Below, one piece after another: positions 1 to 64,000 of a stretch of 64,000 nt of DNA. The notes below the pieces were generated by a model. It was not told the origin of the DNA, did not search any database, and worked only from the letters and a program-made list of their open reading frames with translations. The translations under genes and the position numbers were made by a program. The stretch lies in the NCBI GenBank assembly GCA_947462875.1, contig CANHQJ010000001.1, forward strand, positions 186,001-250,000. The letters are read 5' to 3'. This stretch comes from Verrucomicrobiia bacterium (lineage in GTDB: Bacteria; Verrucomicrobiota; Verrucomicrobiia; Verrucomicrobiales; Akkermansiaceae). The stretch's first letter is position 1, and each line of letters starts with the position of its first letter.

Positions 1-615
1 CCGCTGACGATCCGCGACAAGGAGACCAAGCAGGTCGAATTCTTGCGTGCGCACTCGGTGAAGGCGGCGAAAAAATACATCTACGATCCCGTCTCGATGC
101 GATTTTTCGGTGGCGGTGCACCGCAGACCCAACCGATGCAGGGACAGGAGTTTCCGAAGGATGTGGCGATTTATTGGGAGTTCAAAAACGAGGAGGCGAA
201 CGGTCTCGGCGTGCCACTGCCTGCCGGACGCATGCGCTTCTATCGCTCCGATGACAAGGACGGCAATCTCGAATTCGTCGGCGAAAACAACATCGACCAC
301 ACTCCGCGCAATGAATCGGTTTCACTCTTCACCGGCAATGCGTTTGACCTGGTCGGCGAGCGCAAAGTGGCGAATTTCCAACGCGACGACCGCGCCCAGT
401 GGGTGAAGGAAACCATCGAAGTAACCGTCAAAAACCGCTCCAAGGAGCCGAGGGAAATCATCGTGCGCGAGCATCTCTGGCGCTGGATGAACTGGAAGAT
501 CGAAAACGCCTCGATGGAGCACGTGAAGAAGGACGCGCAGAAAATCGAGTTCACCGTGAAGCTTGCGCCCGATGAGGAAAAGAAAGTCACCTACACCGCC
601 CACTACAGTTGGTAG
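1..615 (+). CDS. DUF4139-family protein, C-terminal part (5' end outside window)
   Basis: The frame is open from the left edge, so the start lies outside the window and about 204 codons are visible. The visible part has the conserved block of DUF4139 proteins: a strand with PLPAGRMRFY, then IDHTPRNE, then DLVGERKVANF, followed by alternating beta strands to the end at VTYTAHYSW. The family is beta-rich, usually exported, often preceded by a DUF4140 domain and a signal peptide, and has no established biochemical role. The next gene is on the same strand but has its own promoter-like sequence, so co-transcription is not certain. Confidence 0.75.
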   Translation, partial: PLTIRDKETKQVEFLRAHSVKAAKKYIYDPVSMRFFGGGAPQTQPMQGQEFPKDVAIYWEFKNEEANGLGVPLPAGRMRFYRSDDKDGNLEFVGENNIDHTPRNESVSLFTGNAFDLVGERKVANFQRDDRAQWVKETIEVTVKNRSKEPREIIVREHLWRWMNWKIENASMEHVKKDAQKIEFTVKLAPDEEKKVTYTAHYSW

Positions 616-646
616 TGGCGGACTGAAGTCCGCGCTCCCTTTGTTC

Positions 647-676
647 GTGACAAATGTGGCCAAGGGTTGCTGAATT
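647..676 (+). promoter_or_regulatory. candidate promoter of the EI24-like gene
   Basis: GTGACA (647-652) and TGAATT (671-676) are 18 bases apart and the -10 box ends 7 bases before the ATG at 684. The -10 match is weak; the spacing to the start codon is the same as at many other genes here. Confidence 0.3.
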
Positions 677-683
677 CCTGCCG

Positions 684-1424
684 ATGGAGATGGCTCATAC
701 GACTCGCCTTGGATTTACTCACGGACTCAAATCGCTGCCGAGGGCTTGTGGTGTGTTGCTGCGGGCGCCGCGGATTCTGTTGTGGCTGATTCCACCACTG
801 GTGATCACGTTGTTGTTGGATGTTCTCGCATTTTATTACGGCTATGGATGGCTGTGCTCGTGGATAAAGAGTCTGTTGCCTGTATCGTGGGACACTTCTT
901 GGCTGCATGCAGCGATAGGGGTGCTGTCAGCGGTTGCTGTGATTTTTTTGTTAGGGTGGAGTTTTGCCTGGGTCTATCTTACGATGACCAGTCCGTTTCA
1001 AGATTTCATATCGGCCGCCGTGGAGCGGGAGATTCATGGCGTTGCGGGACCGGAACCAGAGGGCTGGAAGGGCTTTCTCCGGAGTATCTGGCAGAGTGTG
1101 GTGCAGGCGATAGTGCTGACCTTGCTCACGCTGATTTTTTTGGTCATCGGGCTCGTGCCGCTGTTGGGGGCGATTGTGTTTTTTCTTTGGAGCGCGTTTG
1201 CGCTAGGGTATGCGTTTGTATCGATTCCCTCGGGACGTATGGCGCAGCGGTTTTCGGAGAGGCTTGCGTTTGTGCGTTGTCATCGGGGTGCGGTGCTGGG
1301 CTTGGGCGTGGTCATCGCGATCCTATCGCTAGTACCGATACTGAATGTGGTGTGCCTGCCGGTTTTTGTGATTGCGGGTACTTTGCTGTATCTCGATGCG
1401 CATCATCGTTCTAACGAAAAGTAA
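684..1424 (+). CDS. EI24/CysZ-like integral membrane protein
   Basis: About 246 residues with at least four long hydrophobic segments (residues roughly 20-45, 65-95, 125-165 and 210-240). The arrangement and the SPFQDFISAAVE segment after the second helix pair match the EI24 domain family, which includes the bacterial sulfate permease CysZ. The frame is open upstream to an ATG at 654, but the ATG at 684 is preferred because hydrophobic sequence follows a short basic N-terminus and a promoter-like sequence ends just before it. There are no sulfate assimilation genes nearby, so the substrate cannot be named. Confidence 0.65.
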   Translation: MEMAHTTRLGFTHGLKSLPRACGVLLRAPRILLWLIPPLVITLLLDVLAFYYGYGWLCSWIKSLLPVSWDTSWLHAAIGVLSAVAVIFLLGWSFAWVYLTMTSPFQDFISAAVEREIHGVAGPEPEGWKGFLRSIWQSVVQAIVLTLLTLIFLVIGLVPLLGAIVFFLWSAFALGYAFVSIPSGRMAQRFSERLAFVRCHRGAVLGLGVVIAILSLVPILNVVCLPVFVIAGTLLYLDAHHRSNEK

Positions 1425-1440
1425 AAAGGCGCGATGAGTT

Positions 1441-2754
1441 TTATCGTTTCGATGGCTCATTTTTCATGGGCACAGGGCGTTCCGGCTGAATGAATTCTAA
1501 AGGCCGCTCCCCGCGGAGCATCCGCGCGCCTTCGCCCGTGAGCCAGAGGTAGTGATCGCTGGGGAGGCCTTCGTAAGTCAGAAAAGGATTCGCTCCCACG
1601 GGCGGTTGGTTGGTGCATTTGAAGATGGCGGTGCCTTCATCCACTTCGTCAAACATGGCAACGTAGATCATCGTGGCTCCGGCCTGTTTCGCCGCGGCGA
1701 ACTGGGACCAAAGGAATTGTCCTTTGAGCCTGGGAATTTGGTCGAGTGGGAATTCTGGTTTGAGATTGTGCCAACTGAATCCGGGGAAAACGACGGACAG
1801 AAAATCCATCGATCGCTCGCGGCACCACTGACTGTCGGCTTTGTAGTATTTTTCCGCATGGGCCGTTGCCGTGGCGGGAGAGTGGTAGCGACCGGGCGTC
1901 CACGGGCTGAGGACATTGGCCAAGGCCAGGATTTCGTGCAGCGCCGGATCTTTGCTGGCATCGCGATTTTGTTCGCGCCAACCGGTGGGCACGCCGAGCA
2001 TGACGGAGCAGCCATCGGCGCGGAAAAATTCGATCAGTGCGCGGCATTCGTCGAGCGTGTACTTGCGGTCTTCGCCGGAGAAACCAATGCCCCAGATCGC
2101 GACGAGTGGTTTTCCTTCGTGATGCAGGTAGGCGGGATCTTTGCCGATGTGCATTTTGCTGCGCAGCATTTTCCAATCATCGATGACGATTTTTGTGCCT
2201 CCGGCGTGGATGCCGCTGAGGTCATACATGACGGCATAGGCGCGGCCGTGGAGGTTCGCACCCTCCCGGCAATTTGAGAGCACCATGTCCTTGTGATGGC
2301 GCAGGGATTCCGATTTGAGGCCATTGGCGAATCGTTGCACAAAGGCGCCGTCGATGCCGTAGTCGCGCATCCATTGGAAGTGCCGCACGACGGTCGCGCG
2401 ATGAAAGGAGCTGAAGACTTCCGCCGTTTTTCCATCGGCGTGTCGGAAGCCTGTGGCATAGCGTTCGTCCGCGCCGTATTCCGTCATATCGGGCCAGAGA
2501 TCGACGGTAACATTGCCCGGAGCGAACGGCTTCGATCCAGCGCGTGCCCAGTGCGTCCAGCCGAGCTTGGCGCCATCGGTGGGCGTATTGAACCAGCCTT
2601 GGTAGCCCGCCATGACTTTTCCCTGCAGGGTGGTGGTATCCACGCCTTTGACGCTGGTCTTGGCGTAGGGGACGAGCGGGTCCGCTTTCTCCTGCGCGCC
2701 GAGGAGAGTCAGGAGGGAAATGGCGAACCAAAGAGTGGCGATCAGTGATTTCAT
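1441..2754 (-). CDS. secreted glycoside hydrolase, GH71/GH99-like
   Basis: The protein has 437 residues starting with a signal peptide (about 1-19, ending near LLGAQE). It carries the block GYQGWFNTP early, ADERYATGF-type sequence, a middle LVAIWGIGF strand and a C-terminal YVAMFDEVDEGTAI, as seen in bacterial GH71/GH99-like proteins often annotated as xylosidase/arabinosidase. GH99 enzymes are endo-alpha-mannosidases and GH71 alpha-1,3-glucanases; neither activity can be assigned from sequence alone. The acidic pair in FDEVDEG is a candidate active-site element. The frame is open far upstream through the rhodanese gene, but the ATG at 2754 directly precedes the signal peptide. It lies last in a minus-strand run with the rhodanese and methyltransferase genes. 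Confidence 0.75.
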   Translation of the reverse strand: MKSLIATLWFAISLLTLLGAQEKADPLVPYAKTSVKGVDTTTLQGKVMAGYQGWFNTPTDGAKLGWTHWARAGSKPFAPGNVTVDLWPDMTEYGADERYATGFRHADGKTAEVFSSFHRATVVRHFQWMRDYGIDGAFVQRFANGLKSESLRHHKDMVLSNCREGANLHGRAYAVMYDLSGIHAGGTKIVIDDWKMLRSKMHIGKDPAYLHHEGKPLVAIWGIGFSGEDRKYTLDECRALIEFFRADGCSVMLGVPTGWREQNRDASKDPALHEILALANVLSPWTPGRYHSPATATAHAEKYYKADSQWCRERSMDFLSVVFPGFSWHNLKPEFPLDQIPRLKGQFLWSQFAAAKQAGATMIYVAMFDEVDEGTAIFKCTNQPPVGANPFLTYEGLPSDHYLWLTGEGARMLRGERPLEFIQPERPVPMKNEPSKR

Positions 2755-2824
2755 GTGAGACGCGTGATGGTGGGATGGATTCACAAAAGTAATCCGCTCT
2801 GCGGCGGATGATCGCTTGATTCGC

Positions 2825-3145
2825 TCAGGAAACGACGGGATAGCCCGCCTGAGTCCAAGCATCCATGCCGCCGGTGATGTTGGTTGCCTTGGTAAATCCC
2901 TGAGATTGGAGAAACTGCACGGCCCGTGCGGAGCGACCGCCGGCTTTGCAGTGCATGAACAATTCCCCGTCCTTCGGCCACTCGTCCATGTGTTCGGGAA
3001 CTGTCGCCAAGGGAACCAAGATGCTGCCCGCAATGGCTGCCTGTGCATGCTCGTCCGGCTCGCGGACATCGATCAAACGAACGTTTGTTTGATTTTGTAG
3101 GAGGCTGTGAAGCTCTTCTACGGTGATGGATGGGATGGTGGACAT
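2825..3145 (-). CDS. rhodanese-like domain protein
   Basis: This is a single rhodanese domain of 106 residues. It has the LIDVREPDEHAQAAI block and the active-site loop HCKAGGRSARA with the catalytic Cys, and ends with the typical GGMDAWTQAGYPV. Single-domain rhodaneses are cytoplasmic sulfur or persulfide transfer proteins, and no export signal is present here. It lies 24 bases downstream of the RNA methyltransferase gene on the same strand and is probably co-transcribed with it. Confidence 0.9.
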   Translation of the reverse strand: MSTIPSITVEELHSLLQNQTNVRLIDVREPDEHAQAAIAGSILVPLATVPEHMDEWPKDGELFMHCKAGGRSARAVQFLQSQGFTKATNITGGMDAWTQAGYPVVS

Positions 3146-3169
3146 GGTGAGGATTTGTTGTTTTAGGAG

Positions 3170-4402
3170 TTATTTCATCGGCCCGTCGAAGGTCATAATA
3201 TTTTCGACGTGTCGGGTATGCGGAAACAAATCGAAGGGTTGCACTTCCGTGAGCGTGAATCCGGCGGCGGTGAGGATCGCCAGATCGCGCACCTGGGTGG
3301 CGGGGTCACAGGAAACATACACCACGCGACGCGGGGCAAAGGCGATGAGTTGATCGAGAAATTCCGGCGTGCAGCCCTTGCGCGGCGGATCGATGACGAC
3401 CGTGGTCTCGCGCGCCGGGTAGGTGATGCCCTGAAAAATCGCCTCGGCACTGGCGGCGAGGAACGTGGCATTGCCGATGCCGTTTTTCTCCGCGTTTTTG
3501 CGCGCCCAATCGACCGCCGCCTCGGAGACTTCCACCGCGGCGACTTGCTGGAAATGCGGTGCCAGGCACAGCGCAAACAGGCCGGAGCCGCAGTAGGCGT
3601 CGATGAGGAATTGCGTTTCGGGCAGTCGTGCTTGTTTGGTCACGTAACCGACAAATTCTTCGAGGATGAACGGATTGTTCTGAAAAAACTCGCCCGCGAG
3701 GAAATCGAAACGCGTGGTGCCGCAGACCTCGGTGACCACGGCGTTGTTGTCCGTGGTGACGTGGCGTTGGTTTTGTTCGTCGATGGTCGCGCGCAGCAGC
3801 AAGGTGCCGCCTTTTTTTCCGGGGCGCAGTCGTGTGGCTTCGCGCACGGCAGGCAGCGCCTCGTTGATCTCCTTCATCGCGATCGGGCACTGCGGCACGT
3901 CGAGGATTTGCGAGCGGCGGCCCTGCGCGAGGAAGCCGATGGGCATGAACTCCTCGGCACTGCGCGGCTTTTGGTAATGCGGCGTGATTTTCGACCGATA
4001 ACCCCACTGCTGCGGCGAGGGATGACAGGGGTTGACGGGAAATGTCAGGCCGGCCATGTGCTTCATGAGCTCGGCGACCTGTCGTGTTTTCCAGGCCAGC
4101 TGCGCCTCATAGGAAAGATGCTGATACTGGCAACCACCGCATTCGCCGAACAGGGAGCAGGCCGGGGTGACGCGGTCGGGCGAGGGCGTGACGACCTCGA
4201 TGAGATCCGCCTGCGAAAAGTTTTTTTCATTCCGATAGATGCGGGCGCGCACCGTTTCGCCCGGCAGGCAGTGAGGCACGAAGACCACCCAGCCATCGAC
4301 CCGTGCCACGCCCATGCCGAGATTGGTCAACGAGTCGATGTGCAAGGTCAGTTCGTGATGATAGGGGAAAGGTTCGGGTCGGAATTTTTTCGGTGGTCGC
4401 AC
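3170..4402 (-). CDS. Fe-S 23S rRNA/tRNA uracil C5-methyltransferase (RlmD/TrmA family)
   Basis: SAM-dependent RNA m5U methyltransferase. The order of elements is a TRAM domain (LTNLGMGVARVDG), a C-x5-C-x2-C cluster (CSLFGECGGC) with a fourth Cys in VPQCPI for a 4Fe-4S centre, FFQNNPF, the SAM site DAYCGSGLFALCLA, the VVIDPPRKGC motif and the catalytic Cys in VYVSCDPAT. The presence of all four Cys suggests an RlmCD-like enzyme acting on 23S rRNA rather than TrmA, but the exact uridine is not predictable. The start is uncertain. I chose GTG at 4402 because the extra 19 residues from a TTG at 4459 are hydrophobic and unlike the family. There is no ATG before the TRAM domain. Confidence 0.85.
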   Translation of the reverse strand: MRPPKKFRPEPFPYHHELTLHIDSLTNLGMGVARVDGWVVFVPHCLPGETVRARIYRNEKNFSQADLIEVVTPSPDRVTPACSLFGECGGCQYQHLSYEAQLAWKTRQVAELMKHMAGLTFPVNPCHPSPQQWGYRSKITPHYQKPRSAEEFMPIGFLAQGRRSQILDVPQCPIAMKEINEALPAVREATRLRPGKKGGTLLLRATIDEQNQRHVTTDNNAVVTEVCGTTRFDFLAGEFFQNNPFILEEFVGYVTKQARLPETQFLIDAYCGSGLFALCLAPHFQQVAAVEVSEAAVDWARKNAEKNGIGNATFLAASAEAIFQGITYPARETTVVIDPPRKGCTPEFLDQLIAFAPRRVVYVSCDPATQVRDLAILTAAGFTLTEVQPFDLFPHTRHVENIMTFDGPMK

Positions 4403-4478
4403 GCCGATAGTGAGAAGGGAAGCAGGCACGAAGAAAAGAGCAAAATGCGATCCGCGCAAAATCGGCGGAAATGCGATG

Positions 4479-7400
4479 CTATTCTTGCGGAGGTGCGATC
4501 ACTAGCGTTCCTTTTCCTCCGATGAAAGCTGGATGGGAAATGGCATCGTAGCGGCCCGGCGGCAAAGTGGTGCCGTCCGGCAGCTGGATGTGCAGCGCGC
4601 AGGTCACACGCGTCTCCGCCGCGAGGTGGATGAGTGGATTTTCGCCGGTGAGAATCAGGGCTGCACCGTGCAGGGCATATCCATCGCTATGAAACTCGAT
4701 GCGGTTCACGCGCACGGGTGACGGCACCCGGACTTTTCCCGCTTTTCCGGTAAAGACCGCGCCATGGTCCTCTGCGCCGTAGTCCTGCCAATCGATGGCC
4801 ATCGCCCCATCATGCCAGTTTTTTTCGCTGCCGTTAGCCCACGTCCCGTCGCCGCCCTTCGCGTCCGCTCCCCAAAACAGCGGACTGGCGGAGGATGATT
4901 CGCCCTTGTAGACGCGTATGGCATCGATACTCAGGCGCGCGTGGGAAAAATTCACACCGCTTTGATTCGCCGCGTGGTGGAAATGGATCGTGTGTTTGCC
5001 CGGAACCAGATTCCTGAGACGGAACACGTGAGATTGGCTGATGGTGGCGGGAGCGTACTGGTTCAGACCCATCCACAGGGAAAATCCGTTGCTCTCCAAA
5101 GTGTAGTGTGCGGTGCGGGATGCGGAGTCACGCGTGGCAATCACTTCCACTCCGGATCCGGAAAAGGTGAGATGTCCCGTGGCGTGTTTGATCGTGCTCA
5201 CATGGACGTCGTCGCCGCATTCGAAAAGACCGCGATGTTTCTCCGCCTGCCAATAGTCTGGTCGGGTCACCACAAAGCCATCGAGAGCGGAGATGAATCC
5301 CGCGGGATGGGGATTGGTGTAGCGGCCCATGATCACATGGGGAGAATTTGTCAGGCCGCCGATCTTGGTCAGGGATCGCGTGGTCTGAGCGCCATGGCAA
5401 TGAACGGTGGAATGTTCCTTGCCATCGAGCGTCAGAACCAAATCCCCACTTCCATGCGCCGCTCCGCCCAGTACTTCCACACCAGTGCCGTGAAAGGAAA
5501 GCGTGAAGGTATGGCCGTTGATCCAACTGGCACCGCGCGGCTCCCATGGACCATCTAACGATGCGTAACGCGCGTCATGGCGGGTCGTGTCGGAAAAGAT
5601 CATCTGCGGGTCGCTGTCATTGATCAGATCGCTCACGCGAAAGGCATCGACCGTCATTTCGGCTCCGCCGCGTTTGATGGCTGTGAGCGTGTGCGGACCA
5701 CGGGCCAGTCCCGTCAGAGTGAAAACAGTGGTGAAATGGGCTGGCTCACCACTGTGGTCAATCGTCGTGTGAGGCTTGCCGTCCAAGAGGATTTCAATCT
5801 TTCCCCGACTTGGTCCGCGCGACCCGATCCATTCCACATCCGTGCCCGTGAAGGTGAAATGAAAGGCATCCCCATCGGCAGTGGCCCGGTGCCGATCCCC
5901 CCGGTATTCGTTTTCCGGCAGCATCCGCTCATAGCGCCAGGAGGAGTCTTCGTAGCGCATCGCGCGACTCGTATTGTTCACCAAGCCCACGCCGCCGGGG
6001 GTGATGGCATCCATCACGATGACGGTATCGGGTTTTTTCCACTCAACCCCATCGGGCAGGGTGAGTGTGATCCCGCGATGGCTCTGCTCAAGCGTAATGG
6101 CTTTTCCACCTTCCAGCAATCTCGCGCGTGCAAACACCTTTCCATCCGCCGCGGGCGGTAGGCGCAGCGAGCGACCCTGGGGTGCTTTCAGAACATGCAG
6201 GTATTCCTTACGGCCATCGGCGGATGAGGTGGCGACTCCCCATGTCAGGTCGGCGTAACGCACCACCGCGCCGCGGTACGGCGGCAGGTAGGATGTGCTG
6301 GTTCTGGTTCCCGTCACTGACTCGGCGATAGGGGCGAGGAGCCTGACAAAACCATCCAGGATGGGGCGAGCCTTTGGATCAAGTCCACCCATTTTTCCGC
6401 CGCCTGCGCCGATCGCATCGATGCTCCACTGAATGCCGCCTCCCATGGTGTTCGCCGCGGCCTGGATCACGGTTGTGATGAGCATGTCCTCGGGGGATTT
6501 GGCGGTCTGCGAAAAAATCTGATAGACGGAGGCGGCACGTCCTTCATGGAATTCCCACTGCACTTCCTGCACGCCTTCATCCACCCCATAGGTCTGGGTT
6601 CCGCCGTTGTTGTGTATCAAGATCAAGTCCGGATTCCGCTCCTTGATCGTTCGCAACAGGCGCGGATAGTCCACCACTTTGTCTTGGGTGCAGTCCTGGA
6701 AATTTTCATCGATCCACAGTCCATGCAGGCGATCTCCATATCGATCAACCAATTCGGCATAAAGATCGTTGATCCAATCGTTATGCGGTTCCGCCACTGG
6801 CTGATAGGGATGACAGTAAAACAATGCGGGCAATCCGCGTTTGCGGCATTCATCCAACAAATCGCCGAGCAAATCCCGTTGCGGACAACTCACGCGCCCG
6901 GGTGCCCATTTTTTCATCGCCTGACTGGGAAACAGCGGGCAAGCACCGGAATGCCAGGCGGTGAAAACGACGTACTGCGCTTTGGCTTCGATGAGTTGGT
7001 TGACGTAATTCGCCACATCAAACGCGTTCGCCAATTCATCGATCGTTTTCGCGACTGTGCCATCCTCGTTAGCCTGCAGTGCCGTCATGCCATAGCCATT
7101 CCATACATAGTGACTGAAGATTCCATATTTCAGTGTTTGCCACTGCTCGCGCCGCGATGATGTGGCATTCTGTTTTTCACCATTGCGATAGAGCCGGATG
7201 TTATTCTTGTCCGATTCCGGGAGTGATGCTTTCGCATTGCCGTAAAGATTGATCCGCAATCCGCCGGGTACGCGCGCCTTCGATAGATCCAGGGTCCCCT
7301 CATACACGGTGATCACTCCTTGCAAGGAGATATCTCCCTCTATCCGCAAGGTGCCCGCGCCGCTTTTGGAACATCCGCACATTCCTCCCGATTCCCTCAG

Positions 7401-7637
7401 ACCCGATTGGAAAATCACGTCCACCGGATCCGGCCCATCCTCAATCACAAATGAACTCACGGATGAGTTCTCCCCGGATAGCAACACCGGCAGGGAGACG
7501 ACGACCGTTTTCGCCGCAGGAAATACAAAACCCTTACGCCCGCTGTCGGCAACGGCTCCAGGCATGTCTCTGGGTTCTTGTGCCTGTGCCCATAGACACA
7601 GGGCCATGAGAAACAGGATTGATTGTGTTAGATTCAT
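4479..7637 (-). CDS. secreted multidomain alpha-L-fucosidase-like protein (GH29-like)
   Basis: 1052 residues with a signal peptide (1-20, cut near AQAQ). A beta-strand segment of autotransporter type follows (about 30-140, with VYEGTLDLSKA). The catalytic domain (about 165-480) resembles GH29 fucosidases: YGIFSHYVWNG near its start and GLWIDEN, whose Asp310 is the expected nucleophile. A small beta domain (about 490-560) and three similar jelly-roll-like modules (about 570-690, 690-800 and 800-920) follow, each with a 'GTGVEVLG'-like strand; these probably bind carbohydrate. The C-terminus (925-1052) again resembles autotransporter-associated strand repeats (GDGTWANGSEKNW, DHGAVFTGKAG). No PEP-CTERM or LPxTG anchor is seen. 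It likely acts outside the cytoplasm on fucosylated polysaccharide; the acid/base residue was not identified. Confidence 0.75.
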   Translation of the reverse strand: MNLTQSILFLMALCLWAQAQEPRDMPGAVADSGRKGFVFPAAKTVVVSLPVLLSGENSSVSSFVIEDGPDPVDVIFQSGLRESGGMCGCSKSGAGTLRIEGDISLQGVITVYEGTLDLSKARVPGGLRINLYGNAKASLPESDKNNIRLYRNGEKQNATSSRREQWQTLKYGIFSHYVWNGYGMTALQANEDGTVAKTIDELANAFDVANYVNQLIEAKAQYVVFTAWHSGACPLFPSQAMKKWAPGRVSCPQRDLLGDLLDECRKRGLPALFYCHPYQPVAEPHNDWINDLYAELVDRYGDRLHGLWIDENFQDCTQDKVVDYPRLLRTIKERNPDLILIHNNGGTQTYGVDEGVQEVQWEFHEGRAASVYQIFSQTAKSPEDMLITTVIQAAANTMGGGIQWSIDAIGAGGGKMGGLDPKARPILDGFVRLLAPIAESVTGTRTSTSYLPPYRGAVVRYADLTWGVATSSADGRKEYLHVLKAPQGRSLRLPPAADGKVFARARLLEGGKAITLEQSHRGITLTLPDGVEWKKPDTVIVMDAITPGGVGLVNNTSRAMRYEDSSWRYERMLPENEYRGDRHRATADGDAFHFTFTGTDVEWIGSRGPSRGKIEILLDGKPHTTIDHSGEPAHFTTVFTLTGLARGPHTLTAIKRGGAEMTVDAFRVSDLINDSDPQMIFSDTTRHDARYASLDGPWEPRGASWINGHTFTLSFHGTGVEVLGGAAHGSGDLVLTLDGKEHSTVHCHGAQTTRSLTKIGGLTNSPHVIMGRYTNPHPAGFISALDGFVVTRPDYWQAEKHRGLFECGDDVHVSTIKHATGHLTFSGSGVEVIATRDSASRTAHYTLESNGFSLWMGLNQYAPATISQSHVFRLRNLVPGKHTIHFHHAANQSGVNFSHARLSIDAIRVYKGESSSASPLFWGADAKGGDGTWANGSEKNWHDGAMAIDWQDYGAEDHGAVFTGKAGKVRVPSPVRVNRIEFHSDGYALHGAALILTGENPLIHLAAETRVTCALHIQLPDGTTLPPGRYDAISHPAFIGGKGTLVIAPPQE

Positions 7638-7701
7638 GAGGCCTAAAACGAAGGACGAGTCATTTTATCCTGTAACAATCTTTTCCCGAGAGTCCCCACG
7701 A

Positions 7702-8622
7702 TCAAGCCAACTGCGTGCGGAAGTAGGCGAGGGTGGTGGCGAGGCCTTCATCTAACGAAAAATTCGGTTGCCAACCGGCGGCGCGCAGTTTGTCAGAGCT
7801 CGCACGCGAGTGGCGCACGTCGCCGGGGCGTTCGGCGAGGTGGACGATGCGTGAGCGGCTGCCCGCTTCCGTGATGATTTTTTGCGCCAGATCGTTGATG
7901 GTGATCTGGCCACCATATCCGGCGTTGAAGGTGCCATGAATGTCGTTTTGCGCGGCAAAGGCCAGCGCGCCGACGATGTCCTTGACGTAGATGAAATCCC
8001 GTGTGGCACCGCCATCGCCGAAGATGGTGATGTCCTCGTTTTTCAACGCCTTTTCGATGAAGATCGGCACGGCGGCGGCATAGGCTCCTTTGGGGTCCTG
8101 GCGTGGGCCGAAAACGTTGAAGAAACGGATGGAGGCGCTTTGGATCCTGCCCTCGCGCCGGTAGAGTTCGAGGTAGTATTCGCCATCGAGCTTGGTGATG
8201 GCATACGGGCTTTTCGGCTCGGGGATCATCGTTTCGAGCTTGGGCACCGTGGGGTTGTCGCCATAGACCGCCGCAGAAGAAGCCAGCACGATTTTTTTCA
8301 CACCAGCGGCCGAGGCAGCCTCCAACACGTTGAGCAGGCCGTGCACATTGATGTCCACACACTCGCCGGGCTTGCTCATGGACTCTGGCACGCTGACCAG
8401 CGCGGCCATGTGGAAGATGTAGTCGATACCCTGCACGGCTTTCTCCACGATGGCGCGATCGGTGATGGAGCCTTCGATGAGAGTGACGGGCAAGCCATCG
8501 AGATTTTTCCGATAGCCGGTACGGAAGTTATCCAGCACGCGGATTTCCTCTGCGATCGATTGGAAATGTTGCGCGATGTGCGAGCCGATGAAGCCGGAGC
8601 CGCCCGTGATGAGAATTTTCAT
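7702..8622 (-). CDS. NAD-dependent sugar-nucleotide epimerase/dehydratase (extended SDR)
   Basis: 306 residues. The Rossmann motif is ITGGSGFIGSH near the N-terminus and the catalytic YxxxK is in SPYAITKLDGE; SSAAVYGD carries the catalytic Ser region. The profile is that of UDP-glucose or UDP-N-acetylglucosamine 4-epimerases (GalE/WbpP-like). Its ATG overlaps the stop of the upstream kinase (ATGA), so the two are translationally linked. With the kinase and nucleotidyltransferase it makes a short pathway from a sugar 1-phosphate to an epimerised nucleotide sugar. The frame is open upstream, but only the ATG at 8622 gives the N-terminal glycine-rich motif its normal position. Confidence 0.88.
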   Translation of the reverse strand: MKILITGGSGFIGSHIAQHFQSIAEEIRVLDNFRTGYRKNLDGLPVTLIEGSITDRAIVEKAVQGIDYIFHMAALVSVPESMSKPGECVDINVHGLLNVLEAASAAGVKKIVLASSAAVYGDNPTVPKLETMIPEPKSPYAITKLDGEYYLELYRREGRIQSASIRFFNVFGPRQDPKGAYAAAVPIFIEKALKNEDITIFGDGGATRDFIYVKDIVGALAFAAQNDIHGTFNAGYGGQITINDLAQKIITEAGSRSRIVHLAERPGDVRHSRASSDKLRAAGWQPNFSLDEGLATTLAYFRTQLA

Positions 8623-9734
8623 GAATGGGATGGGGATGCGAGTTTGTGCGCGACCAGATCTTCGAGCTCGGGCATGCGGCGCTCCAGTGCCTGCACGAAG
8701 GCGAACTGATTGCGGCAGCGATCGATGTTCTGGCTCGGGCGCTTGATTTTGAAATACACGTCGCCTTGCAAGTAATCGGTGAGGAAACGGATGCCGCACT
8801 CGAGCGTGAGCAGTTTTCCGGCATAGGCGAGGTGTTTTTTTTCCGCCTCGTTGAGAAATGTCGCGGTCTGCGTGTAGCCGCCGAGCAAGGCCTCGAACAT
8901 GTCCATTTTCAAATCCATGGCGGCGAGATCGGTGGCGTCCTCGGCGAGCTTCGGCACGGCGGTGCGCACCATGTCGCCGAAGTCATACAAGGCCGAGCCG
9001 GGCATGGTGGTATCGAGATCGATGACGCAGACTCCCTCGGCCGTGACGTCATCGAGCAACACATTGTTCAGTTTGGTGTCGTTGTGGGTCACTCGTTCGG
9101 GGATTTCTCCCGAGGCGATGAGATCGACGATGCGCGAGCAATCGGACTCGTGCGAGCGCACGAAATCGATTTCCGCCGCCACTTCCGCCGCGCGCTGGTG
9201 GCTGTCCTTTTCCAAAGCCACCAAAAAGGCTTCGTAGCGATTCCTCGTGTGATGAAAGTGCGGGATGGTCTCGTGCAGCCGGCCACCGGGCAGCCCTGCG
9301 GCGAGCTTCTGAAATTCCCCGAAGGCGCGAGCCGCCTGATAGGCTTGCTCGGTCGTCTCTAGCACATCGTAGCCACGGGCCCGCTCGATGAAGGGATAGG
9401 TGCGCCAGACATTGCCATCGGTATCGATAGCATACGGCTTGCCATCGGTGGCGGGTATGCAGGTCAGTGTGCGGCGATAGGCTTCCGGGTGTCCCTGTTC
9501 CAACAGAAGCTGCAAGCTGTGCCGCGTGACGCGATCGACATTCTCCATCAGATGGATCGGATTCTTGAAAACGTTGTGATTGATGCGCTGGTGGATGTAG
9601 CGGATGCGCTGCCCTGCGGCGTCATACCAGGCGCAGTAGGTGTCATTGATGTGACCGGATCCGTAGGGATGGGCGTGCACGAAGTCGGCACGCATGTCGA
9701 ACAAGCGCGAGATGGATTTCAAATCGTGATTCAT
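8619..9734 (-). CDS. APH-fold sugar 1-kinase, N-acetylhexosamine 1-kinase (NahK)-like
   Basis: 371 residues of the aminoglycoside phosphotransferase fold. The N-terminus has GSGHINDTY and QRINHNVFKNP, the latter typical of the NahK branch (once labelled mucin desulfatase). The catalytic loop is VTHNDTKLNNVLL and the metal-binding motif is VIDLDTTMPG. NahK phosphorylates GlcNAc/GalNAc at C1 using ATP. In Bifidobacterium it works with a phosphorylase, a uridylyltransferase and an epimerase; here a nucleotidyltransferase (6 bases upstream) and an epimerase (4-base overlap) flank it. Substrate preference is inferred, not visible. Confidence 0.8.
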   Translation of the reverse strand: MNHDLKSISRLFDMRADFVHAHPYGSGHINDTYCAWYDAAGQRIRYIHQRINHNVFKNPIHLMENVDRVTRHSLQLLLEQGHPEAYRRTLTCIPATDGKPYAIDTDGNVWRTYPFIERARGYDVLETTEQAYQAARAFGEFQKLAAGLPGGRLHETIPHFHHTRNRYEAFLVALEKDSHQRAAEVAAEIDFVRSHESDCSRIVDLIASGEIPERVTHNDTKLNNVLLDDVTAEGVCVIDLDTTMPGSALYDFGDMVRTAVPKLAEDATDLAAMDLKMDMFEALLGGYTQTATFLNEAEKKHLAYAGKLLTLECGIRFLTDYLQGDVYFKIKRPSQNIDRCRNQFAFVQALERRMPELEDLVAHKLASPSHS

Positions 9735-9740
9735 GGGCGG

Positions 9741-10652
9741 TTAGAGCGAGGAAGGGTATTCACCGGCGGCGATCAGCGCCTGGATGTTGGCGACGACATG
9801 CGGCTTGTCATCAGGGTAGGTGACGCCGAACCAGGAGCTGCTCGTGGGCAAGACGGCACAGTCTGCCCGGTGGCTGCGGATCAGGGCATCGACGACCGTG
9901 GGAATGTAGCATTCGGATTTTTCCTCATGGCCGCGTTCTTTCAGGAAGCTCGTGAATTCCTCCTCGATTCTCGCGAGGAATGATGCCTGAAAGGCCCAGA
10001 AATTCATCGATACCAGGGAATCAGCGGGCACTTCGCGGCGCTCGCCATTGAGGTAATCGCCATAAATGCGACCGTTCCCCTCGCGCTGGATTTTCACCAC
10101 TTCCTCGACCGAGGCAAGGAAACCGCGGGCATCGCTGCGACAGATGCCGCGATTGACATCGCCGTGATCGGACAAGGTTTTCAGCAGTTCATAGCCGACC
10201 ATCGCATAGTGCTCCATGCCATCAGGCGCGGAACTTTGCTCCAGAAACGTCACCGCGCGCTGATAGGAATCACGACCATAAAAGTCATCCGCGTTGATCA
10301 CGGCGAAGGGCCCATCGACCAGGTGTCGCGCCGCACGAATGGCATGCGTGGTGCCCCAGGGCTTGGTCCGGCCCTCCGGCACGGTGAAGCCTGCGGGCAG
10401 GTCATCGAGAGATTGATAGGCATATTCCACCTCGATTTTCCCAGCGAAACGGGCACCGACGCTGGCTTGGAAGGACTCCGCGAAATCCTTGCGAATGATG
10501 AAAATCACCCGCTTGAAGCCCGCGCGGATGGCATCGAATACCGAGTAGTCGAGCACGGTTTCGCCATTCGGCCCCATCGGGTCCATTTGTTTCAGGCCCC
10601 CGTAACGGGAGCCCATGCCGGCTGCTAAAATCAGGAGGGTGGGTGAGGACAT
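9741..10652 (-). CDS. sugar-phosphate nucleotidyltransferase
   Basis: 303 residues beginning with the nucleotide-binding loop LILAAGMGSRYGGLKQ of NTP_transferase enzymes. The metal-binding strand is AVINADDFYG. This places it with UTP/NTP:sugar-1-phosphate nucleotidylyltransferases. The variant motif AGMGSRYGG and an overall length near 300 fit a group commonly next to NahK-like kinases. It is the first gene of the three-gene minus-strand unit and has its own promoter-like sequence at 10671-10700. Whether it uses UTP or dTTP, and GlcNAc-1-P, Gal-1-P or another sugar, cannot be told. Confidence 0.85.
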   Translation of the reverse strand: MSSPTLLILAAGMGSRYGGLKQMDPMGPNGETVLDYSVFDAIRAGFKRVIFIIRKDFAESFQASVGARFAGKIEVEYAYQSLDDLPAGFTVPEGRTKPWGTTHAIRAARHLVDGPFAVINADDFYGRDSYQRAVTFLEQSSAPDGMEHYAMVGYELLKTLSDHGDVNRGICRSDARGFLASVEEVVKIQREGNGRIYGDYLNGERREVPADSLVSMNFWAFQASFLARIEEEFTSFLKERGHEEKSECYIPTVVDALIRSHRADCAVLPTSSSWFGVTYPDDKPHVVANIQALIAAGEYPSSL

Positions 10653-10670
10653 ACGCGTTGTGTGCGCGCA

Positions 10671-10700
10671 GTTCTAGTCACAATGCGGCCAACTTGGCAA
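10671..10700 (-). promoter_or_regulatory. candidate promoter of the nucleotidyltransferase-kinase-epimerase unit
   Basis: On the minus strand TTGCCA (10700-10695) is followed after 18 bases by TAGAAC (10676-10671). The start codon is 18 bases further, so this unit would have a short leader of about a dozen bases. Confidence 0.45.
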
Positions 10701-10709
10701 GAGGAGATC

Positions 10710-10740
10710 AAAAAAATCTGTCATGAAAAACATGTCAGAT
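10710..10740 (-). terminator. leftward terminator-like hairpin upstream of the promoter
   Basis: Read leftwards, TCTGACATG (10739-10731), a five-base T loop and CATGACAGA (10725-10717) pair in 8 of 9 positions. Seven T (10716-10710) follow directly. This is the form of an intrinsic terminator for leftward transcripts, yet no leftward gene lies to its right. It may insulate the promoter at 10671-10700 from stray transcription. Confidence 0.45.
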
Positions 10741-11017
10741 AATTTCGCTTGATAAGCAGGTGTCTCCGAGCCGATCCCAGAGCGAGAGCATTGTAAGGAT
10801 GAGCCGGCGACTCCCGTAACTGTAACGTATTCGATTTTCTGGAGAAACGTGGAAAGAATGGATTGTGCCGATAGCGATCTATGGGTAAAACATCGCAGGA
10901 AATGCAATACGCCCCACTTCTTATGATTTCACTCACTGATGCTTCCATTCCCCATGCGCGATGCATGGCAAAAACATCAAACGAATGGATGGATGAGAAT
11001 TCCAGTAACACCCGTCT

Positions 11018-12067
11018 ATGAAGCAGGAGAATTCCATTTCGATTCGGCAAACGCTGCGTCGCTTGTTCGGGGCCATTGGCAATTTCCTGCTGTCGACCGT
11101 GGGCGCGCGTGCGCGCTGGATGTTGATTGGATTGCTTTTGATGATGATCGCGATCAATGTGATGAACGTGGCCAACAGCTATGTGGGGCGCTATTTCATG
11201 TCGGCGATCGAGGCTCGCGATCATGAGGGCTTTGTGCAATACGCCTGGCTGTATCTTGCGGTTTTTGCGGCCAGCACTTTGTTCGCGGTGTTGTTCCGTT
11301 TTGCCGAGGAGCATCTCGGATTGGTGTGGCGTGAATGGCTGACTCGGCGCATCACCGAGATTTATGTCACGCGCCAGTTGTATTTGCCCCGCTGCGGTCA
11401 GGAGGTGCTGAGCAATCCCGACCAGCGCATGACGGAGGACGTGCGTCAATTGACGACCACCACGCTCTCGTTCTTTTTGATGATGATCAATGCCACCTTG
11501 ACCGTCATTTCCTTCTCAGGGGTCTTGTGGCAGATCAGTCCGAAGTTGTTCGGTGTGTGTGTCTTGTACGCGGTGGCAGGTTCATTGGTGACGATCTGGC
11601 TGGGACGCCCGCTGATCCGGCTGAACTATGAACGTTCGGATTATGAGGCGAATTTGCGTCTGGAGCTGATCCGCATCCGCGAGCATGCGGAGCAGGAGGT
11701 GGAACCGATGAGCAATGAGCTGCTGCGCGACCGCATCGCCGCTCGCATCGATGAATTGATGGTGAACTTGCGGCGCATCATCGAGGTCAACCGCAACCTT
11801 GGTTTTTTCAGTACGGGCTACAATTATCTGATCCAGCTCATCCCTGTTTTGATTGTCGCACCACTGTTCATCGATGGTGATGTGGAATTCGGGGTCATCG
11901 GTCAATCGGCGATGGCGTTTGCGATGCTGCTTGGTGCTTTTTCCCTGATTGTCAACCAGTTCCAGGCAATTTCCTCTTACGCATCAGTGGTCGCGCGTCT
12001 ATCGGAATTCACCGATCACGCCGAACGCTGCGGGGAGATCGACAATCAAACATCGGACAAACCCTGA
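11018..12067 (+). CDS. SbmA/YddA-type transporter membrane domain without ATPase domain
   Basis: 349 residues with hydrophobic segments near 30-60, 70-95, 145-175, 180-195 and 260-320. Sequences such as MNVANSYVGRYFMSAIE, GLVWREWLTRRI and NPDQRMTEDV match the membrane domain of YddA/ABCD-type ABC half-transporters (ABC_membrane_2) and the proton-driven SbmA/BacA family. The protein ends after the membrane domain, with no Walker A or signature motif before the stop, and the GH94 gene starts 11 bases later. It could be an SbmA-like secondary transporter or a half-transporter using an ATPase encoded elsewhere. TAACAC lies 6 bases before the ATG. Confidence 0.75.
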   Translation: MKQENSISIRQTLRRLFGAIGNFLLSTVGARARWMLIGLLLMMIAINVMNVANSYVGRYFMSAIEARDHEGFVQYAWLYLAVFAASTLFAVLFRFAEEHLGLVWREWLTRRITEIYVTRQLYLPRCGQEVLSNPDQRMTEDVRQLTTTTLSFFLMMINATLTVISFSGVLWQISPKLFGVCVLYAVAGSLVTIWLGRPLIRLNYERSDYEANLRLELIRIREHAEQEVEPMSNELLRDRIAARIDELMVNLRRIIEVNRNLGFFSTGYNYLIQLIPVLIVAPLFIDGDVEFGVIGQSAMAFAMLLGAFSLIVNQFQAISSYASVVARLSEFTDHAERCGEIDNQTSDKP

Positions 12068-12078
12068 TCGATACGCTC

Positions 12079-15000
12079 ATGAATGCGCAAGCCCCCTCTG
12101 AACAAATCGTTCCGCACACCGTGAGCAGTCCCTCAGGTGTCCGCATGGTGTTGAATCACAATGGTTCGATCCGGCGCATGGAGTGCGAGGACATAGTGAT
12201 CAATTTGTTTCCGACCAGTGCCGTGGAAACAGGTCCATGCAACTTGATCCTGCGTGTGCTCAACGATTGCGGCCCTGAGTTGGTTCCTTTGCTGGGTCCG
12301 AGCGGTCCGCTGCGATGGACTTTTTCCGAGCGGGGCGCTGAAGGGCGGGGGATGTGGAAGTCTCTGGCAATCAAGGTGCGACTGCTGCTCGCGGAGTCCG
12401 GCACGGCATGGTTCTGGCATGTGGGAATCGATAACCACAGTGCCGAAACCTATCGCTGTGATCTCATTCATACGCAAGACGCGGGCCTCGCGCACTATGG
12501 AGCCATCAGGCTCAATGAGTATTATGTGAGCCAGTATATCGATCACTTCGCTTTGGAGCACGAAGTTCATGGAGCGTGCCTTGCATCGCGGCAAAATCAA
12601 TCAATGGGAGGCCGCTACCCGTCGTTGTTGGTGGGGTCGCTCGGCAGGGCGGTGTCCTATGCGACCGATGCCCTGTCGGTCTATGGAAGGGAGCACCGCT
12701 GTGGTCAACACGCCACCGGACTGCATGAAGGACTACCGGGAAAAAAATGCCAACATGAGCATTCCCTGTTGGCATTGCAGGAGGAGGAGTTTTTGTTGGA
12801 GCCGGGGCAGGGCGCGCAGCGCGGATTTTTCGCGCAGCTGGCCATCGATCATCCCGCCGCTTTGTCAACTGCCGACCTCCAGCGGTTGGAGGCCGCGCTT
12901 GCCTTGCCGGAATCCACCTGCCCGCCTTGGTCGGAACTTCCACAATGCGTGGCGAATGCCGAGGGAATGTTTTCCCACACGAGCGAGTTGGAAGTGGATG
13001 AAATCAGTGATGGGTTGTTGACTGCGATTTTTGGCAAAGAACGCTTGCTCCAAGAGCGGGTGGAAGGGCGGTTGTTGTCGTTTTTCACACCGCAACAGGA
13101 ACATGTGGTGCTACGTGGCAAGGAAGCCATGGTGCTGCGCCCTCACGGTCACATCATGCGCAGCGGGGCATCCTGGGTGCCCGATGAGGCATCGATGACA
13201 AGCACCGCATGGATGGCGGGTGTGTTTCATTCCATGGTCACGCAAGGCCATGTCAGCATCAATCGTTTTCTCTCAACCTGCCACAGCTATCTCGGCATCT
13301 TTCGCAGCCATGGGCAGAGGATTTTTGTGGAGATTGACGACGTGTGGCATCTGCTCGGCGTGCCCTCGGCTTTTGCTATTTCGTCCCGGCAATGCCGCTG
13401 GATCTACGCCTTCGGCGGCGATGTGATGGAAGTGACATCGTCCGCCGACGAAGACTCCCATCAGTTGCACTTGCATGTGCGGGTGGTCTGCGGTCCTGCG
13501 AGAAAATTTTTCCTCAGCCATCATGTGGCGCTCAATGGTGATGACGGCCTGGTCGGCGGCGACGTGCAATTTGTCTGCCACGGCAACAAGGAGGTCGTGG
13601 TGCGTGCGATGGCCGACAGCGATGTGGGGCGTCGATTTCCCGACGGGAGTTTTGTGATCTCCACCGACGATGATACGCTGTGGGAAACGGTGGGCGATGA
13701 TGGCATGTTATGGTCGGACGGGCAGACGCGCGGTGAGCCGTTTTTGTGCATGCGGACGCGAGCGACGGAGCGGCTGGCCTTGACGTTGACGGGGCGTCTT
13801 TTGCCTTCGATCGATGCAGCGGATCAAATGACGGATCAAAACGGTGCACAAGAGTGGCGACTCTCCGTGGATCCCGCGCAGTCGTACGCCGCGGAAATGG
13901 ATGCCGTGACACAATTCATCCCGTGGCTCGTCAACAACGCGCTGGTGCATTATCTCTCGCCGCGCGGTCTGGAGCAGTACTCGGGCGGCGGTTGGGGAAC
14001 GCGCGATGTCTGCCAGGGGCCGATGGAGTTGCTTTTGTCGCTGGGGCACTTCGCCGTCGCGCGCGATCTGTTGTGCCGGGTCTTTCGTCAACAGAATGCC
14101 GATGGCGATTGGCCGCAGTGGTTCATGTTTTTCGACCGGGAGCGCAATATCCGCCCCGGTGATTCCCACGGCGATATCGTCTATTGGCCGGTGCTGGCGT
14201 TGGCGCAGTATCTTTGCGCTTCGCGGGATGCCACGATTCTGGAGGAAAAACTGCCGTATTTTCATCCCGAGGGAGATGCCGCGGCGGTGAGCGCCAGCAT
14301 CGCAGAGCATGTGGAAACAGCGCTGGCACTGATTCGCAATCGTGTGATCAGCGGAACGGTGTTGGCCGCCTACGGACATGGCGATTGGAATGATTCGCTC
14401 CAGCCCGCGAAAGCGGAAATGCGGGATCACTTGTGCAGCGCATGGACGGTGACCTTGAACTATCAGACCTACCGCACCTTGGCCGATGCCTTCGATCGGT
14501 TGGGGCGAAGCGCGGAAGCCGAGGTCTTGAACGCACAGGCCGCGCAAATTTTGTCGCAGTTTCAGGACATGTTGCTGATCGATGGTGTCGTCACGGGCTT
14601 GCTGTATTTCCACCCCGAGGGGCAACGCGAGGCGCTGTTGCATCCGGGCGACCGCAATACGGGACTATCCTACAGCCTGTTGCCGATGATTCACGGCATC
14701 ATCAATGACATGTTCACCCCAGCGCAGGCGGCGCATCATCTGCGATTGATTCGCCAGCATTTGTTAGGTCCGGATGGCGCGCGTTTGTTTGATCGTCCGA
14801 TGAAATATCAGGGAGGCATTTCGCATAATTTCCAGCGTGCGGAGACCGCGAGTTTCTTCGGGCGTGAAATCGGAGTGATGTACGCCCATGCGCACATCCG
14901 CTATGCCGAGGCCTTGGCCCGCTATGGCGATGCGGACGGTTTGTGGCTGGCATTGCGGCAAATCAATCCCATCGGCTTGCAGTCGATCGTAAAATCGGCG

Positions 15001-15459
15001 GCGCTGCGCCAGTCGAATTGCTATTATTCCAGTTCCGATGCCGCTTTTACCGATCGCTATGACGCCTATGATCACTACGATCGTGCTCTGAGCGGAGAAG
15101 TTTCCCTCGAGGGTGGATGGCGCGTGTATTCCAGTGGTTCGGGAATCGCGGTGCGCCTCATCTTGCAGTGTTTCCTTGGCATTCGTCTTGAAGCGGATGG
15201 CGTGATCATCGATCCCGTCATCGCTCCCGCTCTGTCGGGCATGAAGGCAACGGTCGATGTGGCGGGCCACCGTTGGCATGTGGAATACCGTGTCGGCGTG
15301 CGTGGCTGTGGTCCGGTATCGGTCTACGCACACGGTGAAACACTGCAGGGAGAGCGATTGCCCAACCCCTATCGCAAGGGCGGTTTGCGCATTCCTTTGT
15401 CCGAGTGGCAACGGGTCTCCCGTGGTCAGGATGATCCGCTGCTCATTGTGTTAGACTGA
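12079..15459 (+). CDS. GH94 glycoside phosphorylase, possibly 1,2-beta-oligoglucan phosphorylase-like
   Basis: 1126 residues without a signal peptide, so cytoplasmic. The N-terminal half is a large beta-sandwich; the C-terminal half is an (alpha/alpha)6 barrel with GGGWGTRDVCQGP and GHGDWNDSLQPA. In GH94 enzymes the Asp of the DWND motif (Asp769 here) is the general acid and inorganic phosphate is the nucleophile, giving an alpha-sugar 1-phosphate. The length of about 1100 and the TRDVCQGP motif recall 1,2-beta-oligoglucan phosphorylases rather than the 800-residue cellobiose or chitobiose enzymes, but this is tentative. It starts 11 bases after the transporter gene. Its last Leu codon TTA (15451-15453) is also the stop codon of the convergent glycosidase. 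Confidence 0.8.
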   Translation: MNAQAPSEQIVPHTVSSPSGVRMVLNHNGSIRRMECEDIVINLFPTSAVETGPCNLILRVLNDCGPELVPLLGPSGPLRWTFSERGAEGRGMWKSLAIKVRLLLAESGTAWFWHVGIDNHSAETYRCDLIHTQDAGLAHYGAIRLNEYYVSQYIDHFALEHEVHGACLASRQNQSMGGRYPSLLVGSLGRAVSYATDALSVYGREHRCGQHATGLHEGLPGKKCQHEHSLLALQEEEFLLEPGQGAQRGFFAQLAIDHPAALSTADLQRLEAALALPESTCPPWSELPQCVANAEGMFSHTSELEVDEISDGLLTAIFGKERLLQERVEGRLLSFFTPQQEHVVLRGKEAMVLRPHGHIMRSGASWVPDEASMTSTAWMAGVFHSMVTQGHVSINRFLSTCHSYLGIFRSHGQRIFVEIDDVWHLLGVPSAFAISSRQCRWIYAFGGDVMEVTSSADEDSHQLHLHVRVVCGPARKFFLSHHVALNGDDGLVGGDVQFVCHGNKEVVVRAMADSDVGRRFPDGSFVISTDDDTLWETVGDDGMLWSDGQTRGEPFLCMRTRATERLALTLTGRLLPSIDAADQMTDQNGAQEWRLSVDPAQSYAAEMDAVTQFIPWLVNNALVHYLSPRGLEQYSGGGWGTRDVCQGPMELLLSLGHFAVARDLLCRVFRQQNADGDWPQWFMFFDRERNIRPGDSHGDIVYWPVLALAQYLCASRDATILEEKLPYFHPEGDAAAVSASIAEHVETALALIRNRVISGTVLAAYGHGDWNDSLQPAKAEMRDHLCSAWTVTLNYQTYRTLADAFDRLGRSAEAEVLNAQAAQILSQFQDMLLIDGVVTGLLYFHPEGQREALLHPGDRNTGLSYSLLPMIHGIINDMFTPAQAAHHLRLIRQHLLGPDGARLFDRPMKYQGGISHNFQRAETASFFGREIGVMYAHAHIRYAEALARYGDADGLWLALRQINPIGLQSIVKSAALRQSNCYYSSSDAAFTDRYDAYDHYDRALSGEVSLEGGWRVYSSGSGIAVRLILQCFLGIRLEADGVIIDPVIAPALSGMKATVDVAGHRWHVEYRVGVRGCGPVSVYAHGETLQGERLPNPYRKGGLRIPLSEWQRVSRGQDDPLLIVLD

Positions 15460-18400
15460 TGTTTCAGCATTGCTTCGCAATCGCAGATGGGCGATGAGCG
15501 GAAGTTGATGGATCTCGATGGTGTCCGCGCGGCTCGGGCTGAGCGCGCCATCGCCCTGTTCGAGATCGACGGATTGGATCGACATTCCCCCGGGACAGGG
15601 CGGTCGCAGCAGCAAGCCGCCTGCCGGGATGGTGAGGCTGCCACCCACCTCGACAGAGATGACCTGGTTATCGCGGACACTCAGTTTCAACGCAAGCGTG
15701 CCGTAAGGCGTTGGCAGATGGCGCACGGCAAAGCCCGCACCGGTGGCAATCCATTTCCAGGGCAGACCGGAGGCGAGGACCAGCGAGTGCGAGGCATCGC
15801 GCTCCGAGGCGACCATCGAGGTCAGGGCTATGATATACTCCGCGGCGATCCAGGTGTGGGGCACATCACCGAGATGTCCGGGCGAACGTGGATCGCGCCA
15901 GGTGATTTCCGGCCATTGGTTCCATTCGCAGGGACGGCGGTCGGACAGGAAAAATTCCAGCAACTCCTGTGCCGTATCGCGGTTTCCCAAACGTACGAAC
16001 GCGCCGATGATGCGGATCTCGTAAGCGGTATAGTTGTTCCATGGCATCTCGCCGCGGTGCTTGCGGTGGAAGCCATCGAGATAGCTCGTCAGCATGTTTG
16101 CGAGGGGGGCGGCGGGCAGCACATCCGCGAAGTCGAGCATGGCGATGGCATTGGAGGTCGCTGTGGGATCGAAGTCCGCCCATTCGACAGAGCCGGGGAC
16201 GTAGTTGAGATTTTTTTCCGCGATGACCCGATCCAGTGACTGCAGAACATCGGTCTCGAACGCGGCCGCGTCCTCGCTCCACCGCGTGGCCTCCGTCTCA
16301 TGTCCCAGCCACGCGCAGATGTCCGCGCAGGCTTGCAGACCCCGTATGCCCCAGAAATCATCCCAGTAGGAGTGCACCGGATGCGCGAGATATCCCTCGT
16401 GGCTCGCGGATTCCGGCAGCAGACCGTAGCGCGAGAGCTGCTCATCGCTGCGATAATCATCCGTCATGCGCTGCTGGCGGATCCGCAGAAGATACTCGGC
16501 GGCTTTGCGTGCGTGAGGAAGATGAGCTTCCAAAAATCCGGCATCGTGTTGGTGGCGATAGACCTCGCGGATTCCCCACAGGAACTGGCCGTGGCTGTCG
16601 TGCTCGACCAACCAATCGACGCCATCGCGATCCACGACACAGGGGATGAAGCCATCCTCGCGCTGAAACGAGGCGTACCACTCGATGAACACACGCAGCG
16701 GATCGGACAATCCGACCTTCGCCAGCGCCGCGCCCATGATGACGCAGTCACGCACCCACGAACGTGTGTAGCGGCGAGGTCCGGGCTGGATCGCAGGACC
16801 ATCACGATTGATCAGAATGTGGCCGGCGCAGGTGCGCCAGCAGTCAAAGGCATTCGCGGCGCAGGAGGGAAAATCCCACTTTACCGTACCAAGCGTTTTT
16901 TTCCACTGATCGATCATGGCCTCGCGCGTGGTGAAATGGGGCGTCTGTTCCTGCGGAAAATAGGGCATCGAGACAGTGACCTCGTATTCGGTGACATCGG
17001 CTGGAATTTCCCAGATAAGGACGGCCGAGGCCCGCTCGCTGGGATCGGTCACGCGGCTGGAGGGAGGGATTTTTCCCTCGGCCAGATACGCCAACACGCC
17101 TCCTTCCTCAAAGCGCGCCGCACCGCTGTGAGTGGGCAGGGGATGGCTGCGGATGATTCTGCCATCGATCTGCGATCCGGAGTCCTCCAATCTGATATCG
17201 CGGATGGGGCTGACACCGCCAAGATTGCGAAATGCCTGCCAGGGCGGGTTGACTTGAAACGGGCGGATGGCGATGGCCAGACTCATGACCGCTTGCGGGA
17301 CCGGCACTTGCAACCGATAGCGCACATGCAAGGTGAGCGCCTCGACGGCACCATCGACCCATGGCAGAATTTCTAACGAAACATGTTCATGATTCCAAGT
17401 GACAGTGGGCAAGGGGATGCCGTCGGCGGCGAGACCCGCCTGTGTTTGCATGTCCGCCCAGGTAAGCAAACCCGCCGAGGTGAGAATAAACGGCTCGAAG
17501 GAAAAGGCCCCTTCATCGACTTCCACCATGCCTTCTTCATTGATGAGCGCCCGGCGTCTGCCCTCGGGGCTGCCAACGGGAGTCCAGTACGATTGCTCGC
17601 GATGCCAGTAGCGCGGATGCCATCCACGCGGGTAATCGCGCGCGACGGAGTGGATGAATTCGTTGGGCGTTTGCGAAAAAGCATCCGGCTGCCAGTGAAT
17701 GTGGCGCATGGCGGCACAGGCGGCGTTTGCGAAAACCAATCGCACGTAACGCGCTTCCGCCGCCGGGGTGGGTAGATGGCTTAGCGCTCCGCGCGCGTGT
17801 TTCGCTTCATAGAGACTCTGCCATGTTTGTCCATCCGCGGAAATTTCCAGACGATAGGCCCTGGCGGGAAGGTCGGCGGGCCAGTGAATGATCAGACCGC
17901 CGAATCGTTGTGCGCGTCCGAAGTCGATACTCCACCACGGTTGTGAGTCGCCGGGCAGTGCGCGCCATTCATGGGCATTATCGGAAAACACCGCGCTGGC
18001 GGGATGAGCCGGACTTTCGCTGGAGGCGGAGATCGCGGCGGGAGAACGCAGGGTTTCATCGAGCAAATACGCAGCGCAGATGTCGAGGTGACCTTTTCCG
18101 CCGGGACCGGCCGCGATGACGAATTCGATCGCCTCGATCTCGGAAGGCGCGCCGCCGCCATTCGGTCCCCACGCGAAGAGCATGTCACGCTCGTGCATCA
18201 CGATGGCTTGCCACTCGCCGGGCAGCGCGAAGTCTTGTCGCAAGTAGCGCCAGACATTGAATCCTCCGGGCGACGCGACCTTGCACTCGAAATGATTGGG
18301 CGGTCCCTCGCCGCGCAACTGATAGCCCCACGCGAAAGTGGTGGGCAATGTCAGCGGGAAAACCCTGCGCATGACCACGAAGCCGCCGCCGCCGTGGAAG

Positions 18401-18534
18401 TCATAGCGCAAACGCAGACCTGCCTCCCCCCCTGGTCCCGTGATTGTTTCCACGCTGCCCTCGGCCTGTCCTGAGGCGCATACTTGCCACGCGCTGGCGT
18501 CATCAAAGAGCGATTCGAACGGCATTTCGGTCAT
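15451..18534 (-). CDS. discoidin-domain (alpha/alpha)6 glycosidase of unassigned family
   Basis: 1027 residues. An N-terminal jelly-roll (about 1-160) precedes a discoidin/F5-8C-like domain (about 165-285, with WWSIDFG, LEISADGQTW and ARYVRLVFANA). A linker beta domain and an (alpha/alpha)6-barrel region (about 560-900) follow, with RSWVRDCVIMG, REDGFIPCVVD and SYWDDFWGIRGL. The Asp in WVRD and the acids in YWDDFW are candidate catalytic residues. The fold recalls clan GH-G/L-type glycosidases (GH15, GH63, trehalase-like), but I cannot place it in a family. No signal peptide is seen, so it is probably cytoplasmic, like the convergent GH94 protein whose 3' end it overlaps by 9 bases. Confidence 0.7.
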   Translation of the reverse strand: MTEMPFESLFDDASAWQVCASGQAEGSVETITGPGGEAGLRLRYDFHGGGGFVVMRRVFPLTLPTTFAWGYQLRGEGPPNHFECKVASPGGFNVWRYLRQDFALPGEWQAIVMHERDMLFAWGPNGGGAPSEIEAIEFVIAAGPGGKGHLDICAAYLLDETLRSPAAISASSESPAHPASAVFSDNAHEWRALPGDSQPWWSIDFGRAQRFGGLIIHWPADLPARAYRLEISADGQTWQSLYEAKHARGALSHLPTPAAEARYVRLVFANAACAAMRHIHWQPDAFSQTPNEFIHSVARDYPRGWHPRYWHREQSYWTPVGSPEGRRRALINEEGMVEVDEGAFSFEPFILTSAGLLTWADMQTQAGLAADGIPLPTVTWNHEHVSLEILPWVDGAVEALTLHVRYRLQVPVPQAVMSLAIAIRPFQVNPPWQAFRNLGGVSPIRDIRLEDSGSQIDGRIIRSHPLPTHSGAARFEEGGVLAYLAEGKIPPSSRVTDPSERASAVLIWEIPADVTEYEVTVSMPYFPQEQTPHFTTREAMIDQWKKTLGTVKWDFPSCAANAFDCWRTCAGHILINRDGPAIQPGPRRYTRSWVRDCVIMGAALAKVGLSDPLRVFIEWYASFQREDGFIPCVVDRDGVDWLVEHDSHGQFLWGIREVYRHQHDAGFLEAHLPHARKAAEYLLRIRQQRMTDDYRSDEQLSRYGLLPESASHEGYLAHPVHSYWDDFWGIRGLQACADICAWLGHETEATRWSEDAAAFETDVLQSLDRVIAEKNLNYVPGSVEWADFDPTATSNAIAMLDFADVLPAAPLANMLTSYLDGFHRKHRGEMPWNNYTAYEIRIIGAFVRLGNRDTAQELLEFFLSDRRPCEWNQWPEITWRDPRSPGHLGDVPHTWIAAEYIIALTSMVASERDASHSLVLASGLPWKWIATGAGFAVRHLPTPYGTLALKLSVRDNQVISVEVGGSLTIPAGGLLLRPPCPGGMSIQSVDLEQGDGALSPSRADTIEIHQLPLIAHLRLRSNAETSV

Positions 18535-18539
18535 GGTGT

Positions 18540-18568
18540 AGACTAGGAACGGCGCACGTTTCTGTCAA
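18540..18568 (-). promoter_or_regulatory. promoter of the discoidin glycosidase, leaderless type
   Basis: On the minus strand a perfect -35 TTGACA (18568-18563) and TAGTCT (18545-18540) are 17 bases apart. The ATG at 18534 follows after only 5 bases, so transcription should begin at or next to the start codon. Confidence 0.6.
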
Positions 18569-18632
18569 TTCGCATCTGGATCGTATTGCCTCGCAAATCA
18601 TCCGGAGTTGTCGAGTCCATCGCAAAATAGCA

Positions 18633-18662
18633 TTGCCAATCAGGTGGTGGCCTACTTATGCT
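18633..18662 (+). promoter_or_regulatory. promoter of the phosphohexomutase, leaderless type
   Basis: TTGCCA (18633-18638) and TATGCT (18657-18662) are 18 bases apart, and the ATG at 18671 follows after 8 bases. Together with the sequence at 18540-18568 it forms a divergent promoter pair in a 136-base gap. Confidence 0.6.
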
Positions 18663-18670
18663 GGGGGCAG

Positions 18671-20608
18671 ATGAATTCATTGTCCGCTGCACTGGAACAG
18701 GCCGTCGAATCGGGAAAATTGCTACCATCCGCTCAACAAAACATTCACGCGTTGTTGCAAGGAGTCGCGGATGATTTCGCGGAGCGCGTGGTGGCCGAAT
18801 TGGTCGCGGGTGATCAGTGGAACGAGCTGAATGATCGCTTTTTCAAAAAACTCGCCTTCGGCACAGGAGGCTTGCGCGGTCGCACGATCGGCCGGGTGGT
18901 GACTTCGCTGGAGCAAGGCGAGGGCGGACCGAATGACAGACCGCAGTTCCCCTGCGTCGGCACGGCGACTATGAATTTTTTCAACGTCAGCCGCGCGGTG
19001 CGTGGTCTGGTGGCGTATGCGCAGCAACACGTCGGCGGCGAGCGCAAGGCACGCCTGGTCTTCGCGCATGACACCCGCCATTTCTCGCGCGACTTCGCCG
19101 AGTTTTGCGCCAAGGTCTGCACCGACCTCGGTGCGGATGCGTATCTGTTCGAGAGCGCACGCAGCACGCCGCAGTTGTCCTTTGCCATCCGCGAACTGCG
19201 GGCGGATGCCGGCGTGGTTCTCACCGCCAGTCACAATCCCTCGCACGACAATGGCTTCAAGGCCTACTTCAACGATGGCGGCCAGATCGTGGATCCGCAT
19301 GCCACGGCGATCATCGGCTTGGTCAATGCGTTGGAGACGGAAACCTATCAAAAAGTTGCGGAACAGCAGCGGGGGAGTCTGACGATTCTCGATGCCGCGA
19401 TGGATCGCCGCTACATGGATCGCCTGCGCTCGCTGCTGATGCGGCCGGAGTTGCTCATGGGCGCTACCGCCAAAGTCATCTTCACCAATCTGCACGGCAC
19501 GGGAGGAAAAATCGTCGTGCCGATGATGCGGGAACTCGGTTTCGATGTCGCCACGGTGGCGGCGCAGGATGTGGAAGATGGTCGTTTTCCCACCGTCGAT
19601 TCTCCGAATCCCGAAAACGCCCCGGCTCTCAAAATGGCCATCGATCTCGCGGAAAAAGAAGGTGCGGAAATCGTCATCGGCACCGACCCCGACAGCGACC
19701 GCATGGGCATCGCCGCGCGTGATGCCTCGGGATCCATGGTATTGCTCACGGGCAATCAGATTGGTTCCCTGATGGCGTGGTATCGCGTGAAGGCCGCGTT
19801 TGATTTAGGCTGGATCACCGATGCCACCCGCAGCCGCGCCGTATTGATCAAGACCTTTGTCACCACCGAACTGCAACGCGCGATCGCCGATCATTTTGGC
19901 ATCCGGGTGGTGGATACGCTCACGGGTTTCAAGTACATCGCCGAAAAACTGCGCAAGTATGAAAACACCATCCCCGCGGCAAAAATCGCCGAGCTCAGTG
20001 CGGATGGCTATCGTTCGCTCAGCGAGGATCAATCGCGCCGCCTGCGTCTCGAGTTCTCTCGCTTCTTTGTCTTCGGCGGAGAGGAAAGCTACGGCTACCT
20101 GGGTTGCGATTTCGTTCGCGACAAGGATGCGAACGGCGCCGCCGTGATGTTTGCCGAGGTGGCTGCGTATGCGAAAAGCGTGGGGCTGACATTGCCTGCT
20201 CTGCTGGATCAAATTTACACCGAGTTCGGCTATTTCCTGGAAATCGGCAAATCACTGGTGATGGAAGGGGCTGATGGTGCCGCCAAAATCGCCGCATTGG
20301 CAGCCTCCTATGCCGCCCATCCACCGAGCGAATGCGACGGCTCCGCCGTGGTGCGCGTGCGCGATTTCGCATCGCAGGATTTGTTCGATGAAGAAGGGGA
20401 CGAGTTGCCCAAGGAAAAAATGCTCTTCGTCGATCTCGCCGATGGCCGCCGTTTTGCGGTGCGTCCCTCCGGTACGGAACCGAAGATCAAGTTCTACCTC
20501 TTCGGCTGCGCAGGCAGTGACGTGCTCCTGGCCACCGCCAAAGAGCAAGTCAAGTCCTCCCTTGCCTCCCTCTGGAGCTGGATCGAAAAAGATGCGGCGC
20601 AACGCTGA
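18671..20608 (+). CDS. alpha-D-phosphohexomutase (phosphoglucomutase/phosphomannomutase family)
   Basis: 645 residues with all four family motifs: the phosphoserine loop TASHNP (Ser187), the metal loop GTDPDSDRMG, the sugar-binding GGEESYG and the phosphate-binding RPSGTEPKIKFY. It interconverts hexose 1- and 6-phosphates, so it can move the sugar 1-phosphate made by the GH94 enzyme into glycolysis. The length exceeds the usual 450-550 residues and is nearer the PGM2-type 580-620 group. The frame is open 21 codons further upstream, but the ATG at 18671 is chosen because the promoter ends just before it. Confidence 0.93.
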   Translation: MNSLSAALEQAVESGKLLPSAQQNIHALLQGVADDFAERVVAELVAGDQWNELNDRFFKKLAFGTGGLRGRTIGRVVTSLEQGEGGPNDRPQFPCVGTATMNFFNVSRAVRGLVAYAQQHVGGERKARLVFAHDTRHFSRDFAEFCAKVCTDLGADAYLFESARSTPQLSFAIRELRADAGVVLTASHNPSHDNGFKAYFNDGGQIVDPHATAIIGLVNALETETYQKVAEQQRGSLTILDAAMDRRYMDRLRSLLMRPELLMGATAKVIFTNLHGTGGKIVVPMMRELGFDVATVAAQDVEDGRFPTVDSPNPENAPALKMAIDLAEKEGAEIVIGTDPDSDRMGIAARDASGSMVLLTGNQIGSLMAWYRVKAAFDLGWITDATRSRAVLIKTFVTTELQRAIADHFGIRVVDTLTGFKYIAEKLRKYENTIPAAKIAELSADGYRSLSEDQSRRLRLEFSRFFVFGGEESYGYLGCDFVRDKDANGAAVMFAEVAAYAKSVGLTLPALLDQIYTEFGYFLEIGKSLVMEGADGAAKIAALAASYAAHPPSECDGSAVVRVRDFASQDLFDEEGDELPKEKMLFVDLADGRRFAVRPSGTEPKIKFYLFGCAGSDVLLATAKEQVKSSLASLWSWIEKDAAQR

Positions 20609-20637
20609 GGGCGAGAGATGTGTGAGCGATCGAATGT

Positions 20638-21009
20638 ATGGAAAAGGAAAAAAGACTCGCGCAACATTTGCTGCGACTGCGCAGAGAAGGATATCCTTCC
20701 CCATTCGTATCGATCGTCGGTTTCAAAATCGTGCATCTGATCCGCTATGCTGGACTCGGTTTGCTCACGTATCTTCTGGTTACCGGCTGGGCTGACGTCG
20801 AAACGAGAGGTTATCTGCTGCTCATCCTCGGTTTCGTGCTGGGTGCCATCATCAAAGAAATGGCCTTCTATCAAAAAATTGGAAGCAACTGGTGGTTCTC
20901 GGAAAAAATCACGAACTGGAAAGTCGTCGCACAACTGGCAGGCGAAGAAGATGTCACCTCTGCGCAAAGAGCGTCGGGGGATGCTGTATCTGAGCCGCCC
21001 GAGCATTAG
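20638..21009 (+). CDS. small membrane protein of unknown function
   Basis: 123 residues with a basic N-terminus (MEKEKRLAQHLLRLRREG) and two hydrophobic segments (about 28-50 and 55-75), followed by a soluble acidic tail. I recognise no family. It begins 29 bases after the phosphohexomutase stop and may be transcribed with it, although a functional link is not apparent. Confidence 0.55.
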   Translation: MEKEKRLAQHLLRLRREGYPSPFVSIVGFKIVHLIRYAGLGLLTYLLVTGWADVETRGYLLLILGFVLGAIIKEMAFYQKIGSNWWFSEKITNWKVVAQLAGEEDVTSAQRASGDAVSEPPEH

Positions 21010-21155
21010 GCATTGACGAATCACCTATGGTAAAATCTACGAAAAACATTCCCTAGTGATCGTGGCACTTTCATGATCGTTCTCACATATTTTCCGACCG
21101 TGATGCATCTCGAAAAATGCCTTGATTGCCGGAGCTCAACGGGGCACAAAGGGGC

Positions 21156-21797
21156 ATGGCTTTCGGGGAATCTTGGCATATCAAATCGCGTTCGCATCTC
21201 TGTGCGGTGACAGGCAGACCATTTGCCGATGGGGAACCCATCATTGCGGCCATTTTTCCGGATCCCGAGTCTTCGGGGTGGCTGCGCAGGGATTATTCGC
21301 TGGAGGGTTGGGAGCAGCGCGATGAGGCGGAAGCGGAGAAATTTTCCCAGTGGAAAACCGTCTATAATGCGCCGGTTTCCCACGAGCGGTTGGAAGTGAC
21401 GAAGGAGAGCCCGATTGATTTGTTGCGCCGCATGGTCGATGAGGATGAGGAGCACACGGAAAAGGTGCGTTTCATTCTCGCGGTCATGCTGGAGCGCCAG
21501 AAGGTGCTGGTGGAAAAAGACACGCAAGCCGTGCCCTCGGGCATTTTGCGGGTGTATGAGCACCGCAAGGAGGGGGATGTCTTTCTCATCCGCGATCCGA
21601 ACGTGGCGCTCGATCAGGTGGAGGCCATGCAGCAGGAGGTGCTTGATTTGTTAGAAAATCATGGCCGCAAACCGGTTGAAGAACCCACCGCAGAGAACGC
21701 CGGTGAGCTTTTCGCGGAAGAGGAGGCCAGTGAGGAAAGCGAGCCTCAGGCGGAAGGCCCCTTGGGCTCGGACGGCGCGGAAAAATCCGGCACCTGA
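21156..21797 (+). CDS. conserved hypothetical protein with acidic C-terminal tail
   Basis: 213 residues. The N-terminal part has SHLCAVTGRPFADGEPIIA and the middle has LLRRMVDEDEEHTEKVRFILAVMLERQK, a probable helix, then RDPNVALDQVEAMQQEV. The last 45 residues are rich in Glu, Ser and Pro and look disordered. I do not recognise a domain of known function. The frame can be extended to a TTG at 21126; the ATG at 21156 is preferred. Its 3' end overlaps the convergent BatD-BatE gene by 52 bases, and the acidic tail is encoded exactly there. Confidence 0.65.
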   Translation: MAFGESWHIKSRSHLCAVTGRPFADGEPIIAAIFPDPESSGWLRRDYSLEGWEQRDEAEAEKFSQWKTVYNAPVSHERLEVTKESPIDLLRRMVDEDEEHTEKVRFILAVMLERQKVLVEKDTQAVPSGILRVYEHRKEGDVFLIRDPNVALDQVEAMQQEVLDLLENHGRKPVEEPTAENAGELFAEEEASEESEPQAEGPLGSDGAEKSGT

Positions 21798-24184
21798 GGC
21801 GGAGAATCGGGGATCAGGTTCTCGATGCGATCATCCGGCACCCAGCCGCGTGTTTGGCTGGCGAAGGCGATGTAGACCCAGCGGTCGCTGCGGCGGATGA
21901 CGCGGCAGAGCGAGCCGGCGGGGACCTCGATGACCTGGCCGGACGTGCGTGAGGCATCGGCATAAACGATCGTTTTATCGGCGATGACCACGGCTTGCTC
22001 GGCATAGGGCGCGAAGATGGAGTCATCAGGATAATAATGCTGCGCCAGGGCGCTGCCCAGGGCGAGCAGCGGGCAGAGTGTGAGGCAGGCCAGCGCGGCG
22101 AGGCGCAGGCGACTGCCGCGATGGGTGGCGGGGAAAATGAGGATGCCGATCACGATCATCCAGATGCAGCCGAGAAGCAGATTTTTGAACCAAGCCTCGG
22201 GGACGCGGGTCAGGGAGTATTGGTAATTCGGCCGTTTGATGGTGAGCGCGCCGAATTTTCGTTCGAGGAAACGCAGGTTTTGGCGTGCTTCCTCCATGGT
22301 GGGATCGGCGAGCAGCGCGCGGCGGTAGTAGAGCGCGGCGTAGCCCTGGGAACCGGCGCGGTAGCAGGCATTGCCGATGTTATAGAGCGTGGCGGCGGAA
22401 AGTTCTTCATAGGGACCAGCGGCCAACCACGAGGCGATGGCGTCCTTGTATTTTCCTTTTTGGTAGGATGCCGCGGGATCCGTGGATGGCTTTTCCGCTT
22501 CCTCGGCGTGAATCGGTGAGGAGAAGCAGGCCATACCAATCAGCAGGGCGAAGGCGAGTTTGCGCAATATGCGGAGGATTTCCTGGCGGCGTGAGGAGGG
22601 CATGGGAGTGGCGGAGGATTCGGGGAGAAAGCAGCTTTGATCGCGTTCCTGGAGAATTTCCTGCACGCGCTGATCGGCGGATTGTTGCGGCAGCCATTGC
22701 TCGATGAAACGACCGGCATGGCGGAGAAAGGCGGCGCGGTCTTCCGGGGCTTTTTCGAGCGATTTCCATGCCTGACGGCGCAGTTTTTGCTCGGGCGTCG
22801 CCTGAAAGTGTGGCCAGAAATGGCGGTGGAAAATGGCGAATGCCAAGGTCAGCACCAACACGATCGGCACGAGGTGCCAGAGGTAGGGCAGCGCCAGCGA
22901 GGAATCGGAGCGCAGGGTCGGCTGACCCTGGATCATGCCGAGAATGTCGGTCATGCGCTCCACGGGGATTTCCGCCGCTTGCGGAATCGCTGCGATGCTG
23001 CCATTCGGTGAGACCGGACTGGTCGAGGGCAGGACCTTGAGCGGAATGGGCGAGGTGCTGAGAATCTTGTAGGCGGCGGCTTCAGGATCGAAATACACCA
23101 AACGGAAGGGGGGCACCATCGTCTGGCGGGCGGTGGGGCGCATGAACTGCTTGAACACCACCGATCCTTGATGCAGACGGCGCTCCTCACCCATTTCGCT
23201 GCGGGTCGCCTCGTAGAGCTTCCAGCCCTCGGGGTCGGCGAGCACCGGCGCGCTCATCGAGTCCAAATTGCCGCGACCGCTCACCGTCAGCTCCACATTG
23301 AGCGGGTCACCTTCGCGCACTTCCGTTTCCTCGACCTTGGCTTCCATGGCGAACGTACCCACGGCATTGACAAAGCCCTCGGGCGCCTTATCCGGCAGGG
23401 GGCGGGCGTTGAGTTCCAGCGCTCCGGTTTGCAAATTGAGCGGCACGGCATTTTGTTCGAAGCCGAATTGCCCCATGATATTTTGCACCGAGATCAGGCG
23501 GATTTTTGCGGGACCGATCGAGACTTTGCCCGCCTGGCTGGCGGCCATGGTGCTCGGGTAGGAAGCGCATTGGTAATTCGCCCCCAGAAGGATCGCATTG
23601 CCGAGTTGTGGGCGTGGCTCGAAACGCCAGGCGGTGACGCCGCTGCGATCGAAATCCGGGATGCCCCACTCATCGATGCGGATGTTGGCGGGGAAATACA
23701 CCTTCAGCTCCACCGGGATGATTTCCCCGACAAAGGGATCCGTCTTGGCGGTGCGGAAAAAGGCGGCATAACGGATGGTTTCGGTGCCGATGCGTAGCTC
23801 GGAAAATGTCATTTGCGTGGCATCAAACACCTCAAACTCGATGGGCTTGCTCTCGAAGGTCTGCGCGCCGACGCGCAGGCTGATGGCGGGAATCGTGTGC
23901 TTGCCTACCTCGAACGAGGAAAGCTGGAATTGATAGACGTAGCCGAGCTTGCGACCCGGGAGAATCGTCGCGTTTGGTCCGCCGAACCCGCGCGATTGCA
24001 GGGAAACGCCAGGGATGCTCGGCATGCGCAGCGTTTCGGGGGGCTCGATTTCCGCGAGCAGGACCTCGACGACGGCTTGTTCGCCACGGGCAAGAAACTG
24101 GCTGGACATCGTCACCTGGATCGATGCGGCGCGCGCGAAGAGAGGGCAGAGCAATAGGAATGCGAAACGGAGAAATGAGTTCAT
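21746..24184 (-). CDS. BatD-BatE fusion protein
   Basis: 812 residues. A signal peptide (1-19) and beta-rich BatD domains (about 20-430) precede a transmembrane helix near 435-460. A second, internal signal-peptide-like stretch (about 530-560, KLAFALLIGMACFSSPIHAEE) marks the joint. After it come TPR-like helices (ASYQKGKYKDAIASWL; TLYNIGNACYRAG; YYRRALLADP), two hydrophobic segments and a bacterial SH3-like domain (ASRTSGQVIEVPAGSLCRV). BatD and BatE are normally separate products of the Bacteroides aerotolerance operon. An in-frame ATG at 22613 just before the internal signal could mark the former batE start. It is the last gene of the operon, 15 bases after the BatB-BatC gene. Confidence 0.85.
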   Translation of the reverse strand: MNSFLRFAFLLLCPLFARAASIQVTMSSQFLARGEQAVVEVLLAEIEPPETLRMPSIPGVSLQSRGFGGPNATILPGRKLGYVYQFQLSSFEVGKHTIPAISLRVGAQTFESKPIEFEVFDATQMTFSELRIGTETIRYAAFFRTAKTDPFVGEIIPVELKVYFPANIRIDEWGIPDFDRSGVTAWRFEPRPQLGNAILLGANYQCASYPSTMAASQAGKVSIGPAKIRLISVQNIMGQFGFEQNAVPLNLQTGALELNARPLPDKAPEGFVNAVGTFAMEAKVEETEVREGDPLNVELTVSGRGNLDSMSAPVLADPEGWKLYEATRSEMGEERRLHQGSVVFKQFMRPTARQTMVPPFRLVYFDPEAAAYKILSTSPIPLKVLPSTSPVSPNGSIAAIPQAAEIPVERMTDILGMIQGQPTLRSDSSLALPYLWHLVPIVLVLTLAFAIFHRHFWPHFQATPEQKLRRQAWKSLEKAPEDRAAFLRHAGRFIEQWLPQQSADQRVQEILQERDQSCFLPESSATPMPSSRRQEILRILRKLAFALLIGMACFSSPIHAEEAEKPSTDPAASYQKGKYKDAIASWLAAGPYEELSAATLYNIGNACYRAGSQGYAALYYRRALLADPTMEEARQNLRFLERKFGALTIKRPNYQYSLTRVPEAWFKNLLLGCIWMIVIGILIFPATHRGSRLRLAALACLTLCPLLALGSALAQHYYPDDSIFAPYAEQAVVIADKTIVYADASRTSGQVIEVPAGSLCRVIRRSDRWVYIAFASQTRGWVPDDRIENLIPDSPPQVPDFSAPSEPKGPSA

Positions 24185-24199
24185 AACAAACGAGAGAAA

Positions 24200-26173
24200 T
24201 TACCAGTCTTTGGCAGGGCGGCGATATTCGTGACGACCGGGAGCGACGATGCCGCGTTGCAGGTCGGCGTTTTCATTGAGCTTGCGCAGGGCTTGTTGTT
24301 CCTTGGTTTCGCCGGGCTTCTGATCCTTGCCATGCGTGTTGTTCGGGTCCGGTTTTTCGCCTTCCGGAGTTTTTCCGTTCGGGTCTTTCTTGCCATCGCC
24401 GTCCTTGTCACCTTCGTTTTTGCCTTTGCCGTCCTTGGGATCTTTTTCGCCGCCCTCACCTTCGCCTTCCTGCTCACCCTCGCCCTGGCCTTCTCCGGGC
24501 TCCTGACCTTCCTGCTCTCCCTGGCCCTGCATTTGCGCCTGCATTTCCTGCTGCTGCTCCTCCATTTTCTGGCGCAGTTTTTCCAGATACTTGCGGGCGA
24601 CGACGCCGTTCTGTTTGGCATCCTGATTGTCCGGGCGCAGTTGCACGGCGGACTGCGAGTGGCGCACGGCATCGGCCCAGTTCAGTAGGATCGTCTGCAT
24701 CTTGCGATAGCCGGCGGATGGCTCCTTGGGATCGGTATTGTCATCTTCCATCCATTCCTTGATACGCGTTTGCAAGAGCTCATCGAATTGTTTCAAGCCT
24801 TCCTCCTCACCGGGGTAGGTTTGATTTTCGGAAAGCTCCATCCAGCCGAGCTGGAACAGGGTGTTGCCCATGCCCTGGTGCGCGGAGCTGCGGATCGCGG
24901 AGTCTTCCGCCGTCATGGCCTGCGAATAGGATTTACGCGCCTCGGCGAATTCCTTGAGCCGGTAGTCGGCCGTAGCTTTGCCCAATTGCAACGTGGCATG
25001 GTCATCGCTCAGAGGGTCTTTTTTCCGGGCGAGCTTTTCAAAGAGGTCCTGCGCTTTTTTGTAATCCTTCGCTTCGAGAGCGACGCGGGCATCAGCGATG
25101 GAGGGCTCTTCCGCCGCTCGCGATGGCTGTGCCAGAAACACAAAACACACGGCCGCCGCCGAAGCGCTGCCGAAGCGCGTTAGCGGACGCCAACGGGTGG
25201 CAAGTAACATCGCACTCATAAGGAAAAGGATCGCTGGCAATATACACCACTGGAACAGCTCCGTCGCCAATAATTTTTCCCGACCTTTGAGCTCGAAGGA
25301 CTCAAGATCCGCGACAGCGGCGGCGACCATCTGCGGGATGTCCGAGGCCGACTGCGCCAGCGCGAAACGCCCGCCGCTCTGTTCGGCGAACTCGCGCAGC
25401 GTGCGCTCTTGCAGGCGGGTGATCACCACCTCGTCATTCACATCGCGGAAGCGGCCATCCGGGTAGTTTTTGTCCGGAATGAAACTGCCATCCTCCGTGC
25501 CGATGCCGACCGCGAAAACATAGGTGCCGGATTGTTTGATATCGCTGAGCGTGCCTAACAGATTCGGCGAGTGCTCCTCGCCATCCGAGAGGATCAGCAA
25601 GCCATTGTTCGACTGCGCTGTTTCTTTCAGGGTTTTCACCGCCAACTGCACGGCGGAAGCGAGGTCCGAGCCGCCGGTGGGGATGGAATCGAAATCGAGC
25701 TGCTCCACCGTTTCGCGCACCGCGCCGTGGTCGGTGGTGAGCGGTGCGAAAAGATAAGGCACGCTGGAAAAGCCCACCACGCCGATGCGGTCGTTCGGCA
25801 GTGTTTCTAACAATTCGTAAATGAGCGCCTTCGCCTGATCGAGTCGTGAGGGTTTCAGGTCACCCGCCTGCATCGAGCGCGAGAGGTCGAGCAGGATGAT
25901 CAGATTGCGGCCTCGTGTGCTTTCCGTCTGCGTGGTGAGCTCGAATTGCAGCCGTGCGATGCCGAAAATCAGACAGGCGATGGCGGTGAGGAGGCTGGAA
26001 AATGCCAGCAGGCGCGGCAGCGCGGAGGCGCGATTGATCAGGCGGCTGCGCAAGCGATCCGCGACAAACTCCTGCCATTGCTTGCGCTTGTGGCGCGCTG
26101 CCACGGCCGCGATGAATGCGAGCGCGGGCACCAGCAACAAGAGCAACAGGAGATAGGGATGGGCGAAAGACAT
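24200..26173 (-). CDS. BatB-BatC fusion protein (VWA plus TPR)
   Basis: 657 residues. Two N-terminal membrane helices (about 5-25 and 55-75) are followed by a von Willebrand A domain with a complete MIDAS (DLSRS with Asp96, TGGSD, SDGEEH). A third helix lies near 305-325. A signal-like stretch (about 328-350, AAAVCFVFLAQPSRAAEE) precedes TPR-like helices (about 350-540), and the tail (about 560-657) is low complexity in Gly, Glu, Gln, Lys and Asp, as in BatC. Its coding DNA at about 24300-24580 is correspondingly repetitive. BatB and BatC are usually separate. BatA is 7 bases upstream. Confidence 0.87.
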   Translation of the reverse strand: MSFAHPYLLLLLLLVPALAFIAAVAARHKRKQWQEFVADRLRSRLINRASALPRLLAFSSLLTAIACLIFGIARLQFELTTQTESTRGRNLIILLDLSRSMQAGDLKPSRLDQAKALIYELLETLPNDRIGVVGFSSVPYLFAPLTTDHGAVRETVEQLDFDSIPTGGSDLASAVQLAVKTLKETAQSNNGLLILSDGEEHSPNLLGTLSDIKQSGTYVFAVGIGTEDGSFIPDKNYPDGRFRDVNDEVVITRLQERTLREFAEQSGGRFALAQSASDIPQMVAAAVADLESFELKGREKLLATELFQWCILPAILFLMSAMLLATRWRPLTRFGSASAAAVCFVFLAQPSRAAEEPSIADARVALEAKDYKKAQDLFEKLARKKDPLSDDHATLQLGKATADYRLKEFAEARKSYSQAMTAEDSAIRSSAHQGMGNTLFQLGWMELSENQTYPGEEEGLKQFDELLQTRIKEWMEDDNTDPKEPSAGYRKMQTILLNWADAVRHSQSAVQLRPDNQDAKQNGVVARKYLEKLRQKMEEQQQEMQAQMQGQGEQEGQEPGEGQGEGEQEGEGEGGEKDPKDGKGKNEGDKDGDGKKDPNGKTPEGEKPDPNNTHGKDQKPGETKEQQALRKLNENADLQRGIVAPGRHEYRRPAKDW

Positions 26174-26180
26174 GGCAAAG

Positions 26181-27209
26181 TTACGAAGGACGGGGCGGGG
26201 GAGTGAGGGCCATCAGCAAGGCACTGATGACGGCCCAGACCGCGCTGGGAATGAGGAACCACAGGAATAGCTCGGTATCCTCGGTGACGGTGTAGGTTTT
26301 GCGCTCGGTTTTTTCCAAGGCATCGATGGTGCGAAAGGTGTTTTTCAGCTCGGCGTTGGTCTGCGCCCAGTAGTGCTCGCCACCGGTGAGGCGGGAGACT
26401 TCCTGGAGTGTGGGCAGATCAAACTCCTGGCGCGGGAAGCGCTGGATGTTGCTGCTGACGCGGCCTTCCTTGGTGCCGAGCGCCACGGCGTAAATCTTGA
26501 TGTTCAGATCGGCGGCGTACTTCGCGGCATCGATGGGAGAAATTTTCCCGGAGTTGTTCGCACCATCGGTGATCAGCACGACGATCTTCGATTTCGCATC
26601 GCGCGCGGAAAGTCGTGAGGAGGCGGCGGAAATGGCGGAGCCGATGGCGGTCCCTTGCTCGCGCACCGTGCCATCGCCATAACCGTTGCGGTGATTCAAT
26701 TTCACCCGCGCCAGCCCGCCGAGCAGCCAGTCGTGATCGAGCGTGATCGGGCTGATGTGATAGGGTTGTCCGGAAAACACGACGAGGCCGATGCGGTCAT
26801 CAGGGCGGTTTTTGACGAAATTCGTCACCACCGCCTTGGCGGCATCCAGCCGTTGCAGCGGCGCGCCTTCGTTGGTGTAAAAGTCATCGATCTCCATCGA
26901 GAGCGAGACATCGAAGGCGATCATGATATCGATGCCCGAAGCCGAGCGATTCTGGAATTCCTCACGCCACACCGGCCGGGCCATCGCGAGGATGGCGAAG
27001 ACCAGGGCCAGAAAAATCAGGGGCAAGCTGCTGGCGCCGGGGCCCTGGCGGAGTTTTTTGCCTAACGAAACGAGCACGCTGAGTGTCGAAAACGTGAGCG
27101 TGGCATCCGCGCCACGACCACGGCGCAGGAAGATCGTCGCCAGCGCCGGCAGCAGCAAGAGCAGCCACCACGGCGAGGCAAAATGAAAATGTTGGAGAAA
27201 ATTGTTCAT
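26181..27209 (-). CDS. batA: BatA, VWA-domain membrane protein
   Basis: 342 residues with the N-terminal BatA helix pair (LHF/FASPWWLLLLLPA and SLPLIFLALVFAILAMARPVW). The VWA domain has the MIDAS motif DVSLSME (Asp100) and the TDGANNSG loop, and a C-terminal helix (about 315-335) anchors it. The metal-binding face is periplasmic in the usual model. The start overlaps the stop of the upstream DUF4381 gene by 4 bases (ATGA). Bat proteins are linked to stress tolerance and envelope integrity; their mechanism is not settled. Confidence 0.9.
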   Translation of the reverse strand: MNNFLQHFHFASPWWLLLLLPALATIFLRRGRGADATLTFSTLSVLVSLGKKLRQGPGASSLPLIFLALVFAILAMARPVWREEFQNRSASGIDIMIAFDVSLSMEIDDFYTNEGAPLQRLDAAKAVVTNFVKNRPDDRIGLVVFSGQPYHISPITLDHDWLLGGLARVKLNHRNGYGDGTVREQGTAIGSAISAASSRLSARDAKSKIVVLITDGANNSGKISPIDAAKYAADLNIKIYAVALGTKEGRVSSNIQRFPRQEFDLPTLQEVSRLTGGEHYWAQTNAELKNTFRTIDALEKTERKTYTVTEDTELFLWFLIPSAVWAVISALLMALTPPPRPS

Positions 27210-27730
27210 GGCGCGGCTGGTGCGGGGCGGGATTCGACCGCGTGGATCTGGTGCAGCAGGGTGCTGGCCTGAGGCACTAACAGGGAAAGGTCCACGGACT
27301 CCTCACACGGTGCATATTTGTAGCGACACAGCGTCGAAAAATGTTCAGAGAGCGAGTGGCGGATGTTTTCCGGCAGGTCCGCGAGCGCATCATGACGGGC
27401 GAGAAATTCCTCGTGCGTTTCAAACAGCGAGGGGTCGCCAAATGCGACGGTCAAGTAACGGCGCAGCGCGAGGGACAGCGCCGTGGACAGCGCGACGGCG
27501 GTGGTGAGCGACTTCGCCTGCTCCAGTGCCTCTTTCGCCTCCTGGAACGCCTGCGCGCGCAGCGAGGCGGTGCTGGAGGAACTTTTGCAAAGATGCGCGA
27601 TCATGCGCCACAGCACGAAGATCGCCACGACGATGCAGACCCACACCCACCACGGCCACCACTCGCGCGGCAGCATGGTGGTGACATCGGGGATATCGCG
27701 AAGTTCGAGAGATGGTGTGGTTTCGTCCAT
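27206..27730 (-). CDS. DUF4381-like single-span membrane protein of the Bat operon
   Basis: 174 residues. A short N-terminal segment with ELRDIPDV and PREWWPWWVWVCIVVAIFVLW forms one membrane helix, as in DUF4381 proteins found between DUF58 and BatA genes. The C-terminal helices (ALSTALSLALRRYL, THEEFLARHDAL) are cytoplasmic or periplasmic and of unknown function. The start codon shares one base with the stop of the DUF58 gene (TAATG), which indicates translational coupling. Confidence 0.8.
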   Translation of the reverse strand: MDETTPSLELRDIPDVTTMLPREWWPWWVWVCIVVAIFVLWRMIAHLCKSSSSTASLRAQAFQEAKEALEQAKSLTTAVALSTALSLALRRYLTVAFGDPSLFETHEEFLARHDALADLPENIRHSLSEHFSTLCRYKYAPCEESVDLSLLVPQASTLLHQIHAVESRPAPAAP

Positions 27731-28623
27731 TAGCGCGAGCGTTTGCGGATGCGGCGTTTGAGAAGAGAATGCAGCGCGGGGATGGGCTCCTCGCTGGTGG
27801 TGAGTTCGGCGGAGTCGATGCCGTGTTTCTTGAAAATCGAGGCGGCCCCTTCTTGCAGGCGAGTCATCAATTTTTCGTAGGCCATGCGCAGATTCGGGTT
27901 CGAGGTATTGACCGATGTTTGCCAACCGGTTTCCGGGTCCTCCAGGGTCACACGGCCGGCGCGCGGGAGTTTTTGCTCCAGCGGGTCGGTGATGCGAATG
28001 GCGATGGTGTCATGCTTCGCGGCGAGCTTGCCCAGAGGCTTGTCGAGCGGATCGGCCAGGAAATCGGAGAGCAGGAAAACGAGAGACTTGCGCGGCAAAG
28101 CTTGCAGCAACGTGGTGGCGGCCGCGGCGATGGACGTGCCCGGGTGTTGCGGACGGGCGACGAGGATTTCCCGCACCAATCGCAGCAGGTGCTTGGTGCC
28201 TTTCGCCGGCGGGATGAAAAGCAGCGACTCCTCGGCGAACAACAGGAGCCCGCATTTATCACCGTTTTGCAGCGCGGAGAAACCGAGGATCGCCGCGGTC
28301 TCGGCGGCCACTTCGCGTTTGGAATAATGCACCGATCCATAGTCGGCGGAGCCGCTGACATCGACGGCCAACACCACAGAAAGCTCGCGCTCCTCGCGGA
28401 ACTTGCGGATGAACGGCGAGCCCATGCGCGCCGTGACATTCCAGTCGATGAAACGGATTTCATCGCCGTGTTGGTACTCGCGGAAGTCATCGAAGTCCAG
28501 CCCTTGTCCTTTGAACGAGGATTGGTATTCCCCGGAAAACGATTCGCGCACGAGACGCCGTGCCTTGAGTTCGAGCTTGCGAACCCGAGCCATCATTTCC
28601 TCGACTTGCTGATCGGTCGTCAT
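27730..28623 (-). CDS. DUF58 domain protein (VWA-like) of the MoxR-Bat operon
   Basis: 297 residues. It has the diagnostic DUF58 block GQGLDFDDFREYQHGDEIR followed by IDWNVTARMGSPFIRKF, and a VWA-like fold with DVSGSADYG in the MIDAS position. Family members are cytoplasmic and regularly accompany MoxR ATPases, probably as adaptor or substrate-recruiting factors. It lies 11 bases after the MoxR stop. Confidence 0.93.
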   Translation of the reverse strand: MTTDQQVEEMMARVRKLELKARRLVRESFSGEYQSSFKGQGLDFDDFREYQHGDEIRFIDWNVTARMGSPFIRKFREERELSVVLAVDVSGSADYGSVHYSKREVAAETAAILGFSALQNGDKCGLLLFAEESLLFIPPAKGTKHLLRLVREILVARPQHPGTSIAAAATTLLQALPRKSLVFLLSDFLADPLDKPLGKLAAKHDTIAIRITDPLEQKLPRAGRVTLEDPETGWQTSVNTSNPNLRMAYEKLMTRLQEGAASIFKKHGIDSAELTTSEEPIPALHSLLKRRIRKRSR

Positions 28624-28634
28624 CGGGCTTCCGG

Positions 28635-29618
28635 TTAGGGCACGGGAATTTTCGCCATCAGACGGGCGATGATGGTATCGGTGGAAACATTTTCCGCCTC
28701 CGCCTCATAGGTCACCAGAATCCGGTGGCGCAACACATCATGCACCATGTCCTTCACATCCTGCGGAATCACATAGGCGCGGCCTGCCATGAAGGCTCTG
28801 GCGCGCGCGCTGAGTGCCAGATTGATCGTGCCCCGTGGCGAGGCACCGGCGCGGATGAGGTGCTTCAGCTGGGCATCGTATTTCACCGGATCGCGTGTGG
28901 CGTTGATGATTTGCACGATGTACTGGCGGATGGCGGGATCGATGTAAACGGTATTCACCAGTTCGCGCGAGTAGGCGATCTGCTCCGGCGTGGCGGCCGT
29001 CTTGGTAATGTAGGACGGAGCGGATGTCGCCATGCGATCGAGGATGATCAATTCCTCCTCGGGAGTAGGATAGTTGACGGTGACTTTGAGAAGGAAGCGG
29101 TCGAGCTGTGCTTCCGGCAGGGTGTAGGTGCCTTCCTGGTCGATGGGGTTCTGCGTCGCCAGGACGAGAAAGGGCTCGGGAAGCTTGTAGGTTTTGTCGC
29201 CCAGCGTCACTTGCCGCTCCTGCATGGCCTCGAGCAGTGCCGATTGCACCTTGGCCGGGGCGCGGTTGATCTCGTCGGCGAGGATGAGGTTGTTGAAGAT
29301 GGGGCCGAGTTTCGGCACGAATGCCGTCGATTGCGGATTATACACCATGGTGCCGAGCAGGTCGGCGGGCAGAAGGTCGGGCGTGAACTGGAAGCGGGCG
29401 AAGGTGGTGTGGAGACAACCGGAGAGCGCCTTGACCGCAAGCGTTTTGGCGAGACCGGGCACGCCTTCTAACAGGATGTGGCCATTGCAGAGCAGGCCGA
29501 TGAGAAGCCGATCGACCAGCTCATCCTGCCCTACCAGAACCTGGGCCATTTCGGTTTTTACGGCTTGAATCCAGTGACTGGTTTCGGCGATGCGTGCTTG
29601 AGATTCTTCGATGGTCAT
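28635..29618 (-). CDS. MoxR-family AAA+ ATPase
   Basis: 327 residues. Walker A is EGVPGLAKT (residues 51-59), Walker B is LILADEINRAPAKVQ, sensor 1 is FLVLATQNPIDQEGTY, and the arginine finger region is LPEAQLDRF. The C-terminal helical lid has GASPRGTINLALSARA. MoxR proteins act as chaperone-like ATPases that work with VWA proteins, which are encoded just downstream. The frame is open 27 codons upstream, but MTIEESQARI is the usual N-terminus and the promoter lies inside the extension. Confidence 0.95.
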   Translation of the reverse strand: MTIEESQARIAETSHWIQAVKTEMAQVLVGQDELVDRLLIGLLCNGHILLEGVPGLAKTLAVKALSGCLHTTFARFQFTPDLLPADLLGTMVYNPQSTAFVPKLGPIFNNLILADEINRAPAKVQSALLEAMQERQVTLGDKTYKLPEPFLVLATQNPIDQEGTYTLPEAQLDRFLLKVTVNYPTPEEELIILDRMATSAPSYITKTAATPEQIAYSRELVNTVYIDPAIRQYIVQIINATRDPVKYDAQLKHLIRAGASPRGTINLALSARARAFMAGRAYVIPQDVKDMVHDVLRHRILVTYEAEAENVSTDTIIARLMAKIPVP

Positions 29619-29639
29619 GGTCGGAGTTACGATAAGTCG

Positions 29640-29669
29640 ATAGTATGCGATAATAACGGCACCGCGCAA
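29640..29669 (-). promoter_or_regulatory. candidate promoter of the MoxR-Bat operon
   Basis: On the minus strand TTGCGC (29669-29664) and TACTAT (29645-29640) are 18 bases apart, with the ATG 21 bases downstream. This would give a leader of about 14 bases with no Shine-Dalgarno sequence. Confidence 0.5.
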
Positions 29670-29817
29670 CTTGATTGTGCAAACGATAGGTTTTTTCATG
29701 AAAAATCAATGGGTTGCGAGGATTCATGTCCCGGTAGACCAGGAGAATCGCAGGAAATTTGTTGACCTTCGCGGCATTCTGAGGCAGTTCTCTGCGCCAG
29801 ACAATGATCGACAAGGC

Positions 29818-30432
29818 ATGAAATCTGCTTCCTTCACCCCCATGAAATCCGCGATACTTGCTTTCAGCGCCGCCACCATATTCGGCGTGTTACCATCGTG
29901 CGGTCCCATATCCGATCGGCCCACGCCGCGTGCCGAGCATGTGATGTATGAGTGGCATGACGATGGTGGCCCTGGCGAAGTCAACGTGCAGATCAACCTG
30001 ACCACCCAGAAGGCCATCGTGAAGCGGGGGGGCCGCGTGATCGGCTGGTGCTTTGTCGCCACGGGGAAAGAAGGCAGGGGAACTCCTGCGGGTAGCTACC
30101 GCGTGATGGAGAAACTGGTCGAGAAATACTCGAACAAATACGGCTGGGTGGAGGATGAATTCGGCAATGTCACCAATGTTGATGCCACTCCCGGGGTCAA
30201 ACTGAAACCGGGAGAAAAGTATTTTCCGGCACCGATGCCGTACTGGCAGCGCCTGACCTCGTATGGCATCGGCATGCACATCGGACACATTCCGGAGCCG
30301 GGGAAACCGGCATCCCACGGCTGCATCCGCATGCCGAAGGATTTTTGCCCGCTCTTTTTCGAAGTGACGAAAGTGGGCACACCTGTTCGCATTGTTTACG
30401 GGGCCAATGACCCCGTGATCGTGTGGCAGTGA
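29818..30432 (+). CDS. L,D-transpeptidase (YkuD) lipoprotein
   Basis: 204 residues from the ATG at 29818; a second ATG at 29842 is equally plausible. The N-terminus is a lipoprotein signal with lipobox VLPSC. The YkuD domain has VNVQINLTTQKAIV and the catalytic block MHIGHIPEPGKPASHGCIRM, in which His and Cys are the active-site residues. Such enzymes form 3-3 peptidoglycan crosslinks or attach proteins to peptidoglycan. It is transcribed away from the MoxR-Bat operon. Confidence 0.88.
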   Translation: MKSASFTPMKSAILAFSAATIFGVLPSCGPISDRPTPRAEHVMYEWHDDGGPGEVNVQINLTTQKAIVKRGGRVIGWCFVATGKEGRGTPAGSYRVMEKLVEKYSNKYGWVEDEFGNVTNVDATPGVKLKPGEKYFPAPMPYWQRLTSYGIGMHIGHIPEPGKPASHGCIRMPKDFCPLFFEVTKVGTPVRIVYGANDPVIVWQ

Positions 30433-30450
30433 TCGATCAACCGCGGTGCC

Positions 30451-31746
30451 TCAGTTGCTGCGCTGTTGCTGTTTTTCCAGGTTGCGATTGAGGCGCTCCA
30501 CGACTTTGGGAGGCAGGGTGTTGCTGTTCACCCAGTTGATGGCGGCTTGTTGATCGCGCTCCATCCACCACTCGAGCGTGCGGCTATACATTCTCTCCTG
30601 CTCTTCGCCATTGGTAAGGCGGGAAATGTTTGAGACGGCGGTTTGCGGATCCTGGCGGAAGGAGTGCCAGACGAATTGCTCGACCACGCGGTTGTTCACA
30701 TCGCCGCTGTGAGCGTCCATGAGCGCCACGGCTTTTTGCGGATTTTCCGAAGCGGTGGCGTTGATGATGCCGCGCAGAGCATTCGAGCGGACTTCGCCGG
30801 CGGGCAGTTTGTTGAAATAAGCGAGTGCGGCAGCCTGATCTTTGTTTGCCATGACGTAAAGCGCATCATCGATCTGGCGGCCGGAGTTTTCGGTAGGATT
30901 CGCAATCAACCAATCGGCAGTGCCTTCCGGATCTTGCTGGAGGGTGCGTTCGGCGATGCGGGTCATGGCACCGTCTTTCAGAGCGGGGTCGGTGATCGAG
31001 TTCACCCAATCGCGCGCGGCAGCCACGCCTTTTTGCTGGAGCAAGGCGGGCAGAAGGTTGTCGAGCGCCTCGCCGCGTTCGGTGGAGCGTGGCATCTCTT
31101 TCAGCAATGACGCCGCGAGATCGGGATCCTGGAAAGCGAGCCCTTTGATCACGCCGACCATCAGGGGATTGGCTCCTTCGCCTTTGTGATTCGCCTTGGC
31201 CCAGGAAATCGCGGAGTTCGGATCATAGCCGGCCCAGGCGGAAAGAATCGTTTGTCGGGCAAAGGGATTGTTGGTGTTTTTCGAGGCGTAGTCGAGAGCG
31301 GCTTGCGGATCGACCTTGGCCCATGCGGTGAGCAGCATCGCGTAGTCGCCCATGCGCTCCGGTGCTATGCCCTCGGCGCGGTAGGCGGCCACGAATTCTT
31401 CAAACTGTTCGGGAGAAAGCGAATCGACGAGCTGCAGCCAGAGACGCGTGCGCTCGAGCGGATCGGCGATGTTTTTGAGCTCCTGCAAGCGCGCCATCGG
31501 GTCGGCCTTGCTGCTGTTGCCGCTGAGGTTGGTGCTGGATTTTTCCACGCCTGAGCGCGAGCTGGCAGCGCTGCGTCTGGCATCACTCGTCGTGCCGCCA
31601 TCCGAGCTAGTGCTGCGGAAAGAAGAAGTGCTCCCCACGTTGTTTTCCGCAGTGCTGGTGCTGGAGCTGTTGGAATTGCGGCCAATCATGAATCCGATCG
31701 TGCCAACGATCACGGTGAGTGCGGCGGGTAGGATTTTTGCTTTCAT
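30451..31746 (-). CDS. exported helical-repeat protein with Ser/Thr-rich linker
   Basis: 431 residues. One N-terminal hydrophobic segment (about 5-22) is followed by a Ser/Thr/Asn-rich stretch (about 24-80) and then alpha-helical repeats. The repeats share the form 'AWAKVDPQAALDYA', seen as LTAWAKVDPQ, LSAWAGYDPN, LAFQDPDLAA, TLQQDPEGTA and SFRQDPQTAV. Proteins of this layout are common in Verrucomicrobia and have no known role; the repeats suggest a protein-binding solenoid outside the cytoplasmic membrane. The flanking genes give no functional hint. Confidence 0.7.
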   Translation of the reverse strand: MKAKILPAALTVIVGTIGFMIGRNSNSSSTSTAENNVGSTSSFRSTSSDGGTTSDARRSAASSRSGVEKSSTNLSGNSSKADPMARLQELKNIADPLERTRLWLQLVDSLSPEQFEEFVAAYRAEGIAPERMGDYAMLLTAWAKVDPQAALDYASKNTNNPFARQTILSAWAGYDPNSAISWAKANHKGEGANPLMVGVIKGLAFQDPDLAASLLKEMPRSTERGEALDNLLPALLQQKGVAAARDWVNSITDPALKDGAMTRIAERTLQQDPEGTADWLIANPTENSGRQIDDALYVMANKDQAAALAYFNKLPAGEVRSNALRGIINATASENPQKAVALMDAHSGDVNNRVVEQFVWHSFRQDPQTAVSNISRLTNGEEQERMYSRTLEWWMERDQQAAINWVNSNTLPPKVVERLNRNLEKQQQRSN

Positions 31747-31881
31747 ATGAGTGATGTGTGATTGCGAGGCTTCAAGGGTAGCTCTTGCGAGGTGTCGGCG
31801 GTGGACCAGACAGGGTTCATCTTACAAACGCCCCAGATCATCCGTTTTGTTCGAAAATAATAGTGTCAGTATGTTTTGCCA

Positions 31882-31910
31882 TTGAAAATCCGCGATTCCT
31901 CGTCTTGAGT
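31882..31910 (+). promoter_or_regulatory. candidate promoter, leaderless type
   Basis: TTGAAA (31882-31887) and TTGAGT (31905-31910) are 17 bases apart, and the ATG at 31917 follows after 6 bases. The -10 match is modest; the spacing supports this start. Confidence 0.4.
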
Positions 31911-31916
31911 GCGCAC

Positions 31917-32249
31917 ATGCCTGACAATGACTCATCACTGACGACCTTGCTGACGATTTTGCTGCCTCTGCTGCTGTTGTTGGTATTTGTCGTTTTTCTC
32001 ATCGTCATTCGCATTTCCTCCCGCTTGCGTCGCATCGAGCAACTCATGCGGGAAAACCAGAGCAGCGTGGGCGAGCCGGTGACGGGCAAGCGTGAGGCGA
32101 CCCGGACGGAAACATCCGAGTATGAGGAATTCCTGCGCGAGGATGGCAGGCGTCGCTTGCTGAGCAAGCGCGAGCAGTCAGCCGCGTTCCGCGAGTGGCG
32201 GCGGCTGCGTGGGAAAACGTGGAGCGCCACTGATGCCGCGCAGGACTAG
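31917..32249 (+). CDS. small single-span membrane protein
   Basis: 110 residues. A short polar N-terminus (MPDNDSSL) is followed by one long hydrophobic segment (about 9-33) and then a charged, probably helical cytoplasmic domain rich in Arg and Glu (RRIEQLMRENQ, EEFLREDGRRRLLSKREQ). No family is recognised. The last four bases overlap the stop of the convergent helicase gene. Confidence 0.6.
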   Translation: MPDNDSSLTTLLTILLPLLLLLVFVVFLIVIRISSRLRRIEQLMRENQSSVGEPVTGKREATRTETSEYEEFLREDGRRRLLSKREQSAAFREWRRLRGKTWSATDAAQD

Positions 32250-33358
32250 CGGCGTTCGCGGAACTCGATGGAGAGCTCCTGCTCCATCTCGCGGATCTTC
32301 TGACGCTCTCGCGGGTCGATGAGCACCAGCGACAAACCGGTTTTCCCCGCACGGGCGGTGCGACCGCTGCGATGGGTGTAGTAGTCGAACTGGTCGGGCA
32401 GCTGGTGATGGATGACAAAGGCCAGATCGGGCACATCGATGCCGCGCGCGGAAACATCGGTGGTGACGAGCACGCGCACGCGCAGTTTTTTGAATCCACG
32501 CATGACTTTGTCGCGCTCGGTCTGCATCAGGTCGCCGTGGAGGACATCGACGGCATGTCCGCGGTTGCGGAGCTGCTGCGCGACCTTGATGGCGATCTCG
32601 CGGGTGCGGCAAAAGATCAGTCCGCGATCCTCGCTATTTTTTTCGAGAAATTCACAGATGCGCTCCAGCTTTTCATCGCGTGTGACCACAATACACTGAT
32701 GCTCGATCTGGCGATTGACGATGTGGCGTCGGTCGATTTTCAGCACGGGCGCGTTGTTGGCCATGTGCTCGCGGATCAATTGCGCGATGCCCTCGGGGAT
32801 GGTGGCGGAAAACAACCAGGTGGTGCGGCGCTGCGGGAGCTGGCGCAGGATTTCCTGGAGCTCTTTGCGGAAACCCATGCTGAGCATTTCATCTGCTTCA
32901 TCGAGGATGAGGTGGCGCACGTGTTCCAGCGTGAGGGCGCGGCGTTTGAGGAGATCGATGAGGCGACCGGGAGTCACCACGATGATGTGGGTGGGACGTT
33001 GCAACGCGGTGACTTGCCGGTCGATCTTATCGCCGCCGGCCAGCACTTCCACAAACACTTTCGCGCTATACTTGGTGTAACGGAAGAGTTGTTTACCGAT
33101 CTGCTTGGCGAGTTCGCGCGTGGGGGCGATGACGAGGCCCTGGATGCGCGGCTGGCTGGGGTCGATTTTGGTCAGCAGCGGCAGTCCGAAGGCGGCCGTC
33201 TTGCCCGTGCCCGTCTGCGCCTGTGCGACCAGATCCGTGTCTTTTTCGAGCAAGAGAGGAATGGCCTGCGCCTGAATGGGAGTGGGGGAGACGATGCCCA
33301 TTTCAGTGAGGGCCTGACAAAAGTCGTTGCGAATGCCGAGTGCGGAGAATGTGTTCAA
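32246..33358 (-). CDS. DEAD-box ATP-dependent RNA helicase
   Basis: 370 residues with all core motifs: the Q motif (SPTPIQAQAIP), I (AQTGTGKT), Ia (PTRELA), Ib (TPGR), II (DEAD), III (SAT), IV (LIFCRTR), V (TTDVSARGID) and VI (HRSGRTARAGK). It lacks a long C-terminal tail, like small RhlE/CshA-type helicases that remodel rRNA or mRNA. The start is set at TTG (33358), which gives MNTFSALGIRNDF, a normal N-terminus. A GTG at 33385 in the same frame lies inside the -10 box of the promoter and cannot be the start. Confidence 0.9.
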   Translation of the reverse strand: MNTFSALGIRNDFCQALTEMGIVSPTPIQAQAIPLLLEKDTDLVAQAQTGTGKTAAFGLPLLTKIDPSQPRIQGLVIAPTRELAKQIGKQLFRYTKYSAKVFVEVLAGGDKIDRQVTALQRPTHIIVVTPGRLIDLLKRRALTLEHVRHLILDEADEMLSMGFRKELQEILRQLPQRRTTWLFSATIPEGIAQLIREHMANNAPVLKIDRRHIVNRQIEHQCIVVTRDEKLERICEFLEKNSEDRGLIFCRTREIAIKVAQQLRNRGHAVDVLHGDLMQTERDKVMRGFKKLRVRVLVTTDVSARGIDVPDLAFVIHHQLPDQFDYYTHRSGRTARAGKTGLSLVLIDPRERQKIREMEQELSIEFRERR

Positions 33359-33383
33359 AAGAGGAATAGGGAATGTGGTGCGC

Positions 33384-33412
33384 ACACTAGGGCATGCGGT
33401 GGCGAATGACAA
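33384..33412 (-). promoter_or_regulatory. promoter of the helicase gene, overlapping the start of eboE
   Basis: On the minus strand TTGTCA (33412-33407) and TAGTGT (33389-33384) are 17 bases apart. The -35 box lies inside the first codons of the divergent eboE gene. Confidence 0.55.
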
Positions 33413-34629
33413 GCCACGATCTTTCCCATTCCTGTGCGTGTCCCGGCGAATTTGATTTGCAAATCCGCGATCTCGCGCAAGGATGCGGTGTGTTTCTGGC
33501 CTATTGCACCAACATCCATCCTGCGGAATCCTGGCAGGAAACCTTCGCCGCACTCCAAACGCACGCCATGCGTTTGAAGGAAATCGTGCAGGGTGAGTCA
33601 AAGTTGTTAGATCCGTTTCCGCTGGCTCCGCGTCTGTCCGCTCGGGCGGCGGCGGAGTTGTTGGAGGGAAATCATCTGGAATCCTTTGTTCAGTGGGTGC
33701 GGGAGAATGGATGCCGCGTGTTCACCATCAACGGTTTTCCTTTCGGTGCGTTCCACGGCACACGGGTGAAGGAAAACGTCTATCGGCCCGACTGGACCGA
33801 GCGCAGCCGGCTGGACTACACGATGCAATTGTTTCAGATCCTGTTGCCCTTTTTGCAAGCGGGGGAACAGGGCTCGGTCTCGACCTTGCCCGGATCCTTC
33901 AAGGAATTCCAGGCGGACGAAACAAAGATTTTCGCTCACCTGATCGAGTGCGCCACCCGTCTCGAAGAAATGTCTGTGGCCAGTGGCTGCGATTTGCACC
34001 TGGGTCTGGAGCCGGAGCCGCTCGGGCACTTCGAAAATACCGAGGAGACGCTGGCCTTTTTCCAGCGCTTATGGGACTTCTCCAACGACTCGGAAATCCT
34101 GCGCAGGCGCATCGGGGTCAATTACGATACCTGCCATTTTGCCCTGGAGTATGACGACTGCGTCAATTCCCTCGAAGCATTCCACCAAGCGGGCATTCGC
34201 ATTTCCAAGGTCCACCTGTCAGCAGCGCTGGCGCTGAATCCGCGCGATCCGCAGGCGCTGGCATCGTTGCGGAGTTTCAATGAGCCTACCTATCTGCATC
34301 AGGTTCTTTTGCGCTATGCTGATCAGCCTATCGTGCGGTTCAGAGACCTGCCCGAATTTTTCGCCGCCGATCCCGCCGTGGCCGCTCAGGCGGAAGAGGC
34401 TCGGGTGCATTTTCACATCCCGCTCGATGCGGATCCCATGCCGCCACTGAAGTCCACCCGCGAGCATGCGGCGGAGTTGTTGGCTTACTGGAATTTGCAT
34501 CCGGAGTTTTGTCGTCACTTCGAGATCGAGACATACACCTGGGGAGTTCTGCCCGGTGATTTGCAACGCCCCATGGAGGAGCATCTCGCTGCGGAATATC
34601 GCTGGGTATTGGAAAGACTGTACGCATGA
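33394..34629 (+). CDS. eboE: EboE, metabolite-traffic protein (TIM-barrel)
   Basis: 411 residues from ATG 33394; ATG 33406 (MTSHDL) is also possible. The conserved start is YCTNIHPAESWQETFAAL, followed by LGLRLSA-type sequence, VFTINGFPFGAFHG, VKENVYRPDW, RLDYTMQ, GSVSTLPGSFKEF and LGLEPEPLG. This is the EboE family, a xylose-isomerase-like TIM barrel. EboE normally belongs to the ebo/EDB cluster (eboA-F) that moves a secondary-metabolite precursor to the periplasm in cyanobacteria, Pseudomonas and others. None of eboA, B, C, D or F is in the window. A lipoprotein gene overlaps its stop by 4 bases. Confidence 0.88.
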   Translation: MRWRMTSHDLSHSCACPGEFDLQIRDLAQGCGVFLAYCTNIHPAESWQETFAALQTHAMRLKEIVQGESKLLDPFPLAPRLSARAAAELLEGNHLESFVQWVRENGCRVFTINGFPFGAFHGTRVKENVYRPDWTERSRLDYTMQLFQILLPFLQAGEQGSVSTLPGSFKEFQADETKIFAHLIECATRLEEMSVASGCDLHLGLEPEPLGHFENTEETLAFFQRLWDFSNDSEILRRRIGVNYDTCHFALEYDDCVNSLEAFHQAGIRISKVHLSAALALNPRDPQALASLRSFNEPTYLHQVLLRYADQPIVRFRDLPEFFAADPAVAAQAEEARVHFHIPLDADPMPPLKSTREHAAELLAYWNLHPEFCRHFEIETYTWGVLPGDLQRPMEEHLAAEYRWVLERLYA

Positions 34630-35363
34630 AATCCCACCTCCTACGCCTCTGCGCCGCGATGTTGCTGCTACTGCTCGGCTCATGCCTGAGCGGGCGGGAG
34701 GAGTTTTGGTTCGAGCGAAATGGCAGCGGTCGACTGGAAGCCGAGTATCAATTGCCGATGTTCGCCATCACCTCGCTGGGCGGTGAGGAAAAACTGCGGG
34801 AAATCGTCACGAACTATTTCACCAAAGAGCCCGGCGTGAGTCTGGACAAGTTCGCGGTCGAACGCCGCGGGGCGCAGGCGGTCCTGTCCCTCAGCGCCCG
34901 CTTCGATTCGGTGTTGCAATTGGCCAAGTTGCTGGAAAAGCCCGCTGCCGGCTCCACTGAGCCCGCATTGCCGGAGCCGATGGTGAAATTGTTAGGAGAA
35001 ATCGAGGTGAAGCGCGCGGGACTGACAGTGGATTTTCAACGTCGCATCGACCCGCGACAGGTCTTCGCCGATGGCCTGATCAGCCCCTCGCAGTCGCAGA
35101 TGAAAGGCTATCAGTTGCAATACATCATGCACCTGCCCGCCGTGGCGGAACAATCCAACGCTCATGAAACGCTGGATGACGGACGCACGCTGGTGTGGCG
35201 CTATGAGCTGGCCGATGCGATGAAGCAACCGGTGGAAACGAATTTCATCGCACCGATCCCGATTCCACCCTGGGCCTGGCCTGCCATGGCAGGCGTAATC
35301 GTGTTGCCGGCGTGGTGGATCATGCGGAAAAGAAAGCGCGCGCAGCAAGTTCAGCGTCCCTGA
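34626..35363 (+). CDS. LppM-like lipoprotein with C-terminal membrane anchor
   Basis: 245 residues. A signal with lipobox LLGSC (Cys at about 20) is followed by a soluble alpha/beta region beginning [19 protein letters not shown], which resembles the N-terminal strands of LppM/DUF3153-type lipoproteins. A C-terminal hydrophobic helix (about 215-233) is followed by RKRKRAQQ, which should stay in the cytoplasm. Such double anchoring is typical of LppM-like proteins. The family match is tentative. Start and stop overlap of 4 bases with eboE indicates translational coupling. Confidence 0.65.
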
Positions 35364-35836
35364 CACAGCGCGTCAAATACCGGCGCGGGCACATAGCGAC
35401 GCACGATGTCCTCCCAACCCGCGGGGCCGATGAGGCTCTTGATCATGGATGAGGAAAGCTCGGCGATATCGCGCGGAGGCATCAGAAACACCGTGTCGAT
35501 CTCCGGCGCCATGTCCGAATTGATGTGCCGCATCACGCGCTCGTATTCGTAGTCGTGCGGTGAACGGATGCCGCGCAGGATGTAGGTGGCATTCATGCGC
35601 TTGGCGTAATCGACCAGATAGCGGTTGTCGAAATGCGCGATCGTCAGTCGCTCGCACGAGTGGGTGGAGGCACGCAGGAAATCCATGCGCTGCTCGACGC
35701 TGTAGCTGTAGGACTTTTGCGGATTGTTGCCGATCGCCACGATCAGACGATCGAACAATTCCAGTCCCCGCTGGATCATCCAAATGTGGCCATTGGTGGG
35801 TGGATCGAATGAACCCGCATAAACTGCCGTGCGCAT
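35351..35836 (-). CDS. coaD: pantetheine-phosphate adenylyltransferase
   Basis: 161 residues, the normal length. The nucleotidyltransferase motif [10 protein letters not shown] is at residues 8-17, followed by [30 protein letters not shown]-type sequence, [13 protein letters not shown] and the C-terminal [13 protein letters not shown]. It transfers AMP from ATP to 4'-phosphopantetheine in coenzyme A synthesis. Its 3' end overlaps the convergent lipoprotein gene by 13 bases. Confidence 0.97.
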
Positions 35837-35842
35837 GGGAGT

Positions 35843-35870
35843 AGCATAACGGCAGATAGGCGCAGGTCAA
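35843..35870 (-). promoter_or_regulatory. promoter of coaD, leaderless type
   Basis: On the minus strand TTGACC (35870-35865) and TATGCT (35848-35843) are 16 bases apart, and the ATG at 35836 follows after 6 bases. Confidence 0.55.
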
Positions 35871-35913
35871 TCCACATGTGAAGCATGATGTCGTGCCGCT
35901 AAGGGCTGCCGTT

Positions 35914-36768
35914 TCACTTGGCGCGTACCTTCATGCGCTCCAGCCACTGTTCGCAGCGCCCGGGCCAGGCTTTGGCTTCGCCTTTCGAGTGCAGACCATA
36001 GCCGTGGCCACCCGTCGGATAGAGCGCGAATTCATGCTCCACCTTGGCTTTGGTCAATGCCTCGGCGAAGAACTTGCTGCCCGCGATGAAGCTTTTGTCA
36101 TCATCGGAATGCACGATGAATGTCGCGGGAATGTTTGCACTGACAGGCAGGTCGGCGGCGAGATGGTTTTGTCTGTCGAGATAGGCGGGATAGACCAATA
36201 CGGCGAAGTCCGGACGATCCGGGAGCTTGTCGGCATCGTCGATGGGCGGATAAAAAGCGGTGCCGTGATTGGTCACGAGGCGCGCGCACAGATGGCCGCC
36301 GGCCGAGAAGCCCATCACGCCGATGCGGGTGGCATCGATGTTCCAGTCCTTGTGCTTCGAACGCGCCAGACGCACGGCACGCTGCAAGTCCTGCAAGGCG
36401 CCCTCGCGATTCTGCGGCACGCGGTATTTCAGCACGATGCCCGTGATGCCCTGAGTGTTCAGCCACGCGGCGATAGCGCTGCCTTCTTTGTTGATCGCCA
36501 GAATCTGATAGCCACCACCGGGGCAGATGATCACGGCGGGTGCGGGCTTTTGTGCCGACGGCGCGGGATACACCGTCATCGTGGGTTCGCTGACATTCGT
36601 CAAACGAACGACCCCGTCGCCCTTGCTGGGAGCCTCTTTCTCCGCTTCCTTCGCGCCATTACCCGGCATCTTGCCGCTGGGCCAAACAGAAACGACCTCA
36701 GGAGCGGCAAACGACGGCGCGGCAAAGGCAAGAGTTAGCATGGCGATCCATGTGGTTGGGTTTTTCAT
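35914..36768 (-). CDS. secreted alpha/beta-hydrolase, acetylxylan-esterase-like
   Basis: 284 residues with a signal peptide (1-20, ending SFAAPE). The oxyanion-hole loop is ICPGGGYQ, the nucleophile motif is GFSAGGH (Ser), the acid is in HSDDDK and the catalytic His in TGGHGYG. This is the BD-FAE/acetyl-esterase type of hydrolase common in polysaccharide-degrading Verrucomicrobia, where it deacetylates plant or algal glycans. Nothing next to it confirms the substrate. The frame is open 19 codons further upstream, but the signal peptide starts at the chosen ATG. Confidence 0.83.
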   Translation of the reverse strand: MKNPTTWIAMLTLAFAAPSFAAPEVVSVWPSGKMPGNGAKEAEKEAPSKGDGVVRLTNVSEPTMTVYPAPSAQKPAPAVIICPGGGYQILAINKEGSAIAAWLNTQGITGIVLKYRVPQNREGALQDLQRAVRLARSKHKDWNIDATRIGVMGFSAGGHLCARLVTNHGTAFYPPIDDADKLPDRPDFAVLVYPAYLDRQNHLAADLPVSANIPATFIVHSDDDKSFIAGSKFFAEALTKAKVEHEFALYPTGGHGYGLHSKGEAKAWPGRCEQWLERMKVRAK

Positions 36769-36899
36769 CAGCAAGATGCTCCCTGATGCGATGCGCGGTG
36801 TCGAGTTTGATTTTGCGTTATGCATGCATCTTGGTTGAGGCGGGGAGAAAATATTTCATTCTTTAGTAATCGCAAAGCGCTTGCGCAAGTGGGGCAAAT

Positions 36900-37853
36900 G
36901 TGGATGCTGGGCGGGTGCTTCCTGCGAATGAAATCATCAGCGCCGTGCTGCCGGCTTATTTGCTGATCGTGTTAGGGGTGGTGTTGCGCAAGTCGCGGAT
37001 CCTGCGCCAGGAACATGACGAACCGCTGATGCACGCCGTTTACAATGTGATGTATCCGTGTTTCATCCTCGACAAGATCCTCGGCAGCGAGTCGCTGGTG
37101 CAGGGATCGGTGGTAGGCTGGAGTCTGGGGATCGGGTTCTGCGAACTGCTCGTCGGGATGGCCGTGGGCATCGTGGTGGGGCGCTGGATTCAGTTGCAGA
37201 AGGGGGCGGGTCTGCGGACGTTTGCGTTTTCGGTGGGGATTCAGAATTTCGGCTTCACCGCGATTCCCATCGTGCAGGCACTCTATGGCGCGGCGGCGGT
37301 TTCGGTGCTGATGGTGCACAATCTCGGCGTGGAGCTCTCGATCTGGACCTTCGGGGTGATGGTGATGTCGAACGACAAACAAATCCCCTGGAAAAAGCTC
37401 ATCAATGGTCCGGCGGTATCAGTGGTGATCGGGCTGTTGTTGGTGGCCTTCGGGCTCGATGTGTATTTCACCGGCCCCGTGCGCGAGATGATGCGCTGGC
37501 TGGGCAGCGGTGCATTTCCCTTGGCCTTGTTGGTCACGGGTGCCATCATGATCGATATGGTGCGCGCCGAAAAACCCTCGCTGCGCATCGCGGTGGTCGG
37601 TTCTATCTTACGGCTTGGCGTGATTCCGATGATCATTCTGGCGGTGGCGAAGTATTTCCCGCTCTCCCTCGAATTGAAGCAGGTGCTGATCGTGCAGGCG
37701 GCGATGCCCGCGGCAATGTCGCCCTTGCTGATTGCCAAACTCTACGGCGGGCGGCCGGGAATCGCGGCTCAGATCATCGTGGTGACCACACTGCTCAGCC
37801 TGCTGACCCTGCCCTGGATCATCGCCTTCGGCATGCACTGGGTGCTGGGGTGA
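36900..37853 (+). CDS. AEC family (auxin efflux carrier) transporter
   Basis: 317 residues with about ten hydrophobic segments and the family's central polar break (FAFSVGIQNFGFTAIPIVQ, GAMIDM-type segment, and AAMPAAMSPLLIAKLYGG). AEC proteins export or import small organic acids; the substrate is unknown. The start is GTG at 36900 or GTG at 36915; no ATG is available before the first helix. Confidence 0.87.
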   Translation: MDAGRVLPANEIISAVLPAYLLIVLGVVLRKSRILRQEHDEPLMHAVYNVMYPCFILDKILGSESLVQGSVVGWSLGIGFCELLVGMAVGIVVGRWIQLQKGAGLRTFAFSVGIQNFGFTAIPIVQALYGAAAVSVLMVHNLGVELSIWTFGVMVMSNDKQIPWKKLINGPAVSVVIGLLLVAFGLDVYFTGPVREMMRWLGSGAFPLALLVTGAIMIDMVRAEKPSLRIAVVGSILRLGVIPMIILAVAKYFPLSLELKQVLIVQAAMPAAMSPLLIAKLYGGRPGIAAQIIVVTTLLSLLTLPWIIAFGMHWVLG

Positions 37854-37862
37854 AACCAAGCG

Positions 37863-37890
37863 TTGCAAACGATGCGGCTGCTTGTAAAGT
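37863..37890 (+). promoter_or_regulatory. promoter of uvrB, leaderless type
   Basis: TTGCAA (37863-37868) and TAAAGT (37885-37890) are 16 bases apart, and the ATG at 37899 follows after 8 bases. No LexA-type box is recognised. Confidence 0.5.
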
Positions 37891-37898
37891 GGCGGCGG

Positions 37899-40052
<2,154 letters not shown>

Positions 40053-40076
40053 CGCGGAGATTTTGTTTTTGCAGGC

Positions 40077-40105
40077 TGGACAAGCAGAGCGGGAAACGAT
40101 AGGAC
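40077..40105 (+). promoter_or_regulatory. candidate promoter of the pseudopilin gene
   Basis: TGGACA (40077-40082) and TAGGAC (40100-40105) are 17 bases apart, and the GTG at 40113 follows after 7 bases. Confidence 0.45.
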
Positions 40106-40112
40106 TTTTGTC

Positions 40113-40826
40113 GTGAAGACCCTCTCGCACTTTTCTGTCAGCCGCCGCAGTTCCGCGCGCGGATTTACCCTCGTGGAACTGCTCGTGGTGATCGCCATCA
40201 TTGCCGTTCTGGCGACATTGATTTTCGGCGCCGTCAGAAGTGCGACCCTGAAAGCGCAGAAAGTCCGGTGCCTCGGAGCTATCCGCGAGATCAACACGGC
40301 CTTGCAGACCTTCAACTCCGACTACATGCGTCCGCCGATTCCGCCAGGCATCGCACCGGGCACGCTCGCTGATGTGACCTTTGGTGACACCGGTGGCCAA
40401 TACACGAACGACTACATCGTTTCCGTTTTGGAAGGAGAGGACAGAACATTCTCCTTCGCGGGAGGGGACTGGAACACCCGCACGGTCAATCCGAAGCTCG
40501 AAGAATACATCGTTTTCCCACGCAATACGGAAAAGAAAAATGGCGTGAACAACATTCAGGGCGACGCTACCTTCGGTCAAATCCTCGATCCGTGGGGACG
40601 GCCCTTCATGATCGCCATCAATGTGCCTCCCTTCACCACCGAGCGCAGTGCCGGTATGAACGACAAGTGGATGGAGACTTTCGAAAAAGGGGTGTATCCC
40701 GATTCCCAGCCACGCTATGAGCCGTTTGTGATCTGGTCATACGGGCGCGATGGACTCAAAGGTACCGGCGGAAATCCCGACAGCAACAATCGACTGGATA
40801 AATCCGACGACGTCGTTTCCTGGTAA
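40113..40826 (+). CDS. type II secretion/type IV pilin-like pseudopilin
   Basis: 237 residues from a GTG start. The prepilin leader ends in the peptidase site RG-FTLVELLVVIAIIAVLA, with Glu at +5 of the mature protein. The C-terminal globular part has ILDPWGRPFMI and ends YGRDGLKGTGGNPD, a Gly/Asp-rich loop like the calcium-binding end of major GspG-type pseudopilins. No other secretion genes lie nearby; Verrucomicrobia and Planctomycetes often carry many scattered pseudopilin genes of this type. Confidence 0.87.
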   Translation: MKTLSHFSVSRRSSARGFTLVELLVVIAIIAVLATLIFGAVRSATLKAQKVRCLGAIREINTALQTFNSDYMRPPIPPGIAPGTLADVTFGDTGGQYTNDYIVSVLEGEDRTFSFAGGDWNTRTVNPKLEEYIVFPRNTEKKNGVNNIQGDATFGQILDPWGRPFMIAINVPPFTTERSAGMNDKWMETFEKGVYPDSQPRYEPFVIWSYGRDGLKGTGGNPDSNNRLDKSDDVVSW

Positions 40827-40833
40827 GCTGTTC

Positions 40834-40862
40834 TTGTCAAAACTTTGTCCTCATCATACAGC
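40834..40862 (+). promoter_or_regulatory. promoter of the Gfo/Idh/MocA gene, leaderless type
   Basis: TTGTCA (40834-40839) and TACAGC (40857-40862) are 17 bases apart, and the ATG at 40869 follows after 6 bases. Confidence 0.5.
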
Positions 40863-40868
40863 AGCGGT

Positions 40869-41789
40869 ATGTCAAAGATGCGAGCGGGCGTAGCAGGGGC
40901 AGGTGCGATGGGGCGCAATCATGCGCGGATTTATTCCTTGTTGGAAGGCGTTGAGCTGACGGCGGTCTATGACGCCGACCGCGCCCGCGCCGAGGCGGTG
41001 GTGGCCGAGTTCGGAGGCAGAGCCGTCGATACCATGGAGGACCTGGCATCCAGCTGTGACCTTGCGAGTGTCGCCGTGCCCACGGTGGCACACCGCGAGG
41101 TCGGATGTTTTTTATTGGAAAAAGGCGTTCACGTTCTCATTGAAAAGCCCATCGCAGCCACCGTCGCGGATGCGCAGGCCCTGGTGGATACCTCTCGTCG
41201 TTGTGAAAAACTCCTGGCCGTGGGGCATGTCGAACGCTTCAATCCGGTCCTGAAACAGCTCGAAGCACGTCTGAGCAAACCGCGTTTCATCGAGGCGCAC
41301 CGACTGTCGCCGTTTCCGAACCGCAGCATGGACATCGGTGTGGTGCTGGACCTGATGATTCACGATCTGGAAGTGATTCTCCACCTGGTGAAGAGTCCCG
41401 TCGTGGGCATCGATGCCGTGGGCGTATCCGTACTGACCCCTACGGAAGACATCGCCAACGCGCGATTGCGATTTGAAAACGGCTGTATCGCCAACGTCAC
41501 CGCCAGTCGCATCAGTCCCGATCGCATGCGCAAGATCCGCGTGTTCCAGGAAGACTGTTATTTGTCGCTCGATTACCAGCAACAGGAAGGGCAGATGTAT
41601 GCGAAGGTGGACACGGGCATTGCCAAGTTCGACGTGGAGATTGAAAAAGGCGAACCGCTGATGGGCGAGCTGCAATCCTTCGTGGATGCCGTGGCGCGCG
41701 GTGAAAAGCCGGCGGTGACAGGACAGCAAGGATTGGCCGCGCTGGAGCTGGCGCTGAAAGTGACCGAGCTGGCGCGCTTGGGCATGTGA
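40869..41789 (+). CDS. Gfo/Idh/MocA family NAD(P)-dependent oxidoreductase
   Basis: 306 residues. The Rossmann motif GVAGAGAMGRNHARI is at the N-terminus, the family motif EKPIA (HVLIEKPIAATV) is near residue 95, and the catalytic-domain segment has DIGVVLDLMIHDLEVI. Substrates in this family are sugars, inositols or UDP-sugars; some members oxidise UDP-GlcNAc for lipid A or O-antigen synthesis. No neighbouring gene decides between these. An in-frame start at 40845 would fall inside the promoter. Confidence 0.88.
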   Translation: MSKMRAGVAGAGAMGRNHARIYSLLEGVELTAVYDADRARAEAVVAEFGGRAVDTMEDLASSCDLASVAVPTVAHREVGCFLLEKGVHVLIEKPIAATVADAQALVDTSRRCEKLLAVGHVERFNPVLKQLEARLSKPRFIEAHRLSPFPNRSMDIGVVLDLMIHDLEVILHLVKSPVVGIDAVGVSVLTPTEDIANARLRFENGCIANVTASRISPDRMRKIRVFQEDCYLSLDYQQQEGQMYAKVDTGIAKFDVEIEKGEPLMGELQSFVDAVARGEKPAVTGQQGLAALELALKVTELARLGM

Positions 41790-41793
41790 TTTC

Positions 41794-42801
41794 TCAACCG
41801 AAGGCCTTGAGGAAACCGCACTCGAGGGCGAGTTGTTCGCTGGCGTTGGTTTCCAACGTGGCGCGCAGGTCTTCCAACGCTTGCACCCGTCTGAGCAAGG
41901 ACGCGGTGCTCTCGGACTCGGCGAGCTGGGCGATGAGTGAGGCGACCTCCGGGAAATCCTCGCAGGGCGCGCCCGCCTTGCAGCGCAGGGCATCGGCCAT
42001 CCAGGCCATCATGATGTCGAAAAAACGCGCGCGTTCGCCGAGATAGGCGGAACGTTTAGCAGCTTCGTGAAATTCATCACGCTCCCTGAGCCAGGCGCCA
42101 TCGGTGGTCTGGGCGTATTTTTTCTTCTCGCCGCTATAGGTGGCATCCTCCTCGCTTTCGAGTTCTTTTTTGCGCTGATCCAGCACCTCCGTGAAGCAGT
42201 TCTTGATCGTCAGGGCGCCCCAGGGTGTGCCGAAGGAGGCGGTGGCCACGCGATTCATCGTTTCGATCAAGGCATCGCCGCCGTCCGCGCGGTAGTCGGT
42301 TTTTCCCATCAGGGGAAGCTGGACGCAGCGGGAGAGAATGGTGGGCAACAGGGCCTGCGGCTGGGCGGTGAGCAGCATCAGCAAGGTGTTGTTCGGCGGT
42401 TCCTCCAGGGTTTTGAGAAAGGCGTTTTGCGATTGCTGGTTCATGCGGTCGCAATCGACGATGACCACGATTTTCCAAACACCCTGTGCCACCGCCATGT
42501 GCAGACGGTTCTCGGCCTCACGGATGCTATCGACATCGATGACGCGCGATTTTTTCTCCGGTCGCAGCACCTGCACGGCATCGCATTCCTGTTCTTCGAG
42601 GGGCAGGGGATCGCTGACGATGGGATCGCCGAAGAGATCGGTGCCTGAGGCGTTTTTCCCTTGCAGCAGCCAGGAGATTTTCGCGGCGAGTTGGGACTTG
42701 CCGGCATCGCGCGGACCGGAGATCAGCAAGGCATGGGCGAGTCGTCCGTTTTCAAACGCACGGGCGATGTGTTCATACGCTTGATCGGGGAGAAAAGGCA
42801 T
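41794..42801 (-). CDS. holB: DNA polymerase III delta' subunit
   Basis: 335 residues of the AAA+ clamp-loader fold. The P-loop is degenerate (GPRDAGKS), and the sensor region has KIVVIVDCDRMNQQSQNAFLKTLEEPPNNTLLML, with the SRC motif in TILSRCVQLPL. The Cys4 zinc module of E. coli delta' is absent, as in several other phyla. The C-terminal collar helices are present. It begins 3 bases after the Minf_1886-family gene, so the two form one operon. Confidence 0.85.
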   Translation of the reverse strand: MPFLPDQAYEHIARAFENGRLAHALLISGPRDAGKSQLAAKISWLLQGKNASGTDLFGDPIVSDPLPLEEQECDAVQVLRPEKKSRVIDVDSIREAENRLHMAVAQGVWKIVVIVDCDRMNQQSQNAFLKTLEEPPNNTLLMLLTAQPQALLPTILSRCVQLPLMGKTDYRADGGDALIETMNRVATASFGTPWGALTIKNCFTEVLDQRKKELESEEDATYSGEKKKYAQTTDGAWLRERDEFHEAAKRSAYLGERARFFDIMMAWMADALRCKAGAPCEDFPEVASLIAQLAESESTASLLRRVQALEDLRATLETNASEQLALECGFLKAFG

Positions 42802-42804
42802 GGC

Positions 42805-43215
42805 TTAGCTCCGTGGCGACAGGTTGTTTGTCGATTGTGGAAGGAAAGGGGCGACAAAGGCCTGCTCGAAAGAATAGACATCGGCGAAATCTTCTTTGGT
42901 ATCCGAATCCTGTTTGCCGAAGACCTGCTCCTCGATGAGGAGAAACACCATGTCGCCGACATCGGAGCATTGGTGGATGCCCCACTCGCTCAGAAGCGTG
43001 GAGGCCATGGGTCCGAACTGTTGCAGCGCGAGCTCGCGAAAACCTAACAGAAGTTCGGCGCCGCTGACATGGCGGGCGCGACCCTGGTTCGATTCCATCA
43101 CTTTTTTCAACGTGTGATCGAGCGCCTCCTTGAGAAAAATATAGGCGGCAGGATGGAAACGCGGATCACGTTTCACGATCGCCTCGATGGCATGCTCATA
43201 GGGCAGTGCTTGCAT
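42805..43215 (-). CDS. Minf_1886 family protein
   Basis: 136 residues, matching the Verrucomicrobia/Planctomycetes conserved family named after Minf_1886. Typical segments are DPRFHPAAYIFLKEALDHT, HVSGAELLLGFRELAL and QFGPMASTLLSEWGI, with FADVYSFEQAF near the end. The family's function is unknown; the predicted fold is alpha-helical and cytoplasmic. Here it is the first gene of a two-gene unit with the clamp-loader delta' gene. Confidence 0.88.
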   Translation of the reverse strand: MQALPYEHAIEAIVKRDPRFHPAAYIFLKEALDHTLKKVMESNQGRARHVSGAELLLGFRELALQQFGPMASTLLSEWGIHQCSDVGDMVFLLIEEQVFGKQDSDTKEDFADVYSFEQAFVAPFLPQSTNNLSPRS

Positions 43216-43221
43216 GGGGAA

Positions 43222-43250
43222 CGAGTAGCCGAATTTTGCCGATGCGTAAA
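43222..43250 (-). promoter_or_regulatory. promoter of the Minf_1886-holB operon, leaderless type
   Basis: On the minus strand TTTACG (43250-43245) and TACTCG (43227-43222) are 17 bases apart, and the ATG at 43215 follows after 6 bases. Confidence 0.45.
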
Positions 43251-43282
43251 GAGGTTAGGTGCGGAAAACGGAATTTGTTCGT

Positions 43283-44284
43283 CTAGAGCGAACGCAGAAA
43301 AAATTCACAGATATCCGCGTAGAGTTCTGTCGATCCCGTCGCCAGCACATTGTGATGAGCGGCATGGGGAATGAGACGCAGTGTTTTTCGTTCGTGCGGC
43401 ACGGCGTCGAACAGTCGCTCCGCCGCGGATGCGGGGACAAAACGATCCTCCTTGCCGTGGCAGAGAAACACCGGGCAATCGATGCGCGACGCTGCGGCGA
43501 GCGGGCTGATCTGACGGGGAAAAAATCCGCTGCGGCAATAAATGCCCATGGCGCAGGCGCGCGTTGTCAGGGGCTTGAGATCGCGGATCAACACGGGCAG
43601 GTGATCGGCGGAAGCGTCGATGGGTTGATCGAGCGTGGTGAACGAACAGACGCTGGCGACAGCGCGCACGGGCCATTCGGGTCTCGCGGCGGTTTGCAGG
43701 GCGATGGCTCCGCCTTGTGATACACCGAACAGAAACAAGGGCTGTGTCGCCTCGGGACGAGAGGCGAGAAAATCCTGCCACACGCCGGCGAGCAAAGCCA
43801 TTTCCGTGTGGCCGAAAGTGGCATAGGGCGCGGGGTGTTGGCCGTGGCCCGGAAGGTCGACGCAGAGGCAGCGGAAGCCCGCCGCGCAAAAGCGTTCGGC
43901 GATGGGCAGATGATCTTCCTTGCAGCCTTTGTGTCCATGCAGCAGCAGAATCGTTCCGCGGACTTCACCCCATGCCGCCAGTGCGGCGCCACGATCCTGA
44001 AGTGCCGCGCGGACGTCCATCGCCTTTTTGCCCTGCGGTTTGCCGCCAGGTTCACACAACAGGGCGGGAGTGCCATTGCTGCTGGTGAATGATGTGAGTT
44101 CGACCCCGTGTGCCTGAGGATCCGCGAGCCATTCGCGATGCCAGTTTTCCACGCTGCGACGGGGCGGCGAGAGCGTGGCGCGAGAGCCGATGAACGCGAT
44201 GAAACCTAACAACAACAGCAGCGCGATCACGCTGATGATCAGCAAACGGCGCAATACACGGAGAGTGAAGGCGCGCCTACTCAT
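43283..44284 (-). CDS. membrane-anchored alpha/beta hydrolase
   Basis: 333 residues. A basic N-terminus (MSRRAFTLRVLRR) and one hydrophobic helix (about 14-32) anchor it. The hydrolase domain has the oxyanion-hole LLHGHKGCKED, the nucleophile motif GVSQGG, the acid in LCHGKEDRF and the His in IPHAAHHN. It resembles serine hydrolases of the lysophospholipase/dienelactone type; no substrate can be given. Its ATG overlaps the stop of the upstream membrane protein gene by 8 bases. Confidence 0.8.
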   Translation of the reverse strand: MSRRAFTLRVLRRLLIISVIALLLLLGFIAFIGSRATLSPPRRSVENWHREWLADPQAHGVELTSFTSSNGTPALLCEPGGKPQGKKAMDVRAALQDRGAALAAWGEVRGTILLLHGHKGCKEDHLPIAERFCAAGFRCLCVDLPGHGQHPAPYATFGHTEMALLAGVWQDFLASRPEATQPLFLFGVSQGGAIALQTAARPEWPVRAVASVCSFTTLDQPIDASADHLPVLIRDLKPLTTRACAMGIYCRSGFFPRQISPLAAASRIDCPVFLCHGKEDRFVPASAAERLFDAVPHERKTLRLIPHAAHHNVLATGSTELYADICEFFLRSL

Positions 44285-44732
44285 GACCGTGGCGATGTTG
44301 TCTCGATCGGATGGGCTTGAGCAAATCATACCTTGTGCCGCAATACATGCAGCGGAATTTCTGGGTACAGGCGATGCAGAGCACGGCGGTGAAGCCTTCG
44401 TTGAGAGGGCCTAGCGCGAAAGATCGTTTGTGAGCGAGGGCTCCGCTGTTGAGCAAGGGGGTGCCGATACAGAGCGGGCACCGGGCGGACCGGCGCTTGG
44501 AGCAAGAAATGATCAGAGTAATGATGGAGCTGACCGCGCCGACGATGATGATGCGCCGAAAAGAGCCGAAGTTGGCGGATTTGTGATAGAGGAAAAACAT
44601 CACAATCGAGGCAAGTGTGCAAAAGACGCAGAACAGGTGCAGAATGGTCCAGAATGTGGCTTGATAGTAAGCCTTGCGATACGGAACGGAACGATGCCGG
44701 GGCGGAGATGCTGGTGCTTCTGACGAACTCAT
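44277..44732 (-). CDS. membrane protein with paired cysteines (zinc-ribbon-like)
   Basis: 151 residues with two hydrophobic segments (about 27-48 and 60-80) and a C-terminal soluble part holding three CxxC pairs (CPLC, CIAC, CMYC) and a preceding Cys. Four of these Cys could bind zinc. The family is not recognised. It overlaps the alpha/beta hydrolase gene by 8 bases, so the two are translated together. Confidence 0.65.
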   Translation of the reverse strand: MSSSEAPASPPRHRSVPYRKAYYQATFWTILHLFCVFCTLASIVMFFLYHKSANFGSFRRIIIVGAVSSIITLIISCSKRRSARCPLCIGTPLLNSGALAHKRSFALGPLNEGFTAVLCIACTQKFRCMYCGTRYDLLKPIRSRQHRHGHE

Positions 44733-44806
44733 CTTTGGTAAAGTCGATTAAGCCAGAAATGAGGCATGATAGCAAGGTTCGGATGAGACATTATCATGGA
44801 TACAGA

Positions 44807-47176
44807 TTACTCTTCCTTCCAATTCGGAAACTGATCGGCGAGTTCCTTGCGATACTGGGCGGCTTTGTCCGCATCCTGATTGGCTTCCAGCGCCTTGATC
44901 AGGCGGGAAATGGCCATGGGTTTGAGGCGGGCGTCCTCGATCAGCAAAGCGACACCGGCATACTTTTTCTGAGCTTCGTCCGGTTTGCCGAGCGCCATCC
45001 AGATATCACCAAAAACGATGCTGGCTTCCGCTTCGAGCGCGCCCTGTGGTTTGAGTTCGAAACAGGTTTCAATGGATTTCTGCGAAGCGGGCAGATCCTT
45101 GATGGCAAGATGGCAGCGGGCCTGATCGAGATAGGCGTCCGCCTTCGCTTGCGGATTTTCTTCGACCGCCAGCACGTTATCGATGGCAGGGAGCGCGCGT
45201 TTGTGGTCCTTGCAGAGGATCAGCGCCTTGGCAAGATTGCGCCACACATCTCGTGGTGTGCGGCGCGGTTCCTCGGGATTGGCAATCAGCATGAAAAAGC
45301 GGGCGGCTTGCTCACCCTTGGCCTGAGCGAGCGATTGCACACCGGCCCACGATACCAACGCGGGGGAGACCTTGTCCGAATAACCGTTGTCGATCGAGAG
45401 ATCGATCTCCTGACAGAGCGGATCGATTTGTTCCATTTGGAAATGGCAGGCGATGAGCAGCAATCCGCTGCGGCGGCCGTAGGTTTTGGCGTCGATCTCG
45501 CGGGCTTTTTTCAGGTGGGCGATGGCCTCCTTGTGATTGTTTTGCTTGTGCAGGCCGTAGCCCATGTAGAACTCCGCATTGGCCACGGTGGCCGGGGGCA
45601 GGTCCTTGAACGTGCGCAACAAGGTATCGTAGCAGGCGACCATGCCAGGAAGATCGTTGTTTTGTTTTTTGACGATGGCGGACTTTTGCCAGGCGTAGGA
45701 AGTGAGCTTCGGACCCGGATTGGCTTCGATCAATTTGCCGAAATCCCTGAGCGCGGCGTCGCGATCGCCGGATTCGAGATAGGAGTCGCCGCGCAGGGCG
45801 ATCGCTTCGGCCACGCGTTTGTCGGAGGGGAATTCCTCGATGAACTTGCCCAGGGAGCGGATGGCACCCTGGTGGTCGTTCGAGTTCGCGAGGCACCAGC
45901 CGCGCTGGTAGAGCAGGTTGGCGCGGTTGTTTTCGGCGATGAGGGAGTCGTCGATGAGGTTGTAGGTATCGGCCGCTTCTTTGAGCTTGTTTTGATTTTG
46001 CAAGGCCCCGGCTTTCATCATCAGTGCGGCGTGAAGACGCGGATGGGTTTTGTTTGATTTTTCGTAGATTTCGAGAAACGCATCCACTTGTTCGACGATG
46101 TGTTTGCCGTCGATCTTGTAAAAACAAAGCAAGCGGTTGTAGGAGGCATCGAAGGCGATCTCCGTTCCCGGTGCCAATTTTTGCACCTCGAGAAAAAGCG
46201 GGATGGCCTCCATGAACTGCCCGAGCAGCATGTAGGAGCGCGCCGCCACATTGGCCCGCTTCGCTTGTCGCTCATCGGCGGTGTTGAGGGGATTCGAGCG
46301 GAAAATCTGGATGACTTCGGCATACTTCTTCGCGTTGAAACGAATCTGCATGATCGAGGTGAGCGCATCGGCATGAAACGGGCGCCAGTCTTCCTGGGAA
46401 TTGCTGAGAACGTCCTTGAAGTATTGTTCCGCGCGAGCCTCGTCCTTGAGTTCCAGGCAGGTGACACCGGCGTAGAGGGAAGCCTCGGCCTTGGATTTTT
46501 CCGGAGCGGGGGATTTGAGGATGTCCTCGAAATGCAGCAGGGCCTCTTGCGGATTTCCCTGCTTGAGCAACAAGGCTCCTACCGCGCTGCGGCAGAGATG
46601 CAGGTAGGGGCTGCTGGCGGCTTCGGGATCGGCGAGGACTTTTTTGTAGCTGGTCAGGGCTTCGCGTTCCCGGCCGCGGTAGTGCTGGCACAGCGCCTCA
46701 AAGTAATAGCCGCGCTGGCGGTCGGAAGCACGCACGGCATTCGCCGAGAGCCTGGCATAGAGAGCCGCGGCGGTGGCGTAGTCTTTGTTTTCAAAGGCAT
46801 CGCCCGCCATGGCGGAACTCGCGGCGGCGACGTAGGGTCCGGTCTTCTGGGTGTTGATGATCGAGGCAAAGATCCGTTTGGCATCCTCGACGCGACCCGA
46901 GTTATAGAAGCACAGCGCGTGGTAGTATTCCGCGGAACGGGCTTCGGCATGGCCCGGGAATCGTTGCAAAAACTCGCCAAAGAGTTCGCCGGCTCTGGTG
47001 AATTGGGCGATGCGTTGGTCGATGTTGGTATTGTTCGCACCTGAGCCGTAGAGATTTTTCGCGCGATTGTAGAGACCATCGGCGATATCCGCTTGTTGCT
47101 GAGGATCGAGTCCCGGCTGTTGGCCATGGGCGACGATACCAAGGCTGAGCAGGAGGGAAAGGGCGGTGATTTTCAT
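44807..47176 (-). CDS. large exported TPR protein of an ExbB-ExbD operon
   Basis: 789 residues. A signal peptide (1-19, ending AHGQ) is followed almost entirely by TPR and TPR-like helices, for example ALCFYNSGRVEDAKRIF, ALLLKQGNPQEALLHFEDIL, RGWCLANSNDHQGAIRSL and ARCHLAIKDLPASQKSIE. This makes it a periplasmic solenoid, comparable in position to the TPR proteins (YbgF/CpoB and larger ones) that accompany Tol/Exb motors. It begins 28 bases after the exbD stop. The frame is open upstream, but the signal peptide fixes the ATG at 47176. Confidence 0.85.
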   Translation of the reverse strand: MKITALSLLLSLGIVAHGQQPGLDPQQQADIADGLYNRAKNLYGSGANNTNIDQRIAQFTRAGELFGEFLQRFPGHAEARSAEYYHALCFYNSGRVEDAKRIFASIINTQKTGPYVAAASSAMAGDAFENKDYATAAALYARLSANAVRASDRQRGYYFEALCQHYRGREREALTSYKKVLADPEAASSPYLHLCRSAVGALLLKQGNPQEALLHFEDILKSPAPEKSKAEASLYAGVTCLELKDEARAEQYFKDVLSNSQEDWRPFHADALTSIMQIRFNAKKYAEVIQIFRSNPLNTADERQAKRANVAARSYMLLGQFMEAIPLFLEVQKLAPGTEIAFDASYNRLLCFYKIDGKHIVEQVDAFLEIYEKSNKTHPRLHAALMMKAGALQNQNKLKEAADTYNLIDDSLIAENNRANLLYQRGWCLANSNDHQGAIRSLGKFIEEFPSDKRVAEAIALRGDSYLESGDRDAALRDFGKLIEANPGPKLTSYAWQKSAIVKKQNNDLPGMVACYDTLLRTFKDLPPATVANAEFYMGYGLHKQNNHKEAIAHLKKAREIDAKTYGRRSGLLLIACHFQMEQIDPLCQEIDLSIDNGYSDKVSPALVSWAGVQSLAQAKGEQAARFFMLIANPEEPRRTPRDVWRNLAKALILCKDHKRALPAIDNVLAVEENPQAKADAYLDQARCHLAIKDLPASQKSIETCFELKPQGALEAEASIVFGDIWMALGKPDEAQKKYAGVALLIEDARLKPMAISRLIKALEANQDADKAAQYRKELADQFPNWKEE

Positions 47177-47204
47177 AGGTCGGATACGGATGAGCGACAG
47201 CGGC

Positions 47205-47624
47205 TTACTCGGCGGGCTGGGGGCGCTGGGTGGCGAAGGAGATGTTCCAGATGCCCGCCTTGGTGCAGGTGGAGATGACGTTGATGACGTGTTGGTATTC
47301 CGTCTTGGCATCGGCCCGCAGGCGGATCGGTTGGTTTTTGTAAAGTTCCGAGAGCTTCTGCATGATGACAAAAAGCTCCTGCTGGGTCAGTGGTGTTTTA
47401 TCGACAATCACGGTGCCATCGGCGAGCACGTTGATGATTTTTTCTCCCTGAACACGCACGGGGTCCGCTCCTTCCGCGGTGGTGGGAACGGAAACATCCA
47501 GTTCGGTTTCGGAGCGCGACCATTGCCACGTGATGATGAAAAACGTCAGCAGCAGGAACACGATATCGATCATCGGCGCCATCTGAAAGGTAGCCGGTTC
47601 CAGGGATTGTTTTTTGAATTTCAT
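47205..47624 (-). CDS. exbD: ExbD/TolR family biopolymer transport protein
   Basis: 139 residues. A short cytoplasmic N-terminus leads into one membrane helix with the conserved proton-pathway Asp in MAPMIDIVFLLLTFFI (about residue 19). The periplasmic domain has INVLADGTVIVDKTPL and IRLRADAKTEYQHVI, typical of ExbD. It works with the ExbB homologue encoded 17 bases upstream to couple the proton gradient to an envelope process. Confidence 0.93.
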   Translation of the reverse strand: MKFKKQSLEPATFQMAPMIDIVFLLLTFFIITWQWSRSETELDVSVPTTAEGADPVRVQGEKIINVLADGTVIVDKTPLTQQELFVIMQKLSELYKNQPIRLRADAKTEYQHVINVISTCTKAGIWNISFATQRPQPAE

Positions 47625-47641
47625 ACGACAACTGCGGGGGG

Positions 47642-48445
47642 TTAGCCATCCTGACCGCTGGAAATTTGGTATTCCTTGTTTCGCTGCGGCGTGGTTGTGG
47701 TGCCGGAGGGAGCGCGCACGGTGAGGGTTTGCAGCAGTGCGACCAGATGACTGGAAGCGGCCTCCAGCTCGCCGATGTAGCGCTGCGTGCGGGTGCGGAA
47801 GAAAGCGTAGGCCAGCATGGTGGGGATGGCGATGATCAATCCCGCCGCCGTGGTAATCAAGGCGGTGGAAATACCGGAAGAGAGTTGCATTTGCTTCACA
47901 CCCTCATTGCCCTGCGACAGATCGAGGAATGCCTGGATCATGCCGAGTACGGTGCCGAGCAGTCCCAGCATGGGGGCGACGTTGCCGATATCCGAGAGAT
48001 AGCTCACCCGGCTGGTGAGAATGCCCGACTGGCGCGAGCCTTCGGATTCGGTGATTTCGCGCACCTCCGCGAGCGTGACGCTGGGATTGGCTATGATGAA
48101 ATCGAGCACACGCTGGGTGATGCGGGCCATGCATTCGGATTGGCGACGGCTGTAGGAAGTCAAGCCCTGCAAGTCCCGGGAGCGGATCATCGCCTCAGCG
48201 GCATCCATGAAGCGATCCGATACCACGGAGTTTTGGCGGATCGTGAAAAGATAGAGCAGGCACAGGGTTGCTGCGATCACTGACAATCCAGCCAGAGGAT
48301 ACATCACGGGCCCACCTTGTACGAACAGCTCCATAAAACTGAGCTCCTGGATGGTTTTGGTTTGAGCGGCAGCTTTTTCTGCACCGTGGGCGGCGCTGAC
48401 CAAGGTGAGCGCCAGAGCGGGGAAAATTCGGAGACAGCGGTTCAT
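47642..48445 (-). CDS. exbB: MotA/TolQ/ExbB proton-channel family protein
   Basis: 267 residues. A signal-like N-terminus (1-21, ending AHGA) precedes the usual three helices (about 43-65, 150-175 and 190-215). The conserved segments GNVAPMLGLLGTVLGMIQAF and ALITTAAGLIIAIPTMLAY are intact. An extra N-terminal signal peptide is seen in many ExbB homologues outside Proteobacteria. First gene of the ExbB-ExbD-TPR operon. Confidence 0.93.
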   Translation of the reverse strand: MNRCLRIFPALALTLVSAAHGAEKAAAQTKTIQELSFMELFVQGGPVMYPLAGLSVIAATLCLLYLFTIRQNSVVSDRFMDAAEAMIRSRDLQGLTSYSRRQSECMARITQRVLDFIIANPSVTLAEVREITESEGSRQSGILTSRVSYLSDIGNVAPMLGLLGTVLGMIQAFLDLSQGNEGVKQMQLSSGISTALITTAAGLIIAIPTMLAYAFFRTRTQRYIGELEAASSHLVALLQTLTVRAPSGTTTTPQRNKEYQISSGQDG

Positions 48446-48455
48446 GTTCGCGACG

Positions 48456-48483
48456 ATTGTATCATGATTTTGGGAGAGGGCAA
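48456..48483 (-). promoter_or_regulatory. promoter of the exbB-exbD-TPR operon
   Basis: On the minus strand TTGCCC (48483-48478) and TACAAT (48461-48456; five of six consensus bases) are 16 bases apart. The ATG is 10 bases further, so the leader would be three or four bases. Confidence 0.55.
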
Positions 48484-48551
48484 TGCTTGATCATGGGATT
48501 CCATTTGTGATTTTCCACGATTGCAGTAAGTTTGGCGCTCACACGACAGCG

Positions 48552-50111
48552 ATGGAGAAAGCGGATTTCAGAATCAAGCTGCGGGACGTGCCGCACCAAC
48601 CCGGAGTCTACCTGATGAAAGACCGCATCGGATCGATCATCTATGTCGGCAAGGCAAAGGACTTACGCAAGCGGATGTCGAGTTATTTCATGGCTTCGCG
48701 AAAAATGCGCGCGGATGTGAAAACGCGCGCGCTGATCGAGGCGATTTGGGACTTTGAATTCCATGTCGTGCGCAACGAGCAGGAATCGCTCTTGCTCGAG
48801 GGCAAGCTGATCAAGGACTACCGCCCGCGCTACAACGTGACTTTTCGCGATGACAAGCGGTTTTATCTGGTGAAAGTGAACATTCACGACCCCTGGCCTA
48901 GGTTGGTGATGACGCGGTTGAAAAAGGACGACCAGGCGCGCTACTTCGGCCCCTTCGCCCACTCCAGCGCGCTGCGCGCCTCGGTGGAGTGGCTGAACCG
49001 GAAATTCGGGCTGCGCACCTGCCGCGCGCACGATCCCGGGGAGCAGGAATACAAACACTGCCACGCCGATGTGATCCGCAACTGCGTCGCGCCCTGCGTG
49101 GGCCGCATTTCCCGTGAGGATTATGCCGCGCGCATCGAGGAAGTGTGCCGTTTGTTAGAGGGGAAAGGGCGGCGGGAGGTGTTCGATGATCTGCGCGAGG
49201 AAATGAGTGCGGCGGCGGAGGCGATGCAATTCGAGCGCGCGGCCTTGCTGCGTGATATGATTCAGAATTTGGAACTCACGCTCAATCCGACCCGGCAGTT
49301 TTCCCGCGGCAGGGGACTTCCGACCACGGTGAAACCCACCGAAGACCTTGCCGAGCTGGGCGAGTGGCTGGATCTTCCCGGGCCGCCGCGGGTGATGGAG
49401 TGTTTCGATATTTCGAACGTTTCATCAACGCACATCGTCGCTTCGATGGTTCGTTTTGTCGATGGTGCGCCGGACAATCAGGCATATCGCCGCTACCGCA
49501 TCAAGACCGTCAAGGGGCAGGACGACTTCGCCAGTATGGCCGAGGTAGTGCGGCGTCGGTATTCGCGAATTCTGTTAGAAAACGCCGTGGCGAATCCCGA
49601 TGTAGCCGCCGAGAGCCAGGAGAGCGTGGTCGAGACGCAACGGCGGCTGGCGCGCATGGGAAAAGCGAAAGTCCTGTTGCCCGATTTGGTCATTGTCGAT
49701 GGGGGCAAGGGACAGCTCAGCAGCGCGGTGGCGGAATTGCGACAACTGCAACTGCACGAACTTCCGGTGATAGGACTGGCGAAGCAGCGCGAGGAAGTCT
49801 TTCGTCCCGGTGAGAGCGAGCCGCTGGTGATTCCGCATGATCGTGGGGCGCTGAAGCTCTTGCAGCGCATTCGCGATGAGGCTCACCGGTTTGCCAATGC
49901 CTACAACTCGCTCTTGCTGCGAAGACGCATGAAGGAGAGCCTGCTCGATGACTGCCCCGGCATGACGGCGGGGCGCAAGATTCTTTTGATGAAACGTTTT
50001 GGTTCGGTCGCCGGCTTGCGCAAAGCGGGTTTTGAGGAGATCGCACAATGCCGGGGAATCACGAAATCCTTTGCCGAGTCGCTCTACCAATGGCTCCATC
50101 GTGCGGAGTGA
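48552..50111 (+). CDS. uvrC: excinuclease ABC subunit C
   Basis: 519 residues, shorter than the usual 600. The GIY-YIG endonuclease domain is N-terminal (GVYLMKDRIG, IYVGKAKDLRKR), a UVR motif lies near 200-235 (EAMQFERAALLRDMI), and the RNase H-like endonuclease domain has MECFDISN and LVIVDGGKGQLSSA. The C-terminus holds one helix-hairpin-helix region (LLMKRFGSVAGL, GITKSFAESLYQWL). It makes both incisions in nucleotide excision repair. The frame is open 23 codons upstream; the ATG at 48552 gives the normal N-terminus. A possible promoter (TTGTGA at about 48510, TAAGTT at about 48532) precedes it. Confidence 0.96.
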   Translation: MEKADFRIKLRDVPHQPGVYLMKDRIGSIIYVGKAKDLRKRMSSYFMASRKMRADVKTRALIEAIWDFEFHVVRNEQESLLLEGKLIKDYRPRYNVTFRDDKRFYLVKVNIHDPWPRLVMTRLKKDDQARYFGPFAHSSALRASVEWLNRKFGLRTCRAHDPGEQEYKHCHADVIRNCVAPCVGRISREDYAARIEEVCRLLEGKGRREVFDDLREEMSAAAEAMQFERAALLRDMIQNLELTLNPTRQFSRGRGLPTTVKPTEDLAELGEWLDLPGPPRVMECFDISNVSSTHIVASMVRFVDGAPDNQAYRRYRIKTVKGQDDFASMAEVVRRRYSRILLENAVANPDVAAESQESVVETQRRLARMGKAKVLLPDLVIVDGGKGQLSSAVAELRQLQLHELPVIGLAKQREEVFRPGESEPLVIPHDRGALKLLQRIRDEAHRFANAYNSLLLRRRMKESLLDDCPGMTAGRKILLMKRFGSVAGLRKAGFEEIAQCRGITKSFAESLYQWLHRAE

Positions 50112-50286
50112 ATCGCAGTCGTGACGCGGATTGCCTCATGTGGATTGCAGGCCATGAATCAGAGCGGGCATCTCGAGGGGGGGAATCAGTGAGCCGGTTA
50201 TGCCGGTAAGCAGTTGAGATGCGGAGTCTTGATGAGAACGCAGCAACTCAAAGGAAAATCCCCGGAAAATCGCGGGATCATACGAT
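50112..50286. other. 175-base intergenic gap between convergent genes
   Basis: No gene is supported. A short direct repeat of GCCGGT lies near 50193-50208. No clear terminator hairpin with a T-run is seen. Confidence 0.4.
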
Positions 50287-50964
50287 TCAGAATGCGGGAG
50301 CGACGATCAATTCATCGCCAGGCTCGGGAGAAAAGGGACCAATGCCGGGAAGAACATCGGCGATTGCCTCGCCGCCTACGACTTCCCGCACTTTCACATT
50401 TCCGGCAATGCCGTCCTTGCGTCGCACGGAAAGCACGGTGTCGACCGTGACATGCTCGGGCATGACCAACTGGATTGTCACAAAAGAACCGGTGGCAGGA
50501 TCGTTGACAAACTCCATCACTTTCGCCATCAGCAGTGCCTCCTTGATCTGGCGGGCGCGGCGGAGTTCTTTGTCGCTCTTTTCCAAATCGTTTTGTGCGA
50601 TGAGGCCGGCCTCCTGCTTGGCAACGTTCGCCTCTTTTTCCTTCAGTTCCAGCTCCATCTGCAGGGCGGCGTTCCGTTCCTCGATCTCGCGCAGCTTGGC
50701 AGCTTTTTGTTCGAGCTCCTGATTGCTGTTTTGGCTGAACGTGGCATTGGCGGCCGGGGCGGAGCTTACGCCCATGTCGCGCAGTTGTTTTTCCGAACGC
50801 AAGATGGCTTCTTCACGCTTGATCTCTTCCAGTTGTTTCTGGATGCGTGCCAGTTCCGAGGCCGGTGCGTCCTTGGTGAGGTTGCGCTGCGTTTGCCAGG
50901 TCCAGGCAAGCGCCCCTAACAAGAGGGCGGTGGTGGCGGCGAGAAGCATTTTGATCGTGTCCAT
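50287..50964 (-). CDS. single-span membrane protein with coiled coil
   Basis: 225 residues. One N-terminal helix (about 5-22) is followed by a long coiled coil rich in Glu, Lys and Leu (about 30-150, for example LARIQKQLEEIKREEAIL). A C-terminal beta region has VMPEHVTVDTVLSVRR and ends EPGDELIVAPAF, similar in style to small flagellar-assembly-like or ribosome-associated beta barrels, but no family is assigned. It lies 41 bases after the OmpA-like gene on the same strand. The two share a topology of one anchor plus periplasmic coiled coil. Confidence 0.7.
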   Translation of the reverse strand: MDTIKMLLAATTALLLGALAWTWQTQRNLTKDAPASELARIQKQLEEIKREEAILRSEKQLRDMGVSSAPAANATFSQNSNQELEQKAAKLREIEERNAALQMELELKEKEANVAKQEAGLIAQNDLEKSDKELRRARQIKEALLMAKVMEFVNDPATGSFVTIQLVMPEHVTVDTVLSVRRKDGIAGNVKVREVVGGEAIADVLPGIGPFSPEPGDELIVAPAF

Positions 50965-51005
50965 GGCGTGAATGCGGGTGAGAAGATAAGGGAGAGCGGG
51001 AAGGA

Positions 51006-52121
51006 TCACTTCGGATTGATTTGCCAAACTTCACAGACCTGATTGCGTTCGGGGATGCGACTGGAAAAACGCTTGGTCTGGCCGAGGAAAACGGCCTGTA
51101 CGACCTGATTGCCGGGCTTGGCCATATCGATATTGGTCGCGACGACCGTGGCGCGATCCGAGGACAAGACGCGGTTGCTATCGGCGTGGCCCGTTGTGGA
51201 AGCGTAGCCGACCACCAGGATCATGGCGCCTTCGGGCAGATTTTCGAGTGCATCACCGAGAGCGAGTTTGTCGGCGGGGTTGAGCTGCGAAGAACCGGTG
51301 GGGAAACGGACTTCCTTGAGGAAGCTGGCCTGATACTGAGTGGCAAAGCGGTTGTAGGCAGCGGAAATTTCGAGGTCGGCCTTGTCTTCCAGTTCGTTGA
51401 GCGCCTCGAACAGGCCTTTGGCCATCGGATAGAGATCGGCGGCGGATTCGGCGAAAAGCTTGGTGGGAGCCGGTGGTGGGGGCGGCGCTACGGGCTTGGC
51501 CATGGCGGCGGCGAGCTGGGCTTCGAGCTCCGCGATGCGGGATTTGGCAGCAACCAATTCTTCGAGTGAAGGTCGGCTGGCGTATTGTTCCAGGCTGTTG
51601 CGGGCTTCCGTGAGTTGCGTGCGCAGCGATTCGCTGCTGGCACCGTCGGCCAGCGCTTTGTCGAGCTGGGTCTGGACTTTGCCGAGCTGGGAAGAGAGCG
51701 CTTGGCGTGCCTGTTCGGATACCAGGAGGGTGTTGTTTTTTTCAGCGATGATGCTGTCCTTTTCCGCAAGTAACGAGCGGAAGCGATCGGAGAAGTTCGC
51801 CAGGGTGGCGGCGTCCTTCGTCAGGCGCGCGGCGATTTGCTCGGGGGAATCCATGCCCACGCCTTCGAGCGGCGGCAGTCCCTGACGGGCGCGCTCGGCA
51901 TTCACCGTAGCCGTGCGCGATGCCAATTCCGCCTGCGCCGAATAGAGGTCGGTCTGGTCGGTTTTTTTCTTCTGGTTCAGGTTCATCGCAATGATGAAGC
52001 CGACGAGCAGCGCCACGGCTACTGACAGCATCAGGGTGGCAGAGACAGAGGATTTGGGCGCGGAGTTCGCAACGGCAGCCGTCGCGGGCTCTTCGTGATG
52101 ATGGGATTCGTTTTCGCTCAC
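51006..52121 (-). CDS. inner-membrane-anchored coiled-coil protein with OmpA-like domain
   Basis: 371 residues. A polar N-terminus with HHHEE, one membrane helix (about 28-47), a coiled coil (about 60-205), a proline-rich stretch (APPPPPAP) and a C-terminal OmpA/MotB-like domain (about 265-371). That domain has VRFPTGSSQLNPADKLAL, ILVVGYASTTGHADSNRVLS and ATVVATNI, although the second peptidoglycan-binding Arg motif is not obvious. The layout resembles a MotB- or TolR-like peptidoglycan anchor without a matching channel gene beside it. Confidence 0.75.
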   Translation of the reverse strand: MSENESHHHEEPATAAVANSAPKSSVSATLMLSVAVALLVGFIIAMNLNQKKKTDQTDLYSAQAELASRTATVNAERARQGLPPLEGVGMDSPEQIAARLTKDAATLANFSDRFRSLLAEKDSIIAEKNNTLLVSEQARQALSSQLGKVQTQLDKALADGASSESLRTQLTEARNSLEQYASRPSLEELVAAKSRIAELEAQLAAAMAKPVAPPPPPAPTKLFAESAADLYPMAKGLFEALNELEDKADLEISAAYNRFATQYQASFLKEVRFPTGSSQLNPADKLALGDALENLPEGAMILVVGYASTTGHADSNRVLSSDRATVVATNIDMAKPGNQVVQAVFLGQTKRFSSRIPERNQVCEVWQINPK

Positions 52122-52223
52122 GCGCGAAGATGTAACGGATTTTTCGTGAGTCGTCTATGCGAAAGGCAATTTTCAAAAAAAGAAGATGAAATGCTCTGCA
52201 TTCCAGTGCATGATGGCGGCGCG

Positions 52224-53228
52224 ATGGGAAACAATCGATTTCAATTCTGCGCAAAAGCGTCTCTTGTCTCGGTGCTGGTATTGATTTTTGTGGGAGCCAT
52301 CGTGCGGGTGACGGGGGCCGGGATGGGTTGCCCCGATTGGCCGACGTGCTGGGGTTGCCTGATTCCGCCGACCCAGGTGGAGCAGGTGGAATTTGAAAAA
52401 CTCGACATCGCGAAATTCCAGCTCAAAGCCGAGCGATTGGGGCGTGATCCGCAGACCATCACGGTAGAGACCCTGCGTGCCGAATTCAATCCGCGCCACG
52501 TATGGACGGAATTCATCAATCGTTTGTTTAGTTTGCCCGTGGGCTTGTTTTCGTTGCTTACCTTCGTGCTTTCCTTTGGCAAGCGCCGGCAAACGCCCAT
52601 CGTATTCATTGCCTCCTTTGTCGCGTTGGTATTGGTGTTGGTGAACGCCTGGATGGGAGCGCGGGTGGTCTATAGCGGATTGGCTCCGGGGGTGCTGACG
52701 ACTCACATGGCTTTGGCGTTCCTGCTGATTTTGGTGCAAACCTTCGTCATCTGGCGCACGGGCGCGGCGGGTGAGTGTCAGAAATTTTCCGAGGATGGAC
52801 AGCGCGTGCGCTTGCGGCGGTGGGTGACGGTGCTGTTTGTGATCGTGCTGGCGGAAGGCGTGATGGGCTCACAGGTGCGTGAGCTGACCGATGCTATGTC
52901 CAAACATCTCTCCGTTTCACGCACGGAATGGGGCGGTGCGTTGGAGCAATCGTGGCTGTATCTGACACACCGGAGTTTTTCCTGGTTGATTGTGCTGTTG
53001 GCGGGTTATGCGTGGTGGTCGGGCAGGAAATATCGTATGTCGCCGATGAATCTCGCGGAAAAGTTGGTGCTCGGCATTGTCCTGGCGCAGATGGTGTTGG
53101 GTGTGGTGATGTCGCAAGTTCACATCTACGGATGGGTGCAGGTCTTGCACGTCGGGCTGGCGGCCCTGCTCGTGAGCGGCAATTTTTTCTGGATCCTGAG
53201 TTTGACGCGCAAGCCGCAGACGGCGTGA
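52224..53228 (+). CDS. ctaA: heme A synthase-like protein (CtaA/COX15)
   Basis: 334 residues with about eight helices. The diagnostic first-helix block is IVRVTGAGMGCPDWPTCWG. His residues in TTHMALAF, LTHRSFSW and VLHVGLAA fit heme ligands, but the usual EYxHR motif reads EFINR, with Asn in place of the first His. Heme A synthase oxidises heme O to heme A for cytochrome aa3 oxidases. No ctaB or oxidase genes are in the window. A start at 52191 is also possible; neither start has a Shine-Dalgarno sequence. Confidence 0.83.
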   Translation: MGNNRFQFCAKASLVSVLVLIFVGAIVRVTGAGMGCPDWPTCWGCLIPPTQVEQVEFEKLDIAKFQLKAERLGRDPQTITVETLRAEFNPRHVWTEFINRLFSLPVGLFSLLTFVLSFGKRRQTPIVFIASFVALVLVLVNAWMGARVVYSGLAPGVLTTHMALAFLLILVQTFVIWRTGAAGECQKFSEDGQRVRLRRWVTVLFVIVLAEGVMGSQVRELTDAMSKHLSVSRTEWGGALEQSWLYLTHRSFSWLIVLLAGYAWWSGRKYRMSPMNLAEKLVLGIVLAQMVLGVVMSQVHIYGWVQVLHVGLAALLVSGNFFWILSLTRKPQTA

Positions 53229-53243
53229 TGTGCAGATCCTTGT

Positions 53244-53274
53244 TTGACAGAATCGGCGGATTGTGCCGTAATCC
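53244..53274 (+). promoter_or_regulatory. candidate promoter of the NHL-repeat gene
   Basis: A perfect TTGACA (53244-53249) and TAATCC (53269-53274) are separated by 19 bases, longer than ideal. The ATG at 53282 follows after 7 bases. Confidence 0.4.
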
Positions 53275-53281
53275 CTCCGTT

Positions 53282-54283
53282 ATGAAGTTACCTTTGATTG
53301 GATTATTGGCTACGAGCTTGTTTGCCTACGCGCATCCCGACCATGCGACGCAACCGGGCAAAGACATTCCCCATGCGGCTACGGTGGGCAACGGCGCATG
53401 GACGTTCGAGACCGTCCCGGGTTGGGGCAAATTGCCGGATGGCAAAAATCTCGGACCGACCCACGGTTCGGTGCTCAGCGGTTCGGATGGCAAGGTGTAT
53501 TTCAGCACGGATGCCGCGATGTCCATCATCGTTTATGAAGCCGATGGCAAGTTTGTGAAAACCATCGCGCCCGAGTGCGTGGGATTCCATGCGATGGCGA
53601 TGCGCTCGGAAGAAGGCAAGGATGTCATCTACGGCGCGCAGTTGAAAAAAGGCCGCGTGTGCAAAATCGATACCGATGGCAAGTTGCTGTTGGAGATTCC
53701 GAATGCGAACACCGTGGCAGTGCAGGGCGGATGGAATGGCCTCACCGCCGTTACGGTCACTCCGGATGGCTCGATTTTCGCGGCAACCGGTTATGGCGCG
53801 CAGATGATTCACAAATTCGATGCCACGGGCAAACTGATCAAATCCTTCGGCGGCAAAGGCACGGGAGACGGTCAGTACAATACCTGCCATGGTTTGGCGA
53901 TCGATACCCGCTTCGGCGCACCCCGCCTGCTGGTGGCGGACCGCGGCAATCGCCGTCTGGTTCACACGGACATGGATGGCAAATTCCTCGAAGTGCATGC
54001 CAAGGGGCTGCGTCTGCCCTGCATGGTGGATATCATGGGAGATTTCTGCGCCGTCGCAGAGCTGGAATCGCGGGTGACGATTCTGGGCAAGGATGGCGTT
54101 CCCGTGGCCTTTCTCGGCGACAATCCGGACAAAAAACAATGGGCGAACTTCAAGGTGCCTGTGACCGACTGGAAAGAAGGCATCTTCACCGCGCCACACG
54201 GCCTTTGCTTTGATAAAACCGGCAACCTGTATGTGCAGGATTGGAACGTGACCGGTCGCGTGACGAAGCTGATCAAGAAGTGA
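53282..54283 (+). CDS. secreted NHL-repeat beta-propeller protein
   Basis: 333 residues with a signal peptide (1-17, ending AYAHP). Repeated blades have the NHL form, for example LTAVTVTPDGSIFAATGYG, GDGQYNTCHGLAIDTRF, PRLLVADRGNRRLVHTDMDG and APHGLCFDKTGNLYVQDWN, suggesting a six-bladed propeller. Such exported propellers bind ligands or act as lyases or hydrolases; the catalytic type is not evident. It is followed by a strong terminator and appears monocistronic. Confidence 0.82.
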   Translation: MKLPLIGLLATSLFAYAHPDHATQPGKDIPHAATVGNGAWTFETVPGWGKLPDGKNLGPTHGSVLSGSDGKVYFSTDAAMSIIVYEADGKFVKTIAPECVGFHAMAMRSEEGKDVIYGAQLKKGRVCKIDTDGKLLLEIPNANTVAVQGGWNGLTAVTVTPDGSIFAATGYGAQMIHKFDATGKLIKSFGGKGTGDGQYNTCHGLAIDTRFGAPRLLVADRGNRRLVHTDMDGKFLEVHAKGLRLPCMVDIMGDFCAVAELESRVTILGKDGVPVAFLGDNPDKKQWANFKVPVTDWKEGIFTAPHGLCFDKTGNLYVQDWNVTGRVTKLIKK

Positions 54284-54296
54284 TCGCACACGAATC

Positions 54297-54333
54297 AAAA
54301 AGCCACGGGATGATGCGTCCCGTGGCTTTTTTT
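54297..54333 (+). terminator. intrinsic terminator of the NHL-repeat gene
   Basis: AGCCACGGGA (54301-54310) and TCCCGTGGCT (54318-54327) form a perfect ten-base-pair stem around a seven-base loop, followed by six T; four A on the left side can extend the stem. It is the clearest terminator in the window. Its right side also has a T-rich run for rightward transcripts, so it isolates the next gene. Confidence 0.92.
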
Positions 54334-54380
54334 GTGTTTAATTTGCTTTTCCCTCACATTCGTTCGATGCTACCCTAACG

Positions 54381-55757
54381 ATGTTTATGAACTTGATCTT
54401 CTCCAGCGCAGCGCGATTGATGCGCATTTTGGCTCGGACCTTGCTTGTCGTCATGGCATCATGCGCTTGTGGTCACGGCCAAACGGCGGATCTGGGCGCG
54501 CAGTTGCTGGACGAGAATTTATGGAAGACGCCCCTGGCGCAGATCGAGAAGACGTATCTGGTGAAGCGCTCGCCTGAGCAACTGCGGATGATGGCCTTGC
54601 AGCGCGAGATGCTCAAGCGGCGCGGATTTGATCCGGGGGAAATCCGCGACCATGCCTTCGTCTGGCTCTCGGCCCAGCACGACGGCTTGCTGGCGGAGGC
54701 GGGAGCTGTTCCTGTGTGGGACGAGAAGGTGGGGGAGATCGTTATCCGTGGCACGGAGGGAAATGTCTCGACGATCAACATTTCGTTATACAACCGTGGG
54801 GATGACGGCACACTCAAGGTGGCGGACTTGCAGAAGCGATTTGAGGAATGGAAAATCCGCTTGGATGAAAAAACCGGCATCCGCGGCGAAGTGCGCAAGT
54901 CCACTTCCGCCGTCGAGGTGACCGCATTTCAATGGCGCAAGGGTGATACCGCGATTTTGTTAGAGTCGAGCGTGGCTGTGAACGAAGGGGAGCAGCGCGC
55001 GGAGTTTTTGCGCATCCGACTGGCTTCGTTTGCCGCGGCAGATGGAAAAATCGCGGGCCGCTCGACACTGAAGGGCAACGTCGAGCGCAAGGACGATGGT
55101 GATGTTTTTATCAAAAACATGCCGATGGTGGACCAAGGGCAGAAGGGCTATTGTGCGGTGGCATCGATCGCGCGGGTGGCGAGTTATTACAAGCTCGATG
55201 TCGATCAACACGAGGTCGCGCAATTGGCAAACACCACCAGGCAGGGAACCAGTCCGGAGGAGTTGGAACTGGCCTTCAAGTCGATCATTTCCAAGCTGCA
55301 CATCCGCACGACGCAGCATTATGAATTCACCCAGCGCCAGTTCGATGCCGATGTGCGCGCCTACAATCAACTCGCGAAAAAGGAAAACAAGCAGGAGTTC
55401 AAGGCGCAAAAGGGCTACGTGTTGATTCCCGAAGCCGTCTGGATGCTGATGGAACCGGAGATTTTCGCGAAGGTCAAAGGGGAGCAATCGGGCTGCAAAC
55501 GCTACATGACCAAGATCCAGGAATACATCGATCAAGGCATCCCGCTCTGTTGGTGCCTGCGCTTGGGGATGTTTCCGGAAAAGGGCATCCCGCAGGCGGG
55601 TGGCGGACACATGCGTTTGATCATCGGCTATAATGACAAAACGCAGGAGATCATTTACACGGATTCCTGGGGCAAGGGACACGAGTTCAAAAAAATGGCG
55701 CTGGCGAAAGCCTATGCGTGCAGCATTTCGGTATACACCATGTCGCCCACGCGCTGA
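54381..55757 (+). CDS. exported C39-like cysteine peptidase
   Basis: 458 residues from ATG 54381 (ATG 54387 also possible). The N-terminus is a signal with a possible lipobox (VMASC). A middle beta region of unknown type precedes a papain-like C39 domain (about 245-450) with the catalytic Cys in DQGQKGYCAVASIARV, the His in GGGHMRLIIGYND and the Asp/Asn position in YTDSWG. Unlike bacteriocin-processing C39 domains it is not fused to an ABC transporter, and no small GG-leader peptide gene is seen next to it. It probably acts outside the cytoplasm. Confidence 0.8.
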   Translation: MFMNLIFSSAARLMRILARTLLVVMASCACGHGQTADLGAQLLDENLWKTPLAQIEKTYLVKRSPEQLRMMALQREMLKRRGFDPGEIRDHAFVWLSAQHDGLLAEAGAVPVWDEKVGEIVIRGTEGNVSTINISLYNRGDDGTLKVADLQKRFEEWKIRLDEKTGIRGEVRKSTSAVEVTAFQWRKGDTAILLESSVAVNEGEQRAEFLRIRLASFAAADGKIAGRSTLKGNVERKDDGDVFIKNMPMVDQGQKGYCAVASIARVASYYKLDVDQHEVAQLANTTRQGTSPEELELAFKSIISKLHIRTTQHYEFTQRQFDADVRAYNQLAKKENKQEFKAQKGYVLIPEAVWMLMEPEIFAKVKGEQSGCKRYMTKIQEYIDQGIPLCWCLRLGMFPEKGIPQAGGGHMRLIIGYNDKTQEIIYTDSWGKGHEFKKMALAKAYACSISVYTMSPTR

Positions 55758-55778
55758 TCGTTTCGTTAGACTATTGTT

Positions 55779-56174
55779 ATGAGTGTTTTTGGCATCGGTA
55801 TCGACGTGGTGGAAGTCGGGCGCATCGCGTCGTCGCTGGAGGAATTCGGGGAGCGCTTTGTGACGCGGATTTTCACCGAGCGGGAGCGCGCGTATTGCGC
55901 GGCCAAGGCGAAACCGGAACTGCACTTTGCCGCGCGATTCGCGGCGAAGGAGGCCGTGGCGAAGGCGCTGGGCACGGGAATCGGCAAGGAAATCGGCTGG
56001 CTGGATATGGAAGTGGTGCGCGGCGAGAGTGGCGAGCCGACCATGCAATTGAGCGGCAAGGCGCTTTTGTTTTGCGAAACGCATGGCATCCGCGAGATCA
56101 AAATCAGCCTCACTCATGCGCGCGAGTATGCGGCGGCCAATGCCGTGGCATTAGGCGGGGCGCAGGGTGTCTAG
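55779..56174 (+). CDS. acpS: holo-[acyl-carrier-protein] synthase
   Basis: 131 residues, the normal AcpS length. The magnesium-binding motif GIGIDVVEVGRI is at the N-terminus, and the second motif is RFAAKEAVAKALGTG; SLTHAREYAAA closes the protein. It transfers 4'-phosphopantetheine from CoA to acyl carrier protein. A TAGACT box (55767-55772) lies 6 bases before the ATG, without a clear -35. Its 3' end overlaps the convergent TetR gene by 24 bases. Confidence 0.95.
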   Translation: MSVFGIGIDVVEVGRIASSLEEFGERFVTRIFTERERAYCAAKAKPELHFAARFAAKEAVAKALGTGIGKEIGWLDMEVVRGESGEPTMQLSGKALLFCETHGIREIKISLTHAREYAAANAVALGGAQGV

Positions 56175-56762
56175 GTAGGCGATGGCGGATCGCAAAAAGC
56201 CGGGAATCACGGCGAAGCCGCTGGATTTGGCATGCAGCTCCAGTCCCATGCTCATGCTCATGATCAGATGCGCCTCCTCCGCAGGCTGGATCGCGCTGTG
56301 GACCATGCGCTGCTGCTGACCGCGCAGCAGCGCCTCGCTGAGCGCGCGGTGCCATTGTTGCTGGAGATCGAACATGGCCTGGTGCAAAGCGGCATCGGAC
56401 GGTGCGATGGAGGTGATGAGTGTGGCGAGCGGGTTGCCCGTGAAATCGGCGGCAGATGTGGACTCCATGACCCGCGTTTGTTCACGCAACAGGCCCTTGA
56501 TCGTTTGTATGGGATCCGAGGTGTCTTTCAAGGGACTGAGCCATTGCTGATCGAGCAAGGGCGGAAGTGTTTCCTGCAACCACTGCAGCGCCAGATCGTC
56601 CTTGCCCGTGAAATGATGGAACAGCGAGCCCTTGGTGATGCCGGAATTTTCAACAATGGCATTGAGCCTGGCAGCCTGAAAACCGAAACGACGGAATTCC
56701 TCACCCGCGCTGATGAGAATGCGGGCACGGGTGGCGGTAGGATTTTTTGTGCGTGTGGCCAT
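56151..56762 (-). CDS. TetR/AcrR family transcriptional regulator
   Basis: 203 residues. The N-terminal helix-turn-helix has RARILISAGEEFRRFGF and SGITKGSLFHHFTGKDDL, the standard TetR recognition helix. The C-terminal ligand domain resembles the group of regulators of reactive electrophile or fatty acid responses, but the ligand is unknown. A near-perfect palindrome lies between its -10 and -35 positions (56779-56790), so it probably represses itself and perhaps the divergent phosphatidyltransferase gene. The chosen ATG is the one matching family N-termini; the frame is open 5 codons further. Confidence 0.9.
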   Translation of the reverse strand: MATRTKNPTATRARILISAGEEFRRFGFQAARLNAIVENSGITKGSLFHHFTGKDDLALQWLQETLPPLLDQQWLSPLKDTSDPIQTIKGLLREQTRVMESTSAADFTGNPLATLITSIAPSDAALHQAMFDLQQQWHRALSEALLRGQQQRMVHSAIQPAEEAHLIMSMSMGLELHAKSSGFAVIPGFLRSAIAYLDTLRPA

Positions 56763-56772
56763 GACGCAAAGT

Positions 56773-56790
56773 AGCATACCAACTGGTTGG
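56773..56790 (-). promoter_or_regulatory. TetR-type operator next to the -10 box of the regulator gene
   Basis: CCAACTGGTTGG (56779-56790) is a palindrome apart from its two central bases and matches the form of TetR-family operators. On the minus strand the -10 box TATGCT (56778-56773) is directly adjacent, so a bound dimer would block RNA polymerase. Confidence 0.5.
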
Positions 56791-56835
56791 AGGGAAGTGT
56801 TTTGTGGAGGTTCCGGGGACGGGGAAATTCTTTGC

Positions 56836-56864
56836 TTGGATTCGCTGTGGGGAGTTGCTAGGAT
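56836..56864 (+). promoter_or_regulatory. promoter of the CDP-alcohol phosphatidyltransferase gene, leaderless type
   Basis: TTGGAT (56836-56841) and TAGGAT (56859-56864) are 17 bases apart, and the ATG at 56873 follows after 8 bases (GCGGGAGT, too close to serve as a normal ribosome-binding site). Confidence 0.5.
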
Positions 56865-56872
56865 GCGGGAGT

Positions 56873-57472
56873 ATGACGCTAGCCAGCAAAATCACCCTGA
56901 CGCGCTTGTTGATGGTGCCGGTCTTTGTGGTATTGGCCATTTATTACTCTCATAGCATTCAGGAGGGTGCGCCGCAGGAGTGGATGCGCATCGCGGCGTT
57001 GTGGGTCTTTGTGACGGCCTCGGCATCGGATGCGGTGGATGGATTCATCGCCCGGCATTTCAATCAGCGCTCGGCCTTCGGGGCGATGATCGATCCGATT
57101 GCGGACAAGACCTTGTTGCTGACGGGGATCATCACTTTGTCGCTGATCGACTGGGGCAGCAGCGGTTGGCGCATTCCGCTGTGGTTCACCGCATTGGTGA
57201 TCGTGCGCGATTGCGTGATCATCGGCGGCATCGGGATTTTATGGTACTGCAAGGTATCCGTGAAGATAGACCCGCACTGGAGCGGTAAGGTGTGCACGTT
57301 CGCCCAGATGCTGGCACTGGGCTGGGTGATGCTGCGAATGGTAGCGATCAGTCCGATCTATGCGTGCGGCCTTGCCGCCGTGTTCACGGTATGGTCGGGT
57401 ATCGCCTACGTGGTGCAAGGATGGCGTTTGTTGCAATCCGCCGATCTGCATCGTCCGGGATCGCACCACTAG
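56873..57472 (+). CDS. CDP-alcohol phosphatidyltransferase (PgsA-like)
   Basis: 199 residues with about five or six membrane segments. The catalytic motif DG-x2-AR-x8-G-x3-D-x3-D is complete (DGFIARHFNQRSAFG followed by AMIDPIADK). PgsA-type enzymes make phosphatidylglycerophosphate from CDP-diacylglycerol and glycerol 3-phosphate; other alcohols are possible. A longer frame (start at 56804) would run through the promoter and is rejected. Confidence 0.9.
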   Translation: MTLASKITLTRLLMVPVFVVLAIYYSHSIQEGAPQEWMRIAALWVFVTASASDAVDGFIARHFNQRSAFGAMIDPIADKTLLLTGIITLSLIDWGSSGWRIPLWFTALVIVRDCVIIGGIGILWYCKVSVKIDPHWSGKVCTFAQMLALGWVMLRMVAISPIYACGLAAVFTVWSGIAYVVQGWRLLQSADLHRPGSHH

Positions 57473-57572
57473 CATAATTTGATTGTCGGAACGCAGAGGC
57501 TTGCGTAAGGAATGGTGTGCGCAGAGCGGAAAATCACGATCCGGTGATGCTTCATTCCGCGCAAACGCCCGC

Positions 57573-58319
57573 ATGAACACTCCTTTTATCCGCATCAAGA
57601 ATCTGCATCAGTCATTCGGGGCACAGGAAGTGCTGCGGGGCATTGATTTGGACATTTATCGCGGTGAAACCTTGGTGCTGCTCGGGGCCTCGGGCTGCGG
57701 AAAATCGGTAATGGTGAAACACCTGCCGGGCTTGTTGCGACCTCTGGAGGGGGAAATCTGGGTGGGAGATGTGGATATCACGAAATTGCGCGAACGGGAA
57801 ATGGGGCCGATCCGTCACCAAATTGGCATGATGTTTCAGGGAGGTGCCTTGTTTGACTCGTTCACGGTATTTGAAAATGTGGCATTTCCCCTGCGTGAGG
57901 AGTCTGATTGCAAAGAAGACGAAATCCGCAAGCGGGTGACGGAGGCCCTGGAGATTGTGAAGCTCGGTGCTCACGCTGATAAGTTTCCCTCGGACATTTC
58001 CGGCGGCATGCGCAAGCGGGTGGCGCTGGCGCGGGCTGTGGTGGATATGCCCGCATGCATCATTTACGATGAGCCTCATGCGGGACTGGACCCGATGACG
58101 GCGGATACCATCGATAAATTGATCAAGACCTTGCAGTCCGATCACGGAATCACCAACATCGTCATCACGCACGAAATCCGCAGCGTGTTTCGCATCGCCG
58201 ATCGTGTGGTGTTCATGAAATTGGGGCAGGTGTATTGGGTGGGCACGCCCGAGGAATTGCAAGCGACGGAGGATCCGTTTTTGCGCGATTTCATCGAGGG
58301 CAACGCACAGGATGATTGA
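57573..58319 (+). CDS. ABC transporter ATP-binding protein, MlaF/Ttg2A-like
   Basis: 248 residues. Walker A is GASGCGKS, then MMFQGGALFDSFTVFENVAFPL (the family hallmark around the Q loop), the signature ISGGMRKRVALARA, Walker B IIYDEPHAGLDP (Phe usual in this DEPFAGLDP motif is His here) and the switch His in VITHEIRS. MlaF partners a MlaE permease and MlaD MCE protein in phospholipid transport between membranes. None of these is next to it, and the following gene is on the other strand. The frame is open upstream to 57483, but the family N-terminus begins at the chosen ATG. Confidence 0.88.
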   Translation: MNTPFIRIKNLHQSFGAQEVLRGIDLDIYRGETLVLLGASGCGKSVMVKHLPGLLRPLEGEIWVGDVDITKLREREMGPIRHQIGMMFQGGALFDSFTVFENVAFPLREESDCKEDEIRKRVTEALEIVKLGAHADKFPSDISGGMRKRVALARAVVDMPACIIYDEPHAGLDPMTADTIDKLIKTLQSDHGITNIVITHEIRSVFRIADRVVFMKLGQVYWVGTPEELQATEDPFLRDFIEGNAQDD

Positions 58320-58325
58320 GCGGTA

Positions 58326-58727
58326 TCAGCTCCCATCCACCCAGCGATGCATGCGCCGGAAGACCCAAAAGCCCGCGAGACTGCCTAACACATCCGCGCA
58401 GAGATCGAGGGCGTCATTGCCGGAGCGGGCGGGCACCCATGATTGGTGCCATTCATCGAGCGCGCCGACGCTCGTCATGATCAGCATGACGATAGCAAGC
58501 AGTTTCGCCCAATCGTGATTGCGATGGCCCAGCCGATAGAGGCAGGCGGAGAGCAGGCCGGCACCGCCGAAGAAGTAGCCGAAGTGGCAGACTTTATCGA
58601 AGTGAGGGATTTCCCAACCGGTCTTGACCTCCACCGGGCCGGAGGACAAATGCCACAGTGTGCCGAACCAGGCAAAAAACAGGATCAGCCAGAGATCGGC
58701 ACGGCGGAACAGCGCGGGCGATTTCAT
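58326..58727 (-). CDS. VanZ-family membrane protein
   Basis: 133 residues with four hydrophobic segments. The VanZ signature is complete: HFDKVCHFGYFFGGA near residue 42 and DEWHQSWVPARSGNDALDL towards the C-terminus, followed by ADVLGSLAGF. VanZ-like proteins confer low-level teicoplanin resistance in one system; most are of unknown role. It begins 13 bases after the antitoxin gene on the same strand. Confidence 0.88.
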   Translation of the reverse strand: MKSPALFRRADLWLILFFAWFGTLWHLSSGPVEVKTGWEIPHFDKVCHFGYFFGGAGLLSACLYRLGHRNHDWAKLLAIVMLIMTSVGALDEWHQSWVPARSGNDALDLCADVLGSLAGFWVFRRMHRWVDGS

Positions 58728-58740
58728 AGCGAACGCCGGT

Positions 58741-59028
58741 TCAGCGGTTCGGCGCGTCCTGACGGCGAATTTCTTCTTCGAGTCGCTCGGCCAGCCATTG
58801 TTTCATCATGGACTGGTAGTTCAGGTAGCGGGAGCGCGCGACACGCTTGATGCGTGAGAGCATGCGCGGATCGAAGCGCAGGGTGATGGTGGTGGACTCA
58901 CGGGAATCGGGCTCATGCACACAGCTTTGCATGAGGCGGGCATCGAGTTCGTGGCCTTCCCAGAATTTGGCTTCGGCCTGCTCATCGGCAAACGCGGGGA
59001 TTTGGGACCAGTGGGTGATCGTATTCAT
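58741..59028 (-). CDS. CopG/BrnA-type antitoxin
   Basis: 95 residues. The N-terminus (HWSQIPAFADEQAEAKFWE) matches the CopG-antitoxin family, and the C-terminal half is a ribbon-helix-helix (TTITLRFDPRMLSRIKRVA followed by YQSMMKQWLAERLEEE), the DNA-binding form expected of BrnA-like antitoxins. It starts 3 bases after the toxin gene. Autorepression by the RHH protein is typical for the type. Confidence 0.78.
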   Translation of the reverse strand: MNTITHWSQIPAFADEQAEAKFWEGHELDARLMQSCVHEPDSRESTTITLRFDPRMLSRIKRVARSRYLNYQSMMKQWLAERLEEEIRRQDAPNR

Positions 59029-59031
59029 AGT

Positions 59032-59310
59032 TTATTTCATCGCTGCGTAGCGGCGTTCGTAGAAACGCATTTCGTTCTCGGTCATTTCCCGCGCGGCAAT
59101 CACTCGCGTGGTTTTGCCATCGGTCCAAAAACACAAGAACAACTGACGTCCGCTCACGGTGCGGCCGAGAGCGTAGTAGCGCGATTCGCCGTCTTCACGC
59201 TCCACGTCGGGCAGGAAGCGCACGCCGAAAGGGTCTTCGAGAATTTCTTCCAGCTCACGCGGCTTGAGGTCGCGGAGGTCGAAGTGAACGTCAATGAGGT
59301 CGAGATCCAT
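59032..59310 (-). CDS. BrnT-type toxin
   Basis: 92 residues. The C-terminal part has the BrnT pattern: a DGESRYYALGRTVSGRQL strand pair, FLCFWTDG and RVIAAREMTENEMRFYERR, which contains the conserved Arg/Glu of this RNase-like fold. The N-terminus (MDLDLIDVHFDLRDLKPRE) lacks the usual 'KHGVSFEEA' helix, replaced by LRDLKPRELEEILEDPFG, so it is a variant. Gene order toxin then antitoxin with a 3-base gap is that of brnT/brnA. The frame is open 32 codons upstream, but MDLDLIDV is the likely start. Confidence 0.75.
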   Translation of the reverse strand: MDLDLIDVHFDLRDLKPRELEEILEDPFGVRFLPDVEREDGESRYYALGRTVSGRQLFLCFWTDGKTTRVIAAREMTENEMRFYERRYAAMK

Positions 59311-59406
59311 AAGGGAATGTTGATAGTCGCTACAGGGAACGAGGGGCGGATGCAGCAAAACGCAAAATCCACGCCTTGGCAATGCAATTTGACAAAACGG
59401 TAACAA

Positions 59407-59754
59407 TTAAAATGATTTTGTCGCGCCGAGGAAGCCCATATACGCGGCAAGAACTCCGGCCCCGAGAGTGAGGACAAGCAACACCGGTGTGGGCATGATT
59501 TTTTTGCGAGCGAGCACCGGAGCCACGCCGAGGAAGAGCCACAGCACCAGTTTGACTTTCCAGAAGTGCAATTCCATGGGTGGTTTTTTCAGCATGGCAA
59601 AACCAGCCAGCAACAAGAGCAGCAATGAGATCCCGTGCAGCATGGAAGCGCACTTGCGGCAGGATTCCTGAGCGCCCATGAGAATGGCGCCCATGGCGGT
59701 GAATACGCCCAAAGCGCCGGCGATGTGAATGACTTTCAAGATCAGAGGATTCAT
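59407..59754 (-). CDS. small four-helix membrane protein
   Basis: 115 residues with hydrophobic segments near 3-22, 33-47, 60-75 and 85-105. A Cys pair lies between the first two (ESCRKCASML). No domain is recognised with confidence. A good promoter ends 11 bases before the ATG. Confidence 0.6.
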   Translation of the reverse strand: MNPLILKVIHIAGALGVFTAMGAILMGAQESCRKCASMLHGISLLLLLLAGFAMLKKPPMELHFWKVKLVLWLFLGVAPVLARKKIMPTPVLLVLTLGAGVLAAYMGFLGATKSF

Positions 59755-59765
59755 GGATGCGACGA

Positions 59766-59793
59766 AGACTAGCGTGGTCGGGGAGACTGTCAA
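59766..59793 (-). promoter_or_regulatory. promoter of the small membrane protein gene
   Basis: On the minus strand a perfect TTGACA (59793-59788) and TAGTCT (59771-59766) are 16 bases apart; the ATG at 59754 follows after 11 bases. Confidence 0.55.
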
Positions 59794-59810
59794 TCGTAAA
59801 GCGGCTTGGC

Positions 59811-61523
59811 TCAGTTGTCCAAGCGGTTGACGATGTCCGACAGCAGCTGTTTCAAGCGCGACTCTTGCGTGATGACTTGCGGTTGATCGAAGCCGACCCA
59901 GATGGCGGTGGAGCCTTTGGGGCCGAGGCGCAGGGTCCAGGCTTCGCGCTCGGATCCGGTGGCTCCCGTGAAGATATCCGAGCCTTTGGTCTGCTTGAGC
60001 ACGTTGAGCGCTGATCGGGCGGCAGGAGGGCTGAGGGCGGAAAAAAGGGAGGGCTCGTTTTTTACCAGCACTTCATTTTCCGAGTTGCGGATCTCGCGGA
60101 TGAGAAAGGGACGCGGGCGCTTTCCCTGATGGGCCAGAGTCGCCAGCCCGATCGCCATTTCCATGGGAGTGGCGGAGACGGCACCGCGGTAGAGGTCTTC
60201 CGTGGTGGCAAAGGGACCGCTGAGACCGCAGCGGCGGGCGATGCGCTCCACGCCGTCCGGACCGATCGGTGTGCCCGTACGCACGGGGCTGCCGGGAAAG
60301 ACGGGGCGACCACGTTGCGCGGCCGCAGCGGCGACAAAGGGCTCGAACGCGGTGCCGAGGTCGCGGCGGGCGCTGTGGGTGCGATCGAATGCCGAGTGTT
60401 CGTAATCGCGACCACCGATTTGCGCGAGAATGGCGCCGGTTTTGGTTTCCAAGGTCACGGCTGTCATTTGCAAATACAGCGGGTTGTCCTTGCCTACGTG
60501 CTGGGCGTGGGTGGGCGCGCGGTAGGATTTTTCTTTTTCGAGCGCGTTGAGCGCTTGTTGCAGTTCTCCTTCCAAGCGCCTTTGCCACGGCATGTCGAGA
60601 GTGGTGTAGATGCTCAGCCCGCCGAGCTGGATTTCCTCGGCGGAAACGAGCTTGTTCACCTCTCTCACAACGGCCTGGATGGCGTAGGATCGTTCGGTCG
60701 TGACGTCTTCCGGTTTTGTGATCCTCAGAGGAATGGCGCTGATGCGCTGTTTGTCTTCCTCGCTGATGAATTTCATCGCGATCATGCGGTTGAGCACTTG
60801 GTCGCGCTGCTCCCGGGCGGCATCGAGGTCACGCCATGGCGAAAAAATGTGCGGGCCGCGGATGATGCCCATGAGCATCGCGCACTCGGCTTCGTTGAGG
60901 TCCCTGACGTGCTTGCCGAAATAACTCTGCGCCGCATCCTGCACGCCGAGATGACCGGCACCGACACCGAAGTAGATGCGGTTCAGGTAGCCAGCCATGA
61001 TTTGTTGTTTTGAGTAATGTTTTTCGACGCGAAGGGTGAGCGCGATTTCGAGGAATTTCCGGTGCAGTGATTTGGCGCGGATTTCATAGGTATTGCGCGC
61101 GAGCTGCATCGACAGCGTGGAGGCTCCCTGGGTGAACTTGCGGTCCTTGAGATTGCGGACCGTGGCGCGAGCGAGACCGCGCAGGTGAACGCCTGAGTGG
61201 GTGAAAAATTCCGCGTCTTCCCGGGCTTGCAGCGCCTTCACCATAAAGGGCGGAAGATCGTCGTAGGTGATGAGATCGATGTTCGAGCCGACGATGGCAT
61301 CGATCTCATTGTTGTAACGGTCATAGACGCGATTGCGTTGCGGCAGCTTGCCGACCTGCTCGATGTCATAGCTGGCGGCGAGCGAGGCATAGTAGAGGCA
61401 AAACACCAAGGCGCACACCGTGCTGGCCAGACCGACCCACAGCATCGCGCGCGCGAGCTTGTGGTATCGCGCGGGGATTTTCCTCAACCAGCGCGCCGGA
61501 GGATCCTGCGGTCGCCACGACAT
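59811..61523 (-). CDS. GT51 peptidoglycan glycosyltransferase with degenerate transpeptidase domain
   Basis: 570 residues. One membrane helix (about 27-50) is followed by a GT51 domain (about 75-250) with the catalytic Glu in AREDAEFF (Glu102) and the motifs QGASTLSMQLARN and LNRIYFGVGAGHLGVQDAA intact. It should polymerise lipid II. The C-terminal part aligns with the class A PBP transpeptidase domain, but the Ser-x-x-Lys motif SAFKPF reads TAFEPF (Thr391, Glu394), the segment that normally carries Ser-x-Asn is missing between FPGSPV and GPDGVERIARRCGL, and the KTG motif reads ATG (521-523). So it is probably monofunctional. Confidence 0.9.
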   Translation of the reverse strand: MSWRPQDPPARWLRKIPARYHKLARAMLWVGLASTVCALVFCLYYASLAASYDIEQVGKLPQRNRVYDRYNNEIDAIVGSNIDLITYDDLPPFMVKALQAREDAEFFTHSGVHLRGLARATVRNLKDRKFTQGASTLSMQLARNTYEIRAKSLHRKFLEIALTLRVEKHYSKQQIMAGYLNRIYFGVGAGHLGVQDAAQSYFGKHVRDLNEAECAMLMGIIRGPHIFSPWRDLDAAREQRDQVLNRMIAMKFISEEDKQRISAIPLRITKPEDVTTERSYAIQAVVREVNKLVSAEEIQLGGLSIYTTLDMPWQRRLEGELQQALNALEKEKSYRAPTHAQHVGKDNPLYLQMTAVTLETKTGAILAQIGGRDYEHSAFDRTHSARRDLGTAFEPFVAAAAAQRGRPVFPGSPVRTGTPIGPDGVERIARRCGLSGPFATTEDLYRGAVSATPMEMAIGLATLAHQGKRPRPFLIREIRNSENEVLVKNEPSLFSALSPPAARSALNVLKQTKGSDIFTGATGSEREAWTLRLGPKGSTAIWVGFDQPQVITQESRLKQLLSDIVNRLDN

Positions 61524-61529
61524 GCCGGG

Positions 61530-61558
61530 ACTCTAGCGGTGGATTCGCCCGCTGTAAA
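61530..61558 (-). promoter_or_regulatory. promoter of the GT51 gene, leaderless type
   Basis: On the minus strand TTTACA (61558-61553) and TAGAGT (61535-61530) are 17 bases apart, and the ATG at 61523 follows after 6 bases. Confidence 0.6.
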
Positions 61559-61589
61559 GAGGCGAGAAATGTCAGATTCCTCCCATCTT

Positions 61590-62408
61590 TCAGACCTGAC
61601 ACTTGCGACAAAAATACGTGCTGCGCTGACCCTGGATGATTTTGGTGATCATGGTGCCGCATTTCCGGCAAGGCTGCCCTTCACGCTCATAGACAAACAA
61701 TTCCTGACGGAAATAACCCGGCTCGCCGTTTTCTCGGAGGAAGTCGCGCAGGGTGGTGCCGCCCTGTGCGATGGAGTGGCGCAGCACGTTTTGGATCGAT
61801 GTCACCAGTTTTCGCAGGCGCGGCAGGTTGAGTTTCGCGGCAGGAGTGGTGGGCCGGATGCCGGCGTGGAACAGCGATTCCGAGGCATAAATGTTGCCCA
61901 CGCCGACGACGATGGCATTGTCCATGATCGCGAGTTTGATCGGGCGCTGAAGATGGCGGAACGCTTGTTTCAGCGTGATCGCATCAAAATTTCCGTCCAA
62001 CGGTTCCGGCCCGAGCTTGGCGAAAAGCGGGTGGGTGAGGGGATCGTTAGCGATGCAGTGTGTGACGATACCAAAACGGCGCGGGTCATGATAGCGCAGT
62101 TGTTTTCCGGTCGAGAGCGTGAACGCGATATGATCGTGCGTGCGGAACTCCGTGGCGGGATCCGCGATGCGAAGGCTGCCGGACATGCCGAGGTGGATGA
62201 TCACGTGGTGGTGATCTGTGAAGTGGACGATGAGATATTTCGCGCGACGGGAAACGCCGGTGATCTTTTTCCCTTCGATCCCAGCGAGTGAGTCGGGCAC
62301 GGCCTGCCGGAGATCGCGGCGGCGCACGATGATCTCTTTGACGCACGCACCTTTCACGTGCGGCAAGATTCCCAGTCGGGTGGTTTCCACTTCAGGCAGT
62401 TCCGGCAT
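61590..62408 (-). CDS. mutM: formamidopyrimidine-DNA glycosylase
   Basis: 272 residues. It starts MPELPEVETTR, in which the N-terminal Pro after Met removal is the nucleophile and the following Glu the acid. The H2TH helix-loop region has GNIYASESLFHAGIRP, and the C-terminal zinc finger has CRKCGTM and YFCRKCQV. It removes 8-oxoguanine and cleaves the strand in base excision repair. The in-frame upstream extension is rejected because the N-terminal Pro is required. Confidence 0.97.
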   Translation of the reverse strand: MPELPEVETTRLGILPHVKGACVKEIIVRRRDLRQAVPDSLAGIEGKKITGVSRRAKYLIVHFTDHHHVIIHLGMSGSLRIADPATEFRTHDHIAFTLSTGKQLRYHDPRRFGIVTHCIANDPLTHPLFAKLGPEPLDGNFDAITLKQAFRHLQRPIKLAIMDNAIVVGVGNIYASESLFHAGIRPTTPAAKLNLPRLRKLVTSIQNVLRHSIAQGGTTLRDFLRENGEPGYFRQELFVYEREGQPCRKCGTMITKIIQGQRSTYFCRKCQV

Positions 62409-62415
62409 CGGAGTG

Positions 62416-62444
62416 AGGGTAGTTGCGGAGCGACGAATGGGCAA
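62416..62444 (-). promoter_or_regulatory. promoter of mutM, leaderless type
   Basis: On the minus strand TTGCCC (62444-62439) and TACCCT (62421-62416) are 17 bases apart, and the ATG at 62408 follows after 7 bases. Confidence 0.55.
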
Positions 62445-62477
62445 TGGAGAATCTTGCGTATGTTCATCATTGCCGTT

Positions 62478-62942
62478 ATGAGTTCTATCTCCATGCAGCC
62501 TTCACCGTACACCTCGCCTCAGACCACGGAAATCAATCCGCTCATGATCCGGAAGTCGATGAAGCGCAGCGGATGGGCCGCGTTTATCTGCGGATGGGGA
62601 GTCGTGCTGCCGCTGCTGATCGCCCTGGTCGCGGTCGTGAAATCGGGCGTCGGCGCGTTTGCGGAGTTGTCAAAATCGGGCACGGCCGATCCTGCCGCGC
62701 TGGCAAATGAGATTTCCGTAATGATTTTATCCATGTTATGGAGCTTGGCGCTATCGCTTGTATTCCTCATCGCCATGATTCTTTGCCTAGTGAAATACCG
62801 AAGAGAAAAAAAAGTGCCTTCGAGATCAGGAAGCGAGCTTGGTATCCCAACTGATGCCATGAGATCTGCAGCATCTGGTGTCCGATACCGTAAAAACAAG
62901 ATCGTGGGGTTGTCGCTTGTCTTTTCCCCTCTCATGGCCTAG
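62478..62942 (+). CDS. two-helix membrane protein of unknown function
   Basis: 154 residues from the ATG at 62478 (other starts at 62460 or 62493). Two hydrophobic segments (about 33-56 and 84-107) are separated by a small soluble loop, with a basic C-terminal tail. No family is recognised. Its TAG stop (62940-62942) is also the start of the -10 box of the next gene. Confidence 0.5.
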   Translation: MSSISMQPSPYTSPQTTEINPLMIRKSMKRSGWAAFICGWGVVLPLLIALVAVVKSGVGAFAELSKSGTADPAALANEISVMILSMLWSLALSLVFLIAMILCLVKYRREKKVPSRSGSELGIPTDAMRSAASGVRYRKNKIVGLSLVFSPLMA

Positions 62943-62945
62943 GAT
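62917..62945 (+). promoter_or_regulatory. candidate promoter of the MFS transporter gene
   Basis: TTGTCT (62917-62922) and TAGGAT (62940-62945) are 17 bases apart; the ATG at 62955 follows after 9 bases. Confidence 0.45.
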
Positions 62946-62954
62946 GCACGGCGG

Positions 62955-64000
62955 ATGACCGAAGAAATCGATCGCGGAGATAGCCGACCGGCATGGGGTT
63001 CGTTTTGGGCGCTGATTGGCATGCAGGTGCAGAATTCGTTCACCGTCAGCATCATCAAATTTTTACTGATTCCGCTCGGTGCCTGGCTGGCCTTGCAACA
63101 GCAAGGCGGAGAGCTGGCGAAACACACGGAGCATGTCGTCAGTCTTCTACTGGTGTTACCGTATTTGTTGTTTTCTCCCACAGCGGGCTGGATTGGGGAT
63201 CGTTTTCCCAAAAGCCGGGTGATCAAGATTTCCGCCGCGGCACAGTGGGGCATCGTGATGCTGCTGATCGCCGCGATCTGGCTGCGTTCGCTGAATCTGG
63301 GCTTTGTGTGCTTTTTCCTTTATTCACTGCAGTGCTGCCTGCTTAGTCCGGCGAAGCTCGGCGTGGTAAAGGAATTGGTGGGTTCGCGCCGCCTGGCCTT
63401 TGCAACGGGAGTGGTCGAAGGCACGGTGATCCTGGCGATTTTGGCAGGCCAGATCGCGGGAGGGATTTGGTTTGATCACAATCTCATCGGCTCCCACGAT
63501 GGCTGGAATGCGGCGCTGGTGGCGTTGTTTTGGATCGCGGCGATTGCGTTGGCAGGAGCCCTGATCGCGCAATTGATTCACGGCACCAAACCGCAGAGTA
63601 CGGTGCCGTTTCGTAGCGAGCTGATGTTCCGCCACATCAAGGATTCCAAGGTGGTGTGGGCGGACAAGGAACTGCGCATCGCGGCGGTGGGCACGGCGTT
63701 TTTCTGGGCCTTCGCCGGATTTGTGAATCTGGTGGTGATCGAGATCGCCAAACAAACGAGCAGTCAGGAGCTGGGAACGGCGATCTCGAAACTGATGTTT
63801 TTCGCCAGTCTCGGCATCGCCCTTGGGAGTATTTTTGCGGGCATGCTCAGCAAACGCGGCATCGAGTGGTCGCTGGCGCCGATCGGTTTGTTTTTGATGA
63901 GCGGTGCGTTGTTTGTGCTGTCGCAACTCGATACCCATAGTGCGCTGCTGCCCTATTTCCTGAGTTTTGCCGGTGCCGGTGCCGCGATGTTTCTGGTGCC
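62955..64000 (+). CDS. MFS transporter, LplT/Aas-like, N-terminal part (3' end outside window)
   Basis: The frame is open from the ATG at 62955 to the right edge, about 348 codons. Many hydrophobic segments are visible. FSPTAGWIGDRFPKSRVIK after the second helix is the major-facilitator loop 2-3 motif. Sequences such as NSFTVSIIKFLLIPLG, LLSPAKLGVVKELV and ATGVVEGTVILAIL resemble the lysophospholipid transporter LplT and the MFS half of Aas-type acyl-ACP acyltransferases. The missing C-terminus would show whether an acyltransferase domain is fused. Nearby phospholipid genes (56.9-58.3 kb) are compatible with a lipid role. Confidence 0.8.
   Translation, partial: MTEEIDRGDSRPAWGSFWALIGMQVQNSFTVSIIKFLLIPLGAWLALQQQGGELAKHTEHVVSLLLVLPYLLFSPTAGWIGDRFPKSRVIKISAAAQWGIVMLLIAAIWLRSLNLGFVCFFLYSLQCCLLSPAKLGVVKELVGSRRLAFATGVVEGTVILAILAGQIAGGIWFDHNLIGSHDGWNAALVALFWIAAIALAGALIAQLIHGTKPQSTVPFRSELMFRHIKDSKVVWADKELRIAAVGTAFFWAFAGFVNLVVIEIAKQTSSQELGTAISKLMFFASLGIALGSIFAGMLSKRGIEWSLAPIGLFLMSGALFVLSQLDTHSALLPYFLSFAGAGAAMFLV

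Follow-up and report, generated by a model that had tools for sequence, protein, structure and literature searches.

A candidate gene set for the re-import and phosphorolysis of osmoregulated periplasmic glucans

Introduction

Osmoregulated periplasmic glucans (OPGs) are beta-1,2-glucans whose formation requires OpgG, and the enzymes of their synthesis are currently being worked out. At low osmolarity, OPGs build up in the periplasm, as stated in an excerpt of PMC8820737. No route that returns them to the cytoplasm was found described in the literature that we searched. The locus analysed here, in which a phosphorylase gene is flanked by a transporter gene and by the gene for a glycosidase-like protein (GHx), raises the question of whether such a route is encoded in it.

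Results and discussion

Gene content of the locus

The stretch of DNA that was analysed (the window, 64,000 nucleotides) comprises positions 186,001-250,000 of contig CANHQJ010000001.1 in assembly GCA_947462875.1, and the locus occupies window positions 7702-20608 (Table 1). A first-pass annotation had placed there a phosphorylase, a glycosidase, a transporter, a phosphohexomutase and the genes of a kinase cassette, and every one of these genes was found in its position.

Table 1. Genes of the locus, in window positions, with the basis of each assignment
Feature	Coordinates	Strand	Basis
Transporter, TMD of ABC_membrane_2/YddA-SbmA type, NBD lost	11018..12067	+	349 aa; Pfam
SOGP-type GH94-superfamily phosphorylase (predicted)	12079..15459	+	5h3z match; Pfam SOGP_N, SOGP_2nd, SOGP_4th
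GHx: N-terminal beta-rich domain, CBM32, beta domain, predicted GH15-like (alpha/alpha)6 barrel	15451..18534	-	1027 aa; Pfam CBM32 and model
Phosphohexomutase, sugar 1-P/6-P type, probable accessory	18608..20608	+	Pfam PGM_PMM I-IV
Nucleotidyltransferase, separate cassette, neighbour	9741..10652	-	3pnn match, E 8e-89
NahK-like N-acetylhexosamine 1-kinase, separate cassette, neighbour	8619..9734	-	4ocu match, E 3e-77
NAD-dependent sugar-nucleotide-epimerase-like protein, separate cassette, neighbour	7702..8622	-	Pfam Epimerase

The transporter gene ends 11 bp upstream of the phosphorylase gene, and the convergent phosphorylase and GHx genes overlap by 9 bp at their 3' ends. In the cassette, a gap of 6 bp separates the nucleotidyltransferase gene from that of the NahK homologue, which overlaps the epimerase gene by 4 bp. 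For the epimerase, the most probable start is the ATG at 8622 instead of the GTG at 8799, since Pfam matches the long ORF only from its residue 62 onward; the mutase, too, may truly begin further downstream than the TTG listed for it. The phosphorylase and GHx are apparently cytoplasmic, no signal peptide being seen when their N-termini were read by eye.

The phosphorylase

The assignment of the phosphorylase to GH94 holds at the level of the superfamily and fails at that of the generic GH94 Pfam model, against which the score is under the cut-off; the SOGP domain models match instead. The alignment with 5h3z spans residues 37-1106 (E 1e-179), and the similarity to LpSOGP extends over the whole length, including the N-terminal Ndom1. 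The residues listed for LpSOGP in the excerpted text of PMC5309861 (N138, Y141, Q621, R630, D631, W758, D760, R907, R916, E917, Y922, H924, Y1004, S1005 and S1006) correspond to N146, Y149, Q633, R642, D643, W770, D772, R920, R929, E930, Y935, H937, Y1017, S1018 and S1019 of the window protein, as mapped by eye with a chain numbering equal to that of the paper plus 1, the last three being placed by extending the constant offset beyond the printed alignment. All 15 are kept, and they are invariant across a 12-sequence alignment; of the small residues at subsite +2, G623 is replaced by Ser and A626 by Gly. The residues that bind beta-1,2-linked glucose in LpSOGP thus appear to be those of the window enzyme, which by its sequence is an SOGP, that is, a predicted beta-1,2-glucooligosaccharide phosphorylase. 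LpSOGP and LiSOGP are the closest known systems. While the domain order, like the features just described, is shared with LpSOGP, the genomic setting is different: the neighbours of the window SOGP are GHx and a transporter that is no ATPase, whereas the SOGP cluster of Listeria combines an ABC importer with a GH3 enzyme (PMC12369401, in excerpt).

Distribution of the gene set

Co-occurrence was analysed in 145 genomes of the family and 387 of the phylum, both samples being even draws from larger groups. With thresholds that were chosen after the gaps between strong and weak matches were visible, GHx and the transporter were found in the identical 26 of the 145 family genomes. All 26 also contain a phosphorylase, either an SOGP (16 genomes) or a GH94 of the cyclic-glucan-synthase (CGS) type (10 genomes), never both, and among the 145 every genome with a strong GHx match also has a beta-1,2-glucan phosphorylase as well as the transporter. 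The rows dropped were 2 of 28 GHx matches (G036 and G143, about 80 bits), 3 of 29 genomes with a transporter match (G006, G036 and G136) together with second copies, all at 43% identity or less, and 7 of 17 genomes with a CGS-type match, namely G097, whose match (724 bits) lies within a 2919-aa frame and is probably a full cyclic glucan synthase, and six others that scored no more than about 302 bits. In the 80 GHx loci collected from other genomes, 2 of 20 CGS-type matches, both below 300 bits, were likewise dropped (L129 and L141).

The CGS-type alternative differs from its closest solved relative in that it stands alone, at about 1080-1330 aa, and has neither the GT2 nor the cyclisation domains. 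SOGP and the CGS-type enzyme are two distinct beta-1,2-glucan phosphorylase lineages, both GH94-type, that fill one and the same slot. The proposal of a phosphorolytic glycan metabolism uniting phosphorylase, transporter and convergent glycosidase is upheld, and the real unit in the window is SOGP, transporter and convergent GHx.

The same cannot be said of the kinase cassette. According to the first-pass annotation, GlcNAc/GalNAc glycans would be imported and phosphorolysed to feed the NahK cassette, in a single pathway analogous to the bifidobacterial LNB/GNB one. The NahK homology is real, a NahK homologue and an epimerase do lie in the neighbourhood, and the genes are close together in the window and in G033. 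However, the locus has an SOGP and not a GH112 enzyme, and the cassette is elsewhere in most relatives examined: NahK is near GHx in only 1 of the 80 loci from other genomes, that of the window's closest relative, and G033 alone among the family loci fetched has the SOGP core and the cassette together. The cassette recurs with the same gene order, and with no SOGP nearby, in L092 and L095-L098, and NahK homologues occur in 138 of the 145 family genomes. Conversely, five of the 26 genomes that carry the set (G042, G045, G116, G140 and G132, the last only 72% complete) showed no close NahK orthologue (at least 57% identity), so that G042, for instance, has the core without a close kinase orthologue. 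Moreover, given phosphorylase residues that bind glucose units in LpSOGP, a GlcNAc/GalNAc 1-kinase would be left without an evident role. On grounds of both linkage and specificity, the LNB/GNB-type pathway was rejected, and we consider it scarcely credible for this locus. The core of the neighbourhood is conserved, the NahK cassette is not, and the latter is an independent, widespread neighbour.

Link to OPG synthesis

The co-occurrence of the set with OPG synthesis is strong. OpgG was found in 26 of 26 set-bearing family genomes versus 19 of 119 without GHx and, within the genera g7 and g13, in 21 of 21 with GHx versus 9 of 18 without; as the genomes compared are related, the Fisher values are too strong. 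The set is not required for making OPGs, since half of the g7 and g13 genomes without GHx have OpgG. OpgG was also present in all 34 further genomes, which were picked from those of the 80 loci by their titles so as to be mostly non-Verrucomicrobia (32 labelled as other phyla, one as Verrucomicrobiia and one as 'uncultured bacterium'), a result that weighs less because OpgG is common in Gammaproteobacteria and the controls were only 14, unmatched genomes. In the phylum sample, where 77 of 387 genomes have OpgG, it occurs in 12 of 12 with full-length GHx and in 2 of 10 with divergent relatives (350-422 bits), which limits the tie to the full-length family. The divergent relatives match only from residue 158-302 onward, their N-terminal part existing but failing to match. 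In three purple sulfur bacteria (L147, L162 and L166), OpgG-OpgH adjoin the transporter-GHx-GH94 genes. Two observations count against a use of the set on OPGs: in the source genome, OpgG lies on contig C18 and the core on C1, and the window's GH186 has only one of the three residues that form the signature of the DP16-cyclising enzyme.

The set might instead serve to scavenge foreign beta-1,2-glucans, as the clusters of Listeria and Streptomyces do; such clusters are known to include SOGP (PMC5309861 and PMC12369401, both in excerpt), and some loci include a GH1 enzyme. Scavenging is nevertheless distinctly unlikely, in view of the constant presence of OpgG in set-bearing genomes and of the distribution of GH144, the one beta-1,2-glucanase family searched for, which was found in 4 of the 145 genomes and in none of the 26, and was therefore rejected as a partner of the set. 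Two genomes that do look like scavengers (G014 and G052) have GH144 adjoining SOGP, but lack GHx, the transporter and OpgG.

The transporter

In the window transporter, a TMD matched by Pfam SbmA_BacA and ABC_membrane_2 is present and an NBD is not; compared with its counterpart in G033, dN is 0.05 and dS 1.08. The alignment covers 43 members, of which 31 retain an NBD that lacks Walker A and 6 (the window protein and five relatives) have no NBD, as read from length and alignment, with a Pfam ABC_tran check of L106 only. The Walker A of the 31 is never canonical and their Walker B Glu is mostly Arg or His, so the hallmark of an ABC transporter, an NBD that has both Walker A and the catalytic Glu, is wanting. 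The NBD-less proteins form a 6-member clade (support 0.995) nested within the degenerate-NBD clade. By its sequence, the transporter descends from an ABC protein, with an ATPase that has degenerated or, as in the window, been lost.

The TMD is homologous to those of SbmA/BacA (SLiPT) and YddA, and as in SbmA/BacA the NBD-less form derives from a full-length ABC protein. However, of the SbmA glutamate ladder given in the excerpt of PMC13316013 (E193, E203, E269, E276, E287 and E378), only E193 and E276 are kept, both of which are also present in YddA; with four of six absent, membership in SbmA/BacA was rejected. The transporter has its own invariant residues (E65, E97 and D208) and branches separately from E. 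coli SbmA and YddA. An ABC-to-secondary transporter change is inferred in the same 2026 SbmA paper (PMC13316013, in excerpt), for which the present family would provide natural intermediates, with first a dead NBD and then none.

These features bear on a role in biosynthesis or tailoring, in which the phosphorylase and GHx would adjust chain length or make a cytoplasmic primer and the transporter would export the product for OPG synthesis. According to the excerpts, the GH94 domain of CGS tunes chain length during synthesis (PMC11842490) and ATPase-bearing homologues of the transporter have a type IV ABC fold (PMC13316013); the adjoining OpgGH genes in three genomes would also fit. Yet the chain is released into the periplasm by OpgH itself (PMC11842490, in excerpt), loss of the ATPase motifs fits uphill export poorly, a GH1 beta-glucosidase near GHx in 9 of the 80 loci suggests breakdown, and OpgG persists in half of the g7 and g13 genomes that have no GHx. 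A biosynthetic role is thus unlikely, but by no means negligible.

The glycosidase-like protein GHx

GHx had been described as a convergent (alpha/alpha)6 protein with a discoidin domain, and so it proved: Pfam finds a CBM32/discoidin domain, and 12 helices form the barrel in a model with mean pLDDT 92.5 (a single-sequence fold, at 37.8, was of no use). The barrel is claimed by no Pfam or NCBIfam family, and GHx was rejected as a plain member of GH94, GH15 or GH144. PF00723 (GH15) gave no match to GHx at E 0.01 and none in G000 at E 1e-10, and the NCBIfam oligosaccharide amylase model covers residues 589-690 only, scoring 34 bits where 821 would be required. As for the SGL clan (GH144/162/189/192-194), PF10091 does not match GHx, and no member was recognised among the structure matches listed.

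GH15 enzymes top both structure rankings, Foldseek and VIA. The best VIA matches are 9ju0 (Z 30.2 over 551 residues), 1lf6 (28.6), 1ug9 (27.5) and 5z3a (27.3), closely followed by GH116 (26.8) and GH65 (26.6); these two, GH78, GH63 and SOGP itself all score 25-27, against 30 for the top. In Foldseek, GH78 and GH94 are closely behind GH15, while a viral structure library returned chiefly CBM- or tail-type proteins and few weak barrel matches. Alignment of GHx with GH15 by hhalign gave a probability of 94.7. As CBM32 dominated the search of PDB sequences with the whole-protein profile, the barrel was searched alone, yielding 7qsj (E 1.4e-4), 9ju0 (0.009), 1ug9 (1.2) and two unrelated chains (E >1). 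In GH15, the catalytic acid and base sit in the alpha5-alpha6 and alpha11-alpha12 loops; the same loops of GHx hold the invariant E713 and E876, but hhalign pairs the GH15 acid with G729 and not with E713. The modelled barrel is thus GH15-like in fold, with glucodextranase, isomaltose glucohydrolase and dextran dextrinase as the relatives that it recalls and with a WxRD motif, but GHx differs from GH15 in its lack of a Pfam match and in its own N-terminal domain and CBM32. It represents a family of glycosidase-like proteins for which no family model exists and whose substrate class is now narrowed.

Such a fold would also suit an intracellular alpha-glucan (glycogen) enzyme linked to the set by chance, and glycogen phosphorylase is indeed near GHx in L085, L086, L088 and L124. 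These are only 4 of the 97 loci with a GHx call, however, and in the 145 genomes strong GHx never lacks its two companions, a beta-1,2-glucan phosphorylase and the transporter, which makes a glycogen enzyme very improbable.

Proposed function

We propose, at about even chances, that the set is a three-protein system that reclaims the cell's own OPGs by re-import and phosphorolysis. The proposal draws on the SOGP assignment by sequence, on the association of the three parts among themselves and with OpgG, on the disappearance of the ATPase motifs and on the GH15-like fold of the GHx model, and provides testable gene candidates for an OPG return route. More tentatively, and with the balance leaning against it, OPG recycling could be a dedicated process in several phyla, a counterpart of peptidoglycan recycling, with a non-ATP importer, a ring-opening GH15 relative, interchangeable phosphorylases and ABC-to-secondary stages independent of those of SbmA.

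In the proposed recycling, the transporter would carry OPGs or their fragments from periplasm to cytoplasm, driven by a source other than ATP, possibly protons as in the precedent of SbmA. GHx would cut a linkage that the phosphorylases cannot process, a candidate being the alpha-1,6 bond of alpha-1,6-cyclised beta-1,2-glucan: a ring offers no end to an exo-phosphorylase and needs to be cut elsewhere, perhaps by GHx at this bond. Opening a ring takes an endo cut, though, and GH15 hydrolases are exo-acting, which counts against a ring-opening GHx. From the linear chain, SOGP would release glucose 1-phosphate, stopping at sophorose, and the mutase would pass glucose 6-phosphate to glycolysis. 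The mutase gene adjoins the core in G033 and G023, lies about 5.6 kb from it in G039, G107 and G064, and is present in 2 of the 80 wider GHx loci.

The phosphorylase locus

All the genes named at this locus by the first-pass annotation were recovered by Pfam, NCBIfam and PDB matches (window genome, 3.95 Mb). The phosphorylase scores under the cut-off of the generic GH94 profile because it is of the 1,2-beta-oligoglucan phosphorylase (SOGP) type: it carries Pfam SOGP_N, SOGP_2nd and SOGP_4th, and the LpSOGP structure 5h3z matches it over its full length (E 1e-179). The LpSOGP ligand residues described in the available part of PMC5309861 were placed on the window protein by eye from the alignment; all of the 15 checked are kept, and the same 15 are invariant across a 12-sequence alignment. 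Two small residues of subsite +2 are changed (G623 to Ser, A626 to Gly).

Features of the window discussed in the text
Feature	Position	Strand	Remarks
GH99-like protein	1441-3069	-	just under Pfam cut-off
1052-aa protein	4479-7637	-	alpha-L-fucosidase-like domain, CE2 N-terminal domain, weak autotransporter-repeat match
Epimerase	7702-8622	-	cassette
NahK-like kinase	8619-9734	-	cassette
Nucleotidyltransferase	9741-10652	-	cassette
Transporter	11018-12067	+	core
SOGP	12079-15459	+	core
GHx	15451-18534	-	core; convergent, glycosidase-like
Phosphohexomutase	18608-20608	+	
MoxR/Bat-type operon	21746-29699	-	MoxR AAA ATPase, DUF58, two VWA proteins and BatD protein in succession

Co-occurrence of the core genes

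Among 145 sampled genomes of the family, GHx gave 28 matches at E <= 1e-20, of which 26 were kept and two, of about 80 bits, were dropped. The transporter, counted as strong at an identity of at least 53%, is found in exactly the same 26 genomes, and each of these has a GH94-type phosphorylase, which bears out the proposal that phosphorylase, transporter and convergent glycosidase belong together. SOGP is present in 16 of the 26 (and in two genomes without GHx, G014 and G052), while the other 10 each carry another GH94-domain protein, of the cyclic glucan synthase lineage (CGS-type), whose second-best match is cellobiose phosphorylase (E 6e-70). None of the 145 genomes has both of these GH94-type lineages; their mutual exclusion would be explained if, as expected, either phosphorylase yields the same product. 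Fisher values, uncorrected for relatedness, are 3e-29 for GHx and transporter and 1e-26 for GHx and phosphorylase. Since in many genomes the core genes lie on separate contigs or are widely spaced, their co-occurrence is not only a matter of linkage.

A scan of named genomes gave 128 GHx relatives, and the best 80 loci were retained; their titles point to Verrucomicrobia, Deltaproteobacteria, Chromatiaceae, Methylococcaceae, Solimonas and other groups. Within at most 10 kb on either side of GHx, and with many contigs short, these 80 contain SOGP in 18 and the CGS-type protein in 18 (above 300 bits; at E 1e-20 the count is 20), never the two together; the transporter is in 47 and a GH1 protein in nine. 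For the 36 loci longer than 20 kb, the counts are 11 for SOGP, 14 for the CGS type, 27 for the transporter and 33 for any of these.

Other neighbours of GHx were also observed. Glycogen phosphorylase is nearby in L085, L086, L088 and L124, and a GH13/CBM48 protein in L085-L088; this may point to a connection of osmoregulated periplasmic glucans (OPGs) with the glycogen store. An MGH1/GH63-like protein, possibly a second trimming enzyme, directly adjoins GHx in L082, L083, L117, L128 and L133 (586 aa in L117, 903 aa in the other four); because L082/L128 and L083/L133 are one contig each, these loci represent three genomes.

The link to periplasmic glucans

OpgG (PF04349, GH186) is required for OPG synthesis (PMC11842490, available part). 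It occurs in 45 of the 145 family genomes, namely in 26/26 with GHx versus 19/119 without; within genera g7 and g13 together, the figures are 21/21 and 9/18 (p 2e-4), while genus g1, with OpgG in 10/10, offers no contrast. The genomes of 34 of the 80 loci were tested as well, and all have OpgG; among 14 controls, which were not phylum-matched, it is in E. coli alone. In a sample of 387 genomes of the phylum, GHx exceeds 600 bits in 12 (five of them also in the family sample), and OpgG is present in 12/12 of these versus 77/387 overall. Divergent GHx relatives of 350-422 bits are accompanied by OpgG in just two of 10 phylum genomes (G238, G311, G325, G365, G374, G458, G464, G490, G512 and G530; match beginning at residue 158-302) and probably have a different function.

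In three loci (L147, L162 and L166), OpgG and OpgH adjoin the transporter, GHx and the CGS-type GH94 protein, with a single gene between OpgH and the transporter: GH1 in L162 and L166, and a 509-aa frame in L147, a locus which has a GH1 match too. OpgH is above the NCBIfam MdoH cut-off in the two loci tested (L147 and L166), as well as in the window genome, where it adjoins OpgG.

The core genes and the mutase could be joined in a pathway in which the cell's own OPG would be imported by the transporter, a linkage of it would be trimmed by GHx, the phosphorylase would release Glc-1-P by phosphorolysis and the mutase would convert the Glc-1-P. This is our best reading of the core, and we give it an even chance. 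The reverse direction, in which the core would serve synthesis and export, we consider unlikely, and scavenging of a foreign glucan somewhat more unlikely still. The two genomes with SOGP but no GHx have no OpgG, and in them SOGP adjoins a GH144 glucanase (PF10091); this is a scavenging arrangement, in contrast to the core set. As for recycling of the cell's own OPG, no pathway for OPG recycling, turnover, catabolism or phosphorolysis was seen among the open-licence papers listed, nor is one mentioned in the available portions of PMC10514313 and PMC8820737.

The sole GH186 protein of the window genome is nearest to 8x18 (cyclising XccOpgD; 374.5 bits, where E. coli OpgG scores 351 and OpgD 286), an entry that we infer to be the Xanthomonas enzyme because W76, D343 and R477 fall at the positions given in the paper. 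In this GH186 protein, read by eye, W76 is Tyr and loop A is short, but D343 is Gly and R477 is Ser. The protein thereby resembles clade 4 of PMC11228985, whose members, according to that paper, may still transglycosylate without forming the DP16 ring; the resemblance is suggestive only.

GHx

The model of GHx, built on a 61-sequence alignment, has a mean pLDDT of 92.5. Its best VIA matches are from GH15 (dextran dextrinase, Z 30.2; bacterial glucoamylase, 28.6; glucodextranase, 27.5; Kribbella isomaltose glucohydrolase 5z3a, 27.3), followed at Z 25-27 by GH116, GH65, GH78, GH63 and SOGP itself. Foldseek also puts dextran dextrinase at the top of its ranking, narrowly ahead of GH78, glucodextranase, glucoamylase and GH94. 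Searched against PDB sequences, the barrel profile scored best with the methylmannose polysaccharide hydrolase 7qsj (E 1.4e-4), followed by dextran dextrinase (0.009). An hhalign comparison with seven GH15 proteins gave a probability of 94.7.

The GH15 acid sits in the alpha5-alpha6 loop and the base in the alpha11-alpha12 loop (PMC12446779, available part). The model has twelve helices, and its corresponding loops (688-722 and 865-893) contain the invariant E713 and E876. E713 is a candidate acid, tentatively, because hhalign aligns the GH15 acid elsewhere. GH15 substrates are alpha-glucosides, several of them alpha-1,6 (same source), and some OPGs are beta-1,2-glucans closed through one alpha-1,6 bond (PMC11842490 and PMC11228985, in the parts available); by analogy, this suggests an alpha-1,6-cyclised OPG as the GHx substrate.

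The transporter

Transporter relatives adjoining GHx are mostly of 560-690 aa, enough for a nucleotide-binding domain (NBD). A canonical Walker A is present in six of 43 aligned sequences; another 31 contain the NBD region without Walker A (their Walker B Glu being mostly Arg or His), and the last six, including the window protein, have no NBD. In one FastTree run, the sequences with no NBD group as a single clade of six (0.995) inside the degenerate ones, and E. coli SbmA and YddA pair elsewhere. E65, E97 and D208 occur without exception in 37/37 transporters, whereas the sequences with Walker A mostly lack them. Strong purifying selection (dN 0.05, dS 1.08 against relative G033) shows that the window transporter is not a relic.

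Identity with SbmA is ruled out, four of the six ladder glutamates (available part of PMC13316013) being missing. The same portion of that paper proposes that SbmA-like transporters derive from YddA-like ABC proteins through NBD loss; the lineage described here seems to be another such case, independent of SbmA and including intermediates. In four Gammaproteobacteria MAG loci (L167, L170, L175 and L177), the transporter next to GHx is a distant one (24-25% identity) whose Walker A is intact; an ATP-driven form may have been retained there.

The kinase cassette

The genes for the nucleotidyltransferase, the NahK homologue and the epimerase lie close together in an order that is preserved in relatives, and are separate from the core. 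The cassette had been proposed as part of the phosphorylase pathway; among the best 80 of the 128 GHx loci, however, the kinase is near GHx in one and the mutase in two, and SOGP is absent from the stretches fetched around the cassette in five relatives' loci (L092 and L095-L098). Conservation of the neighbourhood thus holds for the core but not for the cassette, the two lying side by side only in G033 among the relatives' stretches fetched. NahK homologues occur in 138/145 family genomes; close orthologues (at least 57% identity) were not seen, by hand count, in five of the 26 core-set genomes. Because the homologue BT4240 has been characterised as a GalNAc kinase (PMC11992087, available part), the cassette kinase likely has a role in amino-sugar metabolism.
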